Shown: positions 1 to 64,000 of the stretch, piece by piece
How positions within the stretch are numbered: the stretch's first letter is position 1
Layout of the letters: each line of letters opens with the position of its first letter
Origin: a virus
Length of the DNA stretch: 64,000 bases
Direction: 5' to 3' (one strand)
Virus record (IMG/VR): IMGVR_UViG_3300032334_001259
Span: 62,001 to 126,000 of that record
Made by a program: the position numbers and the translations under genes
The notes under the pieces: generated by a model
What the model was told of the DNA's origin: nothing
What the model saw: the letters and a program-made list of their open reading frames with translations, nothing else
The model's database searches: none

Positions 1-13
1 ATTTCTTTAAATC

Positions 14-367
14 TCATTTCTTTCTCCTTGCTCCACTATTATGTGGAACAGGACTTACTTTATTATTAGAGTCAGGTTCACGACCTTTTTCTTTTGTAAT
101 CCACTTTGATTTATGTCCAAGACCTTTTATAGCATTATTAAGCATATCCATTTCTTCTGGACAATAAGCAGCAGCAAGTGGCTGATCACGGAAATGTTCA
201 TGCTCGTGTGGTGCTTTGTGATGTGGATGTGCGGCAACTACTGTCATAAAACGATAATAATCATAACCTGAATCCATATCAGGATATACTAAACTTGGTG
301 GCATTGTGCTTATATGCTCACCATTGGTTTTTGATTTTGCTTCTATAACAAATTCTGCGGCTCTCAT
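14..367 (-). CDS. Hypothetical late protein, His-rich
   Basis: I do not recognise this 117-residue protein. It begins MRAAEF, has a histidine-rich stretch at about residues 45-59 and ends in a basic tail (RRKK). It is the last visible gene of the minus-strand late block and follows the gene at 387-977 by 19 bp. A late box (CATAAATA) lies exactly 5 nt before its ATG and there is no Shine-Dalgarno sequence, so I infer a leaderless late mRNA. A virion or assembly role is suggested only by position. Confidence 0.6.
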   Translation of the reverse strand: MRAAEFVIEAKSKTNGEHISTMPPSLVYPDMDSGYDYYRFMTVVAAHPHHKAPHEHEHFRDQPLAAAYCPEEMDMLNNAIKGLGHKSKWITKEKGREPDSNNKVSPVPHNSGARRKK

Positions 368-372
368 AAAGA

Positions 373-380
373 TATTTATG
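373..380 (-). promoter_or_regulatory. Late promoter box, leaderless class
   Basis: CATAAATA on the minus strand resembles the T4 late consensus TATAAATA. It ends 5 nt before the ATG at 367, so a start at the usual T4 distance falls on the A of the ATG. No ribosome binding site is present. Confidence 0.6.
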
Positions 381-386
381 AGAAAA

Positions 387-977
387 TTACTTCTTTACAG
401 GAAGTATCCAATATTTTGCAGTTTCGCTATCTCTGCTGCAATCTACACCTTCAAGAAACAATTTGCTACGCTTTGAATCTGTTCTCTTAAATGAGCATTC
501 AAATGTTACACGTGCTTCTGTTGCACTTGGATTAATTGCAGTAACTGTAACTTCACTTTCTGGAAGTTGGTCTGTTTCTACAAGACTTGCAACTGCATGA
601 CGTAGTTTGTAACCTTGTTCAACCATTGTTTCATTAATTTTATTTGCTTTAGCAATATTACGAACAAAATCTTGTGTAATACCAGCAGCTTCCATTGGTG
701 GTTGATGTAGGAATGATTTTTGAACTTTCTCTCCATCACGTTCAAATGTAAGAACAAACTCTGCCATTTGTTGTGAAACACCTTCACTTAACAAATGATT
801 ACGGTCAAGCATGTTCCATGCTGCATTATCAAGGTATAATTTAATACTATTATCAGTATGTTCAACAACACTTGCTTGGACACTACGTAAACTATCAATT
901 TCAATGTTTACAATATCACCAGTTACTGGTGCATTATTTGCTCTTTCTACTGATTTTAAGTAATCACGAAAATTCAT
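387..977 (-). CDS. Hypothetical protein of the late structural block
   Basis: This 196-residue protein has no motif I recognise. It is mixed alpha/beta in composition, with a basic stretch near residues 163-173 (KRTDSKRSK), and lacks a signal peptide or membrane segment. It lies 10 bp downstream of the gene at 987-1613 and upstream of 14-367 in a continuous minus-strand run with head and tail genes, so co-expression with them is likely. Function unknown; a virion or scaffold role is inference from position only. Confidence 0.6.
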   Translation of the reverse strand: MNFRDYLKSVERANNAPVTGDIVNIEIDSLRSVQASVVEHTDNSIKLYLDNAAWNMLDRNHLLSEGVSQQMAEFVLTFERDGEKVQKSFLHQPPMEAAGITQDFVRNIAKANKINETMVEQGYKLRHAVASLVETDQLPESEVTVTAINPSATEARVTFECSFKRTDSKRSKLFLEGVDCSRDSETAKYWILPVKK

Positions 978-986
978 AATAATTCC

Positions 987-1613
987 TTAATCAAAATCTA
1001 CTGCAACGTGTGTTGGATTATCACCACCTGCAACCTTTGGATAAGTTCCTTTAGGTCTTGCTAAATCTGTTCCACTTGGAACTGCTGCACGTGTTGGCTT
1101 TACAATTTCATGTGGACTATTTGTATAAGGACGATTTGTAGAATCATCCATAGTAATACTTGTTTCATCACCCATTGGTGGTTCAGCACTAACTGTTGCA
1201 ACGGGAGCGGCAATAGGTGCGGCAATTGTAGCTATTGCTGGTGTATTATCAGCAACCATAGACATGCTTGTTTCTGCATTAATCATACCAGCAAGTTTAA
1301 GAATTTGACCAAGAACAGCATCTTCGCCACTTAAGTCAATCTTAACAGCTTCGGAAACTGGAATACCGTTTAGCTTTGAAACACTACTTATAGCACGACT
1401 TACTTCTTCTGGACTACGATTACTGATTTCACCCAACTTTGCTAAAACATCAAACATTTGTGCGCTATTTGCTGCACGTGATGCGGCAAGACCTTCTCTT
1501 ACTGCACCAGTGTGTGGTGTTAGTTTATTTGCATTATCAATAGCACGACCAATATCTTCGGGGCTACGGTGTGAGATTTGTTCAAGTCTCTTTAATACGT
1601 CAATCATTTCCAT
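987..1613 (-). CDS. Hypothetical protein with an internal duplicated motif
   Basis: The 208-residue product holds two copies of a roughly 27-residue helical motif, near residues 4-30 (DVLKRLEQISHRSPEDIGRA) and 54-80 (DVLAKLGEISNRSPEEVSRA). A third degenerate copy may lie near residues 99-115. An Ala/Pro/Thr-rich linker and a low-complexity C-terminus follow. GGAGAG precedes the ATG at good spacing. It sits between two other late-block genes (3 bp from 1616-2185). I do not know the family; the duplication suggests a small helical binding module. Confidence 0.6.
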   Translation of the reverse strand: MEMIDVLKRLEQISHRSPEDIGRAIDNANKLTPHTGAVREGLAASRAANSAQMFDVLAKLGEISNRSPEEVSRAISSVSKLNGIPVSEAVKIDLSGEDAVLGQILKLAGMINAETSMSMVADNTPAIATIAAPIAAPVATVSAEPPMGDETSITMDDSTNRPYTNSPHEIVKPTRAAVPSGTDLARPKGTYPKVAGGDNPTHVAVDFD

Positions 1614-1615
1614 AA

Positions 1616-2185
1616 TTATGCTCTCCCCGTTCTTGGGCGTTCTGGTAATTTATTTTTTGTTGTTCCAACTGGACTCTTGTCACCCATTGGAAGGTCATTT
1701 GTTGTTTTGCCTACTTCTGGCTTTACTGCGAACTGATGTTCAATAGTCTTAACTTTTAGTGCATTTGCAAGGTCAGCAAGCAATTGTGGTGCTTTTTGTG
1801 TAGGAAGTGGTGTATCAAGAATTGCACGACCTTCTGCTTCTGGAGCAATAGGTGCGGCAAGAACTTCTTGATTTGGTGTTACAACCATAATACGGCTTAA
1901 TGAAATACCAGTTGCCTCATGAATTGCTGCTTGCATTTCTAATGGACTTATTGGATAATTTACAACCATATCAATGATATAAAGATCGGTTGCCTTTAAG
2001 TGACTAAATCCTGTGTGATCTTCACTAACTGGTAAACGCTTTGGTTCACTGATTGCTTCAAGATTCCAACGAGCGAGAACCTTTTGAAGTTTGTCTAATT
2101 CTTCTTTTGTAGGTTCTTGCGCTATTTTAGCACGGAAACCATATTTCTTTTCATGGTCTAACAAATACTGAATATAGGGTTTCAT
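1616..2185 (-). CDS. Conserved-looking late protein, possibly capsid/scaffold module
   Basis: This 189-residue protein begins MKPYIQYLLDHEKKYGFRAK, followed by an alpha/beta region to about residue 110 and a Pro/Thr-rich, disordered-looking C-terminal third. The N-terminal pattern recalls small proteins of the head module of T4-like marine phages, but that is memory and not a search result. It has its own late box (2204-2211) and an AGGAA ribosome binding site. Neighbours are a gp16-like gene and the duplicated-motif gene. Function not established. Confidence 0.55.
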   Translation of the reverse strand: MKPYIQYLLDHEKKYGFRAKIAQEPTKEELDKLQKVLARWNLEAISEPKRLPVSEDHTGFSHLKATDLYIIDMVVNYPISPLEMQAAIHEATGISLSRIMVVTPNQEVLAAPIAPEAEGRAILDTPLPTQKAPQLLADLANALKVKTIEHQFAVKPEVGKTTNDLPMGDKSPVGTTKNKLPERPRTGRA

Positions 2186-2203
2186 TTCCTAATACCTTTT
2201 AGA

Positions 2204-2211
2204 TATTTATT
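2204..2211 (-). promoter_or_regulatory. Late promoter box
   Basis: AATAAATA on the minus strand lies 18 nt before the ATG at 2185. An AGGAA ribosome binding site sits in between, so this is a leadered late transcript. Confidence 0.6.
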
Positions 2212-2232
2212 GTTTTCAGATAGTTTTTATTA

Positions 2233-2658
2233 TTAGTTTTTTCTAAATGTACGAAGCAACTCATTTCTGTCAAAAACTTGTGCTTCTATTGTTTCTGGTT
2301 CATCACCAGTATTTTTACCCATATCAAACTTTAGCTTCTGTGCTTTAAGAGCAAGTTCAGTTTGTTTTAACTTCTTTTGGACTTTACCAAGTTTAGCAGT
2401 CACTGCAGTTGCTAACATTTTAGCACTTGCTTCAAATATGGGTGCACTGAATCGTGCTTCTACATTCATACCAAGACTTTGTAAATTTTCAAAACTTTCA
2501 ACTGCTTTATCTACCAATTCATCCAATTCTTTATCCATAGCATCTTCTGGTTGCTCTGGAATAGCACTTTCAAGTTGATGCGCATTTTCAATTGCTTCTG
2601 CAACTTCTTTACTTGGTGCTGGCGGTAAATCAAATAATTCTTCAAGTTTTTGAGTCAT
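2233..2658 (-). CDS. Putative small terminase subunit (gp16-like)
   Basis: The 141-residue acidic protein has a Pro/Glu-rich N-terminus (LEELFDLPPAP). A long helical, coiled-coil-like core spans about residues 45-118, with repeated Lys/Leu/Gln near 90-113. T4 gp16, which recognises DNA and regulates the packaging motor, has a similar plan: acidic N-terminus, central coiled coil, similar length. The gene lies next to the gp4 homologue. The assignment rests on architecture and context. It could equally be another coiled-coil assembly protein. Confidence 0.4.
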   Translation of the reverse strand: MTQKLEELFDLPPAPSKEVAEAIENAHQLESAIPEQPEDAMDKELDELVDKAVESFENLQSLGMNVEARFSAPIFEASAKMLATAVTAKLGKVQKKLKQTELALKAQKLKFDMGKNTGDEPETIEAQVFDRNELLRTFRKN

Positions 2659-2666
2659 ATACTAAT

Positions 2667-3107
2667 TTATCTCTTTTTCTTTTTAGTATTTGAGAACATA
2701 TCATGTTCAGTTATGACTCTAAAACTTATACCATTACGTTTACAAAATTCTCTAGCTGCTTCCCACTTGGCTTGATTTACTGCGGCTTGAATTTGATTTT
2801 TAGTAGAGCGACCAGCGGCTTCTAATGTAGTTTCTTTGTGTGGTTTAATTTCTACCAATTCACCTTTGCGATTACCATTAGCATCTTCATAAATTATAAA
2901 AAAATCTGGAACATAACTCTTAACTTTTTTGGCTACTGGATTTTCATATTTTATACTGATACTTTCACTTGCCCATTGTTTTACACTTGGATGAGTATCT
3001 AAAAAATTCATAAATCGTAGTTCCCAACTACTGCGATATTTTATACTACCACGACCAATATATTTTTCTGGATTTGTTGGATTAAAAAGACCTTGACTAA
3101 ACTTCAT
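2667..3107 (-). CDS. 4: Head completion protein gp4-like nuclease
   Basis: The 146-residue protein matches the T4 gp4 (also called gp50/65) head-completion family in length and motifs. These are FNPTNPEKYIGRG at the N-terminus, YRSSWELRFMNFLD (residues 24-37), QWASESI, then YVPDFFI with ELVEIKPH. The last two fit a TnsA/PD-(D/E)XK nuclease fold (Asp in PDF, Glu and Lys in EIK). Family knowledge: gp4 acts on packaged DNA ends before tail joining. Its start overlaps the next upstream gene by 4 bp. The C-terminus is strongly basic (KKKKR). Confidence 0.85.
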   Translation of the reverse strand: MKFSQGLFNPTNPEKYIGRGSIKYRSSWELRFMNFLDTHPSVKQWASESISIKYENPVAKKVKSYVPDFFIIYEDANGNRKGELVEIKPHKETTLEAAGRSTKNQIQAAVNQAKWEAAREFCKRNGISFRVITEHDMFSNTKKKKR

Positions 3108-3460
3108 GGTATAATATTTCTTGCTACGCTTGGTGCTATTGTTGTATTTTTATTAAAACCAAGTTTACTTGTTGCGCCTTTTGCATTGTTAAAAAAGCTA
3201 ATTAGTAGATTTTTAGTATTATTACTCGTAGGATTTGTTTGAAATTGTTTAATAATATCAAGTGGTTCTAACTTATTATTATAACTTAGTGTAATAACGC
3301 TTTGCGCCAGTGAACTTGCGGCATCAACACTTTGGGTTAATTCATAAAAATATCCGAATACTTGACACCATAGTGCTTCACTTATTTGAATAGGTTGGCT
3401 AAAATAGCCATTAAAAAATATTTGGGTATCAGTTTGCTGATTATTAGGTATATTTGCCAT
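3104..3460 (-). CDS. Conserved virion-associated protein, unknown
   Basis: This 118-residue protein contains an aromatic, helical core (ALWCQVFGYFYELTQSVDAA, residues 29-48), then SVITLSYNNKLEPLDIIKQF and a terminal segment with TSKLGF. It lies directly after the 503-residue tail-tube-fold gene and overlaps gp4 by 4 bp. Its own late box (3466-3473) overlaps the end of the upstream gene and lies 5 nt before the ATG with no Shine-Dalgarno, a leaderless arrangement. A structural role is inferred from position. Confidence 0.6.
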   Translation of the reverse strand: MANIPNNQQTDTQIFFNGYFSQPIQISEALWCQVFGYFYELTQSVDAASSLAQSVITLSYNNKLEPLDIIKQFQTNPTSNNTKNLLISFFNNAKGATSKLGFNKNTTIAPSVARNIIP

Positions 3461-3465
3461 AAAAT

Positions 3466-3473
3466 TATTTATT
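3466..3473 (-). promoter_or_regulatory. Late promoter box, leaderless class
   Basis: AATAAATA ends 5 nt before the ATG at 3460. It overlaps the stop region of the upstream gene. Confidence 0.55.
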
Positions 3474-4980
3474 GGTTTGAACTTGAAGTTATTTTGTTAT
3501 TTTGAATATAGTTTTTTGCAAGTGGAACTAAATTAAATCCAGGTGGCACATTTAATTTATTAATATGACTGCTTGCTAAAGTAATATCACTGTCAGTATA
3601 ACCTTGATTTTTTAATGTTTGAATCCAGTCGTCACTATTATACACAGCGTTTGGTGGACTTGTAGGGTCTGCAAAACTAATACTGCTTTGAACATAATTA
3701 GGCTGACCATAATCTACAGCACCAATACTTGCAACGCTATTTGGATCATCAATATATTGTTGTGCTATTACTGCTTTTGCAGTTTCTGTGTTGCTAAAAC
3801 CACCATAGCTTGCCAATGTTGCCGTAGGAACAGTCGCAATAAAATTAGATGCATCATTTACTTGTTGAGCACTATAACCTTGGTTCCATAAAGTAGTTTG
3901 CCAACTATCCGTTTGAAATGGATTTGTTGGAACAAAACTACGTGATGTATCTATACTTTGTGTATTTGTATCTAAATCACTTGGTCTAGGTGGTGGCAAT
4001 GGTACTGCTGACGCAATAGGTCGTATATTTGTATCTGCTAGTGGAAATTCTGTACTGGCATTAGTTTGATTTAAATCATTATTTTGAATAATAGCATTAA
4101 TTTCTTCTGGACTGAAACCTTGATTTGCAGTCGGATTGTAATATGCACCTTGGTCAACAAAACCGAAAGAACCTTGTTCTTGTTGATAATACTGTCCACG
4201 ATTTACAAACTGGCTACCTTGTTGGTTAAGTTGTCCAGTAACTGGATTAATAAAATTATTTCTACCTAAAGCGCCACTTAACGGACTTAATCTATCATCA
4301 TAATAAGCAGTCTCATTAAATCCTGGCATATCTTTAACATAACCACCTTCATAAGTCACACCATTGTAACGAACTTGCATGGTTGCTTCCATGAGATTAG
4401 TGCTATCAGAATAATCATGTGTATCATGTTGGAAACTTGTAATAACAGGACTCATAAGAGTTATCTTATTTGCCTGACCACTTTGCATACTATATATTTC
4501 AATTGCACTAAAAAATGGTGTCAAACTACCATTATCTAAACCCCAAGCACTGTGAAGTCGTTGTTGATAACGATCATCATAATTATAATCATTCAGACTA
4601 TAAAGTCCATCAGCATAATAATAATTGTAATAATCTTGCCATAATTCACGTAAACCATTTTGATTATCATCATGAAATTTTATAGTTACTGGTTCGTATT
4701 TTATACGATCTTGAATATAGGTATGTTTATTATATTGGTTTAAGTCCTTAACATCCATAGTAAATTTTGGTAAGTCAATGCTTTTTACAAGATAACCAAT
4801 TTCACGTGTTGAAACATAACGTGGTACGCCTTGACCTAAAATAAAATTTACATAAAAAAGAAATTTATATTTTGGACTACGACTAAAATTACTAGTTCTA
4901 AAAATTTGAGCGGCGTGTGCATAATCATGAACATCACCGCCGCCCAATAAACTATTCAAAAAACCCCATAAACTAGCCAT
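3469..4980 (-). CDS. Tail-tube-fold protein with repeated C-terminal extension
   Basis: The first ~240 of 503 residues look like a tail-tube or tube-initiator domain: SPKYKFLFYVNFI, then YLVKSIDLPKFTMDVKDLNQ and PVTIKFHDDN. This is the layout of gp19/gp48/gp54-type proteins. The remainder is Gln/Asn/Pro-rich linker. Two copies of a ~50-residue helical motif follow near residues 358-415 (WQTTLWNQGYSAQQVNDAS) and 450-497 (WIQTLKNQGYTDSDITLAS). It lies 12 bp downstream of gp19. I infer a tube or baseplate-tube initiator with an added binding module; which T4 protein it replaces is uncertain. Confidence 0.6.
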   Translation of the reverse strand: MASLWGFLNSLLGGGDVHDYAHAAQIFRTSNFSRSPKYKFLFYVNFILGQGVPRYVSTREIGYLVKSIDLPKFTMDVKDLNQYNKHTYIQDRIKYEPVTIKFHDDNQNGLRELWQDYYNYYYADGLYSLNDYNYDDRYQQRLHSAWGLDNGSLTPFFSAIEIYSMQSGQANKITLMSPVITSFQHDTHDYSDSTNLMEATMQVRYNGVTYEGGYVKDMPGFNETAYYDDRLSPLSGALGRNNFINPVTGQLNQQGSQFVNRGQYYQQEQGSFGFVDQGAYYNPTANQGFSPEEINAIIQNNDLNQTNASTEFPLADTNIRPIASAVPLPPPRPSDLDTNTQSIDTSRSFVPTNPFQTDSWQTTLWNQGYSAQQVNDASNFIATVPTATLASYGGFSNTETAKAVIAQQYIDDPNSVASIGAVDYGQPNYVQSSISFADPTSPPNAVYNSDDWIQTLKNQGYTDSDITLASSHINKLNVPPGFNLVPLAKNYIQNNKITSSSNQ

Positions 4981-4991
4981 TGGCTAAATCC

Positions 4992-5615
4992 TTAGCCAGA
5001 AATACTGGCCCCACTGGTTCTTGTTACTGGTTTACCAACTCCATTACTTGTTGGAATTTGTAATGCATTATCATAACGAATGGTCAATGTAATAGTTGCT
5101 GGATCATTGCTATTATAATCAAAGTTGTTGTAATTTACTTCTGCCAAGAAGCAACCATACAATTGCCAAGTTTCAAGTGTAGTTGGACCGTTTTGACCAT
5201 TGCCACCATCAAGTGCTTCAAATTGTGTAGTAAACTTATAATCAATACCACTAACTGCACTTGCTTGTTCAGCAAAGTCAAATTGCTTTTGGATTTGCTC
5301 ACCAACAAGAACACGCACGCTGCCATTGGCATCATCACGAAGGTTAACAGTAACCTGTTGCCACTCTGGACGACCCTGTAGGTACATTCTGCTGTTATAG
5401 ACTGGAATTTCAATTTGGTTAAAGTTTACGTTTGGACGTGTAAAATCCATAACCTGTTTTGTAAGTTCTGTAGTTGGGTTTGTGACGCCAAAATTCAAGA
5501 ATGTAACTCTAAAGCGGTATTTTAGCAAAGGCATTAATAAGCCTTGATTGCCCGCACTCTGGTCACTATTACTAGCAACAGGAACCGTCATGTTGAGTAA
5601 TGATGCAACTGCCAT
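4992..5615 (-). CDS. 19: Tail tube protein gp19
   Basis: This 207-residue protein fits the gp19 tail tube family, which stacks as hexameric rings inside the contractile sheath. It shows LLKYRFRVTFLNFG near the N-terminus, a VMDFTRPNVNFNQIEIPVYN segment, a QQVTVNLRDD strand and a C-terminal TITLTIRYDNA strand. The length matches marine T4-like gp19 proteins, slightly longer than T4. It is preceded by a perfect late box TATAAATA (5635-5642) and an AGGAG site, and follows gp18 across a strong terminator. Confidence 0.85.
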   Translation of the reverse strand: MAVASLLNMTVPVASNSDQSAGNQGLLMPLLKYRFRVTFLNFGVTNPTTELTKQVMDFTRPNVNFNQIEIPVYNSRMYLQGRPEWQQVTVNLRDDANGSVRVLVGEQIQKQFDFAEQASAVSGIDYKFTTQFEALDGGNGQNGPTTLETWQLYGCFLAEVNYNNFDYNSNDPATITLTIRYDNALQIPTSNGVGKPVTRTSGASISG

Positions 5616-5634
5616 CTGTATCTCCTATTAAAAG

Positions 5635-5642
5635 TATTTATA
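5635..5642 (-). promoter_or_regulatory. Late promoter for gp19
   Basis: TATAAATA is an exact T4 late consensus on the minus strand. It lies 19 nt before the gp19 ATG with AGGAG in between. An AT-only inverted repeat (AAAGTATT at 5631-5638, AATACTTT at 5651-5658) partly overlaps it. Confidence 0.75.
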
Positions 5643-5676
5643 ACAATTAGAATACTTTTTAAGGGGGGTATAAAAC

Positions 5677-5700
5677 AAAAAAGCCGCCTATAAAGGCGGC
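5677..5700 (-). terminator. Rho-independent terminator after gp18
   Basis: A 6-bp GCCGCC/GGCGGC stem with a 6-nt loop is followed on the minus strand by six T residues. It separates gp18 from gp19, so gp19 depends mainly on its own late promoter. Confidence 0.85.
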
Positions 5701-5730
5701 TTCTTCTATTTTTTATTTTAGTGTATAATA

Positions 5731-8700
5731 TTATACACCCAAAGTTAAACTTGGAGTAATATTACTTAATCCACCTTGGTTTGCATTTGTGCCAGCAATT
5801 GCACCAGTGTTCAAGATACGAACAGGGATATAAATGAACTCTACAGCCTTTGTTGGTTCAATTGCGATATCAATATGCAATTCATTTTGATCAATAGTAG
5901 ATGGTGTATTGTTTGTAGTATCACAAACTACAAGATAATCATACACACCACGTTGAGTTTTAACATCGTTTAGCAATGCTGATACAGCGTTTGTAGCAGT
6001 ATTACGTGTTACAGTGTCGTTTGGCTCAAATACCAATGGTTTAGCAATACGTTCAAGGTTGTAACGTAGATAGTTGATTAGACGTGCAACGTTGATACGG
6101 TCAAGAGCAGTAGCAGTTGCCTGACGAGTATGGTTACCATAGTTAAGAATACCTTCTGTTGGGAACACTGCAACTGGATTTACGTTATTGCTATATAGTA
6201 AATCACGTAGACCTTGGTTAGTTCCAATACTATAGAACTTACCAGTTACACGGTCAACATAACCAATCTTGATTACATTGTCAATTTTACCACGCAATGA
6301 ACCTGCTGGTGCAAACCATGGAGCACTTGCTTGATCGCTCTTAATAATCATACGTAGGATTGCATGTGTAATAGGAACAACAATCTGACCATTGCCATCA
6401 AGTGCATTTGTATAACCTGCACCTGGATAGAACACAGCAGTATAACTATCACTCGTAGCAAGACCATCTTCACCAGTGCTTGCAACACCACTTGTGTTAG
6501 TAACATAGTTGCTTACACTTGTAGTATCAGCAGTAAGACCCATTGGTGTGTCAGCAATGATAAATCCAGTGTTACGACGATCATTATTAAGTGAAATTAG
6601 ATTTGTCGTCAATTCTGGATATCCTGGACATACAAGAAGATTAAAGTTAGTTTGATCTTCACGTATTGTTGTATTATTATCAACTGCTGTCTTAAGTGCA
6701 TTTACAACAACATTGCGAACTGCCTTACGACCCATGTAAGGAACACCAGCAGTATTGCTACCACTTACACTTTGCCAAGTAGCAGCAACAGCAGGAATAG
6801 TTCCTAATGGATAGTTTGCACTTGTAAACTTGTTAGCCTTGTATTGTTTTACATTATAAGTGCTACGACGAGTATTGAATAGCAACATACCACGTGGATA
6901 TAGTTGTGGATTTGGTGCATCTAAATCAAGATAATTGCTTGTCAATAGACTTACAATTGTTGGCTTTGCATCAAGAGCAGGATCTACTGTGCCGGAAGTA
7001 TCCCAACGTGCATCAGCAAACAAGATACCATTTTCAGTTGTATTATCAGTGTTATCAATTTGAACCCACTGTGCGGTGCCGCTTACACTCTGCCAACGAT
7101 AAATCTTTGGATAGTTTTCAAGATCACTTGTATCTACCCATAGGTCACCATAAACAAGACTTGAATTGTCAGTTTGTTTTGTAGGTTGACTTGCACTAAT
7201 AATTGGACCAAGTGGATCTGTATTTGCAAGATTATATCCACGTGCATCACTACTTACGTTTTGATAACCTCTCCAATCAGTGCCATTACTAATCATAATG
7301 TCAACTTCAAGTGGAGTTGAAGCATACCAATAAGTGCCGTCATCAGGTGCTACAACTGGTTGTGTAGCTTGTTGGTAAAGATTACTTGCAGGATACCAAT
7401 TACTACCAATAAGATAACCATCACTTTCATCATCAAATACGTTATCAAGACTTGTTGTAATACCAGCAGCAGTAATTGGAGTTCCACTTACGTTGTGAAA
7501 TTCAATATCACCACCATTTGTATGACTAATTGAAATGTAATTAGTTGCACTTAATGATGCAGTAAGATATGGAACATTAGCCGCAAGCACATCACTTACA
7601 AAACTTGCCGCACTTGTGCTACTCAATGTAATTGTATATGCGCTACTCCAGCTGCTACTACCAGGACTTGTTGTTCTTATAGTAAAGCTATTACCAGCAC
7701 TAAATGTTGGATTTGCAACACTACCAGTAACAACAGTAGCAGTTCCACCACCATTCCATTGTAATAGTTTATATGTGCCTGTGTTTGTACCAAGAACATC
7801 ATATTCAACAAATAGCGTATCTGCTGCAATACCTAAACCACCAAGTGTTGGATCAAGATTATAAAGTGCAGTTTTACGATCTGCATAAACTGGTGCAGGT
7901 ATAGTGTCAAACGCCATAGTAGCACTGTTATAACGATAAATCTTAAAGTTTGCACCACCGTTTACAGCGGTAGTTTTCATCCAAATACTACCTGTTGGAT
8001 GTGGTTGCGCATCAGTTGATTTCCATGCAGGAACACTGTAGTGTGCACCATAACTAAGTGCAGGACTCCAGTATGTACCTGGTGTTAAGCCAAGAGCATT
8101 AAGTGGGTTACCACTGCTATTACTAATAGTAATTTTACCGTCAGCTGCAGCATTAGCACCACCACTCTTTGCACTTGCGTTTGCAAACAAATTAAAGTAA
8201 CCATTAACAACTTGTGCATTAATACCAGACAAACCAGCACTATTAATAGTTGCGGCAAGATTTGACGCACTTGTGTTTGCTATTGTAAATGTATTACCAT
8301 TTATTACAAGTGCTGTTGCAAGAGTTAACGCACTTGCCTGTGCATTACCAATAAGTGTTGGTGTCTTGATTGCCCATGCATTACTACCAATTAGGTTCCA
8401 AGAATTATCATAAGCCTTGCGATATATTGGATTCTTAACATCAGTTGCATTGATTGCATAACTTCCAACTGTGCCAATATTACTATAAGGAACACCACCA
8501 GTTAACTGTGTTGAATCTGTAATTACAGTTGGGCTTGTTTGTGTGAATGTTTCACTTGTATAATCCCATTCAAATACGCCATAACTTGTAGTTGCGGTAT
8601 CCATCCATTGTGTTCCACCATCTGGATTTGCATATGGACGTGAACTACTGCCAGTTAACTGTGCAAGGTCAACATTTGCACGAAGAACATAAACTTGATT

Positions 8701-9012
8701 AGTAACACCAAGTGTGCTGTGTGCAGCCATAAGACCGTATTCTGCGGTCTCGCTACCAAATAAACGATTTCCACTTGCATCTGTTGGGAAAATCGGTAGT
8801 CCGTAGTTTGTAAGAAGGTCTTTTTGACTTGTAAGAAGTTGTAATGTATTAACTGTTGATTCAGTTGTATAACTTGCAATACCGCCAGCAGTGCTTGTTT
8901 TGTCTGTAGCAGTAGCAAGAAGAACGAAAGGTACTGTGCCAGGACCAGTAGGAGCGTAATTGCTTTGATCAATTACTGTTACTGATACGCCAGGAGATGT
9001 TAAAGTTGCCAT
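5731..9012 (-). CDS. 18: Tail sheath protein gp18, enlarged
   Basis: The N-terminus (MATLTSPGVSVTVIDQSNYA) and the C-terminal domain (RINVARLINYLRYNLERIAK, then IDIAIEPTKAVEFIYIPVRI) are typical of contractile tail sheath proteins. These polymerise around the tube and shorten to drive injection. At 1,093 residues it is much longer than T4 gp18 (659). The extra ~400 residues form a beta-rich, Ser/Thr/Ala/Asn-rich insertion in the middle, likely exposed on the sheath surface. Its ribosome binding site lies in a hairpin that also contains the late promoter (9015-9056). Confidence 0.9.
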   Translation of the reverse strand: MATLTSPGVSVTVIDQSNYAPTGPGTVPFVLLATATDKTSTAGGIASYTTESTVNTLQLLTSQKDLLTNYGLPIFPTDASGNRLFGSETAEYGLMAAHSTLGVTNQVYVLRANVDLAQLTGSSSRPYANPDGGTQWMDTATTSYGVFEWDYTSETFTQTSPTVITDSTQLTGGVPYSNIGTVGSYAINATDVKNPIYRKAYDNSWNLIGSNAWAIKTPTLIGNAQASALTLATALVINGNTFTIANTSASNLAATINSAGLSGINAQVVNGYFNLFANASAKSGGANAAADGKITISNSSGNPLNALGLTPGTYWSPALSYGAHYSVPAWKSTDAQPHPTGSIWMKTTAVNGGANFKIYRYNSATMAFDTIPAPVYADRKTALYNLDPTLGGLGIAADTLFVEYDVLGTNTGTYKLLQWNGGGTATVVTGSVANPTFSAGNSFTIRTTSPGSSSWSSAYTITLSSTSAASFVSDVLAANVPYLTASLSATNYISISHTNGGDIEFHNVSGTPITAAGITTSLDNVFDDESDGYLIGSNWYPASNLYQQATQPVVAPDDGTYWYASTPLEVDIMISNGTDWRGYQNVSSDARGYNLANTDPLGPIISASQPTKQTDNSSLVYGDLWVDTSDLENYPKIYRWQSVSGTAQWVQIDNTDNTTENGILFADARWDTSGTVDPALDAKPTIVSLLTSNYLDLDAPNPQLYPRGMLLFNTRRSTYNVKQYKANKFTSANYPLGTIPAVAATWQSVSGSNTAGVPYMGRKAVRNVVVNALKTAVDNNTTIREDQTNFNLLVCPGYPELTTNLISLNNDRRNTGFIIADTPMGLTADTTSVSNYVTNTSGVASTGEDGLATSDSYTAVFYPGAGYTNALDGNGQIVVPITHAILRMIIKSDQASAPWFAPAGSLRGKIDNVIKIGYVDRVTGKFYSIGTNQGLRDLLYSNNVNPVAVFPTEGILNYGNHTRQATATALDRINVARLINYLRYNLERIAKPLVFEPNDTVTRNTATNAVSALLNDVKTQRGVYDYLVVCDTTNNTPSTIDQNELHIDIAIEPTKAVEFIYIPVRILNTGAIAGTNANQGGLSNITPSLTLGV

Positions 9013-9014
9013 TT

Positions 9015-9056
9015 GGTCTATCCTTATAGGTGTTGTTAATATTTAGCGGATAGACC
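9015..9056 (-). promoter_or_regulatory. Late promoter inside an RBS-sequestering hairpin (gp18)
   Basis: On the minus strand a perfect 9-bp inverted repeat, GGTCTATCC (9056-9048) and GGATAGACC (9023-9015), flanks a late box GCTAAATA (9047-9040). The 3' arm contains part of the AAGGA site and ends 2 nt before the gp18 ATG. A late start near 9034 would omit the 5' arm and free the ribosome site. Confidence 0.7.
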
Positions 9057-9092
9057 TAAAAGAACCTCCATTTCAGGAGTTATATACGGACA

Positions 9093-9698
9093 TTATAGCA
9101 AACTCTTGACTTTTTCTTCCAATTCAGCAATTGTGCCGTCATTATTAATAAGTTGGTCAAGATTTTCTTTGACCCATGACCATTCACTTGGATGAATATC
9201 ATTTGGTTGTTCGCCATATTGTACAAGTTTAATCATCCAATCAGGGTCTTCACCACGACGAACACCCCATACTTCACCGCCAAGTTTGCGGATCATATTT
9301 ATTTCATTTGGGAAACGAGTATCTGGAATAACAACATTATTATATTGTGCATTACTATTTTTAGCACCTGAAAGTTTTTTTTCAAGACTTGCAATCCAAA
9401 TGTCTGTATGAAAACCTTGGCGGCAAACTTCTGTTCCCCAATATTGTAATGCCCAACGTGGTGTAATATTTTCTATACCAAGTCGTGCTGACCACCATTC
9501 ATCTACGGTTTCACGCCAATCACGGCTTTCTTTTGTGTCACCTTCAAGTAAATGCCGAGGCCATCCAAATACAGTTGCTACAACGTCTTTAAGACTGTCA
9601 GCAAAACTTACTTTTTCAAAATTGTGATTGCCTACAAGAATATCCGCAACGGTTCCTTTGCCACCACCGATAAGACCGCATACCCCAATTATCTTCAT
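9093..9698 (-). CDS. 1: Deoxynucleoside monophosphate kinase (gp1-like)
   Basis: This 201-residue protein has a P-loop at residues 8-16 (GLIGGGKGT), followed by the dNMP kinase pattern VSFADSLKDVV, WRE, ALQYWGTEVCRQGFHTDIW and VIPDTRFPNEIN. T4 gp1 phosphorylates dNMPs, including the modified nucleotide, to supply phage replication. Here the gene sits among late tail genes, between the gp13-like neck gene and gp18, an order I recall from other marine T4-like phages. The length is close to T4 gp1 (241) but somewhat shorter. Confidence 0.85.
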   Translation of the reverse strand: MKIIGVCGLIGGGKGTVADILVGNHNFEKVSFADSLKDVVATVFGWPRHLLEGDTKESRDWRETVDEWWSARLGIENITPRWALQYWGTEVCRQGFHTDIWIASLEKKLSGAKNSNAQYNNVVIPDTRFPNEINMIRKLGGEVWGVRRGEDPDWMIKLVQYGEQPNDIHPSEWSWVKENLDQLINNDGTIAELEEKVKSLL

Positions 9699-9736
9699 GT
9701 TAATAATTTAACAAAAAATAATATTATTGTCAAATA

Positions 9737-10489
9737 TTATCCGATAACAAACCACATTGGTGTTTCACCAGTCATACTATTGGTGATTTCAAGTTCAAGT
9801 GCATCTAATTTGGTTTGACCACGTGTGAGAAGGTCGGTTCCATTTAAACTACTGCCACCCTGTGGACCAGGCAGTGTGCTAAACTTACTACGTGCTTCAC
9901 CCAAAATCATCATACATTTTGCTAAAGTATATTCACGAAGCCATGGTTTGCTATAGATATCAGTTAATAATGTAATATCTGGTTTATAATTTTCTGTCCA
10001 AAGCAAAATGGTTTCTTTGTCACTACGTGGACGGCGCATGATTGTAAGTTCTTTTGTAACCGTATTAAACTTATAATTTAAAAAACCACCAAACATCTTT
10101 GCTGCTTCTTTTAAGAAAGCACTATAAAGATAGTATGTTGCCAAACCACCAACACGACCACTTTGTATCATATAAAAGTTTACGAAACCTGCTTCAAATG
10201 GTTCATATTGGCTACTTGTGCCACTGTTTGCACCAATATTACGCTTAAAACAATTACGAACACTTATAACTTCATTTGGTAATGTATAAGTGTTTGTATC
10301 TTGTATGAGTTCTAAAAATGAATAACTTTCTTCAACACTGTTAGCACTGCGTTGGCGATAGCGAATAATAGCCTGAGTTAACGCAGTTTCATAATGAATT
10401 GGATCAAGTTCAATGTCAATGATACCATCACCAAGGGTATAACGGACATAATCAAATACTTCTGTTTTTAATTCTTGCAGTGTTGCCAT
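9737..10489 (-). CDS. 13: Neck protein (gp13-like)
   Basis: The 250-residue protein has an N-terminal YTLGDGIIDIELDPIHYETA segment, RYRQRSANSVEESYSFLEL, TYTLPNEVISVRNCFKR and a C-terminal WLREYTLAKCMMILGEARSK region. A GPQGGSSLNG loop follows. This pattern matches neck proteins (gp13 type) of T4-like marine phages as I remember them; neck proteins close the head portal after packaging and join the tail. It is preceded by a box GCTAAATA 5 nt from the ATG with no Shine-Dalgarno, so it is predicted leaderless. Confidence 0.65.
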   Translation of the reverse strand: MATLQELKTEVFDYVRYTLGDGIIDIELDPIHYETALTQAIIRYRQRSANSVEESYSFLELIQDTNTYTLPNEVISVRNCFKRNIGANSGTSSQYEPFEAGFVNFYMIQSGRVGGLATYYLYSAFLKEAAKMFGGFLNYKFNTVTKELTIMRRPRSDKETILLWTENYKPDITLLTDIYSKPWLREYTLAKCMMILGEARSKFSTLPGPQGGSSLNGTDLLTRGQTKLDALELEITNSMTGETPMWFVIG

Positions 10490-10494
10490 GCAAA

Positions 10495-10502
10495 TATTTA
10501 GC
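10495..10502 (-). promoter_or_regulatory. Late promoter box, leaderless class (gp13-like)
   Basis: GCTAAATA, the same variant as at gp18, ends 5 nt before the ATG at 10489. No ribosome binding site lies between. Confidence 0.55.
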
Positions 10503-10749
10503 GTGTTTCTATTTCATCACCCCAACGCAACAAAAAATAAACCTGATCTTCTGGTTCTAAATCAGCATGAACTTCTACTGCTGTTCCCCACTGATATAAA
10601 GTGTCATAGGTAGTTCGCCATTCTGGTATTCTTATAGCATGTTCCATTACCCAACGACCACTTTCACTGCGTTGCCAATCCATAAGTGGACCAGCGGCAT
10701 ATATTTGGGCATCTTCTACATCACCCATACTAAAACGATGAACAAGCAT
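10498..10749 (-). CDS. Small RFG/RWG-tail family protein
   Basis: This 83-residue protein belongs to a family repeated in this window. Its C-terminus contains EPEDQVYFLLRWGDE, matching the [FY]xxx[LM]R[FW]G ending of at least five other small proteins here. The rest is a short alpha/beta domain with two Trp-rich strands. Its start overlaps the stop of the upstream gene (ATGA), and a weak box CTTAAATA lies 4 nt before the ATG. Function unknown. Confidence 0.6.
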   Translation of the reverse strand: MLVHRFSMGDVEDAQIYAAGPLMDWQRSESGRWVMEHAIRIPEWRTTYDTLYQWGTAVEVHADLEPEDQVYFLLRWGDEIETR

Positions 10750-11144
10750 CAGGTATTTAAGATTTGTTCATCCTGAAATACACGTAAACATTTTTCTAAA
10801 GTAAAACGTTTTACAAAATGATTATTTGCATCATATTCTACAAGTTGTGTAGCAATTTTATTGGCTAACCAATTAAAATGATGAACTGGACCATTATCTA
10901 AACGATAACGCCAATCTACCTCACCAAATGCTCCAAGAATATAAGCATGCCTAAATTCATTAAAAGCGGCTGTCATAGTGCTATTGTTTATGAAAGCCAG
11001 TTCTTTGTAATTGGCAATAAACATCATGGCTTGTGCTTGTGTCATACCTAAACCCATCCAAAAACAAATATGTGTCTTGCTTGGGACATGATAAAAAGGT
11101 TGTGGAACATCACTTAAAACAGAAAATGCAGCTTCATTACGCAT
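10749..11144 (-). CDS. Hypothetical protein
   Basis: I choose the ATG at 11144 (131 residues, MRNEAAF) because AGGA precedes it at 7-nt spacing, while the upstream in-frame start would overlap the previous gene more. The protein is aromatic-rich (THICFWMGLGMTQAQAMMFI) with no signal peptide and no family I recognise. It sits between the nucleotidyltransferase and an RFG-family gene in a tightly overlapped minus-strand run. Confidence 0.55.
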   Translation of the reverse strand: MRNEAAFSVLSDVPQPFYHVPSKTHICFWMGLGMTQAQAMMFIANYKELAFINNSTMTAAFNEFRHAYILGAFGEVDWRYRLDNGPVHHFNWLANKIATQLVEYDANNHFVKRFTLEKCLRVFQDEQILNT

Positions 11145-11766
11145 AATCGTCCTGTCCCACTGCACGAACCCAACTTACATTATCTGCCGCAAACAATTGA
11201 TCATATGCCTCATCAACAGCACGGAAACCATAAGCATGATATTTTATGAACCGTCTTGCACTACTAACACCAATATTCTTGGTAAATCTAAACTGACGCC
11301 GTTCAATATCTTCTAAAGTGTGTTCACCTACCCAAATCTTGTCACCATCAGTTGCAATTTGGCAAATGCTGATATCAAAGTCCTCAATACATTCCTGTGG
11401 ATTATCATAAAAATTACGACGAATAAGTTGAAGTTTACCAAGATGATTCATGGTAATACCATCATTTATATCATAAGATATGGCATTATTTGTTTCATGT
11501 ATTGTATGTGGATAATCGTGTGGTGGTATAAGATAATCATTAATTTCACTTATTGTTTTATCTGCACCACGCAATTTTGCTTCTAATGTTTTTTTAAAAA
11601 TATTAAATCTGATTTCACTTTTGAAATAAAGGTCAATGTCACTGTTTGTTGGACGACCAAGAAACCATGACAATGCGGCACCACCAGCTACCCAATAATT
11701 AGTTTTGGATAACGTGATACCAAGTTTGTTTTGTATCCATAGGTCATCACGATGAATAATATGCAT
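11137..11766 (-). CDS. Pol-beta-superfamily nucleotidyltransferase-like protein
   Basis: The protein (209 residues from the ATG at 11766, which has GGAG at 6-nt spacing) shows the nucleotidyltransferase signature GGAALSWFLGRPTNSDIDLYF. That is the GG loop plus the DxD metal pair; a possible third Asp lies near DFDISICQIATDG. This fold covers AbiEii-type toxins, tRNA CCA-adding enzymes and aminoglycoside transferases. The sequence does not tell which substrate is used. Its ATG begins two bases after the previous stop, and it overlaps the next gene by 8 bp. Confidence 0.6.
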   Translation of the reverse strand: MHIIHRDDLWIQNKLGITLSKTNYWVAGGAALSWFLGRPTNSDIDLYFKSEIRFNIFKKTLEAKLRGADKTISEINDYLIPPHDYPHTIHETNNAISYDINDGITMNHLGKLQLIRRNFYDNPQECIEDFDISICQIATDGDKIWVGEHTLEDIERRQFRFTKNIGVSSARRFIKYHAYGFRAVDEAYDQLFAADNVSWVRAVGQDDYA

Positions 11767-11767
11767 T

Positions 11768-12049
11768 CTAAACTCCAAATCTCATAAGATAGTAAGTTAA
11801 ATCTTCTGGTTCAAATTGGGCGGTTACAAGTACACGATAATCATCTGTCACAATATCGTATTGGGTATAGAAAGTTACGCTATCTTTAATAGCATTTTCC
11901 CACACCCATTGATAATTTTCACACTTACTCCAGTGCACATTTGCTTCACCTTTGGCATCATGCTCAACTACTTTTGGTGATTTACCAACGTGACCAGAAT
12001 AAACATTAGTGCGAAACACTGTAACAGGTTTAGAAGGGGATATCTTCAT
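11768..12049 (-). CDS. Small RFG-tail family protein
   Basis: The ATG at 12049 (93 residues, MKISPSKPVTVF) follows AAGGAAG directly and overlaps the upstream gene by 20 bp; a longer in-frame start at 12097 has no such site. It ends in FEPEDLTYYLMRFGV, the same C-terminal signature as the proteins at 10498 and 21092. The middle part contains WSKCENYQWVWENAI. Function unknown; it is one of the repeated small accessory genes of this phage. Confidence 0.6.
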   Translation of the reverse strand: MKISPSKPVTVFRTNVYSGHVGKSPKVVEHDAKGEANVHWSKCENYQWVWENAIKDSVTFYTQYDIVTDDYRVLVTAQFEPEDLTYYLMRFGV

Positions 12050-12446
12050 CTTCCTTACCTTCATGCCAATCTGGACCTGGATCTTTGCCATCAACAATTG
12101 CTTTTGTCATACGATCCATTTTACGCTTGGTTGTGAACTTTTCTTCACGGTCAGCAATAGTTTTGTCCTTAAAGCCAAGCATATTCAAATACTTACGACA
12201 TTCGTTCCAACCGTGCATAAAGTGAATGCAATCTTCTGCACTGCCACTAAAGATAGTAACACCACGTGTGTAAATTGGTAGAGTATCACCATCATCTTTA
12301 GGAATTATAAGTGCAAACTCTGTGCCATTATTAGTTTCATAAGCATATGAATTAAATGCACCACGACTTGGACCGATTTCAAATCCAATCTTGTTGGCAA
12401 GACCTGTCATATCGTTGATAGTGCGGTAATGATTATAATTTGTCAT
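12030..12446 (-). CDS. Hypothetical protein
   Basis: This 138-residue protein has an N-terminal alpha/beta part containing EFALIIPKDDGDTLPIYTRG. A helical part with basic residues (TTKRKMDRMTKAI) follows, then an acidic tail ending EDEDIPF, a terminal pattern like the partner-binding tails of single-stranded DNA-binding proteins. That resemblance is weak because the rest does not look like an OB fold. It overlaps both neighbours by a few bases, so it is translationally coupled. Confidence 0.5.
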   Translation of the reverse strand: MTNYNHYRTINDMTGLANKIGFEIGPSRGAFNSYAYETNNGTEFALIIPKDDGDTLPIYTRGVTIFSGSAEDCIHFMHGWNECRKYLNMLGFKDKTIADREEKFTTKRKMDRMTKAIVDGKDPGPDWHEGKEDEDIPF

Positions 12447-12766
12447 GTTTCAAATCCTATTACAAATTGAACTAAATCTTCTTCTTGCAAATAAACATGG
12501 TAGCGTGTGTAAGTTTCACGCATTTTATATACTTGCGGTTTAGGTCTTTCATAGTTTTCACGATAAACACTTGCATAATGTGGTGACCATAGATAAATGT
12601 CACGCAACTCGCAAATGTTTTGTTTAAACCAATTTTCAACATTAATGCAATTTTGTCTGTCACGCACAATAATACGATGGCTGTAATGTTCAACCATTTT
12701 ATTACGACCATCTAATTTTGCCCAACTGATACGTGGGTTAATATATCCGCCATCATATCTCATCAC
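12443..12766 (-). CDS. Small RFG-like family protein, diverged tail
   Basis: This 107-residue protein ends QEEDLVQFVIGFET, a diverged form of the EPEDxxxFLLRFG ending found in sister genes. It retains the acidic EED followed by an aromatic strand but lacks the Arg. The body is Tyr/Trp/His-rich. It overlaps the next gene by 4 bp (ATGA). Function unknown. Confidence 0.5.
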   Translation of the reverse strand: MMRYDGGYINPRISWAKLDGRNKMVEHYSHRIIVRDRQNCINVENWFKQNICELRDIYLWSPHYASVYRENYERPKPQVYKMRETYTRYHVYLQEEDLVQFVIGFET

Positions 12767-12773
12767 GATTTAC

Positions 12774-12995
12774 CTATGTTTCAACCGTTTTCCAACCTTT
12801 TAATTCAGGATACAGATAATTTTCCAATACTACGACAGCATCACTCATTGCAATAAGTGCTGCATTTTTATCCGCATCTGCTTCATCATCCATAAGCACA
12901 TCAATTTCTATTGCTAATAATTGGACAATGCCTTCAAGTCGCTCACGCAACTGCGGATCAAGATTTGTGATGTTGCCAGTGCTTGTCTGTTCCAC
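12774..12995 (-). CDS. Small acidic hypothetical protein
   Basis: The 73-residue product, starting at GTG, is helical and acidic (IEIDVLMDDEADADKNAALI) and ends in a short Trp-containing segment. It overlaps the upstream gene by 38 bp. No family is recognised. It could be a small regulator or inhibitor, but nothing in the sequence shows this. Confidence 0.45.
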   Translation of the reverse strand: MEQTSTGNITNLDPQLRERLEGIVQLLAIEIDVLMDDEADADKNAALIAMSDAVVVLENYLYPELKGWKTVET

Positions 12996-13359
12996 CTAAA
13001 TGTCCCCAATCACTGTCAACTGTCATTTTACTTGTAATACCACCACGTGGACGGAACTCAATCTCAAGGCGAATACGTTCAGGATCATATACTACCATAA
13101 GATGCTTGAACATAACATCAATGCAACGCTCATAACTGATAATTGTATCACGATACTGATAAAAGTATTCTTTTAGGCTTTTAAGTTCAATGGTTTTATC
13201 TTTGCCATAAAACCAAATTACAATATGTCCAAAATCAGGTTGATCGTGAACACCAAGAAATGTAAACTCTGGCACAGTGATACGTTGTTCATATCCACGT
13301 GCCGCATTAGGCAGTGCTTTCAGCACTGTAAAATCAATAGTATCCCAAAGTTTTTTCAT
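12958..13359 (-). CDS. Hypothetical protein
   Basis: This 133-residue alpha/beta protein contains a strand-rich centre (HIVIWFYGKDKTIELKSLKE) and ends RGGITSKMTVDSDWGHLGG plus a short polar tail. It starts one base after the stop of the 386-residue gene and is probably co-translated with it. I see no catalytic motif. Its overall layout (Tyr/Trp strands, about 100-130 residues) recalls the RFG small-protein group, but the terminal signature is absent. Confidence 0.5.
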   Translation of the reverse strand: MKKLWDTIDFTVLKALPNAARGYEQRITVPEFTFLGVHDQPDFGHIVIWFYGKDKTIELKSLKEYFYQYRDTIISYERCIDVMFKHLMVVYDPERIRLEIEFRPRGGITSKMTVDSDWGHLGGTDKHWQHHKS

Positions 13360-13360
13360 A

Positions 13361-14521
13361 TCACTTTACCGCTTTTAAGAGGATAGTATCACCGTTCAAG
13401 CGTCCTGTCAAGCCAATTTCGACAGCACGTATATTATCAAGGAACTTACGAAGTGCAACCTTGCCACTGTTCTGGAACTCCTTGATTTGTTCCTTTGGCT
13501 TGCGAAGTGTCTTTGCTACACTTTGCTTGGCATCATATCCAAGAATAGTGCTACCCTTGATACCCAATACACCACTACTTGCATCAGCAACATATTTGCC
13601 AATCTTACGTGTCTTGATATTGTAAACCCATAATTCAGTTGCATTCAACACATCAACAGGGCTGATGCTAACAAGGTTCAATTCATCAAACTTTTGCAAG
13701 AACTTAACGTTTTTTACAAGTTTTTCCTTGCTTACAGGACGTGGCTTACGAACCTTGCGAACAGCACTCTTAACATTGCCATAAGTTGTAAGTGCATCAA
13801 ATAGGGATTTATACCACGTATCATAACGCTTGAAATCTGTCTTTGTCATCCAAGCATAGGCTTCACGTAAATCTGCGTCACCTTTCTTGTTTTGGCTTTC
13901 AAGTAATTCACCATACTGTGCCGCATACTTTTCACGTATACGGCTACAGAAAGCCTGTGGCATATTCTTCTCACGGAAGTAAGCCATAAAATCAGGCAAT
14001 TCAATACTACCTTCAATCATTTCATCATACTTGGCTTCAAGTTCACCAATAGTATCATCTAACTTTTCTGCCATAATTTCGGCAACATTGCGTTTTGGTA
14101 CATCCTTAACTACCTTTTTAGTAGCCAGTTTTTCACGACCATATGCAAGCAATTCTTCTAATTTGTTTACAATATATTCAGCATCATGTGCCAATGGTGC
14201 GCCATTAAGAATCATCTTGCTGGCGCTACCAATTGTAATACCGACCCGATTATCATCGCATTCAGCAAAAGCACTAATTTCTGCCTTGCCCCACTTGTAA
14301 TATGTCTGCCCAAATTCTACAACATATTTCCGCATATCACCAGCGGTCATATAATAATTGTAAAAATAAAAGGCATGAGTAATTTCCTGACGCTTCTTCT
14401 CGTCAGTCCATTTACTGGCACCATCCCACTTTGGTTCTGGACCAGTAAACTTCTCGTCCATAAACTTGGGGGTTGAAACCTTACGTTGTGGTTTTTTAGC
14501 GATCATCAATCGGTTTACCAT
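13361..14521 (-). CDS. Large conserved phage protein, unknown function
   Basis: The 386-residue protein is strongly basic, begins with a Lys/Pro-rich segment (KKPQRKVSTPKF) and contains WTDEKKRQEITHAFYFYNYY. Its C-terminal domain has ATELWVYNIKTRKIGKYVAD and ILGYDAKQSVAKTLRKPKEQ. From memory, proteins with this C-terminal pattern recur in T4-like marine phages without known function. An AAGGAAG site precedes the start. Basic charge and an apparently beta-rich C-terminus would suit nucleic-acid binding, which is only inference. Confidence 0.6.
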   Translation of the reverse strand: MVNRLMIAKKPQRKVSTPKFMDEKFTGPEPKWDGASKWTDEKKRQEITHAFYFYNYYMTAGDMRKYVVEFGQTYYKWGKAEISAFAECDDNRVGITIGSASKMILNGAPLAHDAEYIVNKLEELLAYGREKLATKKVVKDVPKRNVAEIMAEKLDDTIGELEAKYDEMIEGSIELPDFMAYFREKNMPQAFCSRIREKYAAQYGELLESQNKKGDADLREAYAWMTKTDFKRYDTWYKSLFDALTTYGNVKSAVRKVRKPRPVSKEKLVKNVKFLQKFDELNLVSISPVDVLNATELWVYNIKTRKIGKYVADASSGVLGIKGSTILGYDAKQSVAKTLRKPKEQIKEFQNSGKVALRKFLDNIRAVEIGLTGRLNGDTILLKAVK

Positions 14522-15048
14522 ATATACTTCCTTTCGCTTGACCAGAAACTATTACCGTTCCAGTCTTGTTGATCCTGATAATCCCAAAATTCATTAGAGT
14601 AACCAGTCTTATCACCGATCAGTGCATTTGTCAACTGTTCTTTTGAGATACCATGTTGGGTATAACCTTCCATGCACATATTATAATAATGTGTGGATGG
14701 ATTGCTTACATAATCTTGGTCATTCATCATATAAACCCAAGCAACACCATATCCATTACCAGTTTCTACCCATGCACGTTGACGTAGGTAATAACTTGGA
14801 AAACTTTCAAGACGATCAAGTGCTTGTAGGCATTTATCGGTTATATCCCACAAAACACCTTCTACTTGACTTTCCCAATCTAATTCAACATCCGCATGAC
14901 CACGAAATACAAACTTGTAACCTGGCAAAATAGCCGCACCAATAACTTTGCTATCAGGGCAACGACTTGCCATTTGTTGTTTGTTTGTATTCATTCCGTA
15001 ACCGAAATAAAGATGTCTATTCTGCAATTCGTAATCTACCGTATTCAC
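14515..15048 (-). CDS. Gamma-glutamylcyclotransferase-like protein
   Basis: This 177-residue protein starts at GTG and has the GGCT/AIG2-fold signature: LYFGYGMNTNKQQM near residues 13-26, a VEGVLWDIT strand, and ALDRLESFPSYYLR. In the last of these the Glu is the expected catalytic acid. Family members release 5-oxoproline from gamma-glutamyl peptides such as glutathione, or act on gamma-glutamylamines. It is the first gene of the minus-strand run and overlaps the next by 7 bp. A possible promoter (15097-15124) and a small GGGCA/TGCCC hairpin lie upstream. Confidence 0.75.
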   Translation of the reverse strand: MNTVDYELQNRHLYFGYGMNTNKQQMASRCPDSKVIGAAILPGYKFVFRGHADVELDWESQVEGVLWDITDKCLQALDRLESFPSYYLRQRAWVETGNGYGVAWVYMMNDQDYVSNPSTHYYNMCMEGYTQHGISKEQLTNALIGDKTGYSNEFWDYQDQQDWNGNSFWSSERKYIW

Positions 15049-15096
15049 TATACTAATTTACACCTCACTATGTTGGGCATAATTGCCCGTAGGTTT

Positions 15097-15124
15097 AAAT
15101 TACCATATTTTAGACCGTTGTCAA
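15097..15124 (-). promoter_or_regulatory. Sigma70-like promoter, minus strand
   Basis: TTGACA (15124-15119) is followed after 16 nt by TAATTT. It would drive the cyclotransferase-like gene. A 5-bp hairpin GGGCA/TGCCC at 15075-15088 would lie in the leader. Confidence 0.45.
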
Positions 15125-15132
15125 GAGAAAAA

Positions 15133-15161
15133 TTGACTTGGCTAAAATATAGTTATATATT
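15133..15161 (+). promoter_or_regulatory. Sigma70-like promoter before the radical SAM island
   Basis: TTGACT and TATATT are spaced 17 nt apart, upstream of the gene at 15177. Confidence 0.5.
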
Positions 15162-15176
15162 AAAGAATGAAAAAGC

Positions 15177-15740
15177 ATGAAAATGGTTGAAAAATTCCAA
15201 TTATCTCTTATTTTACAAGGATTTGAGTGTAATGGTTATCCAAAATGTAGGATAACTTTCAATGATCAAATTTTGTATGATAGTCAAATTATTGACACAT
15301 GCAGTGTTAACTGCGACATTACATTAGAAAAAACAAATATAATAAAAATTGAACAATATGACAAAAAATTTGGTGAAAATGGTATTTGGGATACTAAATT
15401 AGAAAATGGAAAAATTGTTCAAGACAAGTATATTATTATAAGAAAAATTTGTATAGATAACATTAATTTACAACCATGGTGGCATTTTGGTTTGTTAGAT
15501 AATGAAATAATTTTTGAACATCAAAATGAAATTGGATTATACAAAAATTCTACTTTCAATTTAAAATTTGATAGTCCACTATATGATTGGTTAATTTGTA
15601 AAAAAAGTGAGGGATTTAAAGAAATTGGACCAGCTTGGAAAAAATCAAGTTTAAATAGTTTTGCTGATGGTTATAGTATAACCATAGAAAGATTTGAAGA
15701 ACTTATTGCAGAGGCTAAACAGTTATTAAAAAAATTATGA
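15177..15740 (+). CDS. Hypothetical beta-rich protein paired with radical SAM gene
   Basis: This 187-residue protein appears to be a beta-sandwich: LSLILQGFECNGYPKCRITF, LYDSQII, then NIIKIEQYDKKFGENGIW and VQDKYIIIRKICIDNI. It resembles carbohydrate-binding-like domains of phage accessory proteins, a weak impression. It overlaps the following radical SAM gene by 4 bp, so the two probably act together. Both genes are visibly richer in A/T, with long poly-A runs, than their neighbours, suggesting later acquisition. Confidence 0.55.
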   Translation: MKMVEKFQLSLILQGFECNGYPKCRITFNDQILYDSQIIDTCSVNCDITLEKTNIIKIEQYDKKFGENGIWDTKLENGKIVQDKYIIIRKICIDNINLQPWWHFGLLDNEIIFEHQNEIGLYKNSTFNLKFDSPLYDWLICKKSEGFKEIGPAWKKSSLNSFADGYSITIERFEELIAEAKQLLKKL

Positions 15741-17173
15741 TAAAAACACTTGTTATAACAGTTCCTTTTTTAGAATCATTCAGACCTCCAATAAGTGGTG
15801 CCACTATATGTTCAATTGCAGAAAGTTGTGGTCATAAAGTAAAAGCATGGGATGCAAATATTAAACTTTATAATTCTATTGGTAATACAAAATTTTATGA
15901 TTTACAAAACCAATTTACTAACTTGAAAGTATTAGAACAAAATAGTATTTCTTTAGTAGAAAATTTTGTAGCAAGTTATGATTTTTCAAATTTTGATTAT
16001 ATTTTAATAAGTTTATTTTCTTCTTGGTCACATAATTTTAATACTATTTTATTAAAACATTTAAAAAAGGTTAATAATAAAGCAATTATTGTTATTGGTG
16101 GACCTGGTGTCAGCAACACATTTGAAAATAATAGTTCATATGGCATGACAATGTTACAAAATAATTTATGTGATTATTATGTTGATGGTGAAGGTGAAAA
16201 GACTTTATTAGAAATATTTAAAAATAACAAAAATTATCCTGGTATAAACGGAATACCTCCACAACAAATTATGGATTTAGATTCTTTACCTATACCAAAC
16301 TACGATTATTATAATTTAGAAGATTATGATTATTTGTTAGAAAATGAAAAGGATTTATTTGTTTATGGTAGTAGAGGTTGTGTAAGAAATTGTAGTTTTT
16401 GTGATGTTCCCACTTATTGGCCAACATTTCGTTGGAGAAGTGGTGACAATATTGCAGAAGAATTAATTAAAAATTGGGAAAAATATGGTATCAGGCATTT
16501 CTTTTTTACAGATAGTTTATTAAATGGAAACTTGAAAGCATTTCGTTTACTTCATGAAACACTGGCTAAAAATAATTTGCCAAAATTTCATATTGCAGGT
16601 TATGCAATTATTCGTCCTAAAAACCAACATCCTAAAGAGTTGTTTGACATGCTACAAAATACAGGCACACATTTTTGGAGTGTAGGAGTTGAACATGGAA
16701 GTGATTCTGTGAGAAACAACATGAGAAAAAAATTTTCTAATGAAGATATTGATTGGCATTTAGAACAATCTTATAGAATTGGTTTACAAAATAATTTTTT
16801 AATGATGCCTACATGGGTAACAGAAACGTTGGATGATCACAAAGAATACCTACAAATATTTCCACGTTGGCAAAAATATGTTGCAACAGGGACTATTTCA
16901 TCTATGGTTCTTTCTCCACTTCTTTATGCTTATAGAAATACTCCATTAACAAGCCATGAATACAACATTGATTTTATTCCAAATGAACTTGAGGCATTAA
17001 GAGAAATTTTATGGATTAACCGTGATAATCCTGAATTAAATTTAGTAGAAAGATTTCGTAGAACATTAGCAATTTGGGAACAAGCTGTAGTTTACAAGTA
17101 TCCTTTGTTAATGGCTGAAAATAAAATTATGCGGTTAAATGCAACTATTAAAAAAGTCTTAGAAATATTATAA
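15737..17173 (+). CDS. B12-binding-type radical SAM protein
   Basis: The 478-residue protein has an N-terminal cobalamin-binding-like Rossmann domain (residues ~1-160, GGPGVSN near 121) and a radical SAM core. The core carries the CxxxCxxC iron-sulfur motif at C215, C219 and C222 (RGCVRNCSFCDVP). The layout is that of B12-dependent radical SAM enzymes: methyltransferases, cyclases and others. The Dx(H)xxG cobalamin motif is not evident, so cofactor use is uncertain. It is co-transcribed with the beta-rich protein before it. Substrate unknown; the local base composition is unusually AT-rich. Confidence 0.8.
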   Translation: MIKTLVITVPFLESFRPPISGATICSIAESCGHKVKAWDANIKLYNSIGNTKFYDLQNQFTNLKVLEQNSISLVENFVASYDFSNFDYILISLFSSWSHNFNTILLKHLKKVNNKAIIVIGGPGVSNTFENNSSYGMTMLQNNLCDYYVDGEGEKTLLEIFKNNKNYPGINGIPPQQIMDLDSLPIPNYDYYNLEDYDYLLENEKDLFVYGSRGCVRNCSFCDVPTYWPTFRWRSGDNIAEELIKNWEKYGIRHFFFTDSLLNGNLKAFRLLHETLAKNNLPKFHIAGYAIIRPKNQHPKELFDMLQNTGTHFWSVGVEHGSDSVRNNMRKKFSNEDIDWHLEQSYRIGLQNNFLMMPTWVTETLDDHKEYLQIFPRWQKYVATGTISSMVLSPLLYAYRNTPLTSHEYNIDFIPNELEALREILWINRDNPELNLVERFRRTLAIWEQAVVYKYPLLMAENKIMRLNATIKKVLEIL

Positions 17174-17180
17174 ATTTTTT

Positions 17181-17447
17181 ATGTGGTTTTTGATTATATT
17201 TTTACTGATTGTTGGCGGTCTTATAGTCCTTTATGTGGTAGAGGCTTGGCTTGACCTTGACCGTTGGATTGCGGATGCCCCAAAACGTGAGGCAGAAGGG
17301 TATCGTGAACCTGTCAATATTATGACACCACCGCCCCAACCCAAGCCAGAACCTGTCAAAATACTGACACCAAGCCTTGAAAATTTCCCTAAAAGTAGTG
17401 AAGATGCAAAGGCAAAAATAGATAGATTGTTGAAAAAAAGTGCTTGA
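17181..17447 (+). CDS. Small membrane-anchored proline-rich protein
   Basis: The 88-residue product starts with one transmembrane segment (residues 2-22, WFLIIFLLIVGGLIVLYVV). It then has a Pro-rich stretch with two similar units (VNIMTPPPQPKPEP, VKILTPS) and a charged C-terminus. This resembles inner-membrane spanin subunits or other periplasm-spanning phage proteins in plan, but no outer-membrane partner is adjacent, so I do not assign it. Codon and base use return to that of the phage average after the AT-rich radical SAM gene. Confidence 0.55.
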   Translation: MWFLIIFLLIVGGLIVLYVVEAWLDLDRWIADAPKREAEGYREPVNIMTPPPQPKPEPVKILTPSLENFPKSSEDAKAKIDRLLKKSA

Positions 17448-17471
17448 CAGTCCTGAAATATATGGTATTGT
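17444..17471 (+). promoter_or_regulatory. Early-type sigma70 promoter
   Basis: TTGACA and TATTGT are spaced 16 nt apart, 32 nt before the small gene at 17503. It belongs to the TTGACA-N16 family seen again at 17644, 20209, 22128 and 33896. Confidence 0.55.
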
Positions 17472-17502
17472 AAGAATATAAGGTGAATTGATGGAGAAAA
17501 CA

Positions 17503-17640
17503 ATGGTTTTTACAGGAAAACCCGCATACACCACCAAGAAATTGCGTGATTTGCATGGTCGTGGTTGGGCTATTGTTCGTAGCCACAAGCATCCTGATGG
17601 CACGACCACCTACGTTATGACTTATGTAGGTAAAAAATAA
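17503..17640 (+). CDS. Small basic hypothetical protein
   Basis: This 45-residue ORF (MVFTGKPAYTTKKLRDLHGR at its start) has GGAG 7 nt before the ATG, and the same GATGGAGAA leader occurs before the next gene at 17701. An in-frame ATG at 17491 is less likely because it lies on the ribosome site. It is flanked by an early promoter on each side. The compact, basic, Gly/Tyr-rich sequence suggests a small host-takeover type protein, but its function is unknown. Confidence 0.55.
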   Translation: MVFTGKPAYTTKKLRDLHGRGWAIVRSHKHPDGTTTYVMTYVGKK

Positions 17641-17643
17641 CCC

Positions 17644-17671
17644 TTGACAGCCCCAAAATCTGTGTTATATT
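17644..17671 (+). promoter_or_regulatory. Early-type sigma70 promoter
   Basis: TTGACA, 16 nt, TATATT, with TGTGT just before the -10. Nearly the same core is found at 20209. Confidence 0.65.
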
Positions 17672-17700
17672 ACATTATAGTCAACTGATGGAGAACGGTA

Positions 17701-18120
17701 ATGGCTTACATGTCACAGGAAAAGAAGTCCAAGATTGCCCCTACGGTCAAGAAAATCCTTGCCAAGTATGGTGTTAAGGGTTCACTTTCGGTTTCCAATC
17801 ATATGACCCTTGTGCTGAATATCAAGAGCGGTGGCATTGATTTTATCCAGAATTATAAAGATACTGTTGATGAACGCACTTACCATCACAGCAAGCAATA
17901 TTGGCACGATGGTCGTGTAGTAGACAGTTTGAATGTTAATCCTTATTGGTATCACGAACATTTTACAGGTAATGCCAAGGATTTCTTGACAGAAATCTTT
18001 ACCGCCATGAACGATGGCAATCACGATAACAGCGATATCCAGACTGACTACTTTGATTTTGGTTGGTATGTAGACGTAAATATCGGTAAGTGGAACAAGC
18101 CTTATATTCTCTCCAAGTGA
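17701..18120 (+). CDS. LPD29-like domain protein
   Basis: The 139-residue protein contains SLSVSNHMTLVLNIKSGGID, a His/Tyr-rich centre (NPYWYHEHFTG), FLTEIFTAMNDGNHDNSDIQ and a terminal DYFDFGWYVDVNIGKWNKPY. That is the pattern I recall for LPD29 (large polyvalent protein-associated domain 29) found in phages and plasmids. Its biochemical role is not known. It has its own early promoter and GGAG site, and lies 10 bp before the next gene. Confidence 0.6.
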   Translation: MAYMSQEKKSKIAPTVKKILAKYGVKGSLSVSNHMTLVLNIKSGGIDFIQNYKDTVDERTYHHSKQYWHDGRVVDSLNVNPYWYHEHFTGNAKDFLTEIFTAMNDGNHDNSDIQTDYFDFGWYVDVNIGKWNKPYILSK

Positions 18121-18130
18121 GGAGTTTATT

Positions 18131-18397
18131 ATGTCACAGGTTAAAACCAGAGGCGTGAAACTTAAAACAATAATGTATTCACGTGCATTTATGCTTGGTT
18201 ACAAAGAAGTGGTAAATGGTTTGCCTTTCAATCCTGATTATGATAAGTGGAAAAGTGCTGACCAATGGAGTTATGAACGTGGTCGCCATTTTGCTATTTT
18301 AAGTGGCGGCAAACAACCACCAAAAATCGGCAAACAAGTAAACTATCAAGCATTGTTAAACTATGCTGAATTAAATTATAGCGGTGAAATTATATAA
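18131..18397 (+). CDS. Hypothetical protein, weakly RMF-like
   Basis: This 88-residue basic protein contains SRAFMLGYKEVVNGLPFNPD and WKSADQWSYERGRHFAI. The GY...G...P...W...GR spacing recalls ribosome modulation factor-like proteins, which inactivate ribosomes by dimerising them. The similarity is by eye and weak. It is the last gene of the early-type run and ends at a bidirectional terminator (18402-18430). Confidence 0.5.
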   Translation: MSQVKTRGVKLKTIMYSRAFMLGYKEVVNGLPFNPDYDKWKSADQWSYERGRHFAILSGGKQPPKIGKQVNYQALLNYAELNYSGEII

Positions 18398-18401
18398 TAA
18401 A

Positions 18402-18430
18402 AAAGGCGGGAAAAATCCCGCCTTTAATTT
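18402..18430. terminator. Bidirectional terminator
   Basis: A 10-bp stem AAAGGCGGGA/TCCCGCCTTT with an A4 loop is followed by a T-rich run on the plus strand, with an A-rich run preceding it. It separates the converging gene at 18131 and the outer-membrane protein gene. Confidence 0.85.
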
Positions 18431-18448
18431 TTTTTGATGTTCTAACTA

Positions 18449-19096
18449 TTAGAACTTAACTGTGAAAGCACCTGTTACAGCGTCACCAGTTGCATTCCAT
18501 GTGCTATCATAGCTACGTGTAACGCTTAAACCAACTGAATAGTTTGATGTGATGTCATATGTTACGCCTGTACCAAGACGATGGCTTTCGTAAGCATTTG
18601 TAGTATCAAAAGCATTACGATAACGATAGTTGATAGCATTTAGAGTCAAGCCATCAACCAACTTGTAATCAGCTGCGCCATAAAGTGCATAGTATGGGAA
18701 GTTAGTTGTAGCAAAACGCTCACCAACACCAACCTTACCGCTGACAGTTACGCCAGAAAATGCAGGAAGTGCATAACCAGCTTGAACTTCAAGATTTTGC
18801 TTAAGAAGCGCACCTGAAACTTGAGTTGTGCTTGCAACGCCACTGACGCTGAAACCACCACCAAGATTATGCTTATAAGTTACACCATAAGCATCATCAA
18901 CCTTTGCACCAAAATTGTTGCCAAGGTCTTGACCATAGCTAACTGACAAGCTATCATTGCTTGCAGCTGGCTTTGCAGCTTCTGCAGCAACTGGCTTTGC
19001 CGCTTCTGGAGCCTTCTTCTTGTTTGGAAGGTCAGTTGCATTTGCAGTTGCAGTAAGAGCCAAAACAGCCAAAGTTGAAATAATAAGTTTCTTCAT
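18449..19096 (-). CDS. Outer-membrane beta-barrel protein
   Basis: The 215-residue protein has a clear signal peptide (MKKLIISTLAVLALTATANA), a Lys/Pro/Ala-rich periplasmic linker (residues ~21-47), and then alternating amphipathic strands ending in TGAFTVKF. The terminal aromatic residue is typical of barrels inserted by BAM. It probably sits in the host outer membrane, where it could alter permeability or block superinfection, though neither is shown. It is monocistronic, with its own promoter carrying an inverted-repeat operator and an AAGGAAA site. Confidence 0.75.
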   Translation of the reverse strand: MKKLIISTLAVLALTATANATDLPNKKKAPEAAKPVAAEAAKPAASNDSLSVSYGQDLGNNFGAKVDDAYGVTYKHNLGGGFSVSGVASTTQVSGALLKQNLEVQAGYALPAFSGVTVSGKVGVGERFATTNFPYYALYGAADYKLVDGLTLNAINYRYRNAFDTTNAYESHRLGTGVTYDITSNYSVGLSVTRSYDSTWNATGDAVTGAFTVKF

Positions 19097-19118
19097 TTTA
19101 AATTTTCCTTTCAGATTG

Positions 19119-19147
19119 TGGTTATATCATAGACAACGAAGTTTGTC
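19119..19147 (-). promoter_or_regulatory. Promoter with internal inverted-repeat operator
   Basis: On the minus strand TAGACA and TATAAC are spaced 17 nt apart. The spacer and -35 contain a perfect 6+6 inverted repeat (AGACAA/TTGTCT at 19129-19146), which may be a repressor operator controlling the outer-membrane protein. Confidence 0.5.
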
Positions 19148-19313
19148 TAATTTTTTTATCAACCAATTTTATTATTAGTTGAAGGCAACGTATGATTTTA
19201 CTCCCACGGTGTTAAAAATTCGATTTGCATCGCTGCCATGCCCCCCACAATGTTGGGAAGCATAGATATTTATCCCAATGCAATGCAACATAAAATAAAA
19301 TGACCAAATAATC

Positions 19314-19321
19314 AATAAATA
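19314..19321 (+). promoter_or_regulatory. Late promoter box, leaderless class
   Basis: AATAAATA ends 5 nt before the ATG at 19327. No ribosome binding site is present. Confidence 0.55.
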
Positions 19322-19326
19322 TTTTA

Positions 19327-20205
19327 ATGCTATTGAGTGAATTATACGACGATCAGCTTAATGAGGGACCATGGACAGATGCCCTAAAACGTCTGGCAAT
19401 GGCTGGAACCGTAGCAACTGGAATAGGAACTGCTGGAATTAGTGCATATAATGCACAAAAATCACCAGAACCAGTAACTGCTGTGGCCCAAATACCACAA
19501 ACACAACAAACTGACATCAAAGCAGAACCAGCGATACAAAAAGCACAAAAAAGTATTAATCCAAACTTTCCAAAATCACTTGCCGATGTTGACAAATTAC
19601 AACCAGGTGCACGTGTAGAAACATTTATTAAGACACTACTACCAATGGTTCAAGCAGAAAATAATAAAATTTTACAAGATCGTCGCAGACTTATACAAGA
19701 TATTAAAATTTTAAAAAGTGGTAAAAAATTATCCAATGAAGAAACTACTTGGGTTCGTAGTTTAGTTGAAAAATATGGTGAAGATAACCTATATGAATTA
19801 GCTAAAAAAGTTGATATCATTCCACCAAGTATTGCATTAGCACAGGCTGGCATTGAAAGTAGTTGGGGAACTGATCCTAAAACTGTAAGCAGTAATGCAT
19901 TTTATGGACAAAAATCATGGGCTAAAAGCGGCGGTGTTGAAGGTCCATATGGTGAACGTTATCGTGCTTTTGAAACACCAAGTCATAGTATTGCGGCATA
20001 TATGACCAATCTTAATACACATAATGCTTATGATGAGTTTCGTGACGCACGTGCAGAATTACGTAAAACTGGCAAACCAGTTGTAGGGTTAGAATTAGTG
20101 CCAAAATTGGTGGCTTATACCGATACGGGTAGCCAATATCCCAAAAAACTTAAAAGTATCATACAAGGGCGCAATTTAGGTCAGTATGACTTACCTAAAA
20201 AATAA
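19327..20205 (+). CDS. Glucosaminidase-domain peptidoglycan hydrolase
   Basis: The 292-residue protein has an N-terminal hydrophobic stretch (residues ~24-42) and a Gln/Pro-rich linker. Its C-terminal domain is of the FlgJ/Bax glucosaminidase family: LAQAGIESSWGTDPKTVSSN with the catalytic Glu at about 177, then FYGQKSW and YRAFETPSHSIAAYMTNLNT. Such enzymes cut the glycan chain of peptidoglycan. The hydrophobic N-terminus suggests export or membrane anchoring, so a lysis or virion-associated role is possible. Its late box argues for late expression although it lies among plus-strand early-type genes. Confidence 0.8.
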   Translation: MLLSELYDDQLNEGPWTDALKRLAMAGTVATGIGTAGISAYNAQKSPEPVTAVAQIPQTQQTDIKAEPAIQKAQKSINPNFPKSLADVDKLQPGARVETFIKTLLPMVQAENNKILQDRRRLIQDIKILKSGKKLSNEETTWVRSLVEKYGEDNLYELAKKVDIIPPSIALAQAGIESSWGTDPKTVSSNAFYGQKSWAKSGGVEGPYGERYRAFETPSHSIAAYMTNLNTHNAYDEFRDARAELRKTGKPVVGLELVPKLVAYTDTGSQYPKKLKSIIQGRNLGQYDLPKK

Positions 20206-20208
20206 TGC

Positions 20209-20236
20209 TTGACAACCTATAAATCCGTGTTATATT
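20209..20236 (+). promoter_or_regulatory. Early-type sigma70 promoter
   Basis: TTGACA, 16 nt, TATATT, preceded by CCGTGT. It drives the small-gene run that starts at 20267 with a CAGGAGA site. Confidence 0.7.
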
Positions 20237-20266
20237 GGGTTGTAAGTTGAAAAACAGGAGATTTTT

Positions 20267-20959
20267 ATGCCTAATTGGTGCTATAACCGTGCGACTTTTA
20301 CGCACGATGACCCCGAACAGATTACCCGTCTTGTCAATGCTGCCAAAGCTGGCAAGCTGTTTAATGAATTTTATCCTATGCCACCTGAATTACTTGAGGA
20401 AGCACCCGTAGGTGATGATTATCAAGAACGTAGTGCCGCTATTGCAAAACGCAATGAAGAAGAATTTGGGTATGTAAGTTGGTATGATTGGAGTATTGCA
20501 CATTGGGGAACTAAATGGGATATCTCCGAAATGGATGATGACGACAATTTTAACATCACAAATGATGGCAAAACTGTATCGTTTAGTTTTGATACAGCTT
20601 GGGCACCGCCTACTGAATGGTATGATAACATTGATGGTTTCCACATTGAAGCATATTATCATGAACCTGGTGTTGGTTTCTGTGGTAAATGGACCAGTGA
20701 AGATGGCGATGACCAATATGAAATTGACATGATGGAAGATATTGAGAGCGTTAAAGAACGTATTCCAAGTGACATTCTTGATGAGTTTGGTATTCTTGAT
20801 GACATGGAAATGTATCAAGAAGAAAATCAAGAAGAACTTGAAGAAGACGATGGTGAAGAATGGTGGAGTGCAGACGAAGCACTTGAGGGCATTGATGTTG
20901 GTGAAGTAACTATTGAAATTAAACCAAGTGAAGATGATGAAGAAGGAGAAGACAAGTGA
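20267..20959 (+). CDS. Api92-like (DUF1281/YubB-type) protein
   Basis: The 230-residue protein begins MPNWCYNRATFTHDDPEQIT and continues with NEFYPMPPELLE, WYDWSIAHWGTKWD, FDTAWAPPTEWYD and YYHEPGVGFCGKW. This is the signature of the Api92-like ferredoxin-fold family found in phages and plasmids (biological role unknown). The last ~90 residues are extremely acidic (EEDDGEEWWSADE), a tail that may mimic nucleic acid or bind a basic partner. A strong early promoter and CAGGAG site lead the operon, and its stop overlaps the next GTG. Confidence 0.8.
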   Translation: MPNWCYNRATFTHDDPEQITRLVNAAKAGKLFNEFYPMPPELLEEAPVGDDYQERSAAIAKRNEEEFGYVSWYDWSIAHWGTKWDISEMDDDDNFNITNDGKTVSFSFDTAWAPPTEWYDNIDGFHIEAYYHEPGVGFCGKWTSEDGDDQYEIDMMEDIESVKERIPSDILDEFGILDDMEMYQEENQEELEEDDGEEWWSADEALEGIDVGEVTIEIKPSEDDEEGEDK

Positions 20960-21099
20960 AGCAGTTTACCTTTAAGATGGATGATGGCGGTATTTTTCTT
21001 TGCATCGCACGTGATTTTCGTAGTGCATGTTTGCTTTTTGATCAAAACCAAATGGGTTTCAAGGCACAAGATATTCTTGAAATCGTAGAACGTGCCTAA
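20956..21099 (+). CDS. Small hypothetical protein, GTG start
   Basis: This 47-residue ORF starts at GTG overlapping the previous stop (GTGA) and ends 8 bp inside the next gene. Its product (MKQFTFKMDDGGIFLCIARD at the start) is a small alpha/beta protein. The overlaps on both sides and the GGAGAAG ribosome site just upstream support expression by coupling. No family is recognised. Confidence 0.55.
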   Translation: MKQFTFKMDDGGIFLCIARDFRSACLLFDQNQMGFKAQDILEIVERA

Positions 21100-21367
21100 A
21101 ATCTACGCACTACCAAGTAAAATATTAGTTGCAGAAACGCTGGTCAAGTGGGAAGTGCTTGACTGGCTTTCTCGCAATATAGGCATTGTTCATAGAAGTG
21201 AAGACCCACAAAAACCTATTCATAGCGGTGAGGGTTGGAGATTTATTTTTACATACAGATTTGCTTCTATTAATACACGTAGAACTACTGTAAAAATTGA
21301 ATTTGATGATAGCGTTCCAGATGATATAATACTTTATTTTTTATTGCGATTTGGTGATAGCATATGA
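21092..21367 (+). CDS. Small RFG-tail family protein
   Basis: This 91-residue protein, starting at GTG, ends VPDDIILYFLLRFGDSI, the family signature seen at 10498 and 11768. It includes KWEVLDWLSRNIGIVHRSED, with Trp-rich strands like its sisters. It overlaps the genes on both sides by 4-8 bp. Three relatives follow within 800 bp, so this segment looks like a local array of duplicated genes. Function unknown. Confidence 0.6.
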   Translation: MPKIYALPSKILVAETLVKWEVLDWLSRNIGIVHRSEDPQKPIHSGEGWRFIFTYRFASINTRRTTVKIEFDDSVPDDIILYFLLRFGDSI

Positions 21368-21663
21368 GTAATACACCAGTAGGACAAATATGGTTTGACA
21401 CTGCAACGAGTGAACTTAAGATGTATGATGGTATGGGTTGGATAACTATTAGGAAAATGCCATACACCCAAGACCCATTCAACACTGGTGCAAAGTTTGT
21501 TAAAAGATTTGCATTTTTACCACACAAATGTCATCTAACTGGTCGTAAAATATGGTTAGAATGGGCAATTCGTGGCGAACTAAATGATTTGATTGCCAGA
21601 TATAAAGAATTTCGTTGGTATGATAAGTTTGAATATCTAAATTGGACAATTGCAAATGCTTGA
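21364..21663 (+). CDS. Small protein with fibre-like N-terminal motif
   Basis: The 99-residue protein begins TPVGQIWFDTATSELKMYDG. That resembles the short motif used in phage tail fibre proteins (compare GRIWYDPITNTLRVGDG in the 1,647-residue fibre of this window). The C-terminal half (FAFLPHKCHLTGRKIWLEWA) is different and occurs, from memory, in small proteins of related phages. It overlaps the previous gene (ATGA) and the next start. The mix suggests a fused or recombined gene; function unknown. Confidence 0.55.
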   Translation: MSNTPVGQIWFDTATSELKMYDGMGWITIRKMPYTQDPFNTGAKFVKRFAFLPHKCHLTGRKIWLEWAIRGELNDLIARYKEFRWYDKFEYLNWTIANA

Positions 21664-21901
21664 TTTAGACTTTGAAAATGGTTTTTGGATTTCAACTGAT
21701 TGGACAGATGCAACCGATACCATGTGGAAAAACTTTAAAACTTACTGCAAGAGCAAAGGTAACAATAATGAAGTTATTTTACTGACGGAGTTTAATGCCA
21801 AAGCACAAAGATATGTTGGTGATGATGATGAAGATGACCAATGGTTTATACGATTTAATACACCAGAAGATTATACTTTTTTTGTAATGAGATTTGGATA
21901 A
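21656..21901 (+). CDS. Small RFG-tail family protein
   Basis: I use the ATG at 21656 (81 residues) over the TTG at 21650. The product ends NTPEDYTFFVMRFG, matching the family signature, and has WISTDWTDATDTMWKNFKTY near the start. It overlaps both neighbours (8 bp, then TAATG). Function unknown. Confidence 0.6.
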   Translation: MLDLDFENGFWISTDWTDATDTMWKNFKTYCKSKGNNNEVILLTEFNAKAQRYVGDDDEDDQWFIRFNTPEDYTFFVMRFG

Positions 21902-22131
21902 TGACAAAAATAAGGGTCCATGATTTAGGACCGCAACGGTGGCATATGACTATCAGGTTTACTGATAATGGCACTATAAACTTTGAGTTTAAGAAATGGA
22001 TGAACGACAATTATCCAGATTGCCTTTGCATACACAGATTTAATAACGGTGAACCATTTTGGGAAGTTCGTGGCGGTGATCCAAGTGACCAAGCATTTAT
22101 AGCAATGCGTTGGGGTGGAGAAAATAATTGA
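21901..22131 (+). CDS. Small RWG-tail family protein
   Basis: This 76-residue protein ends PSDQAFIAMRWGGENN, again the family ending, with an N-terminal strand RWHMTIRFTDNGTINFEFKK. Its ATG shares a base with the previous stop. Directly after it lies the promoter at 22128. Function unknown. Confidence 0.6.
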   Translation: MTKIRVHDLGPQRWHMTIRFTDNGTINFEFKKWMNDNYPDCLCIHRFNNGEPFWEVRGGDPSDQAFIAMRWGGENN

Positions 22132-22155
22132 CATCATATAAAATTGTGTTATTAT
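22128..22155 (+). promoter_or_regulatory. Early-type sigma70 promoter
   Basis: TTGACA, 16 nt, TATTAT, preceded by TTGTGT, upstream of the gene at 22178. Confidence 0.65.
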
Positions 22156-22177
22156 AATAATAAACACAGGACTTACT

Positions 22178-22399
22178 ATGGTTAGAAAAAGCAGCGAAAT
22201 TATTGAAGATTTTATTAAGTCACTAGAAACTCTTGTTGATGCACTTGATGATGAATGGCATCACAATGATGAAGGTGAATGGCGCATGGCAGATAATATT
22301 CGTAAAAATGTGCTACCAATTGCTAAACAGCGATTTAAAGAACATCTTGATGAATATATTGACCGCAGAATTGAAACTTATTTGGAGAAAAACAAATGA
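22178..22399 (+). CDS. Small helical hypothetical protein
   Basis: The 73-residue acidic helical protein (SSEIIEDFIKSLETLVDALD) has its own early promoter. Its stop overlaps the next start (ATGA). No motif recognised. Confidence 0.55.
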   Translation: MVRKSSEIIEDFIKSLETLVDALDDEWHHNDEGEWRMADNIRKNVLPIAKQRFKEHLDEYIDRRIETYLEKNK

Positions 22400-22860
22400 C
22401 AGATGAAACCGAAAAAATGATTAAATGGAAAGTTTCACCACGTTATAAGAAAAGTGTAATTGATATTGAAACTTTTCGCAATGGTGAAAATGAAATTACT
22501 TTGGAAACTGGCTGGCGTTGGGGTCATGTCGTTCTTCTTGTTCCAGAAGGCATTGACTTGGTAACACAACTTAATCCAGAAGAAAATACACGTATCCAAA
22601 TTGATGGTTTAGAATATGATATCTATGATCGTGAAATGGATGATGGTTGTTGGGAAGAATGGGATTTAGATGCACTTGATGATGAAGAAGAATTTATTGA
22701 AGCATGGGATGAAGATTCACACGATGGCATAGCAAATCTTGGTTGGGAAGCGTGGGACAGTGAATTGTTCTTTGATGGTCCACTTGATATAGAAAATCTT
22801 GGCGAACATGTGCCGCCAGTGTGGGATGAAGAAGAAGATGATGAGGATCAAGAACAATGA
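22396..22860 (+). CDS. Highly acidic hypothetical protein
   Basis: The 154-residue protein has a short mixed N-terminal domain (GWRWGHVVLLVPEGIDLV). A very acidic, Trp-containing second half follows (DDEEEFIEAWDEDSHDGIAN), with an Asp/Glu-only run near the end (EEEDDEDQEQ). Together with the acidic tail of the Api92-like protein upstream, this is the second DNA-mimic-like sequence in the operon. That role is inference. It overlaps both neighbours by 4 bp. Confidence 0.55.
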   Translation: MTDETEKMIKWKVSPRYKKSVIDIETFRNGENEITLETGWRWGHVVLLVPEGIDLVTQLNPEENTRIQIDGLEYDIYDREMDDGCWEEWDLDALDDEEEFIEAWDEDSHDGIANLGWEAWDSELFFDGPLDIENLGEHVPPVWDEEEDDEDQEQ

Positions 22861-23102
22861 CATATAAAATCTCTATAAGCGATGAAACAGCAGAAAGCAT
22901 GTTCCGTGATATGCTTATTGAAGATTATCGTCGTGTTCGCAATGACATCTATAACATGACCAACAAGGCTGCAGAGTTTGGTAAACTTGAAAAGTATGAA
23001 AGTGAAGATTTAGAAGATTGGAAACGTTGGTTTGGTGCAATGAAAATCCTTATGGAATATTATTTGCCACAAAATCAGTATAATGAAGTTGTAGGCGAAT
23101 GA
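22857..23102 (+). CDS. Small hypothetical protein
   Basis: This 81-residue helical protein contains SMFRDMLIEDYRRVRNDIYN and GKLEKYESEDLEDWKRWFGA. From memory, short proteins with the pattern IEDY...R.DIY...W. recur in T4-like phages, without known function. It overlaps neighbours by 4 bp on both sides. Confidence 0.55.
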   Translation: MTYKISISDETAESMFRDMLIEDYRRVRNDIYNMTNKAAEFGKLEKYESEDLEDWKRWFGAMKILMEYYLPQNQYNEVVGE

Positions 23103-23359
23103 AAATAGTAGGTAAACTACGTGATATAGCAGAAGAATGTGAACGTGGTGAACGTTCACCTATTAGCGGTATTTCCACTTGGCCAAAGGAAACTACGGTT
23201 GAGTGGAAAGCTGCACATGTTATTGAACAATCTATGGCGGCATTACTAACTATTATTGAAACTGATGAAGCTGTGCCAAGTGAAGCATTACGTTTTATGG
23301 CGCAACGTAATTTTGAAATATTAACTGGAATGTGCAATGACCCAGAACTGGACAGTTAA
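23099..23359 (+). CDS. Small hypothetical protein
   Basis: The 86-residue protein contains a predicted N-terminal turn (ERGERSPISGISTWPKETTV) and a long C-terminal helix. There is no recognisable family. It overlaps the previous gene (ATGA) and shares 23 bp with the following AbrB-like ORF. Confidence 0.5.
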   Translation: MKIVGKLRDIAEECERGERSPISGISTWPKETTVEWKAAHVIEQSMAALLTIIETDEAVPSEALRFMAQRNFEILTGMCNDPELDS

Positions 23360-23510
23360 ACTTATAGAAGAAGATGGTGAATTATTTTTGCCATTTCCAG
23401 AAGATGTAATTAAAGTTCTTGATTGGGAAGAAGGCACTGTTGTATGTTGGGAAATCACTACCAATGGTTTAAGTCTTAAAAAGATGGAAAAAAAGGATGA
23501 TGGTGAATGA
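23337..23510 (+). CDS. Small AbrB/MazE-like fold protein
   Basis: This 57-residue ORF encodes WTVKLIEEDGELFLPFPEDV followed by IKVLDWEEGTVVCWEI. That is the swapped-hairpin AbrB layout of G-x-L-x-P-P and LxW-x-x-G-x-x-V. Such proteins are DNA-binding transition-state regulators or antitoxins; no toxin is adjacent. It overlaps the gene before it by 23 bp and the next start by 4 bp, which supports a real gene of the operon. Confidence 0.55.
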   Translation: MTQNWTVKLIEEDGELFLPFPEDVIKVLDWEEGTVVCWEITTNGLSLKKMEKKDDGE

Positions 23511-23713
23511 AATATGTGTCAGTGATCGCATTAGGCATTGTGCTGTGTGCTTGCAGTAAAACACTAGATTATGCACTACCACAAAATCCTACTGGTATTG
23601 AACGTAAATTACTTACGGTTCCGCATCGTGACTGGATTGAAAGTGGTTGTTATCCAAAGTTAGTAGATGGTCAAGATGTGAAAGTATGTAATGCGAATAC
23701 AAATAGTAAGTGA
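23507..23713 (+). CDS. Small lipoprotein
   Basis: The 68-residue product has a signal peptide ending in a lipobox-like VLCAC with Cys at position 16. A mature part of about 50 residues with two further Cys (GCYPK, KVCN) follows, possibly a disulfide. It overlaps the phosphoesterase gene by 23 bp. A cell-envelope role such as entry exclusion or lysis (o-spanin-like) is possible but unproven. Confidence 0.6.
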   Translation: MKYVSVIALGIVLCACSKTLDYALPQNPTGIERKLLTVPHRDWIESGCYPKLVDGQDVKVCNANTNSK

Positions 23714-24515
23714 TTTACATTTAGAGTTTGCTGAAATACCAACAATTAAAAATGTGGGTGCAGAAGTGCTTGTGCTTGGCGGCGACATTTGTGTTGCCCA
23801 ACATCTATATCGTCATCCACGCAATAATCTTCGTAATAATGATGGACATGCTGTTGATGCCGCAAAATATCGTGATTTCTTCCAATATTGCAGTGATAAT
23901 TGGGAAAGTGTAATTTACCTTGCGGGTAACCACGAACATTATAGTGGTCGTTGGGATAGAACTGCACAAGTCTTACGTGAAGAAACAGAAAATTATCATA
24001 ATATATTATTTTGTGACCAAGATCGTGTAGATTTTGGTGATGTAGTATTTTTAGCAACTTCACTGTGGACTGATTTTAATAATCATGATCCACTTACAAT
24101 TATGTCAGCAAGTGATATGATGAATGATTATCGTGCTATTACTGAAAGTCCAAAGGATTTTGTATATCATAAACTACGTCCAACTACTGCACTTGCTAAA
24201 CATGTTGCTGATTTAGAATGGTTGCGTGTTCAGTTGGCATTGTTGCGAGACCGTAAGGTTGTTGTATGCACACATCACGCACCAAGTCACAGTAGTATTC
24301 ATCACACTTATGCGCATCAGCATGTTATGAATGGTTGTTTTGTAAGTAATCTTGATGGGTTTATTATGGATCATCCACAAATTAAACTTTTTACTCACGG
24401 ACACGTTCATAACGTCTTTGACTATTATATTGGCGAGACACGTGTAGTCTGTAATCCCAGAGGGTATCCAGGTGAACACAGTGGTTGGAACCCACAATTC
24501 ACCGTTGAGGTTTAA
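23691..24515 (+). CDS. Calcineurin-like metallophosphoesterase
   Basis: The 274-residue protein carries the full metal-site set of the family. It has D8 and H10 in SDLHLEF, GGD near residues 31-33, GNHEH near 99-103, THHAPSH, and GHVHN near the C-terminus. These enzymes hydrolyse phosphoesters with two metal ions; nucleotides or cyclic nucleotides are possible substrates, which could matter against host signalling. It ends the plus-strand operon and its stop overlaps, tail to tail by 4 bp, the large tail fibre gene. Confidence 0.85.
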   Translation: MRIQIVSDLHLEFAEIPTIKNVGAEVLVLGGDICVAQHLYRHPRNNLRNNDGHAVDAAKYRDFFQYCSDNWESVIYLAGNHEHYSGRWDRTAQVLREETENYHNILFCDQDRVDFGDVVFLATSLWTDFNNHDPLTIMSASDMMNDYRAITESPKDFVYHKLRPTTALAKHVADLEWLRVQLALLRDRKVVVCTHHAPSHSSIHHTYAHQHVMNGCFVSNLDGFIMDHPQIKLFTHGHVHNVFDYYIGETRVVCNPRGYPGEHSGWNPQFTVEV

Positions 24516-27500
24516 GCCCAAGTTCCTACGCTTGTATTACCAGTAATACTACCAACTGGCCAAATCTGCATAAATGCACCAGATTGTAATATTGAACTGC
24601 TACCAGGTGTGTTAGTAAATCCGATAAGTGGATTGATATAACCACCTGTTGTAACATCTATGTCACCATCTATAATCAAGTTATAATATTGTGATGATAA
24701 TCCACTTGTTGGTGTAATAGTTACAGGATTTGTAAAGTTAGCAGTCAAGTAATTGCTCATCTGGTAAGCTGCGTTTAGTGCTTGTTGGCTTGAACCGCAA
24801 GCAGGATTTACAACATATGTATGATGTTGTAGAACAGCATTGCTTTGACCGTTGAAACTACCACCCATAGCATAAGTTACTGCTGCACTTGATGCACTGC
24901 TACTCTTGTAAACAACAGCCATAATGCGGTAGATATAACGAGTGCTACTACTTACTACAACACCATTACCTAAACCAAACATAGGTTGTAAACTTGTACG
25001 ATTTGTAATACTAACGTTAGCATTTGGAATAAATGTTTGAGTTGCTGGTAATAGACCACGTTGACTATCTTGTGGTGTAAAGTAAAGAACTTGTCCATCG
25101 TATTCTGTATCACCATTAGTAATGTTGCTATTTGATTGTAGAACACCAGTTTGGAATGTAAGTGGTGCAGTGCTTGTAGTGCCTGCACTTAACGTTACAC
25201 GACTATTTGCAACAATAGCAATATTACCAGCACTTATATTACCACCATAAACTGGCATATAAGCGGCAACATTGGCATTACTATAAACAGATTTTGAAGA
25301 TATTGCACTGTTCATAGCAATTAGATTTGCATTTATGCTACTGATTTCACCTTCTTGGTAAGATGCATTAGCGTTCCATGCAGTGATAACATTGTTGATC
25401 TGTATGCCAAGACTGCTGTTAGCAGCATTGATGTTAGCACGAAGACCACTGATTTCATTTTCTTGGTAAGCGGCATTTGCCAACCAATTAGTTGCGGCAT
25501 AAGAATTAGCAGAAGTAATAGCACTATTTGCCGCCGCAATGTTTGCTTGTAGCGCACTGATTAGATTTGCTTGTGTAGCGGCATTAGATACCCAACCAGT
25601 AGAATTATAACTGTTTGCGGCAACGATAGCGGCATTTGCAGCCTCAACATTTGCACGTAGTGCTGTAATTTCATCTTCTTGATAAGCCGCATTAGCATTC
25701 CAAGTAGTGATGATTGTAGTAGTATTTGCTTGCCATGCACTTGTAACCGCACTGTTGGCAGTCACGATAGCACTATTTGCCGCTGTGATATTAGCACGTA
25801 GACCACTTATATCATTGGCTTGTGATGCGGCGTTTGCGTTCCAATTTACAATAATATTATTAAGTGATGTGGCAGTTGCGGCATTAGCGGCAGTCAAGCC
25901 AGCCTGAACAGCAACAATTTGACTATCTTGGTAAGCGGCATTAGCAGTCCAAGCCGCAGTTACCGCAATATTTGCATTAATAATAGCGGCATTTGCACCA
26001 CTAATATTATTATTTGCGGCATTTATATTAGCACGTAAACCACTGATTTCAGTTTCTTGGAAAGCGGCATTTGCTTGCCATGCACTGGTTACAGCATTAT
26101 TAGCATTTATAATAGCACTATTAGCCGCAGTAACATTTGCATTTGTGCTTGCGATAGCACTATTAGCGGCATTGATATTAGCAGTAAGTGCAGTAATTAA
26201 ATCTGCTTGTGTAGCGGCATTACTGACCCAACCACTGCTATTATAACTATTAGCGGCAATAATTGCGGCATTTGCTGCGGCAACATTTGCATTAAGTAGT
26301 GCAATTTCATTTTCTTGATAAGCGGCATTAGCATACCAAGATGTTGAAGCATAACTGTTAGCGGCACTAATAGCACTATTAGCGGCATTTACATTTGCTT
26401 GCAGTTGTGTGACTGTTGCATAATTGCTGTCGTTTGTAAATGTAGAAATAAGTGTAGGTTGGTTATACCATACTGCACCGTTAGAACTGTTATAATTTAT
26501 ACTGCCAGCCGCACTTATAGAACTGCGAGCACGTGCTGTTGTAAAGAATTGGTTTGTATCTTCTGTAAGATTCTTGGTGTTAGCATAAAGTCCAGTTGCA
26601 ACTACATTGCTCATATACCAAGCAACATTAGTAACATAACCAACTCTTGCGCCAATTGTAGTATTACCAACGTGGAATACCAATGCTGTGTTAGCAGTTT
26701 GTGTTCCAAGTGATAGATTACCACCATTTACGTATAGGTAACCATCATTAGCACCACCAATGTTATAATTTGGATCATTATAAACACTGCTGTTTATACC
26801 CATATCGATATAGTTTGCACCATCAGTGCCAATATCATTTTCTGCAACAAAGTCAGTAGATGCACTGCCACCTTTATAATGGTTTGTATGAACAACTTGA
26901 CTATAAGCATTGATATTACTGTCTATTTGTAAATCAGCATTAGGATAATCATAACCAATATATGCGGCACCAAAGTGACCAGCGTCAGTGAAATAACCAA
27001 ATGTTGCACTTACATTACTTGCATTTAAATTACCAGTAGTAATACCAGTTGTGCCACCATCTACAAGCCAACTATCACTTGCTTGGTCATACTTAATATA
27101 TTTGCTTATACCACTTGCAACATTACCTAAAACAATACCACCACCACTTATTGCTGATAGTGTATTAGCAGTATTACCAAGATAAAGCACTGTGCCTACT
27201 GTTACAGCAGGTTGAATACTATATGTATTGCCAAGAACAGTAAGATTGCTTACAGTTAGGTTAGCAAATGTTACGTTACTATTTGTGCCAATGTTTTGTG
27301 GTAAACTTAATGTAACAACATTACCAACATTAGTAACATTGATTTGGTTTGCTGTGCCATTAACGCCAAGAATACCAGTGCTATCAACAGTGACTGCACC
27401 AGTAGAACCAGTAACATAGATACCAGCACCAGCAGTTAAACTTGTAACAGCACTGGTTGAATTAAATGCAGTGGTTTGGCGAGTATTATCAGCAAATGTA

Positions 27501-29455
27501 ACGCCAGTGTTAGTTCCAAGAACCAGACCATTGCTGTAAAAACTTGCAGTGGTGCCAATAGTGCTGCTACCAGTTGGCGTAGTTTGGAATGTAATGCGTG
27601 TGCCAACAGATGAATTACTTGTAAATGTTTCTGCGGCTTCTAAATTGACACGAACAATACTACCAGCAAATGCACCACCGCCTGTCCAACCTTGACCAGT
27701 TAAACGTAGTATAGTATCGCCAGCCTGTGTAGTAGATGGTGAATCAACTGAACCACGGGCAGCACGAGCAGCAAGTGCAGTATAAGAGTTTTGCCCACTT
27801 GCATAACCAAACGCATCAAAACTAATACGATTTACGGCATTATCTTGACCAGTAACCTGAACCATAGTGTTACTAAAATTACGTGGTTGAGCATAACCTG
27901 ATTCAGAACCATTGATATTAAACACTGCTTGTGTATTTGTAAGACTAATAGGTGCTAAAATAGTTGTTAAACCATTTCTATCAACTCTAAATGCTGGTTT
28001 TGCTTGTGAGTTTAGCACCTGCACTGGGCGGTTTAAGTTTAGATTACCAGTGGCAAATTGTGTGCCAATATTAAAATCTTCTGTTGGACTTGCAAGAGCA
28101 ATTGTATTGCCATATAGTGTAAATTTACCAACTGTTAAACCAGTGCCGCCACCAATATAAAGATTGCCATCCTTTGCGCCAATAGTTTGGTCAGTTCCAA
28201 GTGTTTCATCCAACACATAAATTGTACCAGCACCTACCCATACGTGACGCCAACGCTTTACAGGACTACCAAGATCATAAACATCATCTGTAAATGGTAA
28301 TATACTGCTACTTGTAACCGTGCTACCACCAGTGCCAGGAACAAAAGATACGTCAGTATTTGCTGCTGTGGTAATATTAAAGCCAGCATTTACAACATCA
28401 CGTGTTGTGAATATTGTTGTGCCGTTTGTTGGAATTGATAGGTTGTTTAGAGTTTGGTTTGTAATAACAACATTGGCATTAGCACCAGTTCCAATAGCCA
28501 AAACATTACTTAAATATGGAACACCAGTTCCAGTAATATGGTCACCAACTTGTAATGCTGGTGCTGGATTTGTAGTCATTTGATAAACTGACCAACCAGT
28601 GCCAGCACCACTTATACCATTAGTAATACCATAATCACCAATATTCAAGTTATCACTGCTGCTTGTGCTATAATCTAATACTTGGTTAAGTGTGAGATTT
28701 GCAATTGTAACTGTGATAGGTGCACTTCCTTGCACGATACTACCAACAGGGATTTTAATACCAGGAACACTTACTAAACCAGTGCCAAGTGGTAATAGCG
28801 TAATATCACGATTGCTGACTAAACCGCCAATAGTTTCATCACTAATATAAAGATTACCAAGATTAGCAACATTACCAACAGTTAGATTACTGAATACTAC
28901 ACTGCTATTAGTATAAAGGTTTTGGTTACTTAACTGTGCATTGGCATAAAGAAATCCAACATCATTGTTATAACCACTTAAATTACGTGGTAGTGTGCCA
29001 GCAGTAAGATATCCACTATCATTTACAAAATAACTTACATTTACAGGTATGCTTGCCGCAGTAATATAATTGGTATCATTAGTATAATAACTTAAATTAT
29101 GCGGTAATGTGCTTGTAGTAAGATAAGCGGCATCATTATAAAATGCGCTAACATTATGCGGAATACTTGCTGCTGTAATATATGCCGAATCATTGTTAAA
29201 GAAACTAATGTTTTGTGGCATAGTAGTTTGTGTAATATAACCAACATCATTAGTATATGCACTTAAAACTGTTGGATATGTAAAAGAACTGCCATTACCA
29301 CTGATGATAACACCACCAGGTGTATGACCATCGCCAACACGCAGTGTATTTGTAATTGGATCATACCAAATACGCCCAAGTTCACCAAGTCTGGTCATAC
29401 CATTGCTGTTGTTATTTCTACTGGTGAATAGTTCCTGAACGTGATTTATAGTCAC
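24512..29455 (-). CDS. Giant tail fibre protein
   Basis: The 1,647-residue protein starts at GTG after AAGGAG. The N-terminus has LGELGRIWYDPITNTLRVGD, then about seven copies of a short YNDxxYLTxxxLPxN repeat (residues ~65-165) and beta-rich domains. A long coiled-coil-like array (residues ~1018-1395) repeats units such as NAAYQENEISGLRANINAAN. It ends in a compact globular domain (~1420-1647), the likely receptor-binding tip. This matches long tail fibres. No adjacent chaperone is obvious. It converges with the phosphoesterase gene. Confidence 0.8.
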   Translation of the reverse strand: MTINHVQELFTSRNNNSNGMTRLGELGRIWYDPITNTLRVGDGHTPGGVIISGNGSSFTYPTVLSAYTNDVGYITQTTMPQNISFFNNDSAYITAASIPHNVSAFYNDAAYLTTSTLPHNLSYYTNDTNYITAASIPVNVSYFVNDSGYLTAGTLPRNLSGYNNDVGFLYANAQLSNQNLYTNSSVVFSNLTVGNVANLGNLYISDETIGGLVSNRDITLLPLGTGLVSVPGIKIPVGSIVQGSAPITVTIANLTLNQVLDYSTSSSDNLNIGDYGITNGISGAGTGWSVYQMTTNPAPALQVGDHITGTGVPYLSNVLAIGTGANANVVITNQTLNNLSIPTNGTTIFTTRDVVNAGFNITTAANTDVSFVPGTGGSTVTSSSILPFTDDVYDLGSPVKRWRHVWVGAGTIYVLDETLGTDQTIGAKDGNLYIGGGTGLTVGKFTLYGNTIALASPTEDFNIGTQFATGNLNLNRPVQVLNSQAKPAFRVDRNGLTTILAPISLTNTQAVFNINGSESGYAQPRNFSNTMVQVTGQDNAVNRISFDAFGYASGQNSYTALAARAARGSVDSPSTTQAGDTILRLTGQGWTGGGAFAGSIVRVNLEAAETFTSNSSVGTRITFQTTPTGSSTIGTTASFYSNGLVLGTNTGVTFADNTRQTTAFNSTSAVTSLTAGAGIYVTGSTGAVTVDSTGILGVNGTANQINVTNVGNVVTLSLPQNIGTNSNVTFANLTVSNLTVLGNTYSIQPAVTVGTVLYLGNTANTLSAISGGGIVLGNVASGISKYIKYDQASDSWLVDGGTTGITTGNLNASNVSATFGYFTDAGHFGAAYIGYDYPNADLQIDSNINAYSQVVHTNHYKGGSASTDFVAENDIGTDGANYIDMGINSSVYNDPNYNIGGANDGYLYVNGGNLSLGTQTANTALVFHVGNTTIGARVGYVTNVAWYMSNVVATGLYANTKNLTEDTNQFFTTARARSSISAAGSINYNSSNGAVWYNQPTLISTFTNDSNYATVTQLQANVNAANSAISAANSYASTSWYANAAYQENEIALLNANVAAANAAIIAANSYNSSGWVSNAATQADLITALTANINAANSAIASTNANVTAANSAIINANNAVTSAWQANAAFQETEISGLRANINAANNNISGANAAIINANIAVTAAWTANAAYQDSQIVAVQAGLTAANAATATSLNNIIVNWNANAASQANDISGLRANITAANSAIVTANSAVTSAWQANTTTIITTWNANAAYQEDEITALRANVEAANAAIVAANSYNSTGWVSNAATQANLISALQANIAAANSAITSANSYAATNWLANAAYQENEISGLRANINAANSSLGIQINNVITAWNANASYQEGEISSINANLIAMNSAISSKSVYSNANVAAYMPVYGGNISAGNIAIVANSRVTLSAGTTSTAPLTFQTGVLQSNSNITNGDTEYDGQVLYFTPQDSQRGLLPATQTFIPNANVSITNRTSLQPMFGLGNGVVVSSSTRYIYRIMAVVYKSSSASSAAVTYAMGGSFNGQSNAVLQHHTYVVNPACGSSQQALNAAYQMSNYLTANFTNPVTITPTSGLSSQYYNLIIDGDIDVTTGGYINPLIGFTNTPGSSSILQSGAFMQIWPVGSITGNTSVGTWA
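25310..26410 (-). repeat. Coiled-coil-coding repeat array in tail fibre
   Basis: About ten imperfect units of roughly 35 codons encode the sequence type ANxAYQExEIxxLxANxxAANxAI. Units vary in length, and two nearly identical blocks (SYNSSGWVSNAATQAD and SYNSTGWVSNAATQAN) suggest recent duplication. It is protein-coding repeat DNA, not a CRISPR. Confidence 0.75.
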
Positions 29456-29469
29456 CGCCTAACTCCTTT

Positions 29470-29802
29470 TTATTCTAGGTCAGTGTCTTCACTTGCAACT
29501 TGCACTGCGATAGGATGAATTCCTGCATTACGCTTGATAATTGATAACTCGTCTTCAACATCCTCGTCACCAGGTTGATTAAAAATGCTTTCTTCGCCAG
29601 CAACTTTCTTTAAAAGTTCTAATTTTTGCTGCAATGGTGGCACCATTACACCGCCAGTTTCACTATTTGTATGTGTATCTTCTGGAAATGGGTCTTGTGG
29701 TGCTACTACTGGTGTAAGTTCTGCGTGTGGTTGTTGCGCTGTTGGTTGGTTTATCTGTGATAAAACGTCTATCAACTTGCGAATTAGTTCTGCGGCTTCC
29801 AT
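29470..29802 (-). CDS. Hypothetical virion-region protein
   Basis: The 110-residue protein has an N-terminal helix (AAELIRKLIDVLSQINQ), a Pro-rich linker (residues ~20-50), and a second helical segment (PPLQQKLELLKKVAGEESIF). It sits between a small beta-rich gene and the giant tail fibre, so a linked structural or assembly function is plausible. An AAGGAA site precedes the ATG. No family recognised. Confidence 0.55.
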   Translation of the reverse strand: MEAAELIRKLIDVLSQINQPTAQQPHAELTPVVAPQDPFPEDTHTNSETGGVMVPPLQQKLELLKKVAGEESIFNQPGDEDVEDELSIIKRNAGIHPIAVQVASEDTDLE

Positions 29803-29811
29803 TATAATTCC

Positions 29812-30108
29812 TTACGTACTTTGTACTTGTGGGATTGCACTACTTGCTACATAACCTACTGTTACAACGGTTACTTCTGCGGTGCCAGTTGCAGTAATGA
29901 ACGCAAGTTTATTATTAAGACCTTCCATATTAATAAATCTTGTAGTTCCAGCAGGAATTACATCGCAGTTACCAGCATATGCTACTGGATTTGCACCTAC
30001 TTGATAGTGAACGTGGGCATTTGCAGTAACTTTTGCTCTTGTGCTTGATATAGCAGGTGTTTGACCACTTGTGCTATTATTTGCTGTAATAATGGTTGCT
30101 GATGGCAT
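29812..30108 (-). CDS. Small beta-rich protein, possible decoration or fibre accessory
   Basis: This 98-residue protein is Thr/Ala/Val-rich with regular strands (HVHYQVGANPVAYAGNCDVI, AEVTVVTVGYVASSAIP), as expected for a beta-sandwich on a virion surface. It has a perfect late box TATAAATA (30128-30135) and an AGAGGA site, so strong late expression is likely. Role inferred from composition and context. Confidence 0.55.
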   Translation of the reverse strand: MPSATIITANNSTSGQTPAISSTRAKVTANAHVHYQVGANPVAYAGNCDVIPAGTTRFINMEGLNNKLAFITATGTAEVTVVTVGYVASSAIPQVQST

Positions 30109-30127
30109 CTTCTAAATCCTCTGCAGT

Positions 30128-30135
30128 TATTTATA
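30128..30135 (-). promoter_or_regulatory. Late promoter (perfect consensus)
   Basis: TATAAATA on the minus strand lies 19 nt upstream of the ATG at 30108 with AGAGGA in between. Confidence 0.75.
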
Positions 30136-30144
30136 TGAAAGTTC

Positions 30145-30171
30145 TTGACTTTATTGGATTAAAAGTATAAA
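30145..30171 (+). promoter_or_regulatory. Sigma70-like promoter for the methyltransferase operon
   Basis: TTGACT and TATAAA are spaced 15 nt apart. The ATG of the first methyltransferase follows 8 nt after the -10, so its leader would be very short. Confidence 0.5.
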
Positions 30172-30178
30172 GTAAATT

Positions 30179-31408
30179 ATGGCTGATGTAAAGATACTGC
30201 ACGGTGACTGCCGTGAACAACTCAAAACTCTACCCGACAATAGCATTGATAGCATTGTGACTGATCCACCTTATGGTTTAAGTGTTGAACCAGATATGAC
30301 AGAAGTTCTTCGTCACTGGTTAAATGGTGATGACTATGAACATACTGGCAAGGGTTTTATGGGTAAAAGTTGGGACAGTTTTGTTCCAGGACCAAGTGTA
30401 TGGCGTGAATGTTTGCGTGTTCTTAAACCAGGCGGTCATATGTTATCATTCTTTGGTTCAAGAACTTATGATTTAGGTGTCACAGCAATTAGATTGGCTG
30501 GTTTTGAAATACGTGACCAGATTATGTGGGTTTATGGAACAGGATTTCCAAAGAATCATGATATAAGCAAGGCAATTGACAATGCTGCTGGTGCTGAAAG
30601 AACTGTTGGTGGTAGAGTATGGAGCGGCGGCGCACGTAGTGGTGGTATTATTAAAGATGATGCCAGTGAAACTACCTCAGAACGAATCATTTATGATGAA
30701 CCAGCAACCCCAGAAGCAAAAAAGTGGCAAGGTTGGGGGACAGCACTTAAACCATCACATGAACCAATTTGTGTTGCACGTAAGCCAATAAGTGAAAAAA
30801 CTATTGCAGATAATGTATTGCAATGGGGTGTCGGTGCATTGAATATTGATGCATCACGAGTTGGAGAAGGTGCAAAAAAGTGGGTTACACCACGAGGTGG
30901 TATTTGGACAACAGATAGTGAAGCAAAAGCGGAACTTGTTGATAATCCATTAGGTCGTTGGCCAGCAAACTTTATCCATGATGGTAGCATAGAAACAGAA
31001 TGGGAAAAGTTTTTTTATTGTGCGAAGGCAAATAATACAGACCGCAATGATGGTTTAGATGATTTTGAAGGTGGCAAGACCAATGATGGTCGTAAAAAGG
31101 ATGCGGATAATGCATATCAACGTGGTGCATCAATACGTAAAAACACACATCCTACTGTAAAACCTACTGATTTAATGCGTTATTTGTGCAAAATGATCAC
31201 TCCAACTGGTGGAACAGTCCTAGACCCATTTACTGGCAGTGGTTCTACTGGTCGTGGTGCTGTGTTAGAAGGTTTTAATTTTATTGGTATTGAAATGAGT
31301 GAAGAATATGTTGAAATTGCTAAAGCACGAATTGCTGTGGTAGAAAAAAAGGTAGCACAAGTTGAAGATAAAATTACTACATACAATAATCTATTTGAGG
31401 AAGAATAA
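30179..31408 (+). CDS. DNA methyltransferase, beta class (N6-A or N4-C)
   Basis: The 409-residue protein has the catalytic motif IV TDPPYG (residues 28-33) before the SAM-binding motif I LDPFTGSGSTG near residue 345. This order defines beta-class amino-methyltransferases. The large central region is likely the target-recognition domain. No restriction endonuclease is adjacent, so it is an orphan enzyme that probably protects phage DNA from host nucleases. The last base of its stop codon is the first base of the next start. Confidence 0.85.
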   Translation: MADVKILHGDCREQLKTLPDNSIDSIVTDPPYGLSVEPDMTEVLRHWLNGDDYEHTGKGFMGKSWDSFVPGPSVWRECLRVLKPGGHMLSFFGSRTYDLGVTAIRLAGFEIRDQIMWVYGTGFPKNHDISKAIDNAAGAERTVGGRVWSGGARSGGIIKDDASETTSERIIYDEPATPEAKKWQGWGTALKPSHEPICVARKPISEKTIADNVLQWGVGALNIDASRVGEGAKKWVTPRGGIWTTDSEAKAELVDNPLGRWPANFIHDGSIETEWEKFFYCAKANNTDRNDGLDDFEGGKTNDGRKKDADNAYQRGASIRKNTHPTVKPTDLMRYLCKMITPTGGTVLDPFTGSGSTGRGAVLEGFNFIGIEMSEEYVEIAKARIAVVEKKVAQVEDKITTYNNLFEEE

Positions 31409-32493
31409 TGGGCGTCCAAATATTACAAGGTGATTGCCGTGATGTTTTGAAAACATTGGCAGATGAAAGTGTAAACATGTGTGTAACATCACCACCTTAT
31501 TATGGATTGCGTGATTACAAAACTGCTACATGGAGTGGTGGTGATTCTAATTGTGATCATGTTGAAAAGATTGCCGCACATGGCGGTGAACGTGCTGACC
31601 GTGACCAAGGTGGTAATGTATTCAAGTTTCGTGGAACTTGTGAAAAGTGTGGCGCAACCTCAAGTGATAACCAGATTGGTCTTGAACAAACACCAGAAGA
31701 ATATATTCAACAATTAGTAGAAGTATTCCGTGAAGTTCGTCGTGTTCTTAAAGATGATGGCACACTTTGGGTAAACATTGGTGATAGTTATTACAATTAT
31801 CGCAGTGGAACTGCATTTGTTAAGCAAAGTGTAGCAAAAACTGACCAAGATTTGCCAAGTTTCAGCCCAAGTCGTAATAATAAATTAGATGGTCTTAAAA
31901 GCAAAGACCTTATTGGTATTCCATGGATGTTAGCATTTGCTCTACGTGCCGATGGTTGGTATTTGCGTCAAGACATTATTTGGCACAAACCAAACCCAAT
32001 GCCAGAAAGTGTGAAAGACCGTTGCACAAAGGCACATGAATATATCTTTTTGTTAAGCAAAAGCAAGAATTATTACTTTGACCATGAAGCAATTAAAGAA
32101 GAAGGTGTAATACCTGCTGGTACAAAAGCGGCAAAAGGCAGTGCGGAACGTCAAGCAGAGTTTGGTGTAAATGGTCGTCCACCAGAATATAAAATCTATG
32201 ATGGTATGCGACAAAAGCGTAGTGTTTGGACTGTCACAACAAAACCTTATAAAGGTGCACATTTTGCCACATTTCCAACAGATTTGATTGAACCTTGTAT
32301 TTTAGCAGGTTGCCCAAAAGATGGTATGGTATTAGACCCATTTGGCGGCAGTGGCACAACTGGATTGGTAAGCAATCGTCTTGGACGTAATGCTACTTTA
32401 ATTGAACTTAATCCAGAATATATTGATTTGGCAGAAGATCGCATTGATCCACCTGAACAACGTTTAGACAGTAATCTGTTTACATTTGAATGA
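31408..32493 (+). CDS. DNA methyltransferase, beta class (probably N4-C)
   Basis: The 361-residue protein has TSPPYYGLRDY (residues 27-37), the SPPY form typical of N4-cytosine enzymes. It also has a Cys/His cluster (SNCDH ... CEKCGA, residues ~49-92) that may bind zinc, and LDPFGGSGTTGLV near residue 310. It is translated directly after the first methyltransferase. Two different catalytic motifs in tandem suggest two target sequences. Its stop overlaps the next start (ATGA). Confidence 0.85.
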   Translation: MGVQILQGDCRDVLKTLADESVNMCVTSPPYYGLRDYKTATWSGGDSNCDHVEKIAAHGGERADRDQGGNVFKFRGTCEKCGATSSDNQIGLEQTPEEYIQQLVEVFREVRRVLKDDGTLWVNIGDSYYNYRSGTAFVKQSVAKTDQDLPSFSPSRNNKLDGLKSKDLIGIPWMLAFALRADGWYLRQDIIWHKPNPMPESVKDRCTKAHEYIFLLSKSKNYYFDHEAIKEEGVIPAGTKAAKGSAERQAEFGVNGRPPEYKIYDGMRQKRSVWTVTTKPYKGAHFATFPTDLIEPCILAGCPKDGMVLDPFGGSGTTGLVSNRLGRNATLIELNPEYIDLAEDRIDPPEQRLDSNLFTFE

Positions 32494-32855
32494 CACTTTC
32501 ACATACCATTCCCATTATTGTTACAAAGCAACAAGTATTAGATTTTGCTAATTTAACTGGCGATGACAGCGCAATTCATGTTGAAGGTGGTATTGTGCAA
32601 GGTGGATTGATTTTAAGCATGTTACCACAATGGTCTAAAATAGCGATAGAATTAGGTAACTTTTCACTAATATTTAACGATAGCATGACTGTTAAAATGG
32701 ATTGCAAATTTAGTAATCCACTTATTGCAGATACACCAGTAAACATAACGTTTAACTATACACCATTAAAATTTCGTATTTCTAAAATAAGTTGGGAAAT
32801 AAGTGGTGATATGGAATATTGCAGTGGTGATTGGATTATTTGTAGTTTGTCATAA
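32490..32855 (+). CDS. MaoC-like hotdog-fold protein
   Basis: The 121-residue protein shows VLDFANLTGDDSAIHVEGGI followed by VQGGLILSML, the hydratase-2 signature of MaoC-like (R)-specific enoyl-CoA hydratases. The Asp and His (D25/D26 and H30) are in the expected place. Those enzymes hydrate trans-2-enoyl-CoA in fatty-acid and PHA pathways. The phage version is short, a single hotdog, so it would dimerise. It is coupled to the methyltransferases and followed by pstS. Activity is not certain. Confidence 0.6.
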   Translation: MTLSHTIPIIVTKQQVLDFANLTGDDSAIHVEGGIVQGGLILSMLPQWSKIAIELGNFSLIFNDSMTVKMDCKFSNPLIADTPVNITFNYTPLKFRISKISWEISGDMEYCSGDWIICSLS

Positions 32856-32857
32856 TA

Positions 32858-32893
32858 CTGTCATATTAGTGTGATAAATTAGGTCAGCATACT
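32858..32893 (+). promoter_or_regulatory. Pho-box-like promoter upstream of pstS
   Basis: CTGTCAT (32858-32864), 4 nt, GTGTGAT (32869-32875) resemble the two 7-bp PhoB repeats. The first matches the consensus perfectly and the second at 5 of 7. A -10-like CATACT lies 12 nt further on. Host phosphate-starvation control of phage pstS is known in cyanophages; here it is inferred. Confidence 0.6.
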
Positions 32894-32907
32894 AAAAGGA
32901 GAGAAAT

Positions 32908-33831
32908 ATGCTTACTAGGTTTATTGCTGTTGCAGCCGCAACACTTATTAGTACTGCTGCTTTTGCAGTAGAAGTTACAGGTGCAGGTGCTACTTTCCCA
33001 CAACCAATTTATATGAAGTGGGCAGAAGGTTATAAGAAGGCCACTGGTAATGTCATTAATTATCAAGGTATTGGTAGTGGTGCAGGTATCAAGCAAATTG
33101 AAGCAAAGACAGTAAATTTTGGTGCTACAGATATTCCAGTAAAGCCAGAAGACCTTGAAAAGAAAGGTCAAGTTCAATTCCCAATGATCGTTGGTGGTAT
33201 TGTTCCAATTATTAATCTTAAGGATGTTGACCATCTAACATTAACAACAGACATTCTTGCAAAAATTTATAGTGAAAAGATTCGTCGTTGGAATGACAAG
33301 GAAATTGCAGACCTTAATTCAGGTGTAAAACTTCCAGACCTTCCAATTATCAAGATTCGTCGTGCTGATGGTAGTGGCACAACTTGGAATTTTACAAAGT
33401 TTCTTACAGAAGCCAATGAAGATTGGAAGAAGAAGTATGGAACTGGTCAAACTGTTGAATGGGTTGGCGGTGCAATCGGAGCAAAGGGTAATGACGGTGT
33501 TGCAAACAACGTTTACCAGACAAATGGTTCCATTGGTTATGTAGAATATGCTTTTGCCAAGCAAAATGATCTTACTGTTGCTGATATGATTGGCAAGGAT
33601 GGTAAGAAGGTTTCACCTGGTCTTAAGGCTTTCCAAACAACTTGGCCAATGGTTGCTACAAGTTACATTGTTCTAAACAAAGAAAATGATAACAAAGAAG
33701 CAGTTCAAGCGGCAATTAAGTTCTTTGAATATGGTTATGCAAATGACAAGGACGCAGAAGCACTTGACTATATTCCATTGACTGCAGCACAAAAGGCAGA
33801 AAGCAAAAAGGCTTGGTCAGTAGTCAAGTAA
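32908..33831 (+). CDS. pstS: Phosphate-binding protein PstS
   Basis: The 307-residue protein has a signal peptide cleaved after AFA (residue ~20). It also has the phosphate-contact motifs GAGATFPQPIY, GIGSGAG, FGATDIP and RADGSGTTWNF, all characteristic of periplasmic PstS, which feeds the host PstCAB transporter. It is slightly shorter than E. coli PstS (346). An AAAGGAGAGA site and a Pho-box-like promoter lie upstream and a strong terminator follows, so it forms its own unit. Phage pstS is a known auxiliary gene for phosphate-limited hosts. Confidence 0.95.
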   Translation: MLTRFIAVAAATLISTAAFAVEVTGAGATFPQPIYMKWAEGYKKATGNVINYQGIGSGAGIKQIEAKTVNFGATDIPVKPEDLEKKGQVQFPMIVGGIVPIINLKDVDHLTLTTDILAKIYSEKIRRWNDKEIADLNSGVKLPDLPIIKIRRADGSGTTWNFTKFLTEANEDWKKKYGTGQTVEWVGGAIGAKGNDGVANNVYQTNGSIGYVEYAFAKQNDLTVADMIGKDGKKVSPGLKAFQTTWPMVATSYIVLNKENDNKEAVQAAIKFFEYGYANDKDAEALDYIPLTAAQKAESKKAWSVVK

Positions 33832-33854
33832 TTTACATAAAATTACTGTAAAAT

Positions 33855-33895
33855 ATGCCCTACAGAATTATTTTTTGTAGGGCATTATTTTTTTC
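33855..33895 (+). terminator. Rho-independent terminator after pstS
   Basis: A 10-bp stem ATGCCCTACA/TGTAGGGCAT with an 11-nt loop is followed by a T-rich tract. It ends just before the promoter at 33896. Confidence 0.9.
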
Positions 33896-33923
33896 TTGAC
33901 ATTATATAATTATCGTGTATAAA
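33896..33923 (+). promoter_or_regulatory. Early-type sigma70 promoter of the leader RNA
   Basis: TTGACA, 16 nt, TATAAA, with TCGTG before the -10. It would start an RNA near 33930. Confidence 0.7.
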
Positions 33924-33946
33924 TAGACCTACAACAGAGAGTGATT

Positions 33947-34027
33947 ATGACTAACACGCCTAAACATAACGATTATATCATTTGCCGCATGCCAGAAGGT
34001 TTCTGGATTACGGGGGCGTGTGCCTAA
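33947..34027 (+). CDS. Putative 26-residue leader peptide
   Basis: A short ORF (starting MTNTPKHNDYIICRMPEG) has AGAGAG 5 nt before its ATG. Its last codons overlap the 5' arm of a long hairpin (34012-34061) that competes with the terminator at 34057-34087, and its stop codon lies at the base of the inner stem. The layout is that of a transcription attenuator leader. There is no run of regulatory codons, so whether translation itself is the signal is open. Confidence 0.5.
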   Translation: MTNTPKHNDYIICRMPEGFWITGACA

Positions 34028-34087
34028 TGTGAACGCACATTAGTGTATGCACTTAGCCCCCGAAGCGAAAGTTTCGGGGGTTTTTTT
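34012..34087 (+). promoter_or_regulatory. Attenuator-like mutually exclusive hairpins
   Basis: Hairpin A pairs GGGGGC (34012-34017) with GCCCCC (34056-34061) and encloses a perfect 8-bp stem CTAATGTG/CACATTAG. Hairpin B uses the same C-run in a 10-bp GNRA-capped stem (34057-34080) followed by T7. A is an antiterminator candidate and B a terminator. Ribosomes on the leader ORF would disrupt A. Confidence 0.6.
34057..34087 (+). terminator. Intrinsic terminator in leader region
   Basis: A 10-bp G/C-rich stem with a GAAA tetraloop is followed by seven T residues. Confidence 0.85.
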
Positions 34088-34094
34088 ATTTTCA

Positions 34095-34204
34095 GGACGG
34101 TATCCCCTTTGCATAAGGATACCCACCGACCAGTACTTGGGCCAAATGGCTGAATAGGTGGTTTCGGCGGTGAAAAATGGGGTGGGAGTGTCAATATTTT
34201 GACA
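34095..34204 (+). ncRNA. Possible structured RNA downstream of leader
   Basis: This stretch has consecutive stems: GGTATCC/GGATACC (34099-34123), CCACC/GGTGG (34123-34161) enclosing smaller stems, and TGTCAA/TTGACA (34189-34204) before a T run. It is richer in G/C than its surroundings and has no ORF. I do not recognise a known riboswitch or RNA family. Confidence 0.35.
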
Positions 34205-34266
34205 TTTTTACCAAAAAATTGCCTAAAATTTGTGCAAACTTTTTTTGATTTTCGTGCATTTTTTTC

Positions 34267-34294
34267 TTGACTTATTATACGGTTGTGCTATTAT
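34267..34294 (+). promoter_or_regulatory. Early-type sigma70 promoter of HTH gene
   Basis: TTGACT, 16 nt, TATTAT, preceded by TTGTGC. The HTH gene start is at 34345 with GGAGA. Confidence 0.65.
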
Positions 34295-34344
34295 GCATAT
34301 GTTGATGACGACATGGTGTCGTCCTTTTTATGGAGAAAGTAACT

Positions 34345-34611
34345 ATGACTATCGTATCAAATACAGACCGTGTTCTTGAAGCCCTTAAGTCTGGTGAGTT
34401 GCTCACCGCAAAGCAGATTTCTGCCCGTTTTGGCGTTGCCAATCCACATGCAGCTATTTCTGCAATCCGTCTCAAGGGTTATGCAGTTTATCTCAATGAG
34501 TATAAGACTGCAAAGGGTGAAGTAACCAAGAAGTATCGTCTTGGCACTCCTTCACGTGAGATCGTCGCAGCTGGTATGCGGGCTCTCATGGATGCAGGCG
34601 TTCGCATCTAA
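34345..34611 (+). CDS. Small winged-helix/HTH protein
   Basis: The ATG at 34345 (88 residues) is chosen because GGAGA lies at good spacing; a longer start at 34330 includes that site. The protein reads NTDRVLEALKSGELLTAKQI, SARFGVANPHAAISAIRLKG, then a beta hairpin (VTKKYRLGTPS). This is a winged-helix fold similar to small HTH proteins of T4-like cyanophages that I recall. It probably binds DNA and may regulate transcription. Its own early promoter and terminator make it a single-gene unit. Confidence 0.75.
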   Translation: MTIVSNTDRVLEALKSGELLTAKQISARFGVANPHAAISAIRLKGYAVYLNEYKTAKGEVTKKYRLGTPSREIVAAGMRALMDAGVRI

Positions 34612-34641
34612 TTATATTATTATATAATTTCAAGATTAAAG

Positions 34642-34665
34642 AGGGGCGGCTTCCGCCCCTTTTTC
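34642..34665 (+). terminator. Terminator after HTH gene
   Basis: An 8-bp stem AGGGGCGG/CCGCCCCT with a 3-nt loop, then T5. Confidence 0.9.
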
Positions 34666-34674
34666 TGTTTTTCT

Positions 34675-34748
34675 ATCAGTGTGGTGTAATGGTAACACAG
34701 CGGTCTCCAAAACCGTTATTCAGGGTTCGAGTCCTTGCACTGATGCCA
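34675..34748 (+). tRNA. tRNA-Trp (CCA)
   Basis: A complete cloverleaf: acceptor ATCAGTG/CACTGAT, D stem GTGT/ACAC, anticodon loop CTCCAAA, T loop TTCGAGT, and an encoded CCA end. Confidence 0.95.
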
Positions 34749-34768
34749 AAAATAACATTATTATGACA

Positions 34769-34797
34769 TTGACACGCAATTTAAAAGGATATATAGT
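34769..34797 (+). promoter_or_regulatory. Sigma70-like promoter with no leader
   Basis: TTGACA and TATAGT are spaced 17 nt apart. The expected start point is the ATG at 34804, and no Shine-Dalgarno sequence is present. Confidence 0.45.
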
Positions 34798-34803
34798 TAT
34801 AGG

Positions 34804-35034
34804 ATGGCATCAAGCAAACCGCCCATCATTCCAGATAATACTTGCCCATATATTGATATGGCACAAGACCTTATTAGCCAAATGTCTGCCCAAGAAGATG
34901 CAGAGTGGCGTAAAAAACAAGCAGATTTAGCAGAAAGTTTATTGGAATATATTCGTGCAGCAAATTTAGAGTTGCGTGAAGGCGGAAAGTATTGGTATAA
35001 TCGTGCAAAGAAGGTAGGAAAGGGAACTGTATGA
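34804..35034 (+). CDS. Small conserved phage protein
   Basis: The 76-residue protein reads PPIIPDNTCPYIDMAQDLIS, then a helical ESLLEYIRAANLELREGGKY. I recall similar short proteins in other large phages but no known function. It may be translated from a leaderless message (promoter 34769-34797). It overlaps the next gene by 4 bp. Confidence 0.6.
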   Translation: MASSKPPIIPDNTCPYIDMAQDLISQMSAQEDAEWRKKQADLAESLLEYIRAANLELREGGKYWYNRAKKVGKGTV

Positions 35035-35678
35035 AAGGCAAGATAGCGATTTTTGTTGATCACCCAAGAGTTAGCATACATGGTGCTAATGGGTTAATGA
35101 ACGCACTTGCTCAAGATTATCAGTTTAAGATTTTTACAAGACATGATCTTCCATATGATGATTGGTGGGATGATGTTGATATCTGTGCCGTGCCAGGTGG
35201 TATTGGTGATTATATGACATTTAATCGTGTTATGAAACATCATATTCCTAAAATTAAAACATTTCTTGACCGTGGTGGTCGTTATCTTGGTATTTGTATG
35301 GGTGCATATTGGGCTGGCAGTATGTTTCTTGATATACTCAAAGGACGTGATTGTGTTCAATATCTTAGACGCCCTAAAACTGATACACGCCGACCACATG
35401 CAAAAGATTTAGAAGTTACTTGGTTAGGTAATAAAGAAAAGATATTTTGGTATGATGGATGTAGCATTATTGGAAAAGGTAAGTTTGATGTTGTTGCCAC
35501 TTACCCCAATGGTGATGCTATGGCAGGTTACCAAGATCGTATTGGTCTTATCGGCAGTCATCCAGAAGCAGAAAAATTCTGGTATGACGAATATACTTGG
35601 TTGAAGCCAAAGTATGTTGGAAAAGAACACAATCATGAACTATTACATGATTTTGTTGATGAACTTATGAAACGCTAA
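35031..35678 (+). CDS. Class I glutamine-amidotransferase-like (BPL_N) protein
   Basis: The 215-residue protein has a flavodoxin-like core with CAVPGGIGDY, the nucleophile elbow GRYLGICMGAYWAGS (Cys89), and GSHPEAEKFWYDEY with the expected His and Glu. This matches the N-terminal domain of eukaryotic-type biotin-protein ligase (BPL_N) and related amidotransferase-like proteins. The substrate is unknown. It is coupled to a small three-helix membrane protein downstream, suggesting a joint function. Confidence 0.7.
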   Translation: MKGKIAIFVDHPRVSIHGANGLMNALAQDYQFKIFTRHDLPYDDWWDDVDICAVPGGIGDYMTFNRVMKHHIPKIKTFLDRGGRYLGICMGAYWAGSMFLDILKGRDCVQYLRRPKTDTRRPHAKDLEVTWLGNKEKIFWYDGCSIIGKGKFDVVATYPNGDAMAGYQDRIGLIGSHPEAEKFWYDEYTWLKPKYVGKEHNHELLHDFVDELMKR

Positions 35679-35926
35679 TGATAGAATATATTATTGTATT
35701 TTTATCGATGTTTGTCGTGGATGTATTCTATGCAATATATCTAAAAAGCATTGAAAATAACAAACCTATATTTGCCTCTTTTATGGCTACCATTGTGTTT
35801 TTTGTTGCAAGTATCGCAACAATAGGTTATATTGATAATCACTGGTTACTTGTTCCAGCTTGTTTAGGTGCATTTGCTGGCACATGGGTTGGTGTTATGT
35901 ATAATATTAAAAAGAAGAAAAACTAA
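35678..35926 (+). CDS. Small three-helix membrane protein
   Basis: This 82-residue protein has three hydrophobic segments (residues ~3-22, ~32-51, ~56-75) and a basic cytoplasmic tail (KKKKN). Its ATG overlaps the amidotransferase-like stop (TAATG). Holin or membrane-partner roles are possible; there is no direct evidence. tRNA-Cys begins 3 bp after its stop. Confidence 0.6.
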   Translation: MIEYIIVFLSMFVVDVFYAIYLKSIENNKPIFASFMATIVFFVASIATIGYIDNHWLLVPACLGAFAGTWVGVMYNIKKKKN

Positions 35927-35928
35927 TT

Positions 35929-36006
35929 GGGGAAGTGAGTGCGGAATGGTTACGCCAAGGTCTGCAAAACCTGTTCATGTGGGTTCGAGTCCCATCTTCC
36001 CCTCCA
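35929..36006 (+). tRNA. tRNA-Cys (GCA)
   Basis: Acceptor GGGGAAG/CTTCCCC, anticodon loop CTGCAAA, T loop TTCGAGT, encoded CCA. Confidence 0.95.
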
Positions 36007-36169
36007 TTACTGGAGATAAAGAGATAGATTTGTTAATACACAAAACTCGTATGTGCTTGTGTAACAAATACTACAATCAAGTTTATAAGTACATTTCTAT
36101 CTTAGAAACTAAAAATGTTTTCTTTAATGTAGAAAATAATAAAGAATACCAAGAATGGTTACATAATAC

Positions 36170-36244
36170 GGCTCCATCTTATAATGGTTATTATCCTTGA
36201 CTGTCTATCAGGGGATAGGGGTTCGATTCTCCTTGGAGTCGCCA
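36170..36244 (+). tRNA. tRNA-Asp (GTC)
   Basis: Acceptor GGCTCCA/TGGAGTC, anticodon stem CTTGA/TCAGG with loop CTGTCTA, T stem AGGGG/CTCCT, encoded CCA. The D arm is weak. The CCA end overlaps a late box for the next gene. Confidence 0.85.
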
Positions 36245-36250
36245 TAAATA
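36243..36250 (+). promoter_or_regulatory. Late promoter box, leaderless class
   Basis: CATAAATA ends 5 nt before the ATG at 36256 and overlaps the CCA end of tRNA-Asp. Confidence 0.6.
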
Positions 36251-36255
36251 ACTAT

Positions 36256-36696
36256 ATGGCACTAGATCCTAAATCCGCACAGAAACTTGGTGAAGCATAT
36301 GGCAAAGGCGTCACCGACGCCGTATTTGGTATTGTTGATGATGTTCGCAATGCGAAAAATATCAAAGCATCAAATAATGCAAAGATTGCCGCAAAAAATA
36401 AAATTACAGAAATCAACAATCAAATAATTCGCAATAATAACGCACTGCGTGAACAAGCAATGCGTGAAATTGCGGCAGAAGCAGAAGCAAGTGCATTAGC
36501 AAAAATGACACCTGCACAACGTCAAGCATATAAAGCAACAAAAGAAGCTAATGCCGCAGCAGCACAACGTGCAGCTAAAGAAGCTAAAAGAAAAAGTGAA
36601 GAGTTTTGGCAGTATTTTTGGGCAATTGTGATTGTTCTAGTCTGCATACCAATTTTAGGTGGTGCTGGCTATCTACTACTTAAATTAGCACACTGA
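36256..36696 (+). CDS. Coiled-coil protein with C-terminal membrane anchor
   Basis: The 146-residue product (from MALDPKSAQKLG; longer starts would run through tRNA-Asp) is an Ala/Lys/Glu-rich helical rod from about residue 40 to 115. It ends in one membrane segment (AIVIVLVCIPILGGAGYLLL). This tail-anchored coiled coil could be a virion or lysis accessory; the late box supports late expression. No family recognised. Confidence 0.65.
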   Translation: MALDPKSAQKLGEAYGKGVTDAVFGIVDDVRNAKNIKASNNAKIAAKNKITEINNQIIRNNNALREQAMREIAAEAEASALAKMTPAQRQAYKATKEANAAAAQRAAKEAKRKSEEFWQYFWAIVIVLVCIPILGGAGYLLLKLAH

Positions 36697-36753
36697 TTTC
36701 AATTATATCAGTATCTCAATTACATCTATAATTTTCCATGTTTGGAGATACTG

Positions 36754-36990
36754 TTGGATATTCTACCACAAACCTACGATATGGCGTGGGGTCCGTGCTA
36801 TTGGCGGATGCATTATTTTTATCATAATGTAAAAGAATACCATTGGACACAATGGGATGCCAGTGCTGATTATAGCAAACAAAGCATTATGAATGCATGG
36901 GTTGAAGCAAAAAACAAAGCTGATCCAACAATACGAATACGTATAACGTGTCAAAATAACAAATATATTATTTTAGATACACGTCCTTAA
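36754..36990 (+). CDS. Small hypothetical protein, TTG start
   Basis: I favour the TTG at 36754 because GGAG lies 6 nt upstream (78 residues); an earlier TTG at 36742 is also open. The protein is Trp/Tyr-rich (AWGPCYWRMHYFYHNVKEYH) and ends in a strand. It resembles the RFG small-protein group in size and aromatic content but lacks that ending. It ends 5 bp before tRNA-Glu. Confidence 0.45.
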   Translation: MDILPQTYDMAWGPCYWRMHYFYHNVKEYHWTQWDASADYSKQSIMNAWVEAKNKADPTIRIRITCQNNKYIILDTRP

Positions 36991-36995
36991 TTTAA

Positions 36996-37072
36996 CCGCC
37001 CATAGATAACGCTGGCTATATCACTGCCCTTTCAAGGCAGAGTAACGAGTTCGACACTCGTTGGGCGGACCA
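36996..37072 (+). tRNA. tRNA-Glu (TTC)
   Basis: Acceptor CCGCCCA/TGGGCGG, anticodon loop CTTTCAA, T stem ACGAG/CTCGT, encoded CCA. Confidence 0.95.
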
Positions 37073-37078
37073 ATTAAT

Positions 37079-37107
37079 TTGCATATTCTAATAATTTTTG
37101 TTATACT
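37079..37107 (+). promoter_or_regulatory. Sigma70-like promoter
   Basis: TTGCAT and TATACT are spaced 17 nt apart, upstream of the nuclease-like gene at 37126, which has an AAGGTG site. Confidence 0.45.
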
Positions 37108-37125
37108 TTCATTATAAGGTGTAAC

Positions 37126-37647
37126 ATGAATACAGAAGAATATGCAGCATTTGAAAAAAGTGCAAGACCAATACTAGAAAGCTATCGTGGTAATATTGAT
37201 TATTATGTTGGCACAATGTATGAAGGTTTTTTAAGTCATCCAAATACAGTTCGTGGTAGTATTGGTGAAGCAATTGTTAGTGCAGATATGTCAAGCCGTG
37301 GACATGTTGTAGAAGATCGTATTAATGCTGGTCATGACAGAATTATTGATGGTATTAAAACAGAAATAAAACACGCAATTCAAGGCAAATTTGGTCCAGA
37401 TAGTCATATTATAAATCATATTAGTGCTGATAAAGATTGGGATAGATTAATATTTTATGGTGTAAACCGTCCATTGGAAGATACACGAAGAGTATGGTTT
37501 ACAAAAGAAGATTTTATTGCAAATATTAACAGTGGTATTTTTCGTCGTCAACAAGGTGGACAAGATGGTGGAAATGATGATTATATGGTTAGCAACACAA
37601 GTAAATTATTGTGTCAACCATGGGTTCATGATATTCAAACTTTTTAA
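37126..37647 (+). CDS. PD-(D/E)XK nuclease-like protein
   Basis: The 173-residue protein contains GSIGEAIVSADMSSRGHVVE followed by HDRIIDGIKTEIKHA. This gives Glu48, Asp75, Glu80 and Lys82 in the spacing of the E...D...ExK nuclease site. The C-terminal half is alpha/beta (DWDRLIFYGVN). It sits alone between tRNA-Glu and tRNA-Ile, and its stop abuts the tRNA, a location typical of homing or restriction-like nucleases in phage tRNA clusters. DNA cleavage is inferred. Confidence 0.6.
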   Translation: MNTEEYAAFEKSARPILESYRGNIDYYVGTMYEGFLSHPNTVRGSIGEAIVSADMSSRGHVVEDRINAGHDRIIDGIKTEIKHAIQGKFGPDSHIINHISADKDWDRLIFYGVNRPLEDTRRVWFTKEDFIANINSGIFRRQQGGQDGGNDDYMVSNTSKLLCQPWVHDIQTF

Positions 37648-37723
37648 TGGCGTGTAGCTCAGTGGTAGTAGCACAGTCCTGATAAGACTGGGGTCATTGG
37701 TTCAAATCCAATCATGCCAACCA
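37648..37723 (+). tRNA. tRNA-Ile (GAT)
   Basis: Acceptor TGGCGTG/CATGCCA, anticodon stem CAGTC/GACTG with loop CTGATAA, T stem ATTGG/CCAAT, encoded CCA. It begins directly after the nuclease gene stop. Confidence 0.9.
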
Positions 37724-37729
37724 AATAAA

Positions 37730-37759
37730 AAATGAGAGGAAATTGCTTTCCTCTCATTT
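37730..37759. terminator. Bidirectional terminator
   Basis: A perfect 13-bp stem AAATGAGAGGAAA/TTTCCTCTCATTT with a 4-nt loop. The minus strand continues into TTTTTTATTT, and a T-rich stretch follows on the plus strand. It ends tRNA-Ile and the membrane gene at 37785. Confidence 0.9.
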
Positions 37760-37784
37760 ATTGTAGAATAAACTTTTGGGAAAA

Positions 37785-38018
37785 TTACTTCTTCTGCCAA
37801 ATGTTATAGAGAACCCAAATTGCAATCAAGCCTACAAGACCTTCTGATCCAAGACCTTTTACAATTGATGTAACGTTAGCAATAACGTCTACATTTGGAA
37901 GGAATGGGATTGCTACACCCTTGAAAATTACACTAGTAACAATCATAAGTGCTAGTACACTTAATAGAGTGTCAGCAAGTGCTGAAACCCATGATTTAAC
38001 TGTCTTTAAAATATCCAT
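37785..38018 (-). CDS. Small two-helix membrane protein, holin-like
   Basis: The 77-residue protein has two hydrophobic segments (residues ~17-36 and ~58-73) separated by a polar loop with a VDVIANVTSIVKGLGSEGLV pattern. Similar small membrane proteins are conserved in T4-like marine phages as I recall. Size and topology fit a class II holin, but no lysozyme is adjacent. It has an AGGAGA site, a late box and a terminator, so it is a single-gene late unit. Confidence 0.6.
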   Translation of the reverse strand: MDILKTVKSWVSALADTLLSVLALMIVTSVIFKGVAIPFLPNVDVIANVTSIVKGLGSEGLVGLIAIWVLYNIWQKK

Positions 38019-38060
38019 TTTATACTTCTCCTAATACCTTTTGTCATAAAAAGGTAATAA

Positions 38061-38068
38061 TATTTATT
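38061..38068 (-). promoter_or_regulatory. Late promoter box
   Basis: AATAAATA lies 42 nt before the ATG at 38018 and is followed by a TACCTTTT/AAAAGGTA hairpin in the leader. Confidence 0.5.
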
Positions 38069-38069
38069 C

Positions 38070-38146
38070 GCTGTTGGGGCGGTTGTGGAAATCGCACCAC
38101 TCTCATAAGGTGGGAAAAGCTGCTTCGAGTGCAGCCAACAGCACCA
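38070..38146 (+). tRNA. tRNA-Met or Ile2 (CAT), elongator type
   Basis: Acceptor GCTGTTG/CAACAGC, anticodon loop CTCATAA, T stem GCTGC/GCAGC, encoded CCA. The paired first base and the anticodon stem argue against an initiator. A lysidine-modified Ile tRNA cannot be excluded. Confidence 0.9.
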
Positions 38147-38162
38147 TAAGCACAAAGCACCA

Positions 38163-38170
38163 ATTAAATA
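38163..38170 (+). promoter_or_regulatory. Late promoter box, leaderless class
   Basis: ATTAAATA ends 4 nt before the ATG at 38175. No ribosome binding site is visible. Confidence 0.45.
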
Positions 38171-38174
38171 TATT

Positions 38175-38633
38175 ATGAAAAGAATTATTCTAATTTGTTT
38201 GTTATTGTCAGGATGCAACACATTACAAAAAACTAGTGTAGATGTTGTTGGAACTGGTTTATCACATCATTTAATTGAACGGACTAATCCTCCTTATAAT
38301 GAAACCAATAGTGGTGTTGGATTAAGACTTAATTTTAATAATGATACTGCAATACAAAGTGGATTTTACAATAACAGCTATAACAACCAAAGCAATTATG
38401 CAATATTAGATTATTCACCATACAAATTATTAAGACAAAATGATTGTGGAAAAATAGATGTAGGTGGTTTTATAGGAGCAGCAACTGGTTATAAAACATA
38501 TCCAGTTCCAGTTGGTGGTATACAAGGTGCAATTCATTGTGGTGATTTTTATGTGCGTTCAAGGGTAACACCAGCACCAATTGCTGGTGCAGTTTTATCC
38601 GTTGAATTTGGCTATACAATTTTTAAATTTTAG
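38175..38633 (+). CDS. Outer-membrane-type lipoprotein
   Basis: The 152-residue protein has a signal peptide with lipobox LLSGC (Cys14). A beta-rich mature region with amphipathic strands follows, ending GAVLSVEFGYTIFKF with a terminal Phe as in outer-membrane barrels. It may be a small lipidated barrel in the host outer membrane, for example a lipid-modifying or superinfection-exclusion factor; the sequence shows no catalytic motif I can name. Its stop overlaps the converging small gene by 4 bp. Confidence 0.65.
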   Translation: MKRIILICLLLSGCNTLQKTSVDVVGTGLSHHLIERTNPPYNETNSGVGLRLNFNNDTAIQSGFYNNSYNNQSNYAILDYSPYKLLRQNDCGKIDVGGFIGAATGYKTYPVPVGGIQGAIHCGDFYVRSRVTPAPIAGAVLSVEFGYTIFKF

Positions 38634-38791
38634 GGACGACCTTGACCACGATAGGTTTTAGTATTGCGACGAACATGTTTATTTTTAGGACGACTTGCCT
38701 TGGCATGACCTATACTGGTACGTTTTTTAACACTTGCTTTTTTAAATGTAACTTTTTGTGCAGCATTACTTCCACCTTTTGCTTTAGCCAT
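38630..38791 (-). CDS. Small basic protein conserved in T4-like marine phages
   Basis: This 53-residue ORF (MAKAKGGSNAAQKVTFKKAS at its start, then TSIGHAKASRPKNKHVRR and a terminal YRGQGRP) is extremely Lys/Arg-rich. I recall short proteins with the TSIG....RPKNKH....YRGQGR pattern in cyanophages. Binding to nucleic acid or packaged DNA is plausible. An AGGAG site and a TGTAAATA late box precede it. Confidence 0.75.
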   Translation of the reverse strand: MAKAKGGSNAAQKVTFKKASVKKRTSIGHAKASRPKNKHVRRNTKTYRGQGRP

Positions 38792-38810
38792 GGTTGATCT
38801 CCTATTAAAA

Positions 38811-38818
38811 TATTTACA
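38811..38818 (-). promoter_or_regulatory. Late promoter box
   Basis: TGTAAATA on the minus strand lies 19 nt upstream of the ATG at 38791 with AGGAG in between. Confidence 0.5.
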
Positions 38819-38849
38819 TTAAAATTACAAAATGATACATACAAATATT

Positions 38850-38923
38850 GCGGCTATGATGTAGAGGTAACCTGTCTCGTTGCCAACGAGAATTCACCAG
38901 TTCGATTCTGGTTAGCCGCTCCA
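38850..38923 (+). tRNA. tRNA-Gly (GCC)
   Basis: Acceptor GCGGCTA/TAGCCGC, anticodon stem TCTCG/CGAGA with loop TTGCCAA, T loop TTCGATT, encoded CCA. Confidence 0.95.
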
Positions 38924-38931
38924 ATTAAATA
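38924..38931 (+). promoter_or_regulatory. Late promoter box, leaderless class
   Basis: ATTAAATA starts right after the CCA of tRNA-Gly and ends 5 nt before the ATG at 38937. No ribosome binding site. Confidence 0.5.
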
Positions 38932-38936
38932 CCTAC

Positions 38937-39548
38937 ATGGAAGATATAGAAGCAATTTCTTGGAAAAATACTCACAAAGAAGATTTATGGGTATTTGATA
39001 AACTAATTATTGCCAAGAAAATGGGTTATACATGTGGTCCTGTAGGAGTTGATGTGCCTAAACCTGGTTTTTACATTGTGCGCCCGTGTGTCAATATACC
39101 AGGCATGGGACGTGGTGCTAAATTGAGACACCTTATTAAACGAACAAAACACTTACCTACTGGACATTTCTGGTGTGAATCATTCAGTGGTAGACATATA
39201 AGCGTTGATTATAAAAATGGTGAACAAGTGTTAGCAGTAGAAGGATTTCGTAGAGACGGTCATCTTTGGCAGTTTTGCAAATGGGAACGTGTAAATGATG
39301 ATTTGCCATTACCAGAAATATTTCACGACGTAATAAATCGTTATGAATATATCAATGTTGAATATATTGGCGGAAAAGTTATAGAAATTCATTTTCGTCA
39401 TAATCCTGATTTTGTATGGGGCAATAGTGTAGCATATCCAGTTTGGGAAAAAATAGATGTGCGACAATTATATCCAGAAGTTGACTTTGATAGTTTAACT
39501 TTTGTATCATCTCCAGATTATAAACGTTTAGGATTTTATATAGATTAA
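38937..39548 (+). CDS. Hypothetical conserved phage protein
   Basis: The 203-residue protein reads WVFDKLIIAKKMGYTCGPVG, then FYIVRPCVNIPGMGRGAKLR, GHFWCESFSGRHISVDY and LAVEGFRRDGHLWQFCKWER. The invariant-looking Arg, Cys and Gly residues suggest an enzyme, perhaps an ATP-grasp-like fold, but I cannot confirm this. It is placed between tRNA-Gly and a degenerate tRNA, with a leaderless late box. Confidence 0.6.
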   Translation: MEDIEAISWKNTHKEDLWVFDKLIIAKKMGYTCGPVGVDVPKPGFYIVRPCVNIPGMGRGAKLRHLIKRTKHLPTGHFWCESFSGRHISVDYKNGEQVLAVEGFRRDGHLWQFCKWERVNDDLPLPEIFHDVINRYEYINVEYIGGKVIEIHFRHNPDFVWGNSVAYPVWEKIDVRQLYPEVDFDSLTFVSSPDYKRLGFYID

Positions 39549-39553
39549 AATAT

Positions 39554-39628
39554 GCTGGTATGGTGTAATAGTTTGCACATAAGGTTGTGGCACTGGTAGA
39601 GTTAGTTCGAATCTAACAGACGGTGCCA
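39554..39628 (+). tRNA. Degenerate tRNA-His-like sequence (GTG)
   Basis: The D stem GTGT/GCAC, the loop TTGTGGC with anticodon GTG, the T arm GTTAG-TTCGAAT-CTAAC and the CCA end are clear. The acceptor (GCTGGTA against AGACGGT) has two mismatches and the anticodon stem two. It is either a decaying tRNA or one needing an unusual fold. Confidence 0.45.
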
Positions 39629-39635
39629 TTAAAAT

Positions 39636-39663
39636 TTGACTATTGTCAAATATATGATATATT
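39636..39663 (+). promoter_or_regulatory. Sigma70-like promoter in tRNA cluster
   Basis: TTGACT, 16 nt, TATATT, just before the tRNA-Met-like gene and the structured RNA. Confidence 0.55.
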
Positions 39664-39671
39664 TAAAATAT

Positions 39672-39744
39672 TGCGGGGTAGTGGAAAAGTGCCACGGTTG
39701 GCTCATAACCAACAAAACTGGAGCGTTACCAGCGACCGCAACCA
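39672..39744 (+). tRNA. Atypical tRNA-Met-like (CAT)
   Basis: The D stem GTGG/CCAC and anticodon stem GTTGG/CCAAC with loop CTCATAA are perfect, and the 3' end CCGCAACCA resembles initiator tRNAs. The T loop reads AGCGTTA instead of TTCRANY, and the inner two acceptor pairs are mismatched, so function is uncertain. Confidence 0.5.
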
Positions 39745-39749
39745 ATTTA

Positions 39750-39901
39750 TCTCTGTGGAGTTAGGGTAAGATTAATGCGGCACTTGGACTGCCGAGAACC
39801 TGGGGCAGCGCCAGGCACGGAGACCATCTAGAAGGCAAGATACACGTATTACTAAGTGGGTGTATCACATCGTGGGCGTGTTGGAGTGGGGCTGCACGAT
39901 G
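39750..39901 (+). ncRNA. Unclassified structured RNA between tRNAs
   Basis: There is no ORF. Stems: outer TCTCTGTG (39750-39757) with CACGGAGA (39816-39823), one G-U pair, enclosing CGGCA/TGCCG (39778-39794) and CCTGG/CCAGG (39799-39815). Two further hairpins follow, ATACAC/GTGTAT (39840-39865) and CATCGTG/CACGATG (39868-39901). The region is distinctly G/C-richer than the genome. It does not fit a tRNA or tmRNA and I recognise no family. Confidence 0.5.
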
Positions 39902-39914
39902 ATTAGCTGATTTT

Positions 39915-39998
39915 GGATCGGTTACCGTAGTGGCGAACGGCCTAGGCTTTTAACCTAGTATACAAACATCATGGGTTCGAGTCCCATCCGATCCTCCA
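39915..39998 (+). tRNA. tRNA-Lys (TTT) with long variable region
   Basis: Acceptor GGATCGG/CCGATCC, anticodon stem CTAGG/CCTAG with loop CTTTTAA, T loop TTCGAGT, encoded CCA. Twelve nucleotides separate the anticodon and T stems, where about five are usual. Confidence 0.8.
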
Positions 39999-40006
39999 AA
40001 AATATG

Positions 40007-40041
40007 GGTAGAGCATAAATATAATAAAAGGATGCTCTACC
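40007..40041 (+). promoter_or_regulatory. Late promoter inside an RBS-sequestering hairpin (HNH gene)
   Basis: A perfect 10-bp inverted repeat GGTAGAGCAT (40007-40016) / ATGCTCTACC (40032-40041) flanks a loop with the late box CATAAATA (40014-40021) and the AAAAGGA site. The 3' arm ends one base before the ATG at 40043. A late start near 40027 would lack the 5' arm. Confidence 0.7.
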
Positions 40042-40042
40042 T

Positions 40043-40471
40043 ATGCCAAGTAAAATAAAAAGTTTTTGTAAAAATTGTGGTGTCAGTTTTATACACGGAA
40101 AAAGTTCATATGGAATATATTGTAGTAATAGGTGTCAGGGGGAACTAAAATCTAAAACAATTATAGAAAATTGGTTTAATGGAACAGATAAAGGATATAA
40201 AGTAGGATTTAGAATTAAACCTGCTATAAGAAATTATCTGTTAGAAAAAACTAATTATAGTTGCTCCGAATGTGGGTGGAATAAAATAAACCCAAAAACT
40301 GGAAAATCTCCATTAGAAATTGATCACATTGACGGAGATTGTTCAAATAATAAAGAAGAAAATTTAAGAGTTCTTTGTCCTAATTGCCATTCTTTAACGC
40401 CAACATGGAAAGCATTAAACAAAGGAAATGGAAATAAAGAAAGTCATAGATATTCTGGTCTTATAAAATAA
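40043..40471 (+). CDS. HNH homing-type endonuclease
   Basis: The 142-residue protein has an N-terminal Cys4 zinc element (CKNC ... CSNRC, residues ~9-31). Its HNH core is YSCSECGWNKINPKTGKSPL, EIDHIDGDCSNN, then LRVLCPNCHSLTPTW, with the expected His-Asp-Asn residues between two CxxC pairs. Free-standing HNH enzymes cut DNA in related phages to spread themselves or neighbouring DNA. It sits within the tRNA cluster, abuts a tRNA-Arg-like copy, and is visibly AT-rich. Expression appears to be gated by a late-promoter hairpin. Confidence 0.85.
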   Translation: MPSKIKSFCKNCGVSFIHGKSSYGIYCSNRCQGELKSKTIIENWFNGTDKGYKVGFRIKPAIRNYLLEKTNYSCSECGWNKINPKTGKSPLEIDHIDGDCSNNKEENLRVLCPNCHSLTPTWKALNKGNGNKESHRYSGLIK

Positions 40472-40548
40472 GCCTACGTAGTTCAATGGATTAGAATGAC
40501 GGTCTTCGAAACCGTGGGTTACAGGTTCAAGTCCTGTTGGGTCTACCA
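40472..40548 (+). tRNA. Chimeric tRNA-Arg-like sequence (TCG)
   Basis: The first 48 nt match the intact tRNA-Arg at 41266 with one difference. The 3' half has its own T arm ACAGG-TTCAAGT-CCTGT and CCA, but its acceptor strand TGGGTCT does not pair with GCCTACG. It looks like a recombined or duplicated tRNA and is probably not functional. Confidence 0.5.
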
Positions 40549-41223
40549 ATTATTAATATCTTCTTCTATTTCATTAAATCCAACTTGATTTGATTTGGCA
40601 CCCATTTTATGGTTTGCCTTCCACCAATTTTTCCAAACATTATAAATTCTATCTTTATTAAGTGGATTTAAGTTAAAAAATTCAAGAGATTTGTTAATTT
40701 CAATTGTAAATTTATTTCCATTTAAAAACGCAGAGTGTGGAAATTTAAAATAATTTTTATTTTTTTCATCTAAAAATCTGATTAATTCTTTTTCATACTT
40801 AATTTGTGCATCAACCATGTTATCATCTGAACCACTACTTTCTACAAAGTTTCTTCTGAATAAAAGCCATTTAGTTTCTTTTTCATTAGATAAATCCCAA
40901 TCAATGTAAATTAATTTTTCAAAATTTAACCATTCATTAAATGAAAAAAATCTTGGATGAGCTGCTGTTATGTTTTTATGAAATTTACCTTCATATGCTT
41001 TTCTCCATGCAAATTTTGGAATATTAGGTGCTTCTGCTGAATATATTTCATCTAATTTATTAAAAAAATCTGGTCCAAAATACTTCTCACTACAACTTAG
41101 AATATTAGCAAGTAAATGTCCACCAGTCATAGGAAAATAAGCAATTAATAAACTATCTTTGTGTGGTATTCTTTGAACAGAAAGTAAATTTTCAATAGGA
41201 GTAAATGGCCATGTGTTTATCAT
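40543..41223 (-). CDS. Sulfotransferase-like protein
   Basis: The 226-residue protein opens with LLIAYFPMTGGHLLANILSC, an altered form of the PAPS-binding loop of sulfotransferases. It continues with WLLFRRNFVESSGSDDNMVD, where Arg and Ser fit the 3'-phosphate site. A C-terminal helical region follows. Sulfotransferases move sulfate from PAPS to sugars, proteins or lipids. The gene is AT-rich, reads against its neighbours, and lies exactly between two tRNA-Arg sequences. It has a box ATTAAATA 4 nt before the ATG. Confidence 0.55.
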   Translation of the reverse strand: MINTWPFTPIENLLSVQRIPHKDSLLIAYFPMTGGHLLANILSCSEKYFGPDFFNKLDEIYSAEAPNIPKFAWRKAYEGKFHKNITAAHPRFFSFNEWLNFEKLIYIDWDLSNEKETKWLLFRRNFVESSGSDDNMVDAQIKYEKELIRFLDEKNKNYFKFPHSAFLNGNKFTIEINKSLEFFNLNPLNKDRIYNVWKNWWKANHKMGAKSNQVGFNEIEEDINNW

Positions 41224-41227
41224 GCAA

Positions 41228-41235
41228 TATTTAAT
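41228..41235 (-). promoter_or_regulatory. Late promoter box, leaderless class
   Basis: ATTAAATA on the minus strand ends 4 nt before the ATG at 41223. Confidence 0.4.
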
Positions 41236-41265
41236 TTAAATATTTTATCTAATAAAAAAATAATT

Positions 41266-41342
41266 GCCTACGTAGTTCAATGGATAAGAATGACGGTCTT
41301 CGAAACCGTGGGTTGGGGGTTCGAATCCCTCCGTAGGCTCCA
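41266..41342 (+). tRNA. tRNA-Arg (TCG)
   Basis: Acceptor GCCTACG/CGTAGGC, anticodon stem ACGGT/ACCGT with loop CTTCGAA, T loop TTCGAAT, encoded CCA. Confidence 0.95.
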
Positions 41343-41353
41343 AAAAATAATGC

Positions 41354-41382
41354 TTGACATAATTGTAAAGTTGATATATATT
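41354..41382 (+). promoter_or_regulatory. Sigma70-like promoter before tRNA-Asn
   Basis: TTGACA and TATATT are spaced 17 nt apart; tRNA-Asn starts at 41400. Confidence 0.6.
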
Positions 41383-41399
41383 ATGAATATAATAGTTAT

Positions 41400-41475
41400 T
41401 CCCGAATAGCTCAACTGGCAGAGCACAGTGCTGTTAACACTGGGGTTACTTGTTCGAATCAAGTTTCGGGAGCCA
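41400..41475 (+). tRNA. tRNA-Asn (GTT)
   Basis: Acceptor TCCCGAA/TTCGGGA, anticodon stem CAGTG/CACTG with loop CTGTTAA, T stem ACTTG/CAAGT, encoded CCA. Confidence 0.95.
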
Positions 41476-41480
41476 CTTTT

Positions 41481-42107
41481 TTAAAACGCTAATGGATAAA
41501 AATACCAAATACCATCAGCAAGTAGGGCAAGTCCAACTAAACCTACAGCAATACTACCGCCCCATAACAGTATGTTAGCACCAAGTATAGCAGTAGTGCT
41601 TAATACAATTGCAATTTGAAATGCCGTACTTGCCAATCCAAATAGTGGATTACGTTGTTTAGCAGCATCACGTTCTGCTTCAAGTTCTCGTGCTTCTGCC
41701 ATAATTTCTTTTTTTCCATGACCTTTTGGATCACTTTCAAGTTTATCAATAACGGCTTGATAACGTGATGCACGTTCTGCTAATATCTTTTTAACATTTG
41801 CTGGTGTAGATGGGTCTTCTAGTTGTGCTTTAGTATCTTCTAAATCTACATAATATAAGTTTTGTTTAATGCTTTTTGCTTGATAAAAAGCCCATGCATT
41901 TGTTACTTCTATATTTGTTTCCATAATTCTTGTAGCATTTTTACCACCAAAAAGTGTGCATACCGATAATATCATTGCAAATACGGTAATGGTAATTGTA
42001 GAAAGTTTTCTTATCTTTGCTTCTTTATCAGCAAGTTTATCTATATCACCTTCTTTACGAGTTTTAAGATATGTGTTTACAGTGTTTTGAAATTGTTTGA
42101 TGTCCAT
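41481..42107 (-). CDS. DUF4337-like membrane protein
   Basis: From the ATG at 42107 (208 residues, MDIKQF) the protein has a membrane segment at about residues 39-55 and the NAWAFYQAKSIKQNLYYVDL motif typical of DUF4337. A coiled-coil stretch (residues ~103-155) and two C-terminal membrane segments follow. A longer in-frame start would run through tRNA sequence and is rejected. The function of the family is unknown. It lies antisense between tRNA-Asn and the next tRNA. Confidence 0.65.
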   Translation of the reverse strand: MDIKQFQNTVNTYLKTRKEGDIDKLADKEAKIRKLSTITITVFAMILSVCTLFGGKNATRIMETNIEVTNAWAFYQAKSIKQNLYYVDLEDTKAQLEDPSTPANVKKILAERASRYQAVIDKLESDPKGHGKKEIMAEARELEAERDAAKQRNPLFGLASTAFQIAIVLSTTAILGANILLWGGSIAVGLVGLALLADGIWYFYPLAF

Positions 42108-42156
42108 GGTATTTTTCTCTTGACTATATGTGATATTTAGGATATATATAATACAT

Positions 42157-42234
42157 GCCCTACTAGCCCAACTGGTTAGAGGTGCTTGCCTTAGAAGCAA
42201 GAGGTTCTCCGTTCGAATCGGAGGTGGGGCACCA
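42157..42234 (+). tRNA. tRNA with TAG anticodon (Leu?), short variable arm
   Basis: Acceptor GCCCTAC/GTGGGGC, anticodon stem CTTGC/GCAAG with loop CTTAGAA, T stem CTCCG/CGGAG, encoded CCA. The anticodon UAG reads Leu codons, yet the variable region has only five bases, unlike bacterial tRNA-Leu. The D stem has mismatches. Confidence 0.7.
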
Positions 42235-42236
42235 AT

Positions 42237-42310
42237 GCCGCCATAGTATAATGGTATTACAGTGGATTAGTAACCCTCTGACGGAAGTTCGATTCTTTCT
42301 GGCGGCACCA
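42237..42310 (+). tRNA. tRNA-Thr-like with imperfect anticodon stem
   Basis: Acceptor GCCGCCA/TGGCGGC, D arm and T arm (GGAAG/CTTTC, loop TTCGATT) and CCA are good. They resemble phage tRNA-Thr. The anticodon stem GTGGA/CCCTC has two mismatches; read as a 7-nt loop TTAGTAA the anticodon would be AGT. Confidence 0.6.
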
Positions 42311-42314
42311 TATA

Positions 42315-42398
42315 GGAAGATAGCGAGCAAGGTGCTCAAACCGTCTTGAAAACGGTGCCACCGAAAGGTTGATGGTTCGATTCCTTTATCTTCCGCCA
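42315..42398 (+). tRNA. tRNA-Ser (TGA)
   Basis: Acceptor GGAAGAT/ATCTTCC, anticodon stem ACCGT/ACGGT with loop CTTGAAA, a long class II variable arm, encoded CCA. Confidence 0.95.
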
Positions 42399-42402
42399 TA
42401 AT

Positions 42403-42476
42403 GCGGAGTTGGCATATTGGTTGTGCTCCAGCCTTCCAAGCTGGCTAAACGAGTTCGATTCTCGTACTCCGCTCCA
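42403..42476 (+). tRNA. tRNA-Gly (TCC)
   Basis: Acceptor GCGGAGT/ACTCCGC, anticodon stem CCAGC/GCTGG with loop CTTCCAA, T stem ACGAG/CTCGT, encoded CCA. Confidence 0.95.
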
Positions 42477-42501
42477 ATTTTTCTCCAAGTCATAAAATCG
42501 T

Positions 42502-42509
42502 AATAAATA
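42502..42509 (+). promoter_or_regulatory. Late promoter box, leaderless class
   Basis: AATAAATA ends 4 nt before the ATG at 42514, with no ribosome binding site. Confidence 0.5.
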
Positions 42510-42513
42510 TTGT

Positions 42514-42672
42514 ATGGGATATTCAATTGCAAAGATGATCGAGTTTGCGTTATCTTATTTGCTTTCTAATGAATTGCTCGTGGGTAAAACTAATTTACCT
42601 GATTCAACCAAAGAAATTATAATCAATTACTTTAATGAACGTATTGCACAAATACGTTCCGAATACAAATGA
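42514..42672 (+). CDS. Small hypothetical protein
   Basis: This 52-residue ORF (MGYSIAKMIEFALSYLLSNE at its start) is helical and amphipathic. It has a leaderless-type late box and its stop overlaps the next start (ATGA), which supports it being a real gene. No family recognised. Confidence 0.55.
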   Translation: MGYSIAKMIEFALSYLLSNELLVGKTNLPDSTKEIIINYFNERIAQIRSEYK

Positions 42673-42962
42673 AACAACCAACAATAGATAATATAATAAT
42701 AGACCAAACAATAAGTTTGGCACCAAATAAAATACTAATAAAAATATTTCCTAATTTAATTGGAACAGTATTTTTTCCACCACTATCCACAGATTTTCTA
42801 AAAGAAACTATACAAGAACCGCTAAAAAAATGGTGTAATGAACATTTAAGTCCTAGTTACAATATTGTTTATAGATATAATGATGGTGATCCGTATTGGT
42901 CACTTTTTTTAGACGATACAAGTGATGTGAATATTTTTATGCTACGTTTTGGTAAAAATTAA
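42669..42962 (+). CDS. Small RFG-tail family protein
   Basis: The 97-residue protein ends DVNIFMLRFGKN, matching the small-protein family found at 10.5-12.8 and 21.1-22.1 kb. Its preceding segment YRYNDGDPYWSLFLDDTSD resembles NNGEPFWEVRGGDPSDQ of the member at 21901. It converges with the metabolic operon, overlapping its last stop by 4 bp. Function unknown. Confidence 0.6.
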   Translation: MKQPTIDNIIIDQTISLAPNKILIKIFPNLIGTVFFPPLSTDFLKETIQEPLKKWCNEHLSPSYNIVYRYNDGDPYWSLFLDDTSDVNIFMLRFGKN

Positions 42963-43321
42963 AGTCCCATTTCTTTGCGAATCTTTGTCGCACTTATAGC
43001 ATGTATTTCTTCATCAAATACTTCTTGTTCAATTTTATAACCAACATCACGACCATATGTTATGTTTACGATGTTAGGAACAAGTTCTACCACAAAATCT
43101 GTGTGGTGTACATAACCTTTTTCATGTAAACTTTGTATAATACGATTTTTTACATCAACAAAGTTAAATGGATTATTGTCTGTTCCACCAACATCACGTA
43201 TCATAATACATACTTGACCTGTTTTAGAATGTGCCCTTTTAAATAAAGCAAAGTGCCCATCATGCCATGGTTGCCAACGTCCTAACATTTGCACAGTTGG
43301 TGCTTGATTATTCCAAGTCAT
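42959..43321 (-). CDS. Cytidylyltransferase/NMNAT-like nucleotidyltransferase
   Basis: From the ATG at 43321 (120 residues; ATGA overlap with the previous stop) the protein has MLGRWQPWHDGHFALFKRAH with the HxGH nucleotide-binding motif as HDGH. It ends HAISATKIRKEMGL, the ISxTxIR motif of the family. Members join a nucleotide to NMN, pantetheine phosphate, glycerol-3-phosphate and similar acceptors. The substrate is not evident. It is the last gene of a five-gene minus-strand operon. Confidence 0.8.
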   Translation of the reverse strand: MTWNNQAPTVQMLGRWQPWHDGHFALFKRAHSKTGQVCIMIRDVGGTDNNPFNFVDVKNRIIQSLHEKGYVHHTDFVVELVPNIVNITYGRDVGYKIEQEVFDEEIHAISATKIRKEMGL

Positions 43322-43791
43322 GATGATTTTAATCCTTTTAACATTGCTTTGATCCAAGTTGGATGTGTATCAAAATCAAGTTCTTCCGTGATATATTTTG
43401 ACCAAAAATCTGCATCTTGTGTATCTACACGGAAATAATAACTGCCTGGTTCTGGTGGAACAAACATCTTATTTGTATCCTCAAACCTACCTTCTTTAAT
43501 TGTATCAACCCAAATAACAGTAGCAGGCCCAAAGGCCGCACGAGTGGCAGCTGTGGGACATACAAAATCTGCAATTGCCCATGAACCTGCTTCTGTAACT
43601 TGATCACATAGCCAACCCATTCTACGGGCTTGCTCTATGCGATCACTTTCACTAAAACCAAGATGGCTATTAATATTTGCACGAACAGCATCTGCGTTCC
43701 AATGAACTGCTTTAAGTTTAGGAGCCAAGGCTTTTGCCAGAGTGGTTTTACCCGACCCTGGCAAGCCCATTATTAATATTTTCTTGTTCAT
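43318..43791 (-). CDS. APS-kinase-like P-loop kinase
   Basis: The 157-residue protein has a P-loop GLPGSGKTT (residues 9-17), then VHWNADAVRANINSHLGFSE, SDRIEQARRMGWLCDQVTEA and ADFVCPTAATRAAFGP. This layout matches adenylylsulfate kinases, which make the sulfate donor PAPS. Because sulfotransferase-like genes lie nearby, PAPS supply is an attractive role, though related small kinases use other substrates. It overlaps both neighbours by 4 bp. Confidence 0.7.
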   Translation of the reverse strand: MNKKILIMGLPGSGKTTLAKALAPKLKAVHWNADAVRANINSHLGFSESDRIEQARRMGWLCDQVTEAGSWAIADFVCPTAATRAAFGPATVIWVDTIKEGRFEDTNKMFVPPEPGSYYFRVDTQDADFWSKYITEELDFDTHPTWIKAMLKGLKSS

Positions 43792-45245
43792 GCAGATGTT
43801 GTTACAAGTTTTTTACGAGTTACATTACTAACAACATAGCAAAGTGCACCACTACCGAATACTTCAATTAATACAGCAAGTGCCATTATGCTTGGACCAC
43901 CGCCGAAAAACTGACCATAGATGTAAAGTGGAATACCAATGAATACTCCTACTGCACTACCAGCAAGGAATCCTTGACGAGTAAGGAAGTCGCCAGCCAT
44001 AAGTGCAAGAATAATTGGAATAGCAAAAGTAAGCATTAATGCCTTGCCCCACATAAACAATACGTTAAGATCAAGACCTGGCATATTAGCTAAACCAACA
44101 CCAATAGCAGCTACTACAACCATTGCAATGCGTCCCCAATAAATTGGATCTTTTCCGTTGAATCCATCGTGAACATCATTACCAATAAGGTTTGCAGCAC
44201 TTACCATTTGTGTATCAATAATGCTTACAAGACCAGCAAATACAACGGCAAGATAAAGAAGTGGCAACCAAGTGCCAACTACATTTGCCATAACCATAAG
44301 GTTAATAAACTGTGTTTGTGGACCACTTACATCATAGTGCAAACCTGCACCAAGCATACCTAACATACCACCAACAACTGGTAGAATCGTCCAATAAAAT
44401 GGTGCCATAATAAATGCCTTACGAACATCTTTTTGTTCAATGCTAAAAGCATTTTGATAAGCTGCATTATCAGTCCATGGTGTTGCAAGATGACCCAAAA
44501 CTGTAGGTAAACCAAAACCAAGGAAAAGTCCAGTAGTAAATGCATCACCCCAAAGTGCGATACCATTACCTGTCTTACCACCAATACCTGCGGCTACTGG
44601 TTCAAATCCAGTTGTACCAAATACAGCGATAGCAACAGTTAATAATACTGCCCAAATTACACCAATTTTAACGATATCAGTTGCAACAGTAGCCTTTTGT
44701 CCACCACGCAAACTGTAGACAAGCGCAATTACAACAAGCAGAATGCTCACTGTAAAAGCATTAAGACCTGTTAACAATTCAACGCTTCTGCTACCAGCAA
44801 AAAGATTGATTGTCATACCTTGCAACATGTATAGAGTTGCAGCCGCAAATACACAATATTGAACAGCACGACCGTATTTGCTTCGGAACCATTGGCTTAA
44901 TGTAAAACCATTAGGATTATCTTGTCTAATTTTATTAGCACCGTAACTAAAAAGTATAAGTGCAAAAAAATTACCAAGACTAAACCAAAATACGCCAGCA
45001 ATACCGTTGTTAAAGCCTTGCTGTGCGGCAACAAACAAACCTGGTGCCCAAATCCACGCAGCACCACTACTCAAACTTCCTTGCCAAAAACCTAACTTAC
45101 GATTAGCAACAAGAAAAGATTCTTTGGTCTTATTGAAGCCTTTGGCAAACCAACTTGTAAGCCAAAAAACAAACAATGCATATAGACCAATTACCAATAG
45201 TCCAGTTTCTTGACTGAAAATTGGAAAAATTTTAGTTACATCCAT
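43788..45245 (-). CDS. Sodium/solute symporter family (SSS) transporter
   Basis: The 485-residue integral membrane protein has about 13 hydrophobic segments and SSS features. These include a KTKESFLVANRKLGFWQGSL loop, SSGAAWIWAPGLFVAAQQ, LPTVLGHLATPWTDNAAYQN and a DTQMVSAANLIGNDV stretch near residue 345. The GAAWIWAP region recalls urea/solute transporters of the DUR3 branch, but the substrate cannot be read from sequence. A complete transporter in a phage is unusual. It has an AAGGAAA site and sits between the amidinotransferase and kinase genes. Confidence 0.8.
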   Translation of the reverse strand: MDVTKIFPIFSQETGLLVIGLYALFVFWLTSWFAKGFNKTKESFLVANRKLGFWQGSLSSGAAWIWAPGLFVAAQQGFNNGIAGVFWFSLGNFFALILFSYGANKIRQDNPNGFTLSQWFRSKYGRAVQYCVFAAATLYMLQGMTINLFAGSRSVELLTGLNAFTVSILLVVIALVYSLRGGQKATVATDIVKIGVIWAVLLTVAIAVFGTTGFEPVAAGIGGKTGNGIALWGDAFTTGLFLGFGLPTVLGHLATPWTDNAAYQNAFSIEQKDVRKAFIMAPFYWTILPVVGGMLGMLGAGLHYDVSGPQTQFINLMVMANVVGTWLPLLYLAVVFAGLVSIIDTQMVSAANLIGNDVHDGFNGKDPIYWGRIAMVVVAAIGVGLANMPGLDLNVLFMWGKALMLTFAIPIILALMAGDFLTRQGFLAGSAVGVFIGIPLYIYGQFFGGGPSIMALAVLIEVFGSGALCYVVSNVTRKKLVTTSA

Positions 45246-45257
45246 TTTATTTTCCTT

Positions 45258-46334
45258 TTAATTGAAATAATCTATTAATTCGCCATCTCTGTTAAGGTCA
45301 CATGTTATACAATGTATACCTCCACTCCAGAAATAACGATTTCTGTAATGAGAGACGTGAACATTTATACCATGTTTTTCTAACTCATCACAAATTCTTT
45401 TATTGTAATTGAATACAATTACATTATTCTCATCAATGCTTAACATATTACAGTCAAATACGTTATCCATCATGTATTTCTGCCAACCATTATCTAACCA
45501 TTCATTAGCAAGAGCAGCACGAGCAGCATCTCCTTCTTCACCATAGTTCCATAGGTTATGATTATGTTTTTGTTTGAATCCTAAGAACTTATACATGCTT
45601 ACCAAACTGTCACTGCCATCTGTAGTAATAACCTTCCAGTTTGGAAAATCTTTTGCATATTTTTCACTTCCCATAACACTAACGATAAGACCTGGTTTAA
45701 GTGGACGATACCAACTGTCACGCCAACCTATTTCATCGTATATAATATTCTCATAACCTTCACCAAATTCAGAAACAAATTGTTGAAATTCATTATGTGA
45801 TCCATATCTTTGAAATGGTCCACCATTTCCATATGTCATACGTTTGCCAATTTTGGTCATCCAACCTTCACTGTTTATTTGTGTTTTAGTATGATAAACA
45901 GAATTTCCTTGCGCTTTAACATATTCAACAATATTTTGATATTGAGCATATTGTTCTGGTTCAATAAACCAGTGGATGAATTTATCACCCATCATCATGA
46001 TCCAGTCACGAGGCTGCAGTGGGGGTGGCACTATACACTCGGCTGTGGGATATTCTGTGTATTGTAATGGTAATACAAATTGATCATACCATACTCGTGA
46101 CTGGATTCTCTTTTTGAAATCTGCGTTAGTATCAACCGTGGGACGTATGGTTTTTACACCAAATGATTGTAGCAGTCTTTCTAAATTTTGATAGTCTTCT
46201 TCTGTTTCATATGCTATTTGTTCATAACGACGGCGGACATCAATATCTTTTATAAAACTATAAAATTCTGGTGCATAGGTGCGACCAATTACACAATTTT
46301 TTAATGGTTGAAATAAGCAATGCTTTTCGAACAC
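45258..46334 (-). CDS. Amidinotransferase-type pentein enzyme
   Basis: The 358-residue protein starts at GTG. It has the glycine/inosamine amidinotransferase layout: FQPLKNCVIGRTYAPEFY at the N-terminus, PRDWIMMMGDKFIHWFIEP, then NGGPFQRYG and the nucleophile motif SGGIHCITCDL with Cys342. Pentein amidinotransferases move the amidino group of arginine to an amine, giving guanidino compounds. T4-like marine phages are known to carry related genes. It is 12 bp upstream of the transporter, so uptake and conversion of one compound class may be linked. Confidence 0.75.
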   Translation of the reverse strand: MFEKHCLFQPLKNCVIGRTYAPEFYSFIKDIDVRRRYEQIAYETEEDYQNLERLLQSFGVKTIRPTVDTNADFKKRIQSRVWYDQFVLPLQYTEYPTAECIVPPPLQPRDWIMMMGDKFIHWFIEPEQYAQYQNIVEYVKAQGNSVYHTKTQINSEGWMTKIGKRMTYGNGGPFQRYGSHNEFQQFVSEFGEGYENIIYDEIGWRDSWYRPLKPGLIVSVMGSEKYAKDFPNWKVITTDGSDSLVSMYKFLGFKQKHNHNLWNYGEEGDAARAALANEWLDNGWQKYMMDNVFDCNMLSIDENNVIVFNYNKRICDELEKHGINVHVSHYRNRYFWSGGIHCITCDLNRDGELIDYFN

Positions 46335-46345
46335 CTTTTATATCC

Positions 46346-47029
46346 TTAAAATATTTCTTTTTTTTGAACTGCTACTGTATACCCAGACCTACGTATAATA
46401 TCATCTACTTGTGGATTTTCAGCAGATTTTATATATTTTTCATTTGAATCTTCGGCTAAAATTTCTTCTAATCTAGAGTCTTGATATGCTATGGGAAACT
46501 GCAACCATTTTCCAATATCTCGTAGATATATTTTTTTATAAAGATACACAAGTTCAGTGCTTACATAAAAAGGAGTAACATCTAGCCATCTAATATACTG
46601 TGTCATGCATCCCCATGTTGGTCCACCACGAATTCTACTTTGTTGCTTTGTTAATATTGTTTTATCACGTCCTATAATAACAGGTTGAACTTCAATATCT
46701 AAACTTTGTAATTTTGTAATAAATTTAGTAAATGGAGGTATTTGTAATTCATCTTTATTCCAAAATGGAACACTAGCACTTATCACAGCGTAATTCTTAC
46801 CACCCATGATATCTAATGTTATGCTATCAATATCATTCCAATATTTGTTGTTAGGTTCTTTATAATGGGGAACAAAATAATTATCAGGATCACTTGTATC
46901 TAATAATTCTTCCCATCCATGAACATCTGGGTGTAGTGCAAAGATTTTACTAAACAGATGATTTCCACTGCCCTGTGGACCAAAAAGTAAAATAATTTTA
47001 TTTTTTTCTTTATTTTTAAAAAAATCCAT
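46346..47029 (-). CDS. Sulfotransferase-like P-loop protein
   Basis: The 227-residue protein begins with a basic segment and a P-loop-like FGPQGSGNHLFSKIFALHPD (GPQGSGNH at residues 17-24), as in the PAPS-binding loop of sulfotransferases. A later RDKTILTKQQSRI segment may provide the second PAPS contact. It is the first gene of the metabolic operon, AT-rich, and has an AGGAAA site with a late box whose arms form a 6-bp repeat. Other P-loop transferases cannot be excluded. Confidence 0.55.
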   Translation of the reverse strand: MDFFKNKEKNKIILLFGPQGSGNHLFSKIFALHPDVHGWEELLDTSDPDNYFVPHYKEPNNKYWNDIDSITLDIMGGKNYAVISASVPFWNKDELQIPPFTKFITKLQSLDIEVQPVIIGRDKTILTKQQSRIRGGPTWGCMTQYIRWLDVTPFYVSTELVYLYKKIYLRDIGKWLQFPIAYQDSRLEEILAEDSNEKYIKSAENPQVDDIIRRSGYTVAVQKKEIF

Positions 47030-47050
47030 ACATATTTCCTAAATCATAAA

Positions 47051-47058
47051 TATTTAGT
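47051..47058 (-). promoter_or_regulatory. Late promoter box before the metabolic operon
   Basis: ACTAAATA on the minus strand lies in the 5' arm of a small CTAAAT/ATTTAG inverted repeat (47057-47052 and 47044-47039). The AGGAAA site follows. A plus-strand CATAAATA overlaps at 47045-47052. Confidence 0.4.
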
Positions 47059-47110
47059 AAAAAAAAATCTAGTATCTTAAAAATATTTATTAAAATTAGG
47101 AAAAAAATAA

Positions 47111-47851
47111 ATGAACAAGAAAATTTATGAGTTTTTATTAAAAAATTTAAATGAAGCATTTAAATTAGAAAGATACACAGAAATTCGCAATAGTATTGAT
47201 GAAAATACTATTATAACCGATCTTCCTTGGACATTAAAACGTTGGGAAAAATTTAAAAAAGATATCAATGATACTTTTCAAGACGTTGATATAGAATTTA
47301 AAGGGACACTAAAAGAATTTACTGAACACGTTGATTACAAATACCAGTGCCGTGTATGGGGTGGTGAAATGTGGAAACCTCGCACTGAGATTTATCGTTT
47401 TACTGGTTGGAATATCGTCAAGGATGTAAACGATCTTAAACCAAATGCAGTATTAGATGTTGGGTGTGGGTTTAATCAATTTAAAGCACATATACCTGGC
47501 TTGATTGGTATTGACCGTTACAATCCAAATGCCGATTATATGGTTGAAATTATGGATTTTAAATGGAAGCCAGAAAGTTTTGATGCAATTATTGTTTTTG
47601 GAAGTATAAATTTTTACAGCTATGATTGGGTTGCGGAAAGATTCTCTAGAGTATTTGAATTACTTGCACCTGGTGGAACAGTATTTTGTCGTGCAAATCC
47701 ATGGAATACAGAACCAGAAAATAAATGGATTGATCCGTATTACTGGGATTTTGACACCGCCGTTCGTATTGCAGAAGCAAATAATGTTAAATTAGAAACA
47801 TGGAAACAAGATAACGGTGACCGTTTCTATTTTGTTTATAAAAAGCATTAA
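47111..47851 (+). CDS. Class I SAM-dependent methyltransferase
   Basis: The 246-residue protein has an N-terminal helical region. A Rossmann methyltransferase domain follows: NAVLDVGCGFNQFKAHIPGL (motif I, near residues 117-136), IGIDRY, FDAIIVFGSINFYSY and ELLAPGGTVFCRANP. The acceptor is unknown. It lies between the sulfotransferase-like gene (divergent) and the neck/tail genes, with 42 bp to the next start. Confidence 0.75.
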   Translation: MNKKIYEFLLKNLNEAFKLERYTEIRNSIDENTIITDLPWTLKRWEKFKKDINDTFQDVDIEFKGTLKEFTEHVDYKYQCRVWGGEMWKPRTEIYRFTGWNIVKDVNDLKPNAVLDVGCGFNQFKAHIPGLIGIDRYNPNADYMVEIMDFKWKPESFDAIIVFGSINFYSYDWVAERFSRVFELLAPGGTVFCRANPWNTEPENKWIDPYYWDFDTAVRIAEANNVKLETWKQDNGDRFYFVYKKH

Positions 47852-47858
47852 GGTATAG

Positions 47859-47892
47859 GCTGATCTTACCATAAATATCTTGTAGGATCAGC
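47859..47892 (+). promoter_or_regulatory. Late promoter inside an RBS-sequestering hairpin (gp14-like)
   Basis: GCTGATCTTAC (47859-47869) pairs with GTAGGATCAGC (47882-47892), 11 bp with one G-U. The 12-nt loop begins with the late box CATAAATA (47870-47877). The 3' arm holds the TAGGA ribosome site 1 nt before the ATG. A late start near 47883 lacks the 5' arm. Confidence 0.75.
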
Positions 47893-47893
47893 A

Positions 47894-48988
47894 ATGCCAC
47901 GTTTAAGTCTTTACCGTGAAACACATACAAACGATTACAAATGGCAAGATAATCGTGTTCGTGAATTATACACAATAAGTGGTGTAGGTATAAATGTGCA
48001 CAAATACCTTGGAACAAAAGATCAAGGTGAAACAACCGATTTAACACAACCACAATACAGCACACAAAGTGAAAAGAATATCCAAGATTTACTATTCTTG
48101 GAAAACCGTGACCGTGCATATGATAAAGATGTTTATAATTTACGTGGTCATTATACCATTCAAGACAACGATTTTAACCTAAGTCAATTTGGTCTTATGG
48201 TAACTAATGATACACTTTATATTACATTCCATATCAATGATATGAGTGAACGTCTTGGTCGTAAAATTATGCCAGGCGATGTATTTGAATTACCACACTT
48301 GCGTGATTACAGTCCGCTTGATGAAAGTATACCTGTTCCACTTAAAAAGTTTTATGTTGTTCAAGAAGCAGTACGTGGTAGTGAAGGTTATGCTCAAACT
48401 TGGTGGCCGCATATTTGGCGTTGTAAAGTTACACCTATGGTTGATAGTCAAGAATTTAAAGATATTCTTGACCAAGAAGCAATTAAAGGTGATGGAACAC
48501 CAACTGGTAGCACACTTGGTGATCTACTCAGCAGTTACAATCTCAACGTGCAAATTAATAATGCTGTTATTGCTCAAGCACAAACAGATGTACCAGCAAG
48601 TGGTTATAATGTAAACAAACTTTACATATTACCAACACAAGATGGCATTAGTCCAGTTAAAGTAATTAATGGTTATCTTACTGGTGATGGAACTGCACCA
48701 AATGGATTACCAGTTACGGTTGATGTTGCGTTTCCATTAAATGCAACAGTAGGTGAATATGTATTACGAACAGATTATGTCCCATCACGACTATTCCGTT
48801 ATGATGGCACAGCTTGGCGTGCAATACAAGATGTTCAGCGTGCTAATATTACTGGTGCAAATACAAATACACAACTTGGAACATTTATTAATAACAATGC
48901 AACTGTAACATTGGCGAATGGTTATACTATACCAAGTCGTGAGACACTAAGTAATCTATTCAAGTTACAACCAGATATCATAGGATAA
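47894..48988 (+). CDS. 14: Neck protein (gp14-like)
   Basis: The 364-residue protein contains FLENRDRAYDKDVYNLRGHY, GRKIMPGDVFELPHLRDYSP and a TWWPHIWRCKVTP strand. It lies directly upstream of gp15, the T4 order for gp14, with a 4-bp gap. The N-terminal ~200 residues resemble neck proteins of T4-like marine phages in my memory. The C-terminal part is a Ser/Thr/As-rich beta domain. Neck proteins gp13/gp14 seal the head and accept the tail. Confidence 0.6.
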   Translation: MPRLSLYRETHTNDYKWQDNRVRELYTISGVGINVHKYLGTKDQGETTDLTQPQYSTQSEKNIQDLLFLENRDRAYDKDVYNLRGHYTIQDNDFNLSQFGLMVTNDTLYITFHINDMSERLGRKIMPGDVFELPHLRDYSPLDESIPVPLKKFYVVQEAVRGSEGYAQTWWPHIWRCKVTPMVDSQEFKDILDQEAIKGDGTPTGSTLGDLLSSYNLNVQINNAVIAQAQTDVPASGYNVNKLYILPTQDGISPVKVINGYLTGDGTAPNGLPVTVDVAFPLNATVGEYVLRTDYVPSRLFRYDGTAWRAIQDVQRANITGANTNTQLGTFINNNATVTLANGYTIPSRETLSNLFKLQPDIIG

Positions 48989-48992
48989 CAGC

Positions 48993-50381
48993 GTGGGTCA
49001 ATATTTCTACGACAAACAGATACGCAGATTTATGGGTCAATTCATTCGCATCTTTGATGAGATGTATGTTGAATTTGGCAAAGATAATAATGGAAATAGT
49101 ATATTAAAACGTGTTCCTGTTCGTTATGCCGATACAAACCGTCAGGTCAGTGCTATATTAAAAAATAATAGTGACAATAGCGTGCTCAATGTTCCAATGA
49201 TGGTTTGTTACATTAAAGAAGTAAACTATGACCGAACTCGCATACAAGAACCAAAATATGTTGATAATAAAAGTTTAAGAACACGTGCGAACGATCCACT
49301 TACAGGAAATACTAACACACAACAAGGACAAAATTATACGTTAAAACGTTTAATGCCAGCACCATATCGGCTGACGGTCGTAGTCGAATTATGGACGAGT
49401 AATTTTGATCAAAAAGCACAACTGTGGGAACAGATTACCACAATGTTTAACCCAGATATGGAAATTCAAGGTAATCAAAATTACTTTGATTGGACAAGTT
49501 TAAGTTATGTATTACTAACATCAACAAGTTGGACTACACGTGATATTCCTGTTGGCGCAGATGATCCAATAGATGTTGCTACGCTAACATTTGAAATGCC
49601 AATTTGGTTTAGCACACCTGCAAAGATTCAAAAACTTGGTATTGTTCAAAGTGTAGTGAGCAACATTTATGATGCTAATGGTAATCCAAGTAATGCACTT
49701 ATAGAAGCAACAAACCAATTAGGTAACCGTCAGTATTTTACTCCAACTGGTTATCAAGTATTAGTAAATCAAGGTAATTTAAAATTATTACCACGTGGTG
49801 GTCCTGAAATTTACGCAAACAGTTACAGTATGCCAACAACAACTGCAAATGCTATTGCTTGGGCACCAGTTATAAATTTATTTGGTAATATTGCAAACAA
49901 CTACAGTATGATGTATCTTACTGATAACAGAACAGATAGGTTGGTTACTGGCACAGTTGCATATGATCCAAACAATCAAAATAATTTGTTTTTTAATGTA
50001 GATAGTGCTACTATACCAACTAATATATTACCAAGTGTAAATGCTATTGTTGATCCACGTGTTTATGGTCCTGGTATAGGATTACCAGCAGCATCAACTG
50101 GTCAACGTTACTTGATAGTAAATCCACTTGGTAATGCATCAACTGGTAATGGTTCAGCGGCTTGGCAAAATGCAAACACGAGTATTACACATGCACTACC
50201 AAATGATATTATTCAATATAACGGTAGTGCTTGGGCTGTTTCATATCGACCAAATAGTATCAGCAATGCAAGTTATGTTACAAACACATACACAAATATT
50301 CAATATGCATGGGATGGAAATCAATGGGTAAAAAGTTGGGAAGGAATTTACCCAGAAGGTCTTTGGTCAATCGTGATCTAA
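48993..50381 (+). CDS. 15: Tail completion/sheath stabiliser gp15
   Basis: The 462-residue protein starts at GTG. It shows the gp15 pattern GQYFYDKQIRRFMGQFIRIF, KRVPVRYADTNRQVSAIL, VPMMVCYIKEVNYDRTR, YRLTVVVELWTSNFDQKAQL and a LTFEMPIWF strand. gp15 caps the tail tube and sheath end before head joining. T4 gp15 is 272 residues; the extra C-terminal ~190 residues here are Asn/Ala/Ser-rich and include WAPVINLFGN repeats of beta type. The next gene overlaps its end. Confidence 0.85.
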   Translation: MGQYFYDKQIRRFMGQFIRIFDEMYVEFGKDNNGNSILKRVPVRYADTNRQVSAILKNNSDNSVLNVPMMVCYIKEVNYDRTRIQEPKYVDNKSLRTRANDPLTGNTNTQQGQNYTLKRLMPAPYRLTVVVELWTSNFDQKAQLWEQITTMFNPDMEIQGNQNYFDWTSLSYVLLTSTSWTTRDIPVGADDPIDVATLTFEMPIWFSTPAKIQKLGIVQSVVSNIYDANGNPSNALIEATNQLGNRQYFTPTGYQVLVNQGNLKLLPRGGPEIYANSYSMPTTTANAIAWAPVINLFGNIANNYSMMYLTDNRTDRLVTGTVAYDPNNQNNLFFNVDSATIPTNILPSVNAIVDPRVYGPGIGLPAASTGQRYLIVNPLGNASTGNGSAAWQNANTSITHALPNDIIQYNGSAWAVSYRPNSISNASYVTNTYTNIQYAWDGNQWVKSWEGIYPEGLWSIVI

Positions 50382-50803
50382 CTGCCGTTGGTGCGCTATT
50401 CATAAGTGAAAAAACTGGTCGTGGTTTATTTCTGCTACGAGATCAAGACACATATAGCAATACATGGGGTTTAGTTGGTGGGCAATTAGAACCAAATGAA
50501 ACATTATATGGTGGATTAGTTCGTGAAGTTATAGAAGAAATTGGATTTGAACCACCAATTAAAAAAGTATTACCACTTGAATATTTTAACAGCCCTGATG
50601 GACATTTTAGTTACCACACATTTGTTGTGATTGTACCACAAGAGTTTATACCAACGTTAAGCAATGAGCATAAAGGTTACAGTTGGTGCAGTTTGGATGC
50701 AACTCCTAAACCATTACATCCTGGTTTATATAATAGTTTGAATAATAAAATTATAAAAGAAAAATTAAAAACGATGCAGCAAATATTAAAAATCACCAGC
50801 TAA
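50309..50803 (+). CDS. Nudix hydrolase
   Basis: The protein has a perfect Nudix box, GQLEPNETLYGGLVREVIEE followed by IGF, with Gly58, Glu64, Arg72, Glu73, Glu76 and Glu77 when counted from 50309. Nudix enzymes hydrolyse nucleoside diphosphates linked to another group (NTPs, ADP-ribose, NAD caps). The true start is uncertain: from 50309 it would overlap gp15 by 73 bp, while a TTG at 50363 would reduce this to 19 bp. It converges with the gene at 50786. Confidence 0.8.
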   Translation: MGWKSMGKKLGRNLPRRSLVNRDLTAVGALFISEKTGRGLFLLRDQDTYSNTWGLVGGQLEPNETLYGGLVREVIEEIGFEPPIKKVLPLEYFNSPDGHFSYHTFVVIVPQEFIPTLSNEHKGYSWCSLDATPKPLHPGLYNSLNNKIIKEKLKTMQQILKITS

Positions 50804-51493
50804 GACTGCTTCACGAACACTTACCTCGTGATAATTAGGTAGTTGATTTAAACGATTGCTATAATTGTGGCTAATATGTGTTCTTACACGATAAAAATCA
50901 ACATCAGTATAAACACTGCAAACATCATATAAATGACCATGATGTTTTTCATGTGTAAAATCATTTCTATCATAACCTAGTGTGTCAGCATAAACATTTT
51001 CATTAGTAATATGATCACTGCCATCAAAACCAAATAAGAAAATTTTCTTTGCGCCATCAAATGCGGCAAGATATGCTGCAGTAGCACCACTATCCAAATA
51101 ATAAACATATGGAATAAGATTAGTATCACGATATGTAACCCACATATCATTTGTGACAAACATTTGATTGTGTTTGTCAGTTGGTATTTCCGCAAATAGT
51201 AATCTATTTTTTATTACATAATAATCTGCTTTTACATCACGATAAGCGGCATTACAAGCATAGGTTGTTTTGTATCCTTCTGCAACACGACGATTATTTT
51301 GATTTAAAATAAGTTGAATATCTTGACTGTTACGACTAATACCATTACCAATAACTATAGCAGTAGTAACCGCACGATCATATGGAAAACTACGTGGATT
51401 TACAAACAACGATTTCATTTTATCGTTATCGGTAAATGTTAATGGTTCACCTTTGTAATCTCTGCGATAATAAGGAAAGTTTAATTCTGGCAT
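50786..51493 (-). CDS. Hypothetical protein with Rossmann-like core
   Basis: The 235-residue protein contains AVTTAIVIGNGISRNSQDIQ, YACNAAYRDVKADYYVI and DGAKKIFLFGFDGSDHI. This resembles the core of DUF115/MptE-like proteins, which include sugar- or pterin-related transferases. The resemblance is partial. It leads the last fibre region on the minus strand. The late box CATAAATA lies 5 nt before the ATG without a ribosome site. Confidence 0.5.
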   Translation of the reverse strand: MPELNFPYYRRDYKGEPLTFTDNDKMKSLFVNPRSFPYDRAVTTAIVIGNGISRNSQDIQLILNQNNRRVAEGYKTTYACNAAYRDVKADYYVIKNRLLFAEIPTDKHNQMFVTNDMWVTYRDTNLIPYVYYLDSGATAAYLAAFDGAKKIFLFGFDGSDHITNENVYADTLGYDRNDFTHEKHHGHLYDVCSVYTDVDFYRVRTHISHNYSNRLNQLPNYHEVSVREAVLAGDF

Positions 51494-51498
51494 AGCAA

Positions 51499-51506
51499 TA
51501 TTTATG
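51499..51506 (-). promoter_or_regulatory. Late promoter box, leaderless class
   Basis: CATAAATA ends 5 nt before the ATG at 51493 and no ribosome site is present. Confidence 0.6.
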
Positions 51507-51747
51507 GTATCACAACTTCACTTGGAAAGTGTTCAAGACTATATTTCATTTGACTAAACTGTGTAGCAACATATCGTGAACCTTGTTCGTCAAGTGCATA
51601 GGCATCTAATTCAAAATCTGGCCAGTTGCCTTGTGCTTTCCATGCTACATATTCTTGAAAATGACGGTTTTCTGGATCAGGTGTAATATGCCATCCGTCT
51701 TCATTGTCAACAATTGTTCCGTGCCAACATAATGTATATTTTGTCAT
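51502..51747 (-). CDS. Small fibre-associated protein, possible assembly factor
   Basis: The 81-residue protein contains DPENRHFQEYVAWKAQGNWP, similar to the YxEYLAWxAxGNxP motif in short tail-fibre assembly or hinge proteins. It follows a tail fibre gene by 3 bp, supporting such a link. The similarity is short; it could be an unrelated small protein. Confidence 0.45.
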   Translation of the reverse strand: MTKYTLCWHGTIVDNEDGWHITPDPENRHFQEYVAWKAQGNWPDFELDAYALDEQGSRYVATQFSQMKYSLEHFPSEVVIP

Positions 51748-51750
51748 AGT

Positions 51751-53079
51751 TTACATATCCGCATCTGCATAAAGTGTAACTGTTTGGTTGCTTCCCCATA
51801 CTAAATTTGTGCCATAACTTGCAATACTTGCTGTAGTTAAACTCCATCCGTCCACTGTTATAGATGTCGCTGTTATACTTGTCATGCTTACATTAACAGG
51901 AGCATAAGGAGTGGTAGTAGTAGTTCCTACACCAACCATATTCCAACTTGTGGAACTAAAAGATATAGCAGGTGCTACACGCATTTGTTGAGGATGGTTA
52001 ACACGACCACGTGTATCGCCATTAGATGTATAAGTTACCCATGGACCCCATTCTTTGCCACCACTTGTAAGAGTATAATAGTATCGTTGACATATTGCAA
52101 GTTCCGTTGGATAGTGTCTATTTTCATAAGGTGTTGCGATACTACCTGGCTCAAATTGAACACCAGTCCATTGCATAGTGCTACCAACTGCAGTTAAAAC
52201 GTTACCACTTAATGCACGACTATTGGCACCAGTATAGTTACCACTTGTCCAAGTATTTGCGCTCGCTGGTGCGTAAACAGAACCATTCCATACTGCAAAT
52301 CCTAACTCTATACCACAACCGCTACCACCGCCCCAAGTTCCAGTAGTTGAACCTTGCACGGGAATGCTAACATAAGTCCATGTATTTGCACTTGGAATAT
52401 TATATGTAAAAGTTAAACTTTGGTCAAAGGTTGGATTGTTTCTTATAAATCCACTATAAACACCAGCATTACTACTACGTGTCCAAAAACTTAAAGTAGC
52501 ATTTCTTGCCCAAGTTTGTCCCCAACCTAAATCACGAGCAATGTAACCTTCAATTTTTTGTGATAAGAAAATGTAATCACTAGTATTTAATGTTGAAGGA
52601 ACACTTGTAGTTGTCCAACCATAATAGCTAAAATGTCCTGTTGGACTTGTAATACTGCCTTGATTTTGTCCAGTATAACCTTTACTTACGGTATTTGTGG
52701 TTGTATTCCAAACCCAACGGTCAATATAATACGCAGCAAAAGAAGAAACAGCAACATTGGCTGCACCATTGCGTTGGTCAATTTTGAAATCACCATTTAT
52801 GATACGATTTCTTGCGCCAAATGATTGAACCGTGCCAAACACAGTTCCATCACTAAAACCAACGTTGGAAGCATACACATTGCCTTGAACACCAATTCCA
52901 CCCACGACTTGTAGAGCACCAGTTGTTCTACTTGTTGCAGCAGTATTAGCTGCAATAACAATAGGTGTAGAAACACCAGCCTGTGTTGCAGTCCAAGTTC
53001 CTTGTGCACTATTATAGGTGTAACTTGTATTGTTTAATACATATGTTTGACCGTCTGTTGGACTATTAGGAAATGGCAT
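51751..53079 (-). CDS. Tail fibre/adhesin with carbohydrate-binding-like tip
   Basis: The 442-residue protein starts with a PTDGQTYVLNNTSYTYNSA motif and a linker TTGALQVVGGIGVQGNVYAS shared with the other fibres here. It then has GARNRIINGDFKIDQRNGAA and, near residue 320, WTGVQFEPGSIATPYENRHY followed by CQRYYY. That combination is common in phage tail fibre receptor-binding regions. The last ~90 residues form a beta tip. It overlaps the preceding gene stop by one base. Confidence 0.75.
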   Translation of the reverse strand: MPFPNSPTDGQTYVLNNTSYTYNSAQGTWTATQAGVSTPIVIAANTAATSRTTGALQVVGGIGVQGNVYASNVGFSDGTVFGTVQSFGARNRIINGDFKIDQRNGAANVAVSSFAAYYIDRWVWNTTTNTVSKGYTGQNQGSITSPTGHFSYYGWTTTSVPSTLNTSDYIFLSQKIEGYIARDLGWGQTWARNATLSFWTRSSNAGVYSGFIRNNPTFDQSLTFTYNIPSANTWTYVSIPVQGSTTGTWGGGSGCGIELGFAVWNGSVYAPASANTWTSGNYTGANSRALSGNVLTAVGSTMQWTGVQFEPGSIATPYENRHYPTELAICQRYYYTLTSGGKEWGPWVTYTSNGDTRGRVNHPQQMRVAPAISFSSTSWNMVGVGTTTTTPYAPVNVSMTSITATSITVDGWSLTTASIASYGTNLVWGSNQTVTLYADADM

Positions 53080-53639
53080 TAATATCTACCTACCGCTATT
53101 TCTATTTTTCTTATAGAAGCATCTGTAATTATTTCCATGCTTTTACCAATTATACATCCAACTTCATATTTTGTTTTATCCAATGCACAAGCAACACCTT
53201 TAATGTCACTACTGACAAGTAATGTTCCTTTTGCAACTGGTCCACGCACCATACATGGAACACGACCAGTAAGTGCTACTGGAACCCAATTATCTTGTTC
53301 AAAATTATCATTCATAAGGTATGCAGGATTTGTTGAAACTACACCAGCAATAGCAGTATCGTGACTTTGTTTTGATACAGTCACATCAAGATCGCCACCA
53401 AATACCATAACAGTGCCAGGCGTATAATAATCATCAGCATGATACATTTCTGCCAAATCAGCATATTTTGCTGTAGTTGATGTACCAACAAATGTTACAC
53501 CATAAATTGTGCTCCAATAAGAAGTAGAAGAACCAAGATTTGCCGAATTATTAGCACTTGGGTAAAAACTACCAGCAACTGCTACTTGATTACGTGATGG
53601 ATCATATGACAGATATGATGGAGATAACGTTATCGACAT
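53079..53639 (-). CDS. Fibre-linked protein with peptidase G2/IMC-like domain
   Basis: The 186-residue protein has a short beta N-terminus (NSANLGSSTSYWSTIYG), then TTAKYADLAEMYHADDYYTP, GTVMVFGG, AGVVSTNPAYLMN and VPVALTGRVPCMVRGPVAKG. This resembles the G2/IMC-type C-terminal module that helps fold or cleave trimeric fibres. The same domain ends the protein at 59282 with clear identity, so one arose from the other. It has an AAGGAG site. Confidence 0.6.
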   Translation of the reverse strand: MSITLSPSYLSYDPSRNQVAVAGSFYPSANNSANLGSSTSYWSTIYGVTFVGTSTTAKYADLAEMYHADDYYTPGTVMVFGGDLDVTVSKQSHDTAIAGVVSTNPAYLMNDNFEQDNWVPVALTGRVPCMVRGPVAKGTLLVSSDIKGVACALDKTKYEVGCIIGKSMEIITDASIRKIEIAVGRY

Positions 53640-53648
53640 CGCAACTCC

Positions 53649-56600
53649 TTATGCTTGCGCTTCTGTCCAACTCAAACGTGCCTGAATAGTTCCAGTTGAA
53701 GCACCAATATTTGTTGCAACAATTGTAACAACATCTGGTCCATCAGGATAAACTTGAATAGCACCAGTTGATACTCCACCACTTAATATACTTGTTCCCA
53801 TATCACGGACCAAGTTAAGGTCTTGTTGAGTAGCCGCTGCCGCACTTGTAGCAAAGTTTGTATAGAAACCAAAGATAGGCTCACCACCGCTAATTGTTGT
53901 GCCACCAAAGTGAATGATGTATTGTGCAAAACTACTACCACCAACAGATGTCCAACTATCACTTGTATATGCAGTGGTGCCGTTAAGGAATAACTGAATC
54001 AAGAATGAACCGTTACTAAACAAGTCCATTTGACGCAGAACCATCTGCATACGATTTACAATTTCACGCTGACCAAGTTGGTTACCAGTAATACCGTTAC
54101 TGACACTTGGTGAAAGTCGGAAACTCATAATGGCATTACGTGCGCCTGAATTAACACTGATGTTTGTATTCATGCCCTGAATAAACACGAATGATTTATC
54201 GTCATCAAAGCGACCGTCCATAATAACACTAGTTCCCCAGTGACTGATAGTTGGTGCAAATGCAGGACTATGACTTTCAACTGCAATAGGTGCAGTTGCA
54301 CTATAAGTCCAAGTTTGTCCACTGCTCATACCCATTGGGCTAAATGTAACAGTTTGGCTACCACTTGAAACTGGATATTGACTTAATGTAACGCTTGTAT
54401 TAGCAACAAAACTTACAACATAAGTGCCTTGTGGAATACCAACACCTGTTACATATTGTCCAATTTGAACACCACTTGTGCTTGCACCTGTAATAACATT
54501 ACTTGTTGTTGATAGCGTAAATGTTAATGCACCACCTGCCTGTGCACGAGTTACACCAGTTAATGATGGTCCAAAATAAAGTGTTTGTGAACCAGTTGCT
54601 GTTACAGCAACACTTAAGACAACGCTTGAATTTGTAGCTATGCTTATAACATATGCACCGCTTGGAATACCTGTTCCAATTACATATTGTCCAGTAGAAA
54701 CACCACTTGTGCTTGTCATACCAATAGTACTACTGCCATAAGTTAATGTGCCAGTCAGTGTAGCTGCTTGAGAAACACCAGTATAATTGATGTATTCCTG
54801 TTGAGTTGCATTTCTAATTACTGCAGTTCCACTTGTTGGCCAACCACTCCAATCACTTATATAAATTACGTTATCACCACCAGCTGCACTTTGTGTCAAA
54901 ATGCCATATTTTGAAAATGTATTTGTTTCATAACGGCCTGGTAAGTTACCACTGCGCATATATGCTTCATTATTATAATTGTTGTTTGCAAGTTTATGAC
55001 AATAAATTACGTTGCCATCTGCTCCACGGAAGCCCCAACGAATGAAACCTGCACCATACCAACTATAATCCATATAGAACATTTGCATCTTGGCAAGGTT
55101 CATGTTAAATCCGCTTGGTCCTGTTCCATCACACTTATCAATATTCCAAAGATTTTGTGGAATACGTAGGTCAACAGTTTTGCTTACAATAGCATTTGTT
55201 AAGTTTGCAACACCACGATAAGCAGGTGAGATAGTCATACTTGTATCACTAGCAATATTGACAATACGATAACTCATGCCCTTAATAACAATAAAATCAT
55301 TTGGTTGTAGTTGCTTACTAAAGATAGTGCTTACACCGTTTACTGTTTGACCAGTTACAGTGCTACTACCAGCATTGACGCTGACAAATCCACTTATTTG
55401 TTGTGTGCTACTACGACGAACTGCATATAATGTTTGACCATCAAACTCAAAGAAAATACCATTTTGACTATCAAACATACCTGTACGTACAGCAGCATTA
55501 TACCACCCAACAACACTTACAACAACAGGACCACTTGCTGTTGTAGCAGTTACAGCGGCTGACAATGTATATGTGAATGTATAGGCATCTTTAACTGCAG
55601 CAACCGTAAATGTGCCATTATAACCAGTTTCATTTGCACCCGAAATAGTGATTGAAACACCAGGATTAACATTATGAGCTTGTTTGGTAACAACAGTTGC
55701 TGTGCTACCTGCTGTTAAAGCATTGGCAGTTAATGAATCAACGTTAAAGTTTGGCTTCATAATTGTGCCAGTGCTCATTTGAATACCCTTACCACTTTGG
55801 TAACGGAAGTAACGACGAGTTTGACGAACATATTGTTGGTTATGGCTTTGAGCATTTGTGCTGAACTGAACACCGCCATCAAATGCACGGTGAACTGTTA
55901 AACCTGGTGGACGAACAAACATATTTGCAGTCGCAGTGACAACAGTATTACTTGCACTGGCATTAGCAGGATTACTTAATGTAATACTTGTATTTGTTAC
56001 GTTACCTGTAATGTATGTTCCAAAAGGAATACCAGTTGTTGGCTGAATATATTGTCCAGTAAATGCGTTAGCAGTTGCACTACAAGTAGCCGTTACACTA
56101 TTTGCGGTTGTTGTGATGGTCAATAAATTGCTTGTTTTAACATAACTTGCTGGTGCACTAGCTACATAAGTTGTAAATGCAGTTGCATTTGGAACAGTTG
56201 TTACAGTCCAACTACCATTTGGTGGAGTCGTAGCGTTAGCACCTGTAATTGCTATTTCATTGCCTAAACTTAAACCATGAGGAACACTTGTGGTAACTAC
56301 CAACAAATTACTGCTTACTAAATCAATATTTGCAATACCTATTTGTGCATTTGCAAATTGTTTACCAGTATAAATTGCAGTTACGCCTGCATTGTTAATA
56401 CTACCAGTAGTTCCTGTATATGTATATTTTGCAGTATAACTAAAACTTGTGCTTGCTACTACAGCATCAACAACATAAAGTCCGTCCGCACCTGCCCAAA
56501 TTGTATCTTGTATATACACAACACTACCTAATGTTGGAGGTGTAGATGTAGAAACTAAAACAGTTCTACTACCATTTGTAGCCGTAATATCAGTATATGT

Positions 56601-57053
56601 CTGTGTTGTGTTAGTATAATATGCAAATGGACGATTATTAATAAGAGCAAGTGATTCCCACTTGGTTGACTGTGAACCATATTCAAAGTCAGTATCAATC
56701 AACGCTTGTGGTTGTGATATTCTAAACTTATTAACAGGGTCAGTTAGTGTTTCACTCGGAGTAAATGATTGGTCAAATGTATCGGTAATAATCTGCAATT
56801 TATCAGATGAACTCATGGCAACTGTGTTGTAGTTAAGAACAATAGTTGTATAGTTATTTTGACCTGTGCTGTCAGAAGTAATTGTATAACTTGTAGCTGT
56901 AAGACTATTATCGCTAAAATTGTAAATTACAGTGTTTGTTGTGACGTTTGTAATCAATATCATACGTTCACGTGGAATAACTTTGTTAATCACAATTGTG
57001 CGTGTAGTTGGATTAAATGTATAATATTGGTCTAAAATAACGTTTCTTGACAT
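53649..57053 (-). CDS. Large tail/baseplate structural protein
   Basis: The 1,134-residue protein begins MSRNVILDQYYTFNPTTRTI and contains DTDFEYGSQSTKWESLALIN near residue 118. It has several similar Ig-like units, for example GQYVIGTGIPSGAYVISI and GQYVTGVGIPQGTYVVSF near residues 780-910, and a final globular region. The FEYGxQxxKWE segment recurs in large virion proteins of related phages. It is probably a baseplate or fibre-base protein. It has its own late box. Confidence 0.6.
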   Translation of the reverse strand: MSRNVILDQYYTFNPTTRTIVINKVIPRERMILITNVTTNTVIYNFSDNSLTATSYTITSDSTGQNNYTTIVLNYNTVAMSSSDKLQIITDTFDQSFTPSETLTDPVNKFRISQPQALIDTDFEYGSQSTKWESLALINNRPFAYYTNTTQTYTDITATNGSRTVLVSTSTPPTLGSVVYIQDTIWAGADGLYVVDAVVASTSFSYTAKYTYTGTTGSINNAGVTAIYTGKQFANAQIGIANIDLVSSNLLVVTTSVPHGLSLGNEIAITGANATTPPNGSWTVTTVPNATAFTTYVASAPASYVKTSNLLTITTTANSVTATCSATANAFTGQYIQPTTGIPFGTYITGNVTNTSITLSNPANASASNTVVTATANMFVRPPGLTVHRAFDGGVQFSTNAQSHNQQYVRQTRRYFRYQSGKGIQMSTGTIMKPNFNVDSLTANALTAGSTATVVTKQAHNVNPGVSITISGANETGYNGTFTVAAVKDAYTFTYTLSAAVTATTASGPVVVSVVGWYNAAVRTGMFDSQNGIFFEFDGQTLYAVRRSSTQQISGFVSVNAGSSTVTGQTVNGVSTIFSKQLQPNDFIVIKGMSYRIVNIASDTSMTISPAYRGVANLTNAIVSKTVDLRIPQNLWNIDKCDGTGPSGFNMNLAKMQMFYMDYSWYGAGFIRWGFRGADGNVIYCHKLANNNYNNEAYMRSGNLPGRYETNTFSKYGILTQSAAGGDNVIYISDWSGWPTSGTAVIRNATQQEYINYTGVSQAATLTGTLTYGSSTIGMTSTSGVSTGQYVIGTGIPSGAYVISIATNSSVVLSVAVTATGSQTLYFGPSLTGVTRAQAGGALTFTLSTTSNVITGASTSGVQIGQYVTGVGIPQGTYVVSFVANTSVTLSQYPVSSGSQTVTFSPMGMSSGQTWTYSATAPIAVESHSPAFAPTISHWGTSVIMDGRFDDDKSFVFIQGMNTNISVNSGARNAIMSFRLSPSVSNGITGNQLGQREIVNRMQMVLRQMDLFSNGSFLIQLFLNGTTAYTSDSWTSVGGSSFAQYIIHFGGTTISGGEPIFGFYTNFATSAAAATQQDLNLVRDMGTSILSGGVSTGAIQVYPDGPDVVTIVATNIGASTGTIQARLSWTEAQA

Positions 57054-57081
57054 AAGAAGTCCCTGTTGTTACGATTACAGA

Positions 57082-57089
57082 TATTTATG
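57082..57089 (-). promoter_or_regulatory. Late promoter box
   Basis: CATAAATA on the minus strand lies 28 nt upstream of the ATG at 57053, flanked by a 5-bp GATTA/TAATC repeat. Confidence 0.6.
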
Positions 57090-59252
57090 TTAATCTGCGC
57101 CTAGCAATATATCAACTGGTTTAAATGGATATATTTTTGGAGGTTGGCTGTAACTTCCAGTAACTGTTCTAACCAAAACTTGGCTGGCTATTGGTAATGA
57201 ATCTGCAAACTTAATAAGTGGACCAGATAACACTGTTCCATTTGGATAATAATAATTTATAACCGTATATCCTTTATTACCAGTAAGGACAAAACTTTGC
57301 CATAAACTTTCAATATTGTAAGCCCATGCAGGTTGTAATTGTCCATTAACTGTTACTGTTAATTGCCATGGACTTAATATAGTAACATTGGCTTTATTAT
57401 AAGTTAATGAAAAAGTATTAGTTCTACCATCAACATAATTACTTAAATCATCTAAATCATATATAGAACTTATAATTGGTGTTCCATTTGAATAATAATG
57501 ACTATTACTGTAAAGTGCATTTGCAGTTACATTACCATTTACATTTAAATTACCACCAACTCCTACACCACCACTTACTACCAATGCACCAGTTGTTGAA
57601 GAAGTAGATGTTGTTGCACTATTAGATACAAGATTGCCACTTGTTTTATTATATTGTAGATAAGTTGCACCACCAAAGTTTGTTCCATCATTAAATTGAA
57701 CAAATGTGTTGCTACCACCAGCAGGCGTAGTTATAGTGCTACCATTACTATAAAGATAGTAATTACTGTAAAATGCATTAGCATTTACTGTATTAGCAGA
57801 TAAAGTCCCTTGGGTAATTGTAGTAGTGCTTGGTGTTATGATATTACCATTTTCATATATGCGCATGGCTTCAACAAGTGAAGAACCATTATAAGTGCTA
57901 AACACCATTTGACCAACGTTGGTTGCTGTTGCACTATTTGTTACACTTATACGTGCACTATTGACAAGTGTATTTCCACCAGGCACTTTGTCAACAAAGT
58001 CAATCTTACTTTGGATACCACTGCCGCTACCGCTGCTTCCTTGAATTTCAAGAGCACCAACACCAGTAACTTGGCTACCAGTATCACCAAGACGTGCGCC
58101 CATAATAGTTAGATAAGCACTACTACCAGCAATTAAACCGATGTTTTGGACACCAGTTAGTGTAGTAGTTGAACCAATTAATATATTAGCAGCATAAATG
58201 TTACCACCAACACCCAAGCCACCAGCAAGAACTAGCGCACCTGTGCTAGTTGAAGTGCTTTGTGTTGTGCTGTTAGATACAAGATTACCACTTGTTTTAT
58301 TATACTGAATATATGTTGCACCACCTAATGAACCAGCATCACTAAATTGAACCATGGTATTACTACCACCAGCAGATGCAGTAACAGCAACCCAACTTAG
58401 ATTGCCGTTGCCATCTGTGCGTAAAAAATAACCAGCGGTTCCGCCAGTAACATTTAAACTGTTAACATCTATGTTTAAATTACCAGTTACTGTAAGCGTA
58501 TTAGCTACAGTTAAATTACCATAACTACTTGGATTGCTACTTAAATCTAACCAATATTTGTTATTGTAAGCATCTTGAATATATTCATAAAGAATATCGG
58601 TATTACCCTGATACCAAGTATCACCCAAATTAGGAGCAGTTGGTGCGACATTCCCAGTTCTAAAACGAGGAACCGCAGTAGAACCAAGATAAATGTTTCC
58701 ACCAGCAGCAACGTTTATATTACCATTATTTGTTACATTAATATTACCAGCAACATTTTGAACATTTGCATATTCAGTAAGTGTAACTGTTTCATATGAT
58801 TGTGTAACAATATTACCAATAACATTTAAAGTTCCCGCAATATTAACATTGCCAGGAAATGATGTAACATTAGAATTAACGCTATAAAGGTTTGTAAAAT
58901 TAATTGATGTAGTATTAATTGTAACGTTAGAACCGCCACCATTAATAAAATAAAATGCATTACCGTTTATTGTTCCTGCTTCTACAAACACCATTGCGCC
59001 AGGACTAATTTCACGCCAATCATTAAAATCACTACTACGTGTCCAACTACCATTAGAACCTGTTCCTAAAGTAGTTACACGATAGATACCATTAAGTGAA
59101 GTAGGTGTTTGGTCTTTAACAAGAACACGATCATTTGCTGACAAACTTACGCCGTCAAGTGTGTTTGGTGCAGCGCCAAGATTTATGTTAGCACCAGTTG
59201 ATGATGCTTTTACGCTATCTTTGTAATCGTTAACGAGACGAGTTAATGCCAT
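57090..59252 (-). CDS. Tail fibre protein
   Basis: The 720-residue protein has an N-terminal virion-attachment-like domain (VNDYKDSVKASSTGANINLG, LGTGSNGSWTRSSDFNDWRE). Beta-helix segments follow with repeated NxTxNGNINVAAGGNIYLGS and TTGALVVSGGVGVGGNLNVN modules. A compact C-terminal region (LTYNKANVTILSPWQLTVTV) ends it. Asn/Gly/Thr-rich repeats are typical of trimeric fibres. Expression is predicted from a late promoter within a hairpin. Confidence 0.7.
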   Translation of the reverse strand: MALTRLVNDYKDSVKASSTGANINLGAAPNTLDGVSLSANDRVLVKDQTPTSLNGIYRVTTLGTGSNGSWTRSSDFNDWREISPGAMVFVEAGTINGNAFYFINGGGSNVTINTTSINFTNLYSVNSNVTSFPGNVNIAGTLNVIGNIVTQSYETVTLTEYANVQNVAGNINVTNNGNINVAAGGNIYLGSTAVPRFRTGNVAPTAPNLGDTWYQGNTDILYEYIQDAYNNKYWLDLSSNPSSYGNLTVANTLTVTGNLNIDVNSLNVTGGTAGYFLRTDGNGNLSWVAVTASAGGSNTMVQFSDAGSLGGATYIQYNKTSGNLVSNSTTQSTSTSTGALVLAGGLGVGGNIYAANILIGSTTTLTGVQNIGLIAGSSAYLTIMGARLGDTGSQVTGVGALEIQGSSGSGSGIQSKIDFVDKVPGGNTLVNSARISVTNSATATNVGQMVFSTYNGSSLVEAMRIYENGNIITPSTTTITQGTLSANTVNANAFYSNYYLYSNGSTITTPAGGSNTFVQFNDGTNFGGATYLQYNKTSGNLVSNSATTSTSSTTGALVVSGGVGVGGNLNVNGNVTANALYSNSHYYSNGTPIISSIYDLDDLSNYVDGRTNTFSLTYNKANVTILSPWQLTVTVNGQLQPAWAYNIESLWQSFVLTGNKGYTVINYYYPNGTVLSGPLIKFADSLPIASQVLVRTVTGSYSQPPKIYPFKPVDILLGAD

Positions 59253-59259
59253 TTAAGTT

Positions 59260-59287
59260 CTCTAATATAGTATTTACCCTATTAGAG
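59260..59287 (-). promoter_or_regulatory. Late promoter inside hairpin (tail fibre)
   Basis: On the minus strand CTCTAATA (59287-59280) and TATTAGAG (59267-59260) form a perfect 8-bp repeat. The 12-nt loop contains the box GGTAAATA (59278-59271). The 3' arm carries the weak AGAG ribosome site 7 nt before the ATG at 59252. Confidence 0.6.
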
Positions 59288-60601
59288 ACGACCAACCACC
59301 ACCTCTATTACACCTACGCCATCACCCATACTTTGAAGTGCTTTACCAATAACACTACCAATTTTTGGATTGCGTTCCATACGAGCAGTTCCATCACCGT
59401 TACTGACCATCATAGCACCTTTTTCAATTGGTCCTGTGACTTTACATGGAACACGACCTTGTAGTGCAACAGCAACAAAGTTCTCTTCTAAACCACCATT
59501 CATGAGATAAGCAGGATTAGTTGATACTACACCAGCAACATATTGACTAGCATTGATATTGCTTAATGTAACTTCAGCAGTTCCACCAAAATCAACTACT
59601 GTACCTGGTTCATAATCTACATCACTTGTATAACGTTCGGCCAAGTCAGCGTATTTTGCTGTGGTTGAGGTTCCAAGGAAGTTTACTGCATATACGTTAT
59701 TCCAATATAAACTAGTTGTGCCAAGATTTACAGATGCGTTAGCACTTGGTGATACAGCACCACTAAATGTTCCAGTAGTTGCTGTAACAGGACCACTACT
59801 ATAAACATTACCAACAAATATTGTGTTAAAGTAATTGCTTGGACCACCAAGGTTTAGTGTATTGTTTGTTGTTGGAAGTATATTTTGATTACTACGCCAA
59901 GCACTAGCAGCATTGTTATAAGTCCAAGTTACAACACTATTATTTCCAAGTAGGATACCAGCACCATCAACACCACTTGTTGTATTTTGGTTGTTTGCTA
60001 ATACAAGATTTTTATTATCTGTAACAATGTTACTTGAACCACTTGTTGTAATAGCTCCAGTAACTTGTAAGTTACCACTAACAATAAGACTGTTTACAAT
60101 GTTAACGTTACCAGTTGTATCAATATAAGCACGAGTAGTATCATTCTGTTTTAAGTTAAACTGACTGTTTGTTACAGAACCAACGTGGAAACTTGTTGCA
60201 TCAGTAATTGCCATACCAACGGCACTACCAGTATTGTTACGAACAAAAAGATTTCCTGCGCCGCCAGCTTGTAGTGAAGTATTACCAGTAATAATAACAC
60301 TACCATTCGCAGCAATAAATGCAGGTGTTTGACTTGCCATTTTAAAATTAAGTTGTGTTGCACTTGCACTACCAAAGTGGGTATAGCTGTTATCTGCAAC
60401 TATATACGCACTAACACTGCCACTATAATTGTTAGCATAAATTGTTCCATAACCATTGCTACCCGCAGGTGCAGTAACTGAAAATCCAGATGATCCAGTT
60501 GTTATAAGCGAGCCACCAATTGTAAGGTTACCACTTACAGCATCAATGCTTGTTGGTCCTACTGTAAGACCATTGTGTACTATAAAATTACTATTAGCCA
60601 T
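59282..60601 (-). CDS. Tail fibre protein with C-terminal G2/IMC-like module
   Basis: The 439-residue protein has an N-terminal NFIVHNGLTVGPTSIDAVSG motif, beta-rich repeats (GNTSLQAGGAGNLFVRNNTG) and a segment NASVNLGTTSLYWNNVYAVN. A C-terminal domain follows: TAKYADLAERYTSDVDYEPG, AGVVSTNPAYLMNGGLEE and VALQGRVPCKVTGPIEKGAM. The last domain matches the separate gene at 53079. Such modules usually serve as intramolecular chaperones. A GGGAGA site precedes the ATG. Confidence 0.7.
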   Translation of the reverse strand: MANSNFIVHNGLTVGPTSIDAVSGNLTIGGSLITTGSSGFSVTAPAGSNGYGTIYANNYSGSVSAYIVADNSYTHFGSASATQLNFKMASQTPAFIAANGSVIITGNTSLQAGGAGNLFVRNNTGSAVGMAITDATSFHVGSVTNSQFNLKQNDTTRAYIDTTGNVNIVNSLIVSGNLQVTGAITTSGSSNIVTDNKNLVLANNQNTTSGVDGAGILLGNNSVVTWTYNNAASAWRSNQNILPTTNNTLNLGGPSNYFNTIFVGNVYSSGPVTATTGTFSGAVSPSANASVNLGTTSLYWNNVYAVNFLGTSTTAKYADLAERYTSDVDYEPGTVVDFGGTAEVTLSNINASQYVAGVVSTNPAYLMNGGLEENFVAVALQGRVPCKVTGPIEKGAMMVSNGDGTARMERNPKIGSVIGKALQSMGDGVGVIEVVVGRL

Positions 60602-60625
60602 AGTTCCATATCTCCCTGTTGGCTA

Positions 60626-63600
60626 TTATAAAGGCATGTAAATTTGTTGGACTTTAGCATAACTTGACACGCCTGCGTTTGCATAAAGTCTTGCGGTTGT
60701 TCCACTTACGTTAGCGTAGAAGTTACCAATACTAGTTCCATTTGCGCTTACTACACCATAGGTTTGAACACTTGCGTTGCTACTGCCACACACAAGAACT
60801 ACTTCAGCAAGTGTAAAGTTATTGTTTGTATAATCACTCAATGTAACAACATATTTTGCACCACGATACGTGCTTGTTGAAAAACTATCAATTATGGTTG
60901 GAACACCCGCACTTAAACTTGTATTTGCGCTTAATGTGCTGATACCACCACCAAAGAAATTACCACTACTATTTGCAAGATGTGCAACACTGTTAACTGC
61001 TGTTGTATATACACCACCAGTGTTTGCAACAACTGTATTACCGCCAGTAGCATCAGTTATGCTTGTAACAGTTCCTGTTGTAGTAAGAGCACGTGCGTCA
61101 ATTATATCAGTGCTTAATGGTGCTTCTGTAAATGTAAGAGTCGTGCCACTTACACTATAGGCAGTAGTTGGAAGCTGTATAACACCATTAATTGAAACCA
61201 AAGTGCCTGCGGTAGTAGTGCTTTGACTTAATGTAAAGTTAGTTTGACTGCCATCACCAACAAACTGATCTGCTGTAATAATAGTAAACGCAGTCCCAGT
61301 TCCACTCCAAGTTGTTCCAGTATAAAATTCCAATTGACTGCTGTTGGTATTAAAACGTATCATACCTTGTTGTGCATTACTTGGACGATTTGCCTGTGCA
61401 CCAGTTGGAATAATCATAGAATCTGTGCCATTAATTTGCAGAGATGTGTTACCAACTATTTGGCTTGGTGCTACTTTAATTCCAACTTGTCCAGTTGCAC
61501 CATTAGTTGTAAGTAGATTTTGATAACCAGCTGCACTATTACCGTGAACAACAAGGTTTGCAACAATTTGATTTGCATTAACTGTAACATTTGTGTTTAA
61601 TTGTGGGTATAGATTAATATTGCCAGCATTTGCGTATGGGTAAATGTTGCTTGTATAAATTGTTGGAACATTCTTTGATGTAGTTCCATTTATATTACCA
61701 CCAACATTTAGATCACCAGAAATACCAGCGCCGCCACGAACTTGCAGTGCACCTGTGTTAGTAGTTGTACTTGCAGTTGTGCTACTAATAACAAAACTAT
61801 TTGTATTTGCTCTCATACGAGCAAACTCATTTGCATTAGCCACACCACCAAGTGAGTAAATGATATCGTTAGCAGTAGTTGTAGAAATTACAAGGTTACC
61901 ACCACCAGTTGTTGTATTACCAGCAACATATAGATAACCGTCATTTGCTTTTGTTAAACTAAAAGCAGCTTGACTATAACCGCTGCCGTTGATACCCATA
62001 TCAATAAAAGTGTCAACATCTGTTCCATTATCAGCAGTAACAACAATATCACCACTTGCTTGTGCGCCAGTATTGCTATTTTCTAGGTTTATTTGTGTAT
62101 AGTTATTAGTATTACCGCTAAATTGAGCCACTACGTTAGCAAGTGGAGTATAACCAGTTTGACCAGCATAAAGTGCATTCATACCAGTTACTGGTAAACC
62201 GTAGAAAATACCACCTTGTGTATAAACATTTGCGGTTATAGCATTGATATTACCAGTAACAATTAAGTTACCAGCAATATATGCATTACCATTACCACCA
62301 CTTGTTGTTGTTAAAAGACTAGTAAATACAGCACTATTTGGAACGTTAGCACCTATTGCACCATTTAAGTAACCAATAACTTGGCCCGCACTGTTTAAGT
62401 TTCCAACAGAAGCATTGCCTGTTACTGTTAAACTATTCAATGTGCCAATTGAAGTAATGTTTGGTTGACTAGAACTAACACTAGCGATAGTTCCTTCAAG
62501 AATTGTATTTGTATTACCAATCTGTCCAGCACTTACTGCATTTACACTTATGTTACCAGTGAGAGTCATACTTGCACCACTAATCGTAGCGCCAGCATTA
62601 CCAATAGTTCCTGCATTTAAAGTAGGAGCAGCAACAGTTCCCTGTGATGTAATAGTGCTACTTGTTGTAAGAGTAGTAAATGCACCAGTAGATGCAGTTC
62701 CATTACCAATTGGAGTATTTTGGATTGCAGCAGCATAGATGTTACCACCAACACCCATACCACCATAAATTACAGCAGCACCAGTTGTTGTTGATGTTGA
62801 TGTGTTGCCACTATAAGCAATGATATTACCAAGTTTTACAGTATCATATATTAGATACGCATTTGCAAGATCAACAGTTGTGCTTGGTTCTGATCGAAGA
62901 TTACTGAATACATACCATGCATTGTCTATGTGATTTCTTACAATACCAGTATGGTTATACCCAACAGCAGCATCGTATTTGTGGCTGTAGAAACCTATTT
63001 CATAGTTATAATTGGTAAAACCCGATACCGCAAGGTATAATAGCGGAGCATTGGCAACAAGCGAAGTACTTCCAAGACTTGTAAGATTAGCAACAGTTAA
63101 GTTACCCGCAATATAAGAGTCACCGCCAGCGTAGAAACCGCCAGTTATTTGTAATGCACCTTGACCACTGCCATAGCTGTTTGCTGTTCCTGTTAGTGTT
63201 GCAGTCGAGGCAGTAATTGCCGCACCAGTATTACCAATAGTGCCAGCATAAACTGCTACACCATTAAATGTGTTAGCATTTACGGCACCGCTGACAGTTA
63301 GAGATGATAAAGTACCAAGACTTGTAATATTCGGTTGACTTGGTGTAGCACTACCAATAGTGCCTTCAAGTATAGTAGTTGTGTTACCGATTTGACCAGC
63401 ACTAACAGCGTTTACACTTACGTTACCAGTAAGAGTCATACTAGCACCGCCGAATGTAGCACCACTATTACCGATTGAACCAGCATTTAATGTTGCAGCG
63501 TTAAGTGTACCATTAACGGTTGCAGTTGTGAATACACCAGTATTAGGTGTGTTGGCACCAATTGCACCAGTTATATAACCAATGTGTTGACCGCCACCAG

Positions 63601-64000
63601 TAGAAGTAAAATTATCTGCTTTTAAATCATTATTAACGGTAGTTGTACCAGTATCAGCACCAATGCTAACTGTTGTTGCTGCTCCACCAATGTTTACAGT
63701 TGTAGTGTTTGCATTAAAGACAGATGCAGTGCCAGTAGAACTTGTATCAATTGTTGGATTTGCGCCATTCATCAATACTTGTGTAGTATTTGGTAAGTTT
63801 AAGGTTGCATTTTTAATAGTTACTAGACCAGATGTGGCACCAATATTAATATTAGTAGCAGCACCAGCAAAATTCATTGTTGTTGCAACATTATCATATA
63901 AACTTTGTGTAGTTTGACTACCAATAAGGAAAGGATTAGCAATATTTGCTGTTCCACTTGTAGCACCCATTTTAAGTGCAGTAGCAGCACCAGCAAAATT
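60626..64000 (-). CDS. Tail fibre protein, truncated by window edge
   Basis: The reading frame is open to the end of the window, so the N-terminus is missing; over 1,120 residues are visible. It consists of beta-helical repeats of the type NFAGAATNINIGATSG and TTTGAAVIYGGMGVGGNIYA, including a nearly duplicated ~64-residue module (see repeats). It ends in a compact tip (TYRGAKYVVTLSDYTNNNFT, LARLYANAGVSSYAKVQQIY region). This tip resembles receptor-binding ends of other phage fibres. An apparent ATG at 63970 is internal and not the start. Confidence 0.75.
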   Translation of the reverse strand, partial: NFAGAATALKMGATSGTANIANPFLIGSQTTQSLYDNVATTMNFAGAATNINIGATSGLVTIKNATLNLPNTTQVLMNGANPTIDTSSTGTASVFNANTTTVNIGGAATTVSIGADTGTTTVNNDLKADNFTSTGGGQHIGYITGAIGANTPNTGVFTTATVNGTLNAATLNAGSIGNSGATFGGASMTLTGNVSVNAVSAGQIGNTTTILEGTIGSATPSQPNITSLGTLSSLTVSGAVNANTFNGVAVYAGTIGNTGAAITASTATLTGTANSYGSGQGALQITGGFYAGGDSYIAGNLTVANLTSLGSTSLVANAPLLYLAVSGFTNYNYEIGFYSHKYDAAVGYNHTGIVRNHIDNAWYVFSNLRSEPSTTVDLANAYLIYDTVKLGNIIAYSGNTSTSTTTGAAVIYGGMGVGGNIYAAAIQNTPIGNGTASTGAFTTLTTSSTITSQGTVAAPTLNAGTIGNAGATISGASMTLTGNISVNAVSAGQIGNTNTILEGTIASVSSSQPNITSIGTLNSLTVTGNASVGNLNSAGQVIGYLNGAIGANVPNSAVFTSLLTTTSGGNGNAYIAGNLIVTGNINAITANVYTQGGIFYGLPVTGMNALYAGQTGYTPLANVVAQFSGNTNNYTQINLENSNTGAQASGDIVVTADNGTDVDTFIDMGINGSGYSQAAFSLTKANDGYLYVAGNTTTGGGNLVISTTTANDIIYSLGGVANANEFARMRANTNSFVISSTTASTTTNTGALQVRGGAGISGDLNVGGNINGTTSKNVPTIYTSNIYPYANAGNINLYPQLNTNVTVNANQIVANLVVHGNSAAGYQNLLTTNGATGQVGIKVAPSQIVGNTSLQINGTDSMIIPTGAQANRPSNAQQGMIRFNTNSSQLEFYTGTTWSGTGTAFTIITADQFVGDGSQTNFTLSQSTTTAGTLVSINGVIQLPTTAYSVSGTTLTFTEAPLSTDIIDARALTTTGTVTSITDATGGNTVVANTGGVYTTAVNSVAHLANSSGNFFGGGISTLSANTSLSAGVPTIIDSFSTSTYRGAKYVVTLSDYTNNNFTLAEVVLVCGSSNASVQTYGVVSANGTSIGNFYANVSGTTARLYANAGVSSYAKVQQIYMPL
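62431..62623 (-). repeat. Duplicated fibre module, copy 1
   Basis: It encodes NAGTIGNAGATISGASMTLT through SVNAVSAGQIGN and SSQPNITSIGTL. A closely similar copy lies at 63301-63493. Confidence 0.75.
63301..63493 (-). repeat. Duplicated fibre module, copy 2
   Basis: It encodes NAGSIGNSGATFGGASMTLT through SVNAVSAGQIGN and PSQPNITSLGTL, the partner of 62431-62623. Repeats like this allow fibre length change by recombination. Confidence 0.75.

Follow-up and report, generated by a model that had tools for sequence, protein, structure and literature searches.

Translational control by an RNA hairpin gate is known for the T4 genes e, soc, 49, I-TevI, I-TevII, I-TevIII, and segB, and for mobE of phage Aeh1 (PMC3014915; PMC2988022). 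The genes gated in this way are described as late genes that lie on long polycistronic RNAs (PMC2988022), and conservation of the gene e hairpin among T4 relatives has also been described (PMC3014915). The T4 late box is placed about one turn upstream of the start in the account of PMC2988020, and an ATAAATA late motif before structural genes is already known for phage CBB (PMC5259590). Our searches of the open-access literature returned neither a gp18 gate nor leaderless late genes for T4-like jumbo phages. Here we describe an inverted repeat in front of the tail sheath gene (gp18) of a jumbo phage, located in the window (the whole stretch of 64,000 nucleotides that was analysed) within a phage record of 338,435 bases; the repeat is very probably an RNA hairpin gate, exerting translational control of the T4 gene e/I-TevI type.

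The gp18 leader and other late genes of the window

The gp18 gene (5731-9012, reverse strand, ATG at 9012) encodes a tail sheath of 1093 aa (phrog_10581, E 1.7e-191; PF17482) that shares 42-45% identity, over the covered part, with the sheaths of PA5oct, Atu_ph07, and Phosso. The window sequence on the minus strand 5′ of gp18 (9015-9056) runs GGTCTATCC-GCTAAATA-TTAACAACACCTATAA-GGATAGACC-AA-ATG. From the sequence and the predicted fold, the 5′ arm is GGTCTATCC (9048-9056) and the 3′ arm is GGATAGACC (9015-9023), and a T4-type late promoter box, GCTAAATA (9040-9047), lies in the loop. An earlier reading made from the sequence only had claimed a perfect 9-bp inverted repeat around the late box, with its 3′ arm over the gp18 Shine-Dalgarno region. 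The repeat is present, with a single copy of the exact arm and box pattern in the window and none in any of 100 dinucleotide shuffles, and the overlap is confirmed for the GGA of the Shine-Dalgarno AAGGA (9021-9025, reverse strand, located by eye), both A's of which lie just 5′ of the arm. The predicted late transcription start, 13 nt from the box start, falls at 9034 (reverse strand), 3′ of the 5′ arm. Among relatives, for which gp18 starts were assigned from a start motif and 60 nt or more of upstream sequence was required, a NNTAAATA box lies no more than 60 nt upstream in 64 of the 65 unique gp18 upstream sequences. The same genome encodes a gp55-type late sigma factor (G000:C1:160925-161704; E 1.2e-79 to phrog_12791, with a further match to phrog_234 at E 6.1e-23), and sigma factors of the phrog_12791 type were found in 0 of 14 control genomes.

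We scored gates by the cost in energy of opening the ribosome site, comparing the long RNA with an RNA that begins 13 nt past the box start, and obtained p values against 100 dinucleotide shuffles of the upstream segment. Opening the gp18 ribosome site takes 14.3 kcal/mol in the long RNA vs. 3.6 in the predicted late RNA (a difference of 10.7), and the long-RNA energy was reached by 0 of 100 shuffles. In the T4 positive control, gene e (two boxes, 13.2 and 14.9), I-TevII, 49 (13.1), and segB scored 12.5-14.9, all at p ≤ 0.02; the T4 genes 4, ipII, and denV gave no gate score, and for the remaining T4 entries no box fell within range. T4 gene 53 (L259, 38386, forward strand) had a gate score of 7.3 (p 0.01).

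Three further hairpins had been claimed at 47859, 40007, and 59260, and all three were found there, with stems of 11, 10, and 8 bp, respectively. The gate of the virion protein gene 47894 (47859-47892, forward strand) consists of GCTGATCTTAC, a loop with CATAAATA, and GTAGGATCAGC; its stem includes one G-U pair, it scores 13.5, and it shows covariation. The gate of the HNH endonuclease gene 40043 (40007-40044, forward strand; GGTAGAGCAT/ATGCTCTACC; score 14.0) lies in a tRNA cluster, the gene sitting between tRNA-Lys and tRNA-Arg; in this genome the folding extends to 14 pairs, including part of the start codon. The cluster (34675-42476, forward strand) holds 15 tRNA genes with interspersed ORFs, and the HNH ORF comes to its end at the first bases of the following tRNA-Arg. 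The gate of a fibre-like gene (57090-59252) lies at 59260-59287 on the reverse strand (CTCTAATA/GGGTAAATACTA/TATTAGAG; score 9.1). Its stem is unchanged in the relatives L206-L208, an unrelated stem of 14 bp is found in the more distant L212, and no stem was seen by eye in L213; because the gene follows another fibre-like gene, no early transcript would be expected there.

These hairpins had been taken to suggest a genome-wide timing system, a claim that proved too broad. Among the 28 leadered late boxes found mechanically in 164 kb, some of them doubtful because no Shine-Dalgarno is visible, 6 are gated at p ≤ 0.02 and 9 at p ≤ 0.05, so that genome-wide gating as stated was rejected; within the window, 4 of 11 leadered boxes are gated (p ≤ 0.02), the other seven have p ≥ 0.13, and a second class of late genes looks leaderless (see below). 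The largest differences in the 164 kb belong to 40043 (14.0), 47894 (13.5), gp18 (10.7), and the fibre-like gene at 59252 (9.1), with which a doubtful box at 90032 ties (9.1). The gp19 (tail tube) gene has a late box, TATAAATA (about 5632-5663, reverse strand), that overlaps a perfect AAAAGTATT/AATACTTTT repeat; this repeat misses the Shine-Dalgarno of gp19, which is not gated. At gathering score, Rfam 15 gave 11 matches in the window, all of them tRNAs and none at the gp18 hairpin; within 8950-9150 the only Rfam match reached a score of 15.9, the gathering score being 54.

Covariation of the arms among relatives

Sheath relatives were taken from IMG/VR, the uncultured sets being samples (the best 80 of 596 and 80 of 217). 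Among the sampled relatives of the window clade the late box is constant and the arms change together: one subclade has the arms TCTATTCC/GGAATAGA, L012 has a relocated 5′ arm (GTGGTATATTTC with GGAATATACCAC), and L013 pairs AGGGTCTTTT with AAAAGACCCT. Counting changes pair by pair is unsuitable for the gp18 alignment, where 40 nt of upstream sequence misses the 5′ arm and subclades differ in register by one pair; we therefore used a permutation test instead, re-pairing the arms among relatives in 20000 permutations and comparing the fit with the cognate mean. The cognate fit was reached in 0 of 20000 permutations in each of four sets: the gp18 window clade (n = 19), the close 47894-family set (n = 32, hand-chosen), 15 cultured phages, and 10 phages taken one per lineage. 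The excess is small for the distant uncultured gp18 sequences (n = 45; -5.98 vs. -5.12 kcal/mol, reached in 10 of 20000) and for the distant 47894 sequences (n = 14; -6.84 vs. -5.74 kcal/mol, 297 of 20000).

The 47894 family comprised 55 unique upstream sequences, 46 of them with a usable leadered box, which were divided by hand into 32 close and 14 distant ones. Two alignments, of 9 and 11 rows (8 and 10 distinct), were built from sequences picked for a common register, a choice that favours the structure; L128, L137, L151, L155, L156, L158, L163, L164, L169, and others were left out. The first of these register-picked alignments has 84.4% of its cells paired and both sides changed in 6 of 12 pairs, with a covariation of 0.363 vs. 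0.198 in shuffles, a value that none of the 500 shuffles reached, and no more than 0.179 on sliding; the second has 77.8% paired and both sides changed in 5 of 9 pairs, with 0.333 vs. 0.133 (again reached by none of 500) and no more than 0.178 on sliding. Neither alignment exceeded its shuffles in the count of pair types, and in the second the pairs with both sides changed showed no excess either (171 of 500). Covariation of the arms around a kept box, which the sequence-only reading had named as a check, is thus seen both in the gp18 window clade and in 47894.

We also inspected gp18 in 15 cultured jumbo phages, calling a gate at p ≤ 0.05. Twelve are gated (Atu_ph07, Phosso, 121Q, CBB, RaK2, Vibrio 2.275.O, GAP32, XbC2, Hallingskeid, Munch, XaC1, and PA5oct), although eight of these form one clade and so represent fewer independent cases; with a slightly longer segment the count is 11 of 15, Vibrio 2.275.O dropping to p 0.13, and SCTP-2, XacN1, and CM1 are ungated with either segment. 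For example, the gp18 arms are ATTAAATCCTTC/GGAGGATTTAAT in 121Q and ATATAACCCC/GGGGTTATAT in Atu_ph07. Members of the 121Q/CBB group (L239-L241, L247-L251) have a conserved TATACGAATATTCG-like inner hairpin in a long late gp18 leader. The homolog of 47894, inspected in seven cultured phages, is gated at p ≤ 0.01 in two (121Q and GAP32) and not in four, and has no box in one.

The repeat could alternatively be a DNA element at the late promoter, such as an operator or a cruciform (for example a repressor site), with RNA folding incidental. The repeat does overlap the promoter, and I-TevI is described as binding an operator located at the late promoter of its own gene (PMC2988022). A fixed protein-binding consensus, however, would forbid what the relatives show, namely arms that differ while their complementarity is kept; the distance from box to ATG varies from 34 to 66 nt among gated gp18 genes, yet the 3′ arm stays on the ribosome site (a position for which the score itself selects), and the 47894 stem contains G-U pairs. 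Pairing in RNA and pairing in DNA are hard to separate: a strand asymmetry of the helix, which would favour RNA pairing, appears in the 47894 family (18 of 24, p 0.009), and is absent from the gp18 window clade (7 of 18) and from the cultured phages (7 of 12). On balance, we consider a DNA element very unlikely.

Upstream genes, predicted read-through, and leaderless-looking late genes

Directly upstream of gp18, on the same strand, lies a gene for a deoxynucleoside monophosphate kinase (dNMK; 9093-9698, reverse strand; phrog_139, E 2.1e-44; PF21448), preceded by a sigma70-type promoter, TTGACA-17-TAAATT, found by promoter scan (9705-9733, reverse strand) and predicted to be the source of early read-through. 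Further upstream is a gp13-like gene (9737-10489, reverse strand; phrog_211), with its box GCTAAATA 13 nt before the ATG and predicted to be leaderless. In the window clade, the pattern TTGAC[AT]-16/17-TA, defined after inspecting the upstream sequences, is present in all 15 distinct dNMK upstreams recovered, its spacer varying between 16 and 17 nt and its -10-like hexamer lying just before the dNMK start (23 sequences were given, of which 15 distinct upstreams had a recognised start; L029 and L125 are not in the set, nor is L025, which has TTGACA but whose start the pattern did not recognise). The promoter ends 6 nt before the dNMK ATG, so the dNMK RNA may be nearly leaderless. The terminator scan listed no site between dNMK and gp18, and with the dNMK promoter this means that early RNA should, at least in part, reach gp18; a weak CTCC/GGAG hairpin followed by TTCTTTT, seen by eye between dNMK and the gate, could reduce such read-through. 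By the promoter and the empty scan, gp18 may belong to an early or middle transcription unit. At 9092-9100 (reverse strand), just upstream of the gp18 hairpin, an extended -10-like TGCTATAAT overlaps the dNMK stop codon; relatives have TATAAT, GATAAT, or AATAAT at this site, which is partly fixed by coding and may be a second early start.

Early or middle RNA from the dNMK promoter would carry both arms, fold, and hide the gp18 Shine-Dalgarno, and late gp13 RNA reading through would likewise carry both arms and be folded. RNA from the late promoter in the loop would start about 13 nt past the box start, lack the 5′ arm, and be accessible to ribosomes; tail sheath would hence be made only after the onset of late transcription. 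The sequence itself shows the hairpin, its upkeep by compensatory changes, the box within its loop, the promoter pattern of dNMK, and a gene for the late sigma factor; the RNA ends, the early read-through, the folding in cells, and the repression of translation at gp18 are what we infer. The T4 e/I-TevI logic that had been claimed for this locus is supported by arms that covary around the box, by a predicted start that removes the 5′ arm, by the dNMK promoter upstream, and by the gp55-type sigma factor in the genome.

The position of the hairpin just 3′ of the dNMK stop codon also fits an intrinsic terminator, or an mRNA end that protects the dNMK RNA, the overlap with the ribosome site being a by-product; terminator-like hairpins were seen by eye nearby in L025, L160, and L170. 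The gp18 stem is followed by AAATGGCAAC with no T run, however, and the terminator scan, which was empty at 9015-9056, led us to reject a terminator, as the Rfam scores led us to reject a known Rfam family. The arms covary with the Shine-Dalgarno region, and the gate is likewise placed at 40043, a gene preceded by a tRNA; we consider this explanation even less likely than a DNA element.

A large uncultured group has a small opposite-strand gene, mostly of 114-119 codons, between dNMK and gp18, so that co-directional read-through from dNMK is not expected there. The small gene (44 loci) has cysteine pairs, and its own box lies 12-14 nt before the start in 34 of 43; that of L039 (2051-2395, reverse strand) had no confident Pfam match. 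Among the sampled loci, gp18 is gated (p ≤ 0.05) in 32 of 39 with a same-strand neighbour vs. 4 of 44 with a divergent one, or, classified by dNMK distance, in 30 of 35 vs. 6 of 40 (neighbour labels were transferred by hand, and L105, L081, and L083 had too little upstream sequence for a neighbour type). The same-strand loci ungated at this threshold are XacN1 (whose gp18 neighbour is annotated as a tail sheath stabilizer), L029, L125, Vibrio 2.275.O, L010, CM1, and SCTP-2; L066, L021, L039, and L019 are gated despite the divergent gene. A box kept without its arms, which the sequence-only reading had named as refuting a gate, is thus found at 40 of the 44 divergent-neighbour loci, where co-directional RNA from dNMK would not be expected. 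In the gp18 tree (86 rows, 201 columns) the window clade is nested inside the divergent-neighbour group and two changes of neighbour type are needed, only one of them forced by the starred branches. Such a tree would agree with a gate lost on arrival of the divergent gene and independently regained on its departure; the events are few and phylogeny confounds the counts, so that the association of gate and neighbour rests on about two changes.

Chance pairing in A+T-rich leaders, of a Shine-Dalgarno with pyrimidines before the box, would suit these 40 ungated loci and the fairly common perfect inverted repeats of at least 9 bp (29 in the window with loops of 3-40 nt vs. 10-18 in five shuffles, the gp18 repeat thus being unusual by its position over the gp18 ribosome site and not by its length), but it was rejected by the re-pairing test and is contradicted by the compensatory changes in the 47894 stem and the different arms across several phage lineages, which leave it the least likely explanation of all.

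A hairpin gate is one of two arrangements suggested by the late boxes. In 164 kb, box starts cluster at two distances from the ATG, 12-14 nt (16 of 46 boxes) and 23-36 nt (20 of 46); twelve permuted motifs gave 11 occurrences in all at 12-14 nt, about 0.9 each, after the permutations AAATAT (10) and ATAAAT (6), which overlap the box itself, were set aside. Among gp13 homologs, the spacing from box to gene start is exactly 13 nt in 28 of 55, and 14 of 55, some with doubtful starts, have no box. Nine ORFs of the window have a box 12-13 nt before the ATG (367, 3460, 10489, 10749, 19327, 38175, 38937, 41223, and 51493). Genes with a box at 12-14 nt look, by this spacing, like templates of leaderless late mRNAs, and this class in turn places the late start near box + 13. 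By that rule, and judged by eye, the predicted start falls inside the 5′ arm for gp13 in L068 and L039, for 47894 in L155, and for gp18 in L014 and L022. The gp13 leaders of L068, L039, L090, L020, and L056 have a hairpin after the late box with the Shine-Dalgarno in its loop (by eye); the predicted start cuts the 5′ arm of these hairpins, which are possible gates of another geometry.

We tentatively suggest, as an idea that may well not hold, that two interchangeable devices tie late-gene translation to late transcription initiation in these jumbo phages: a hairpin gate opened only by the late start, or an mRNA starting at the AUG, in which case read-through RNA would have no ribosome site. 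Gates would be gained and lost with neighbour orientation, and some hairpins would be cut inside the 5′ arm by the predicted start.

Comparison with known systems

As far as open-access searches show, the new elements here are a sheath gene under such control, its spread over many jumbo phages, gates that seem to come and go with the orientation of the neighbour, and a second, leaderless-looking class. A plausible reason for targeting the sheath is that T4 gp18, when made as a recombinant protein, is reported to polymerise alone into polysheaths (PMC3004832). Premature tail sheath would be wasteful and could polymerise alone, and might thereby harm early infection. We describe a probable gate of the T4 kind at a gene for a major structural protein, one that compensatory mutations have preserved and that seems to have evolved anew with unrelated arms, and for which the rearrangements seem to provide a natural experiment: where co-directional read-through is removed, the gate goes. 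For the annotation of T4-like phages, this suggests reading late promoter position and RNA folding together.

The gp18 leader resembles that of T4 gene e, with a late box between or in the arms, the Shine-Dalgarno in the 3′ arm, and a late RNA without the 5′ arm; the gate scores are also alike (13.2 and 14.9 for e vs. 10.7 for gp18). Unlike e, which encodes a lysis enzyme, the gene here encodes a jumbo-phage tail sheath and stands behind dNMK. The product of soc is, like gp18, a virion protein, but it is a dispensable decoration protein, whereas gp18 is an essential major structural protein. In T4 soc and 49, as here, an RNA helix is described as sequestering the Shine-Dalgarno and/or the start codon (PMC3014915). 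The homing endonuclease genes I-TevI, I-TevII, I-TevIII, segB, and Aeh1 mobE share the same layout of promoter and hairpin (PMC2988022), and segB, in the T4 tRNA region, has a likeness in the HNH gene 40043 of the window, in its tRNA cluster. The window's HNH gene differs from the T4 and Aeh1 homing endonuclease genes in having arms of its own and no known homing activity, and the main case here is a structural gene.
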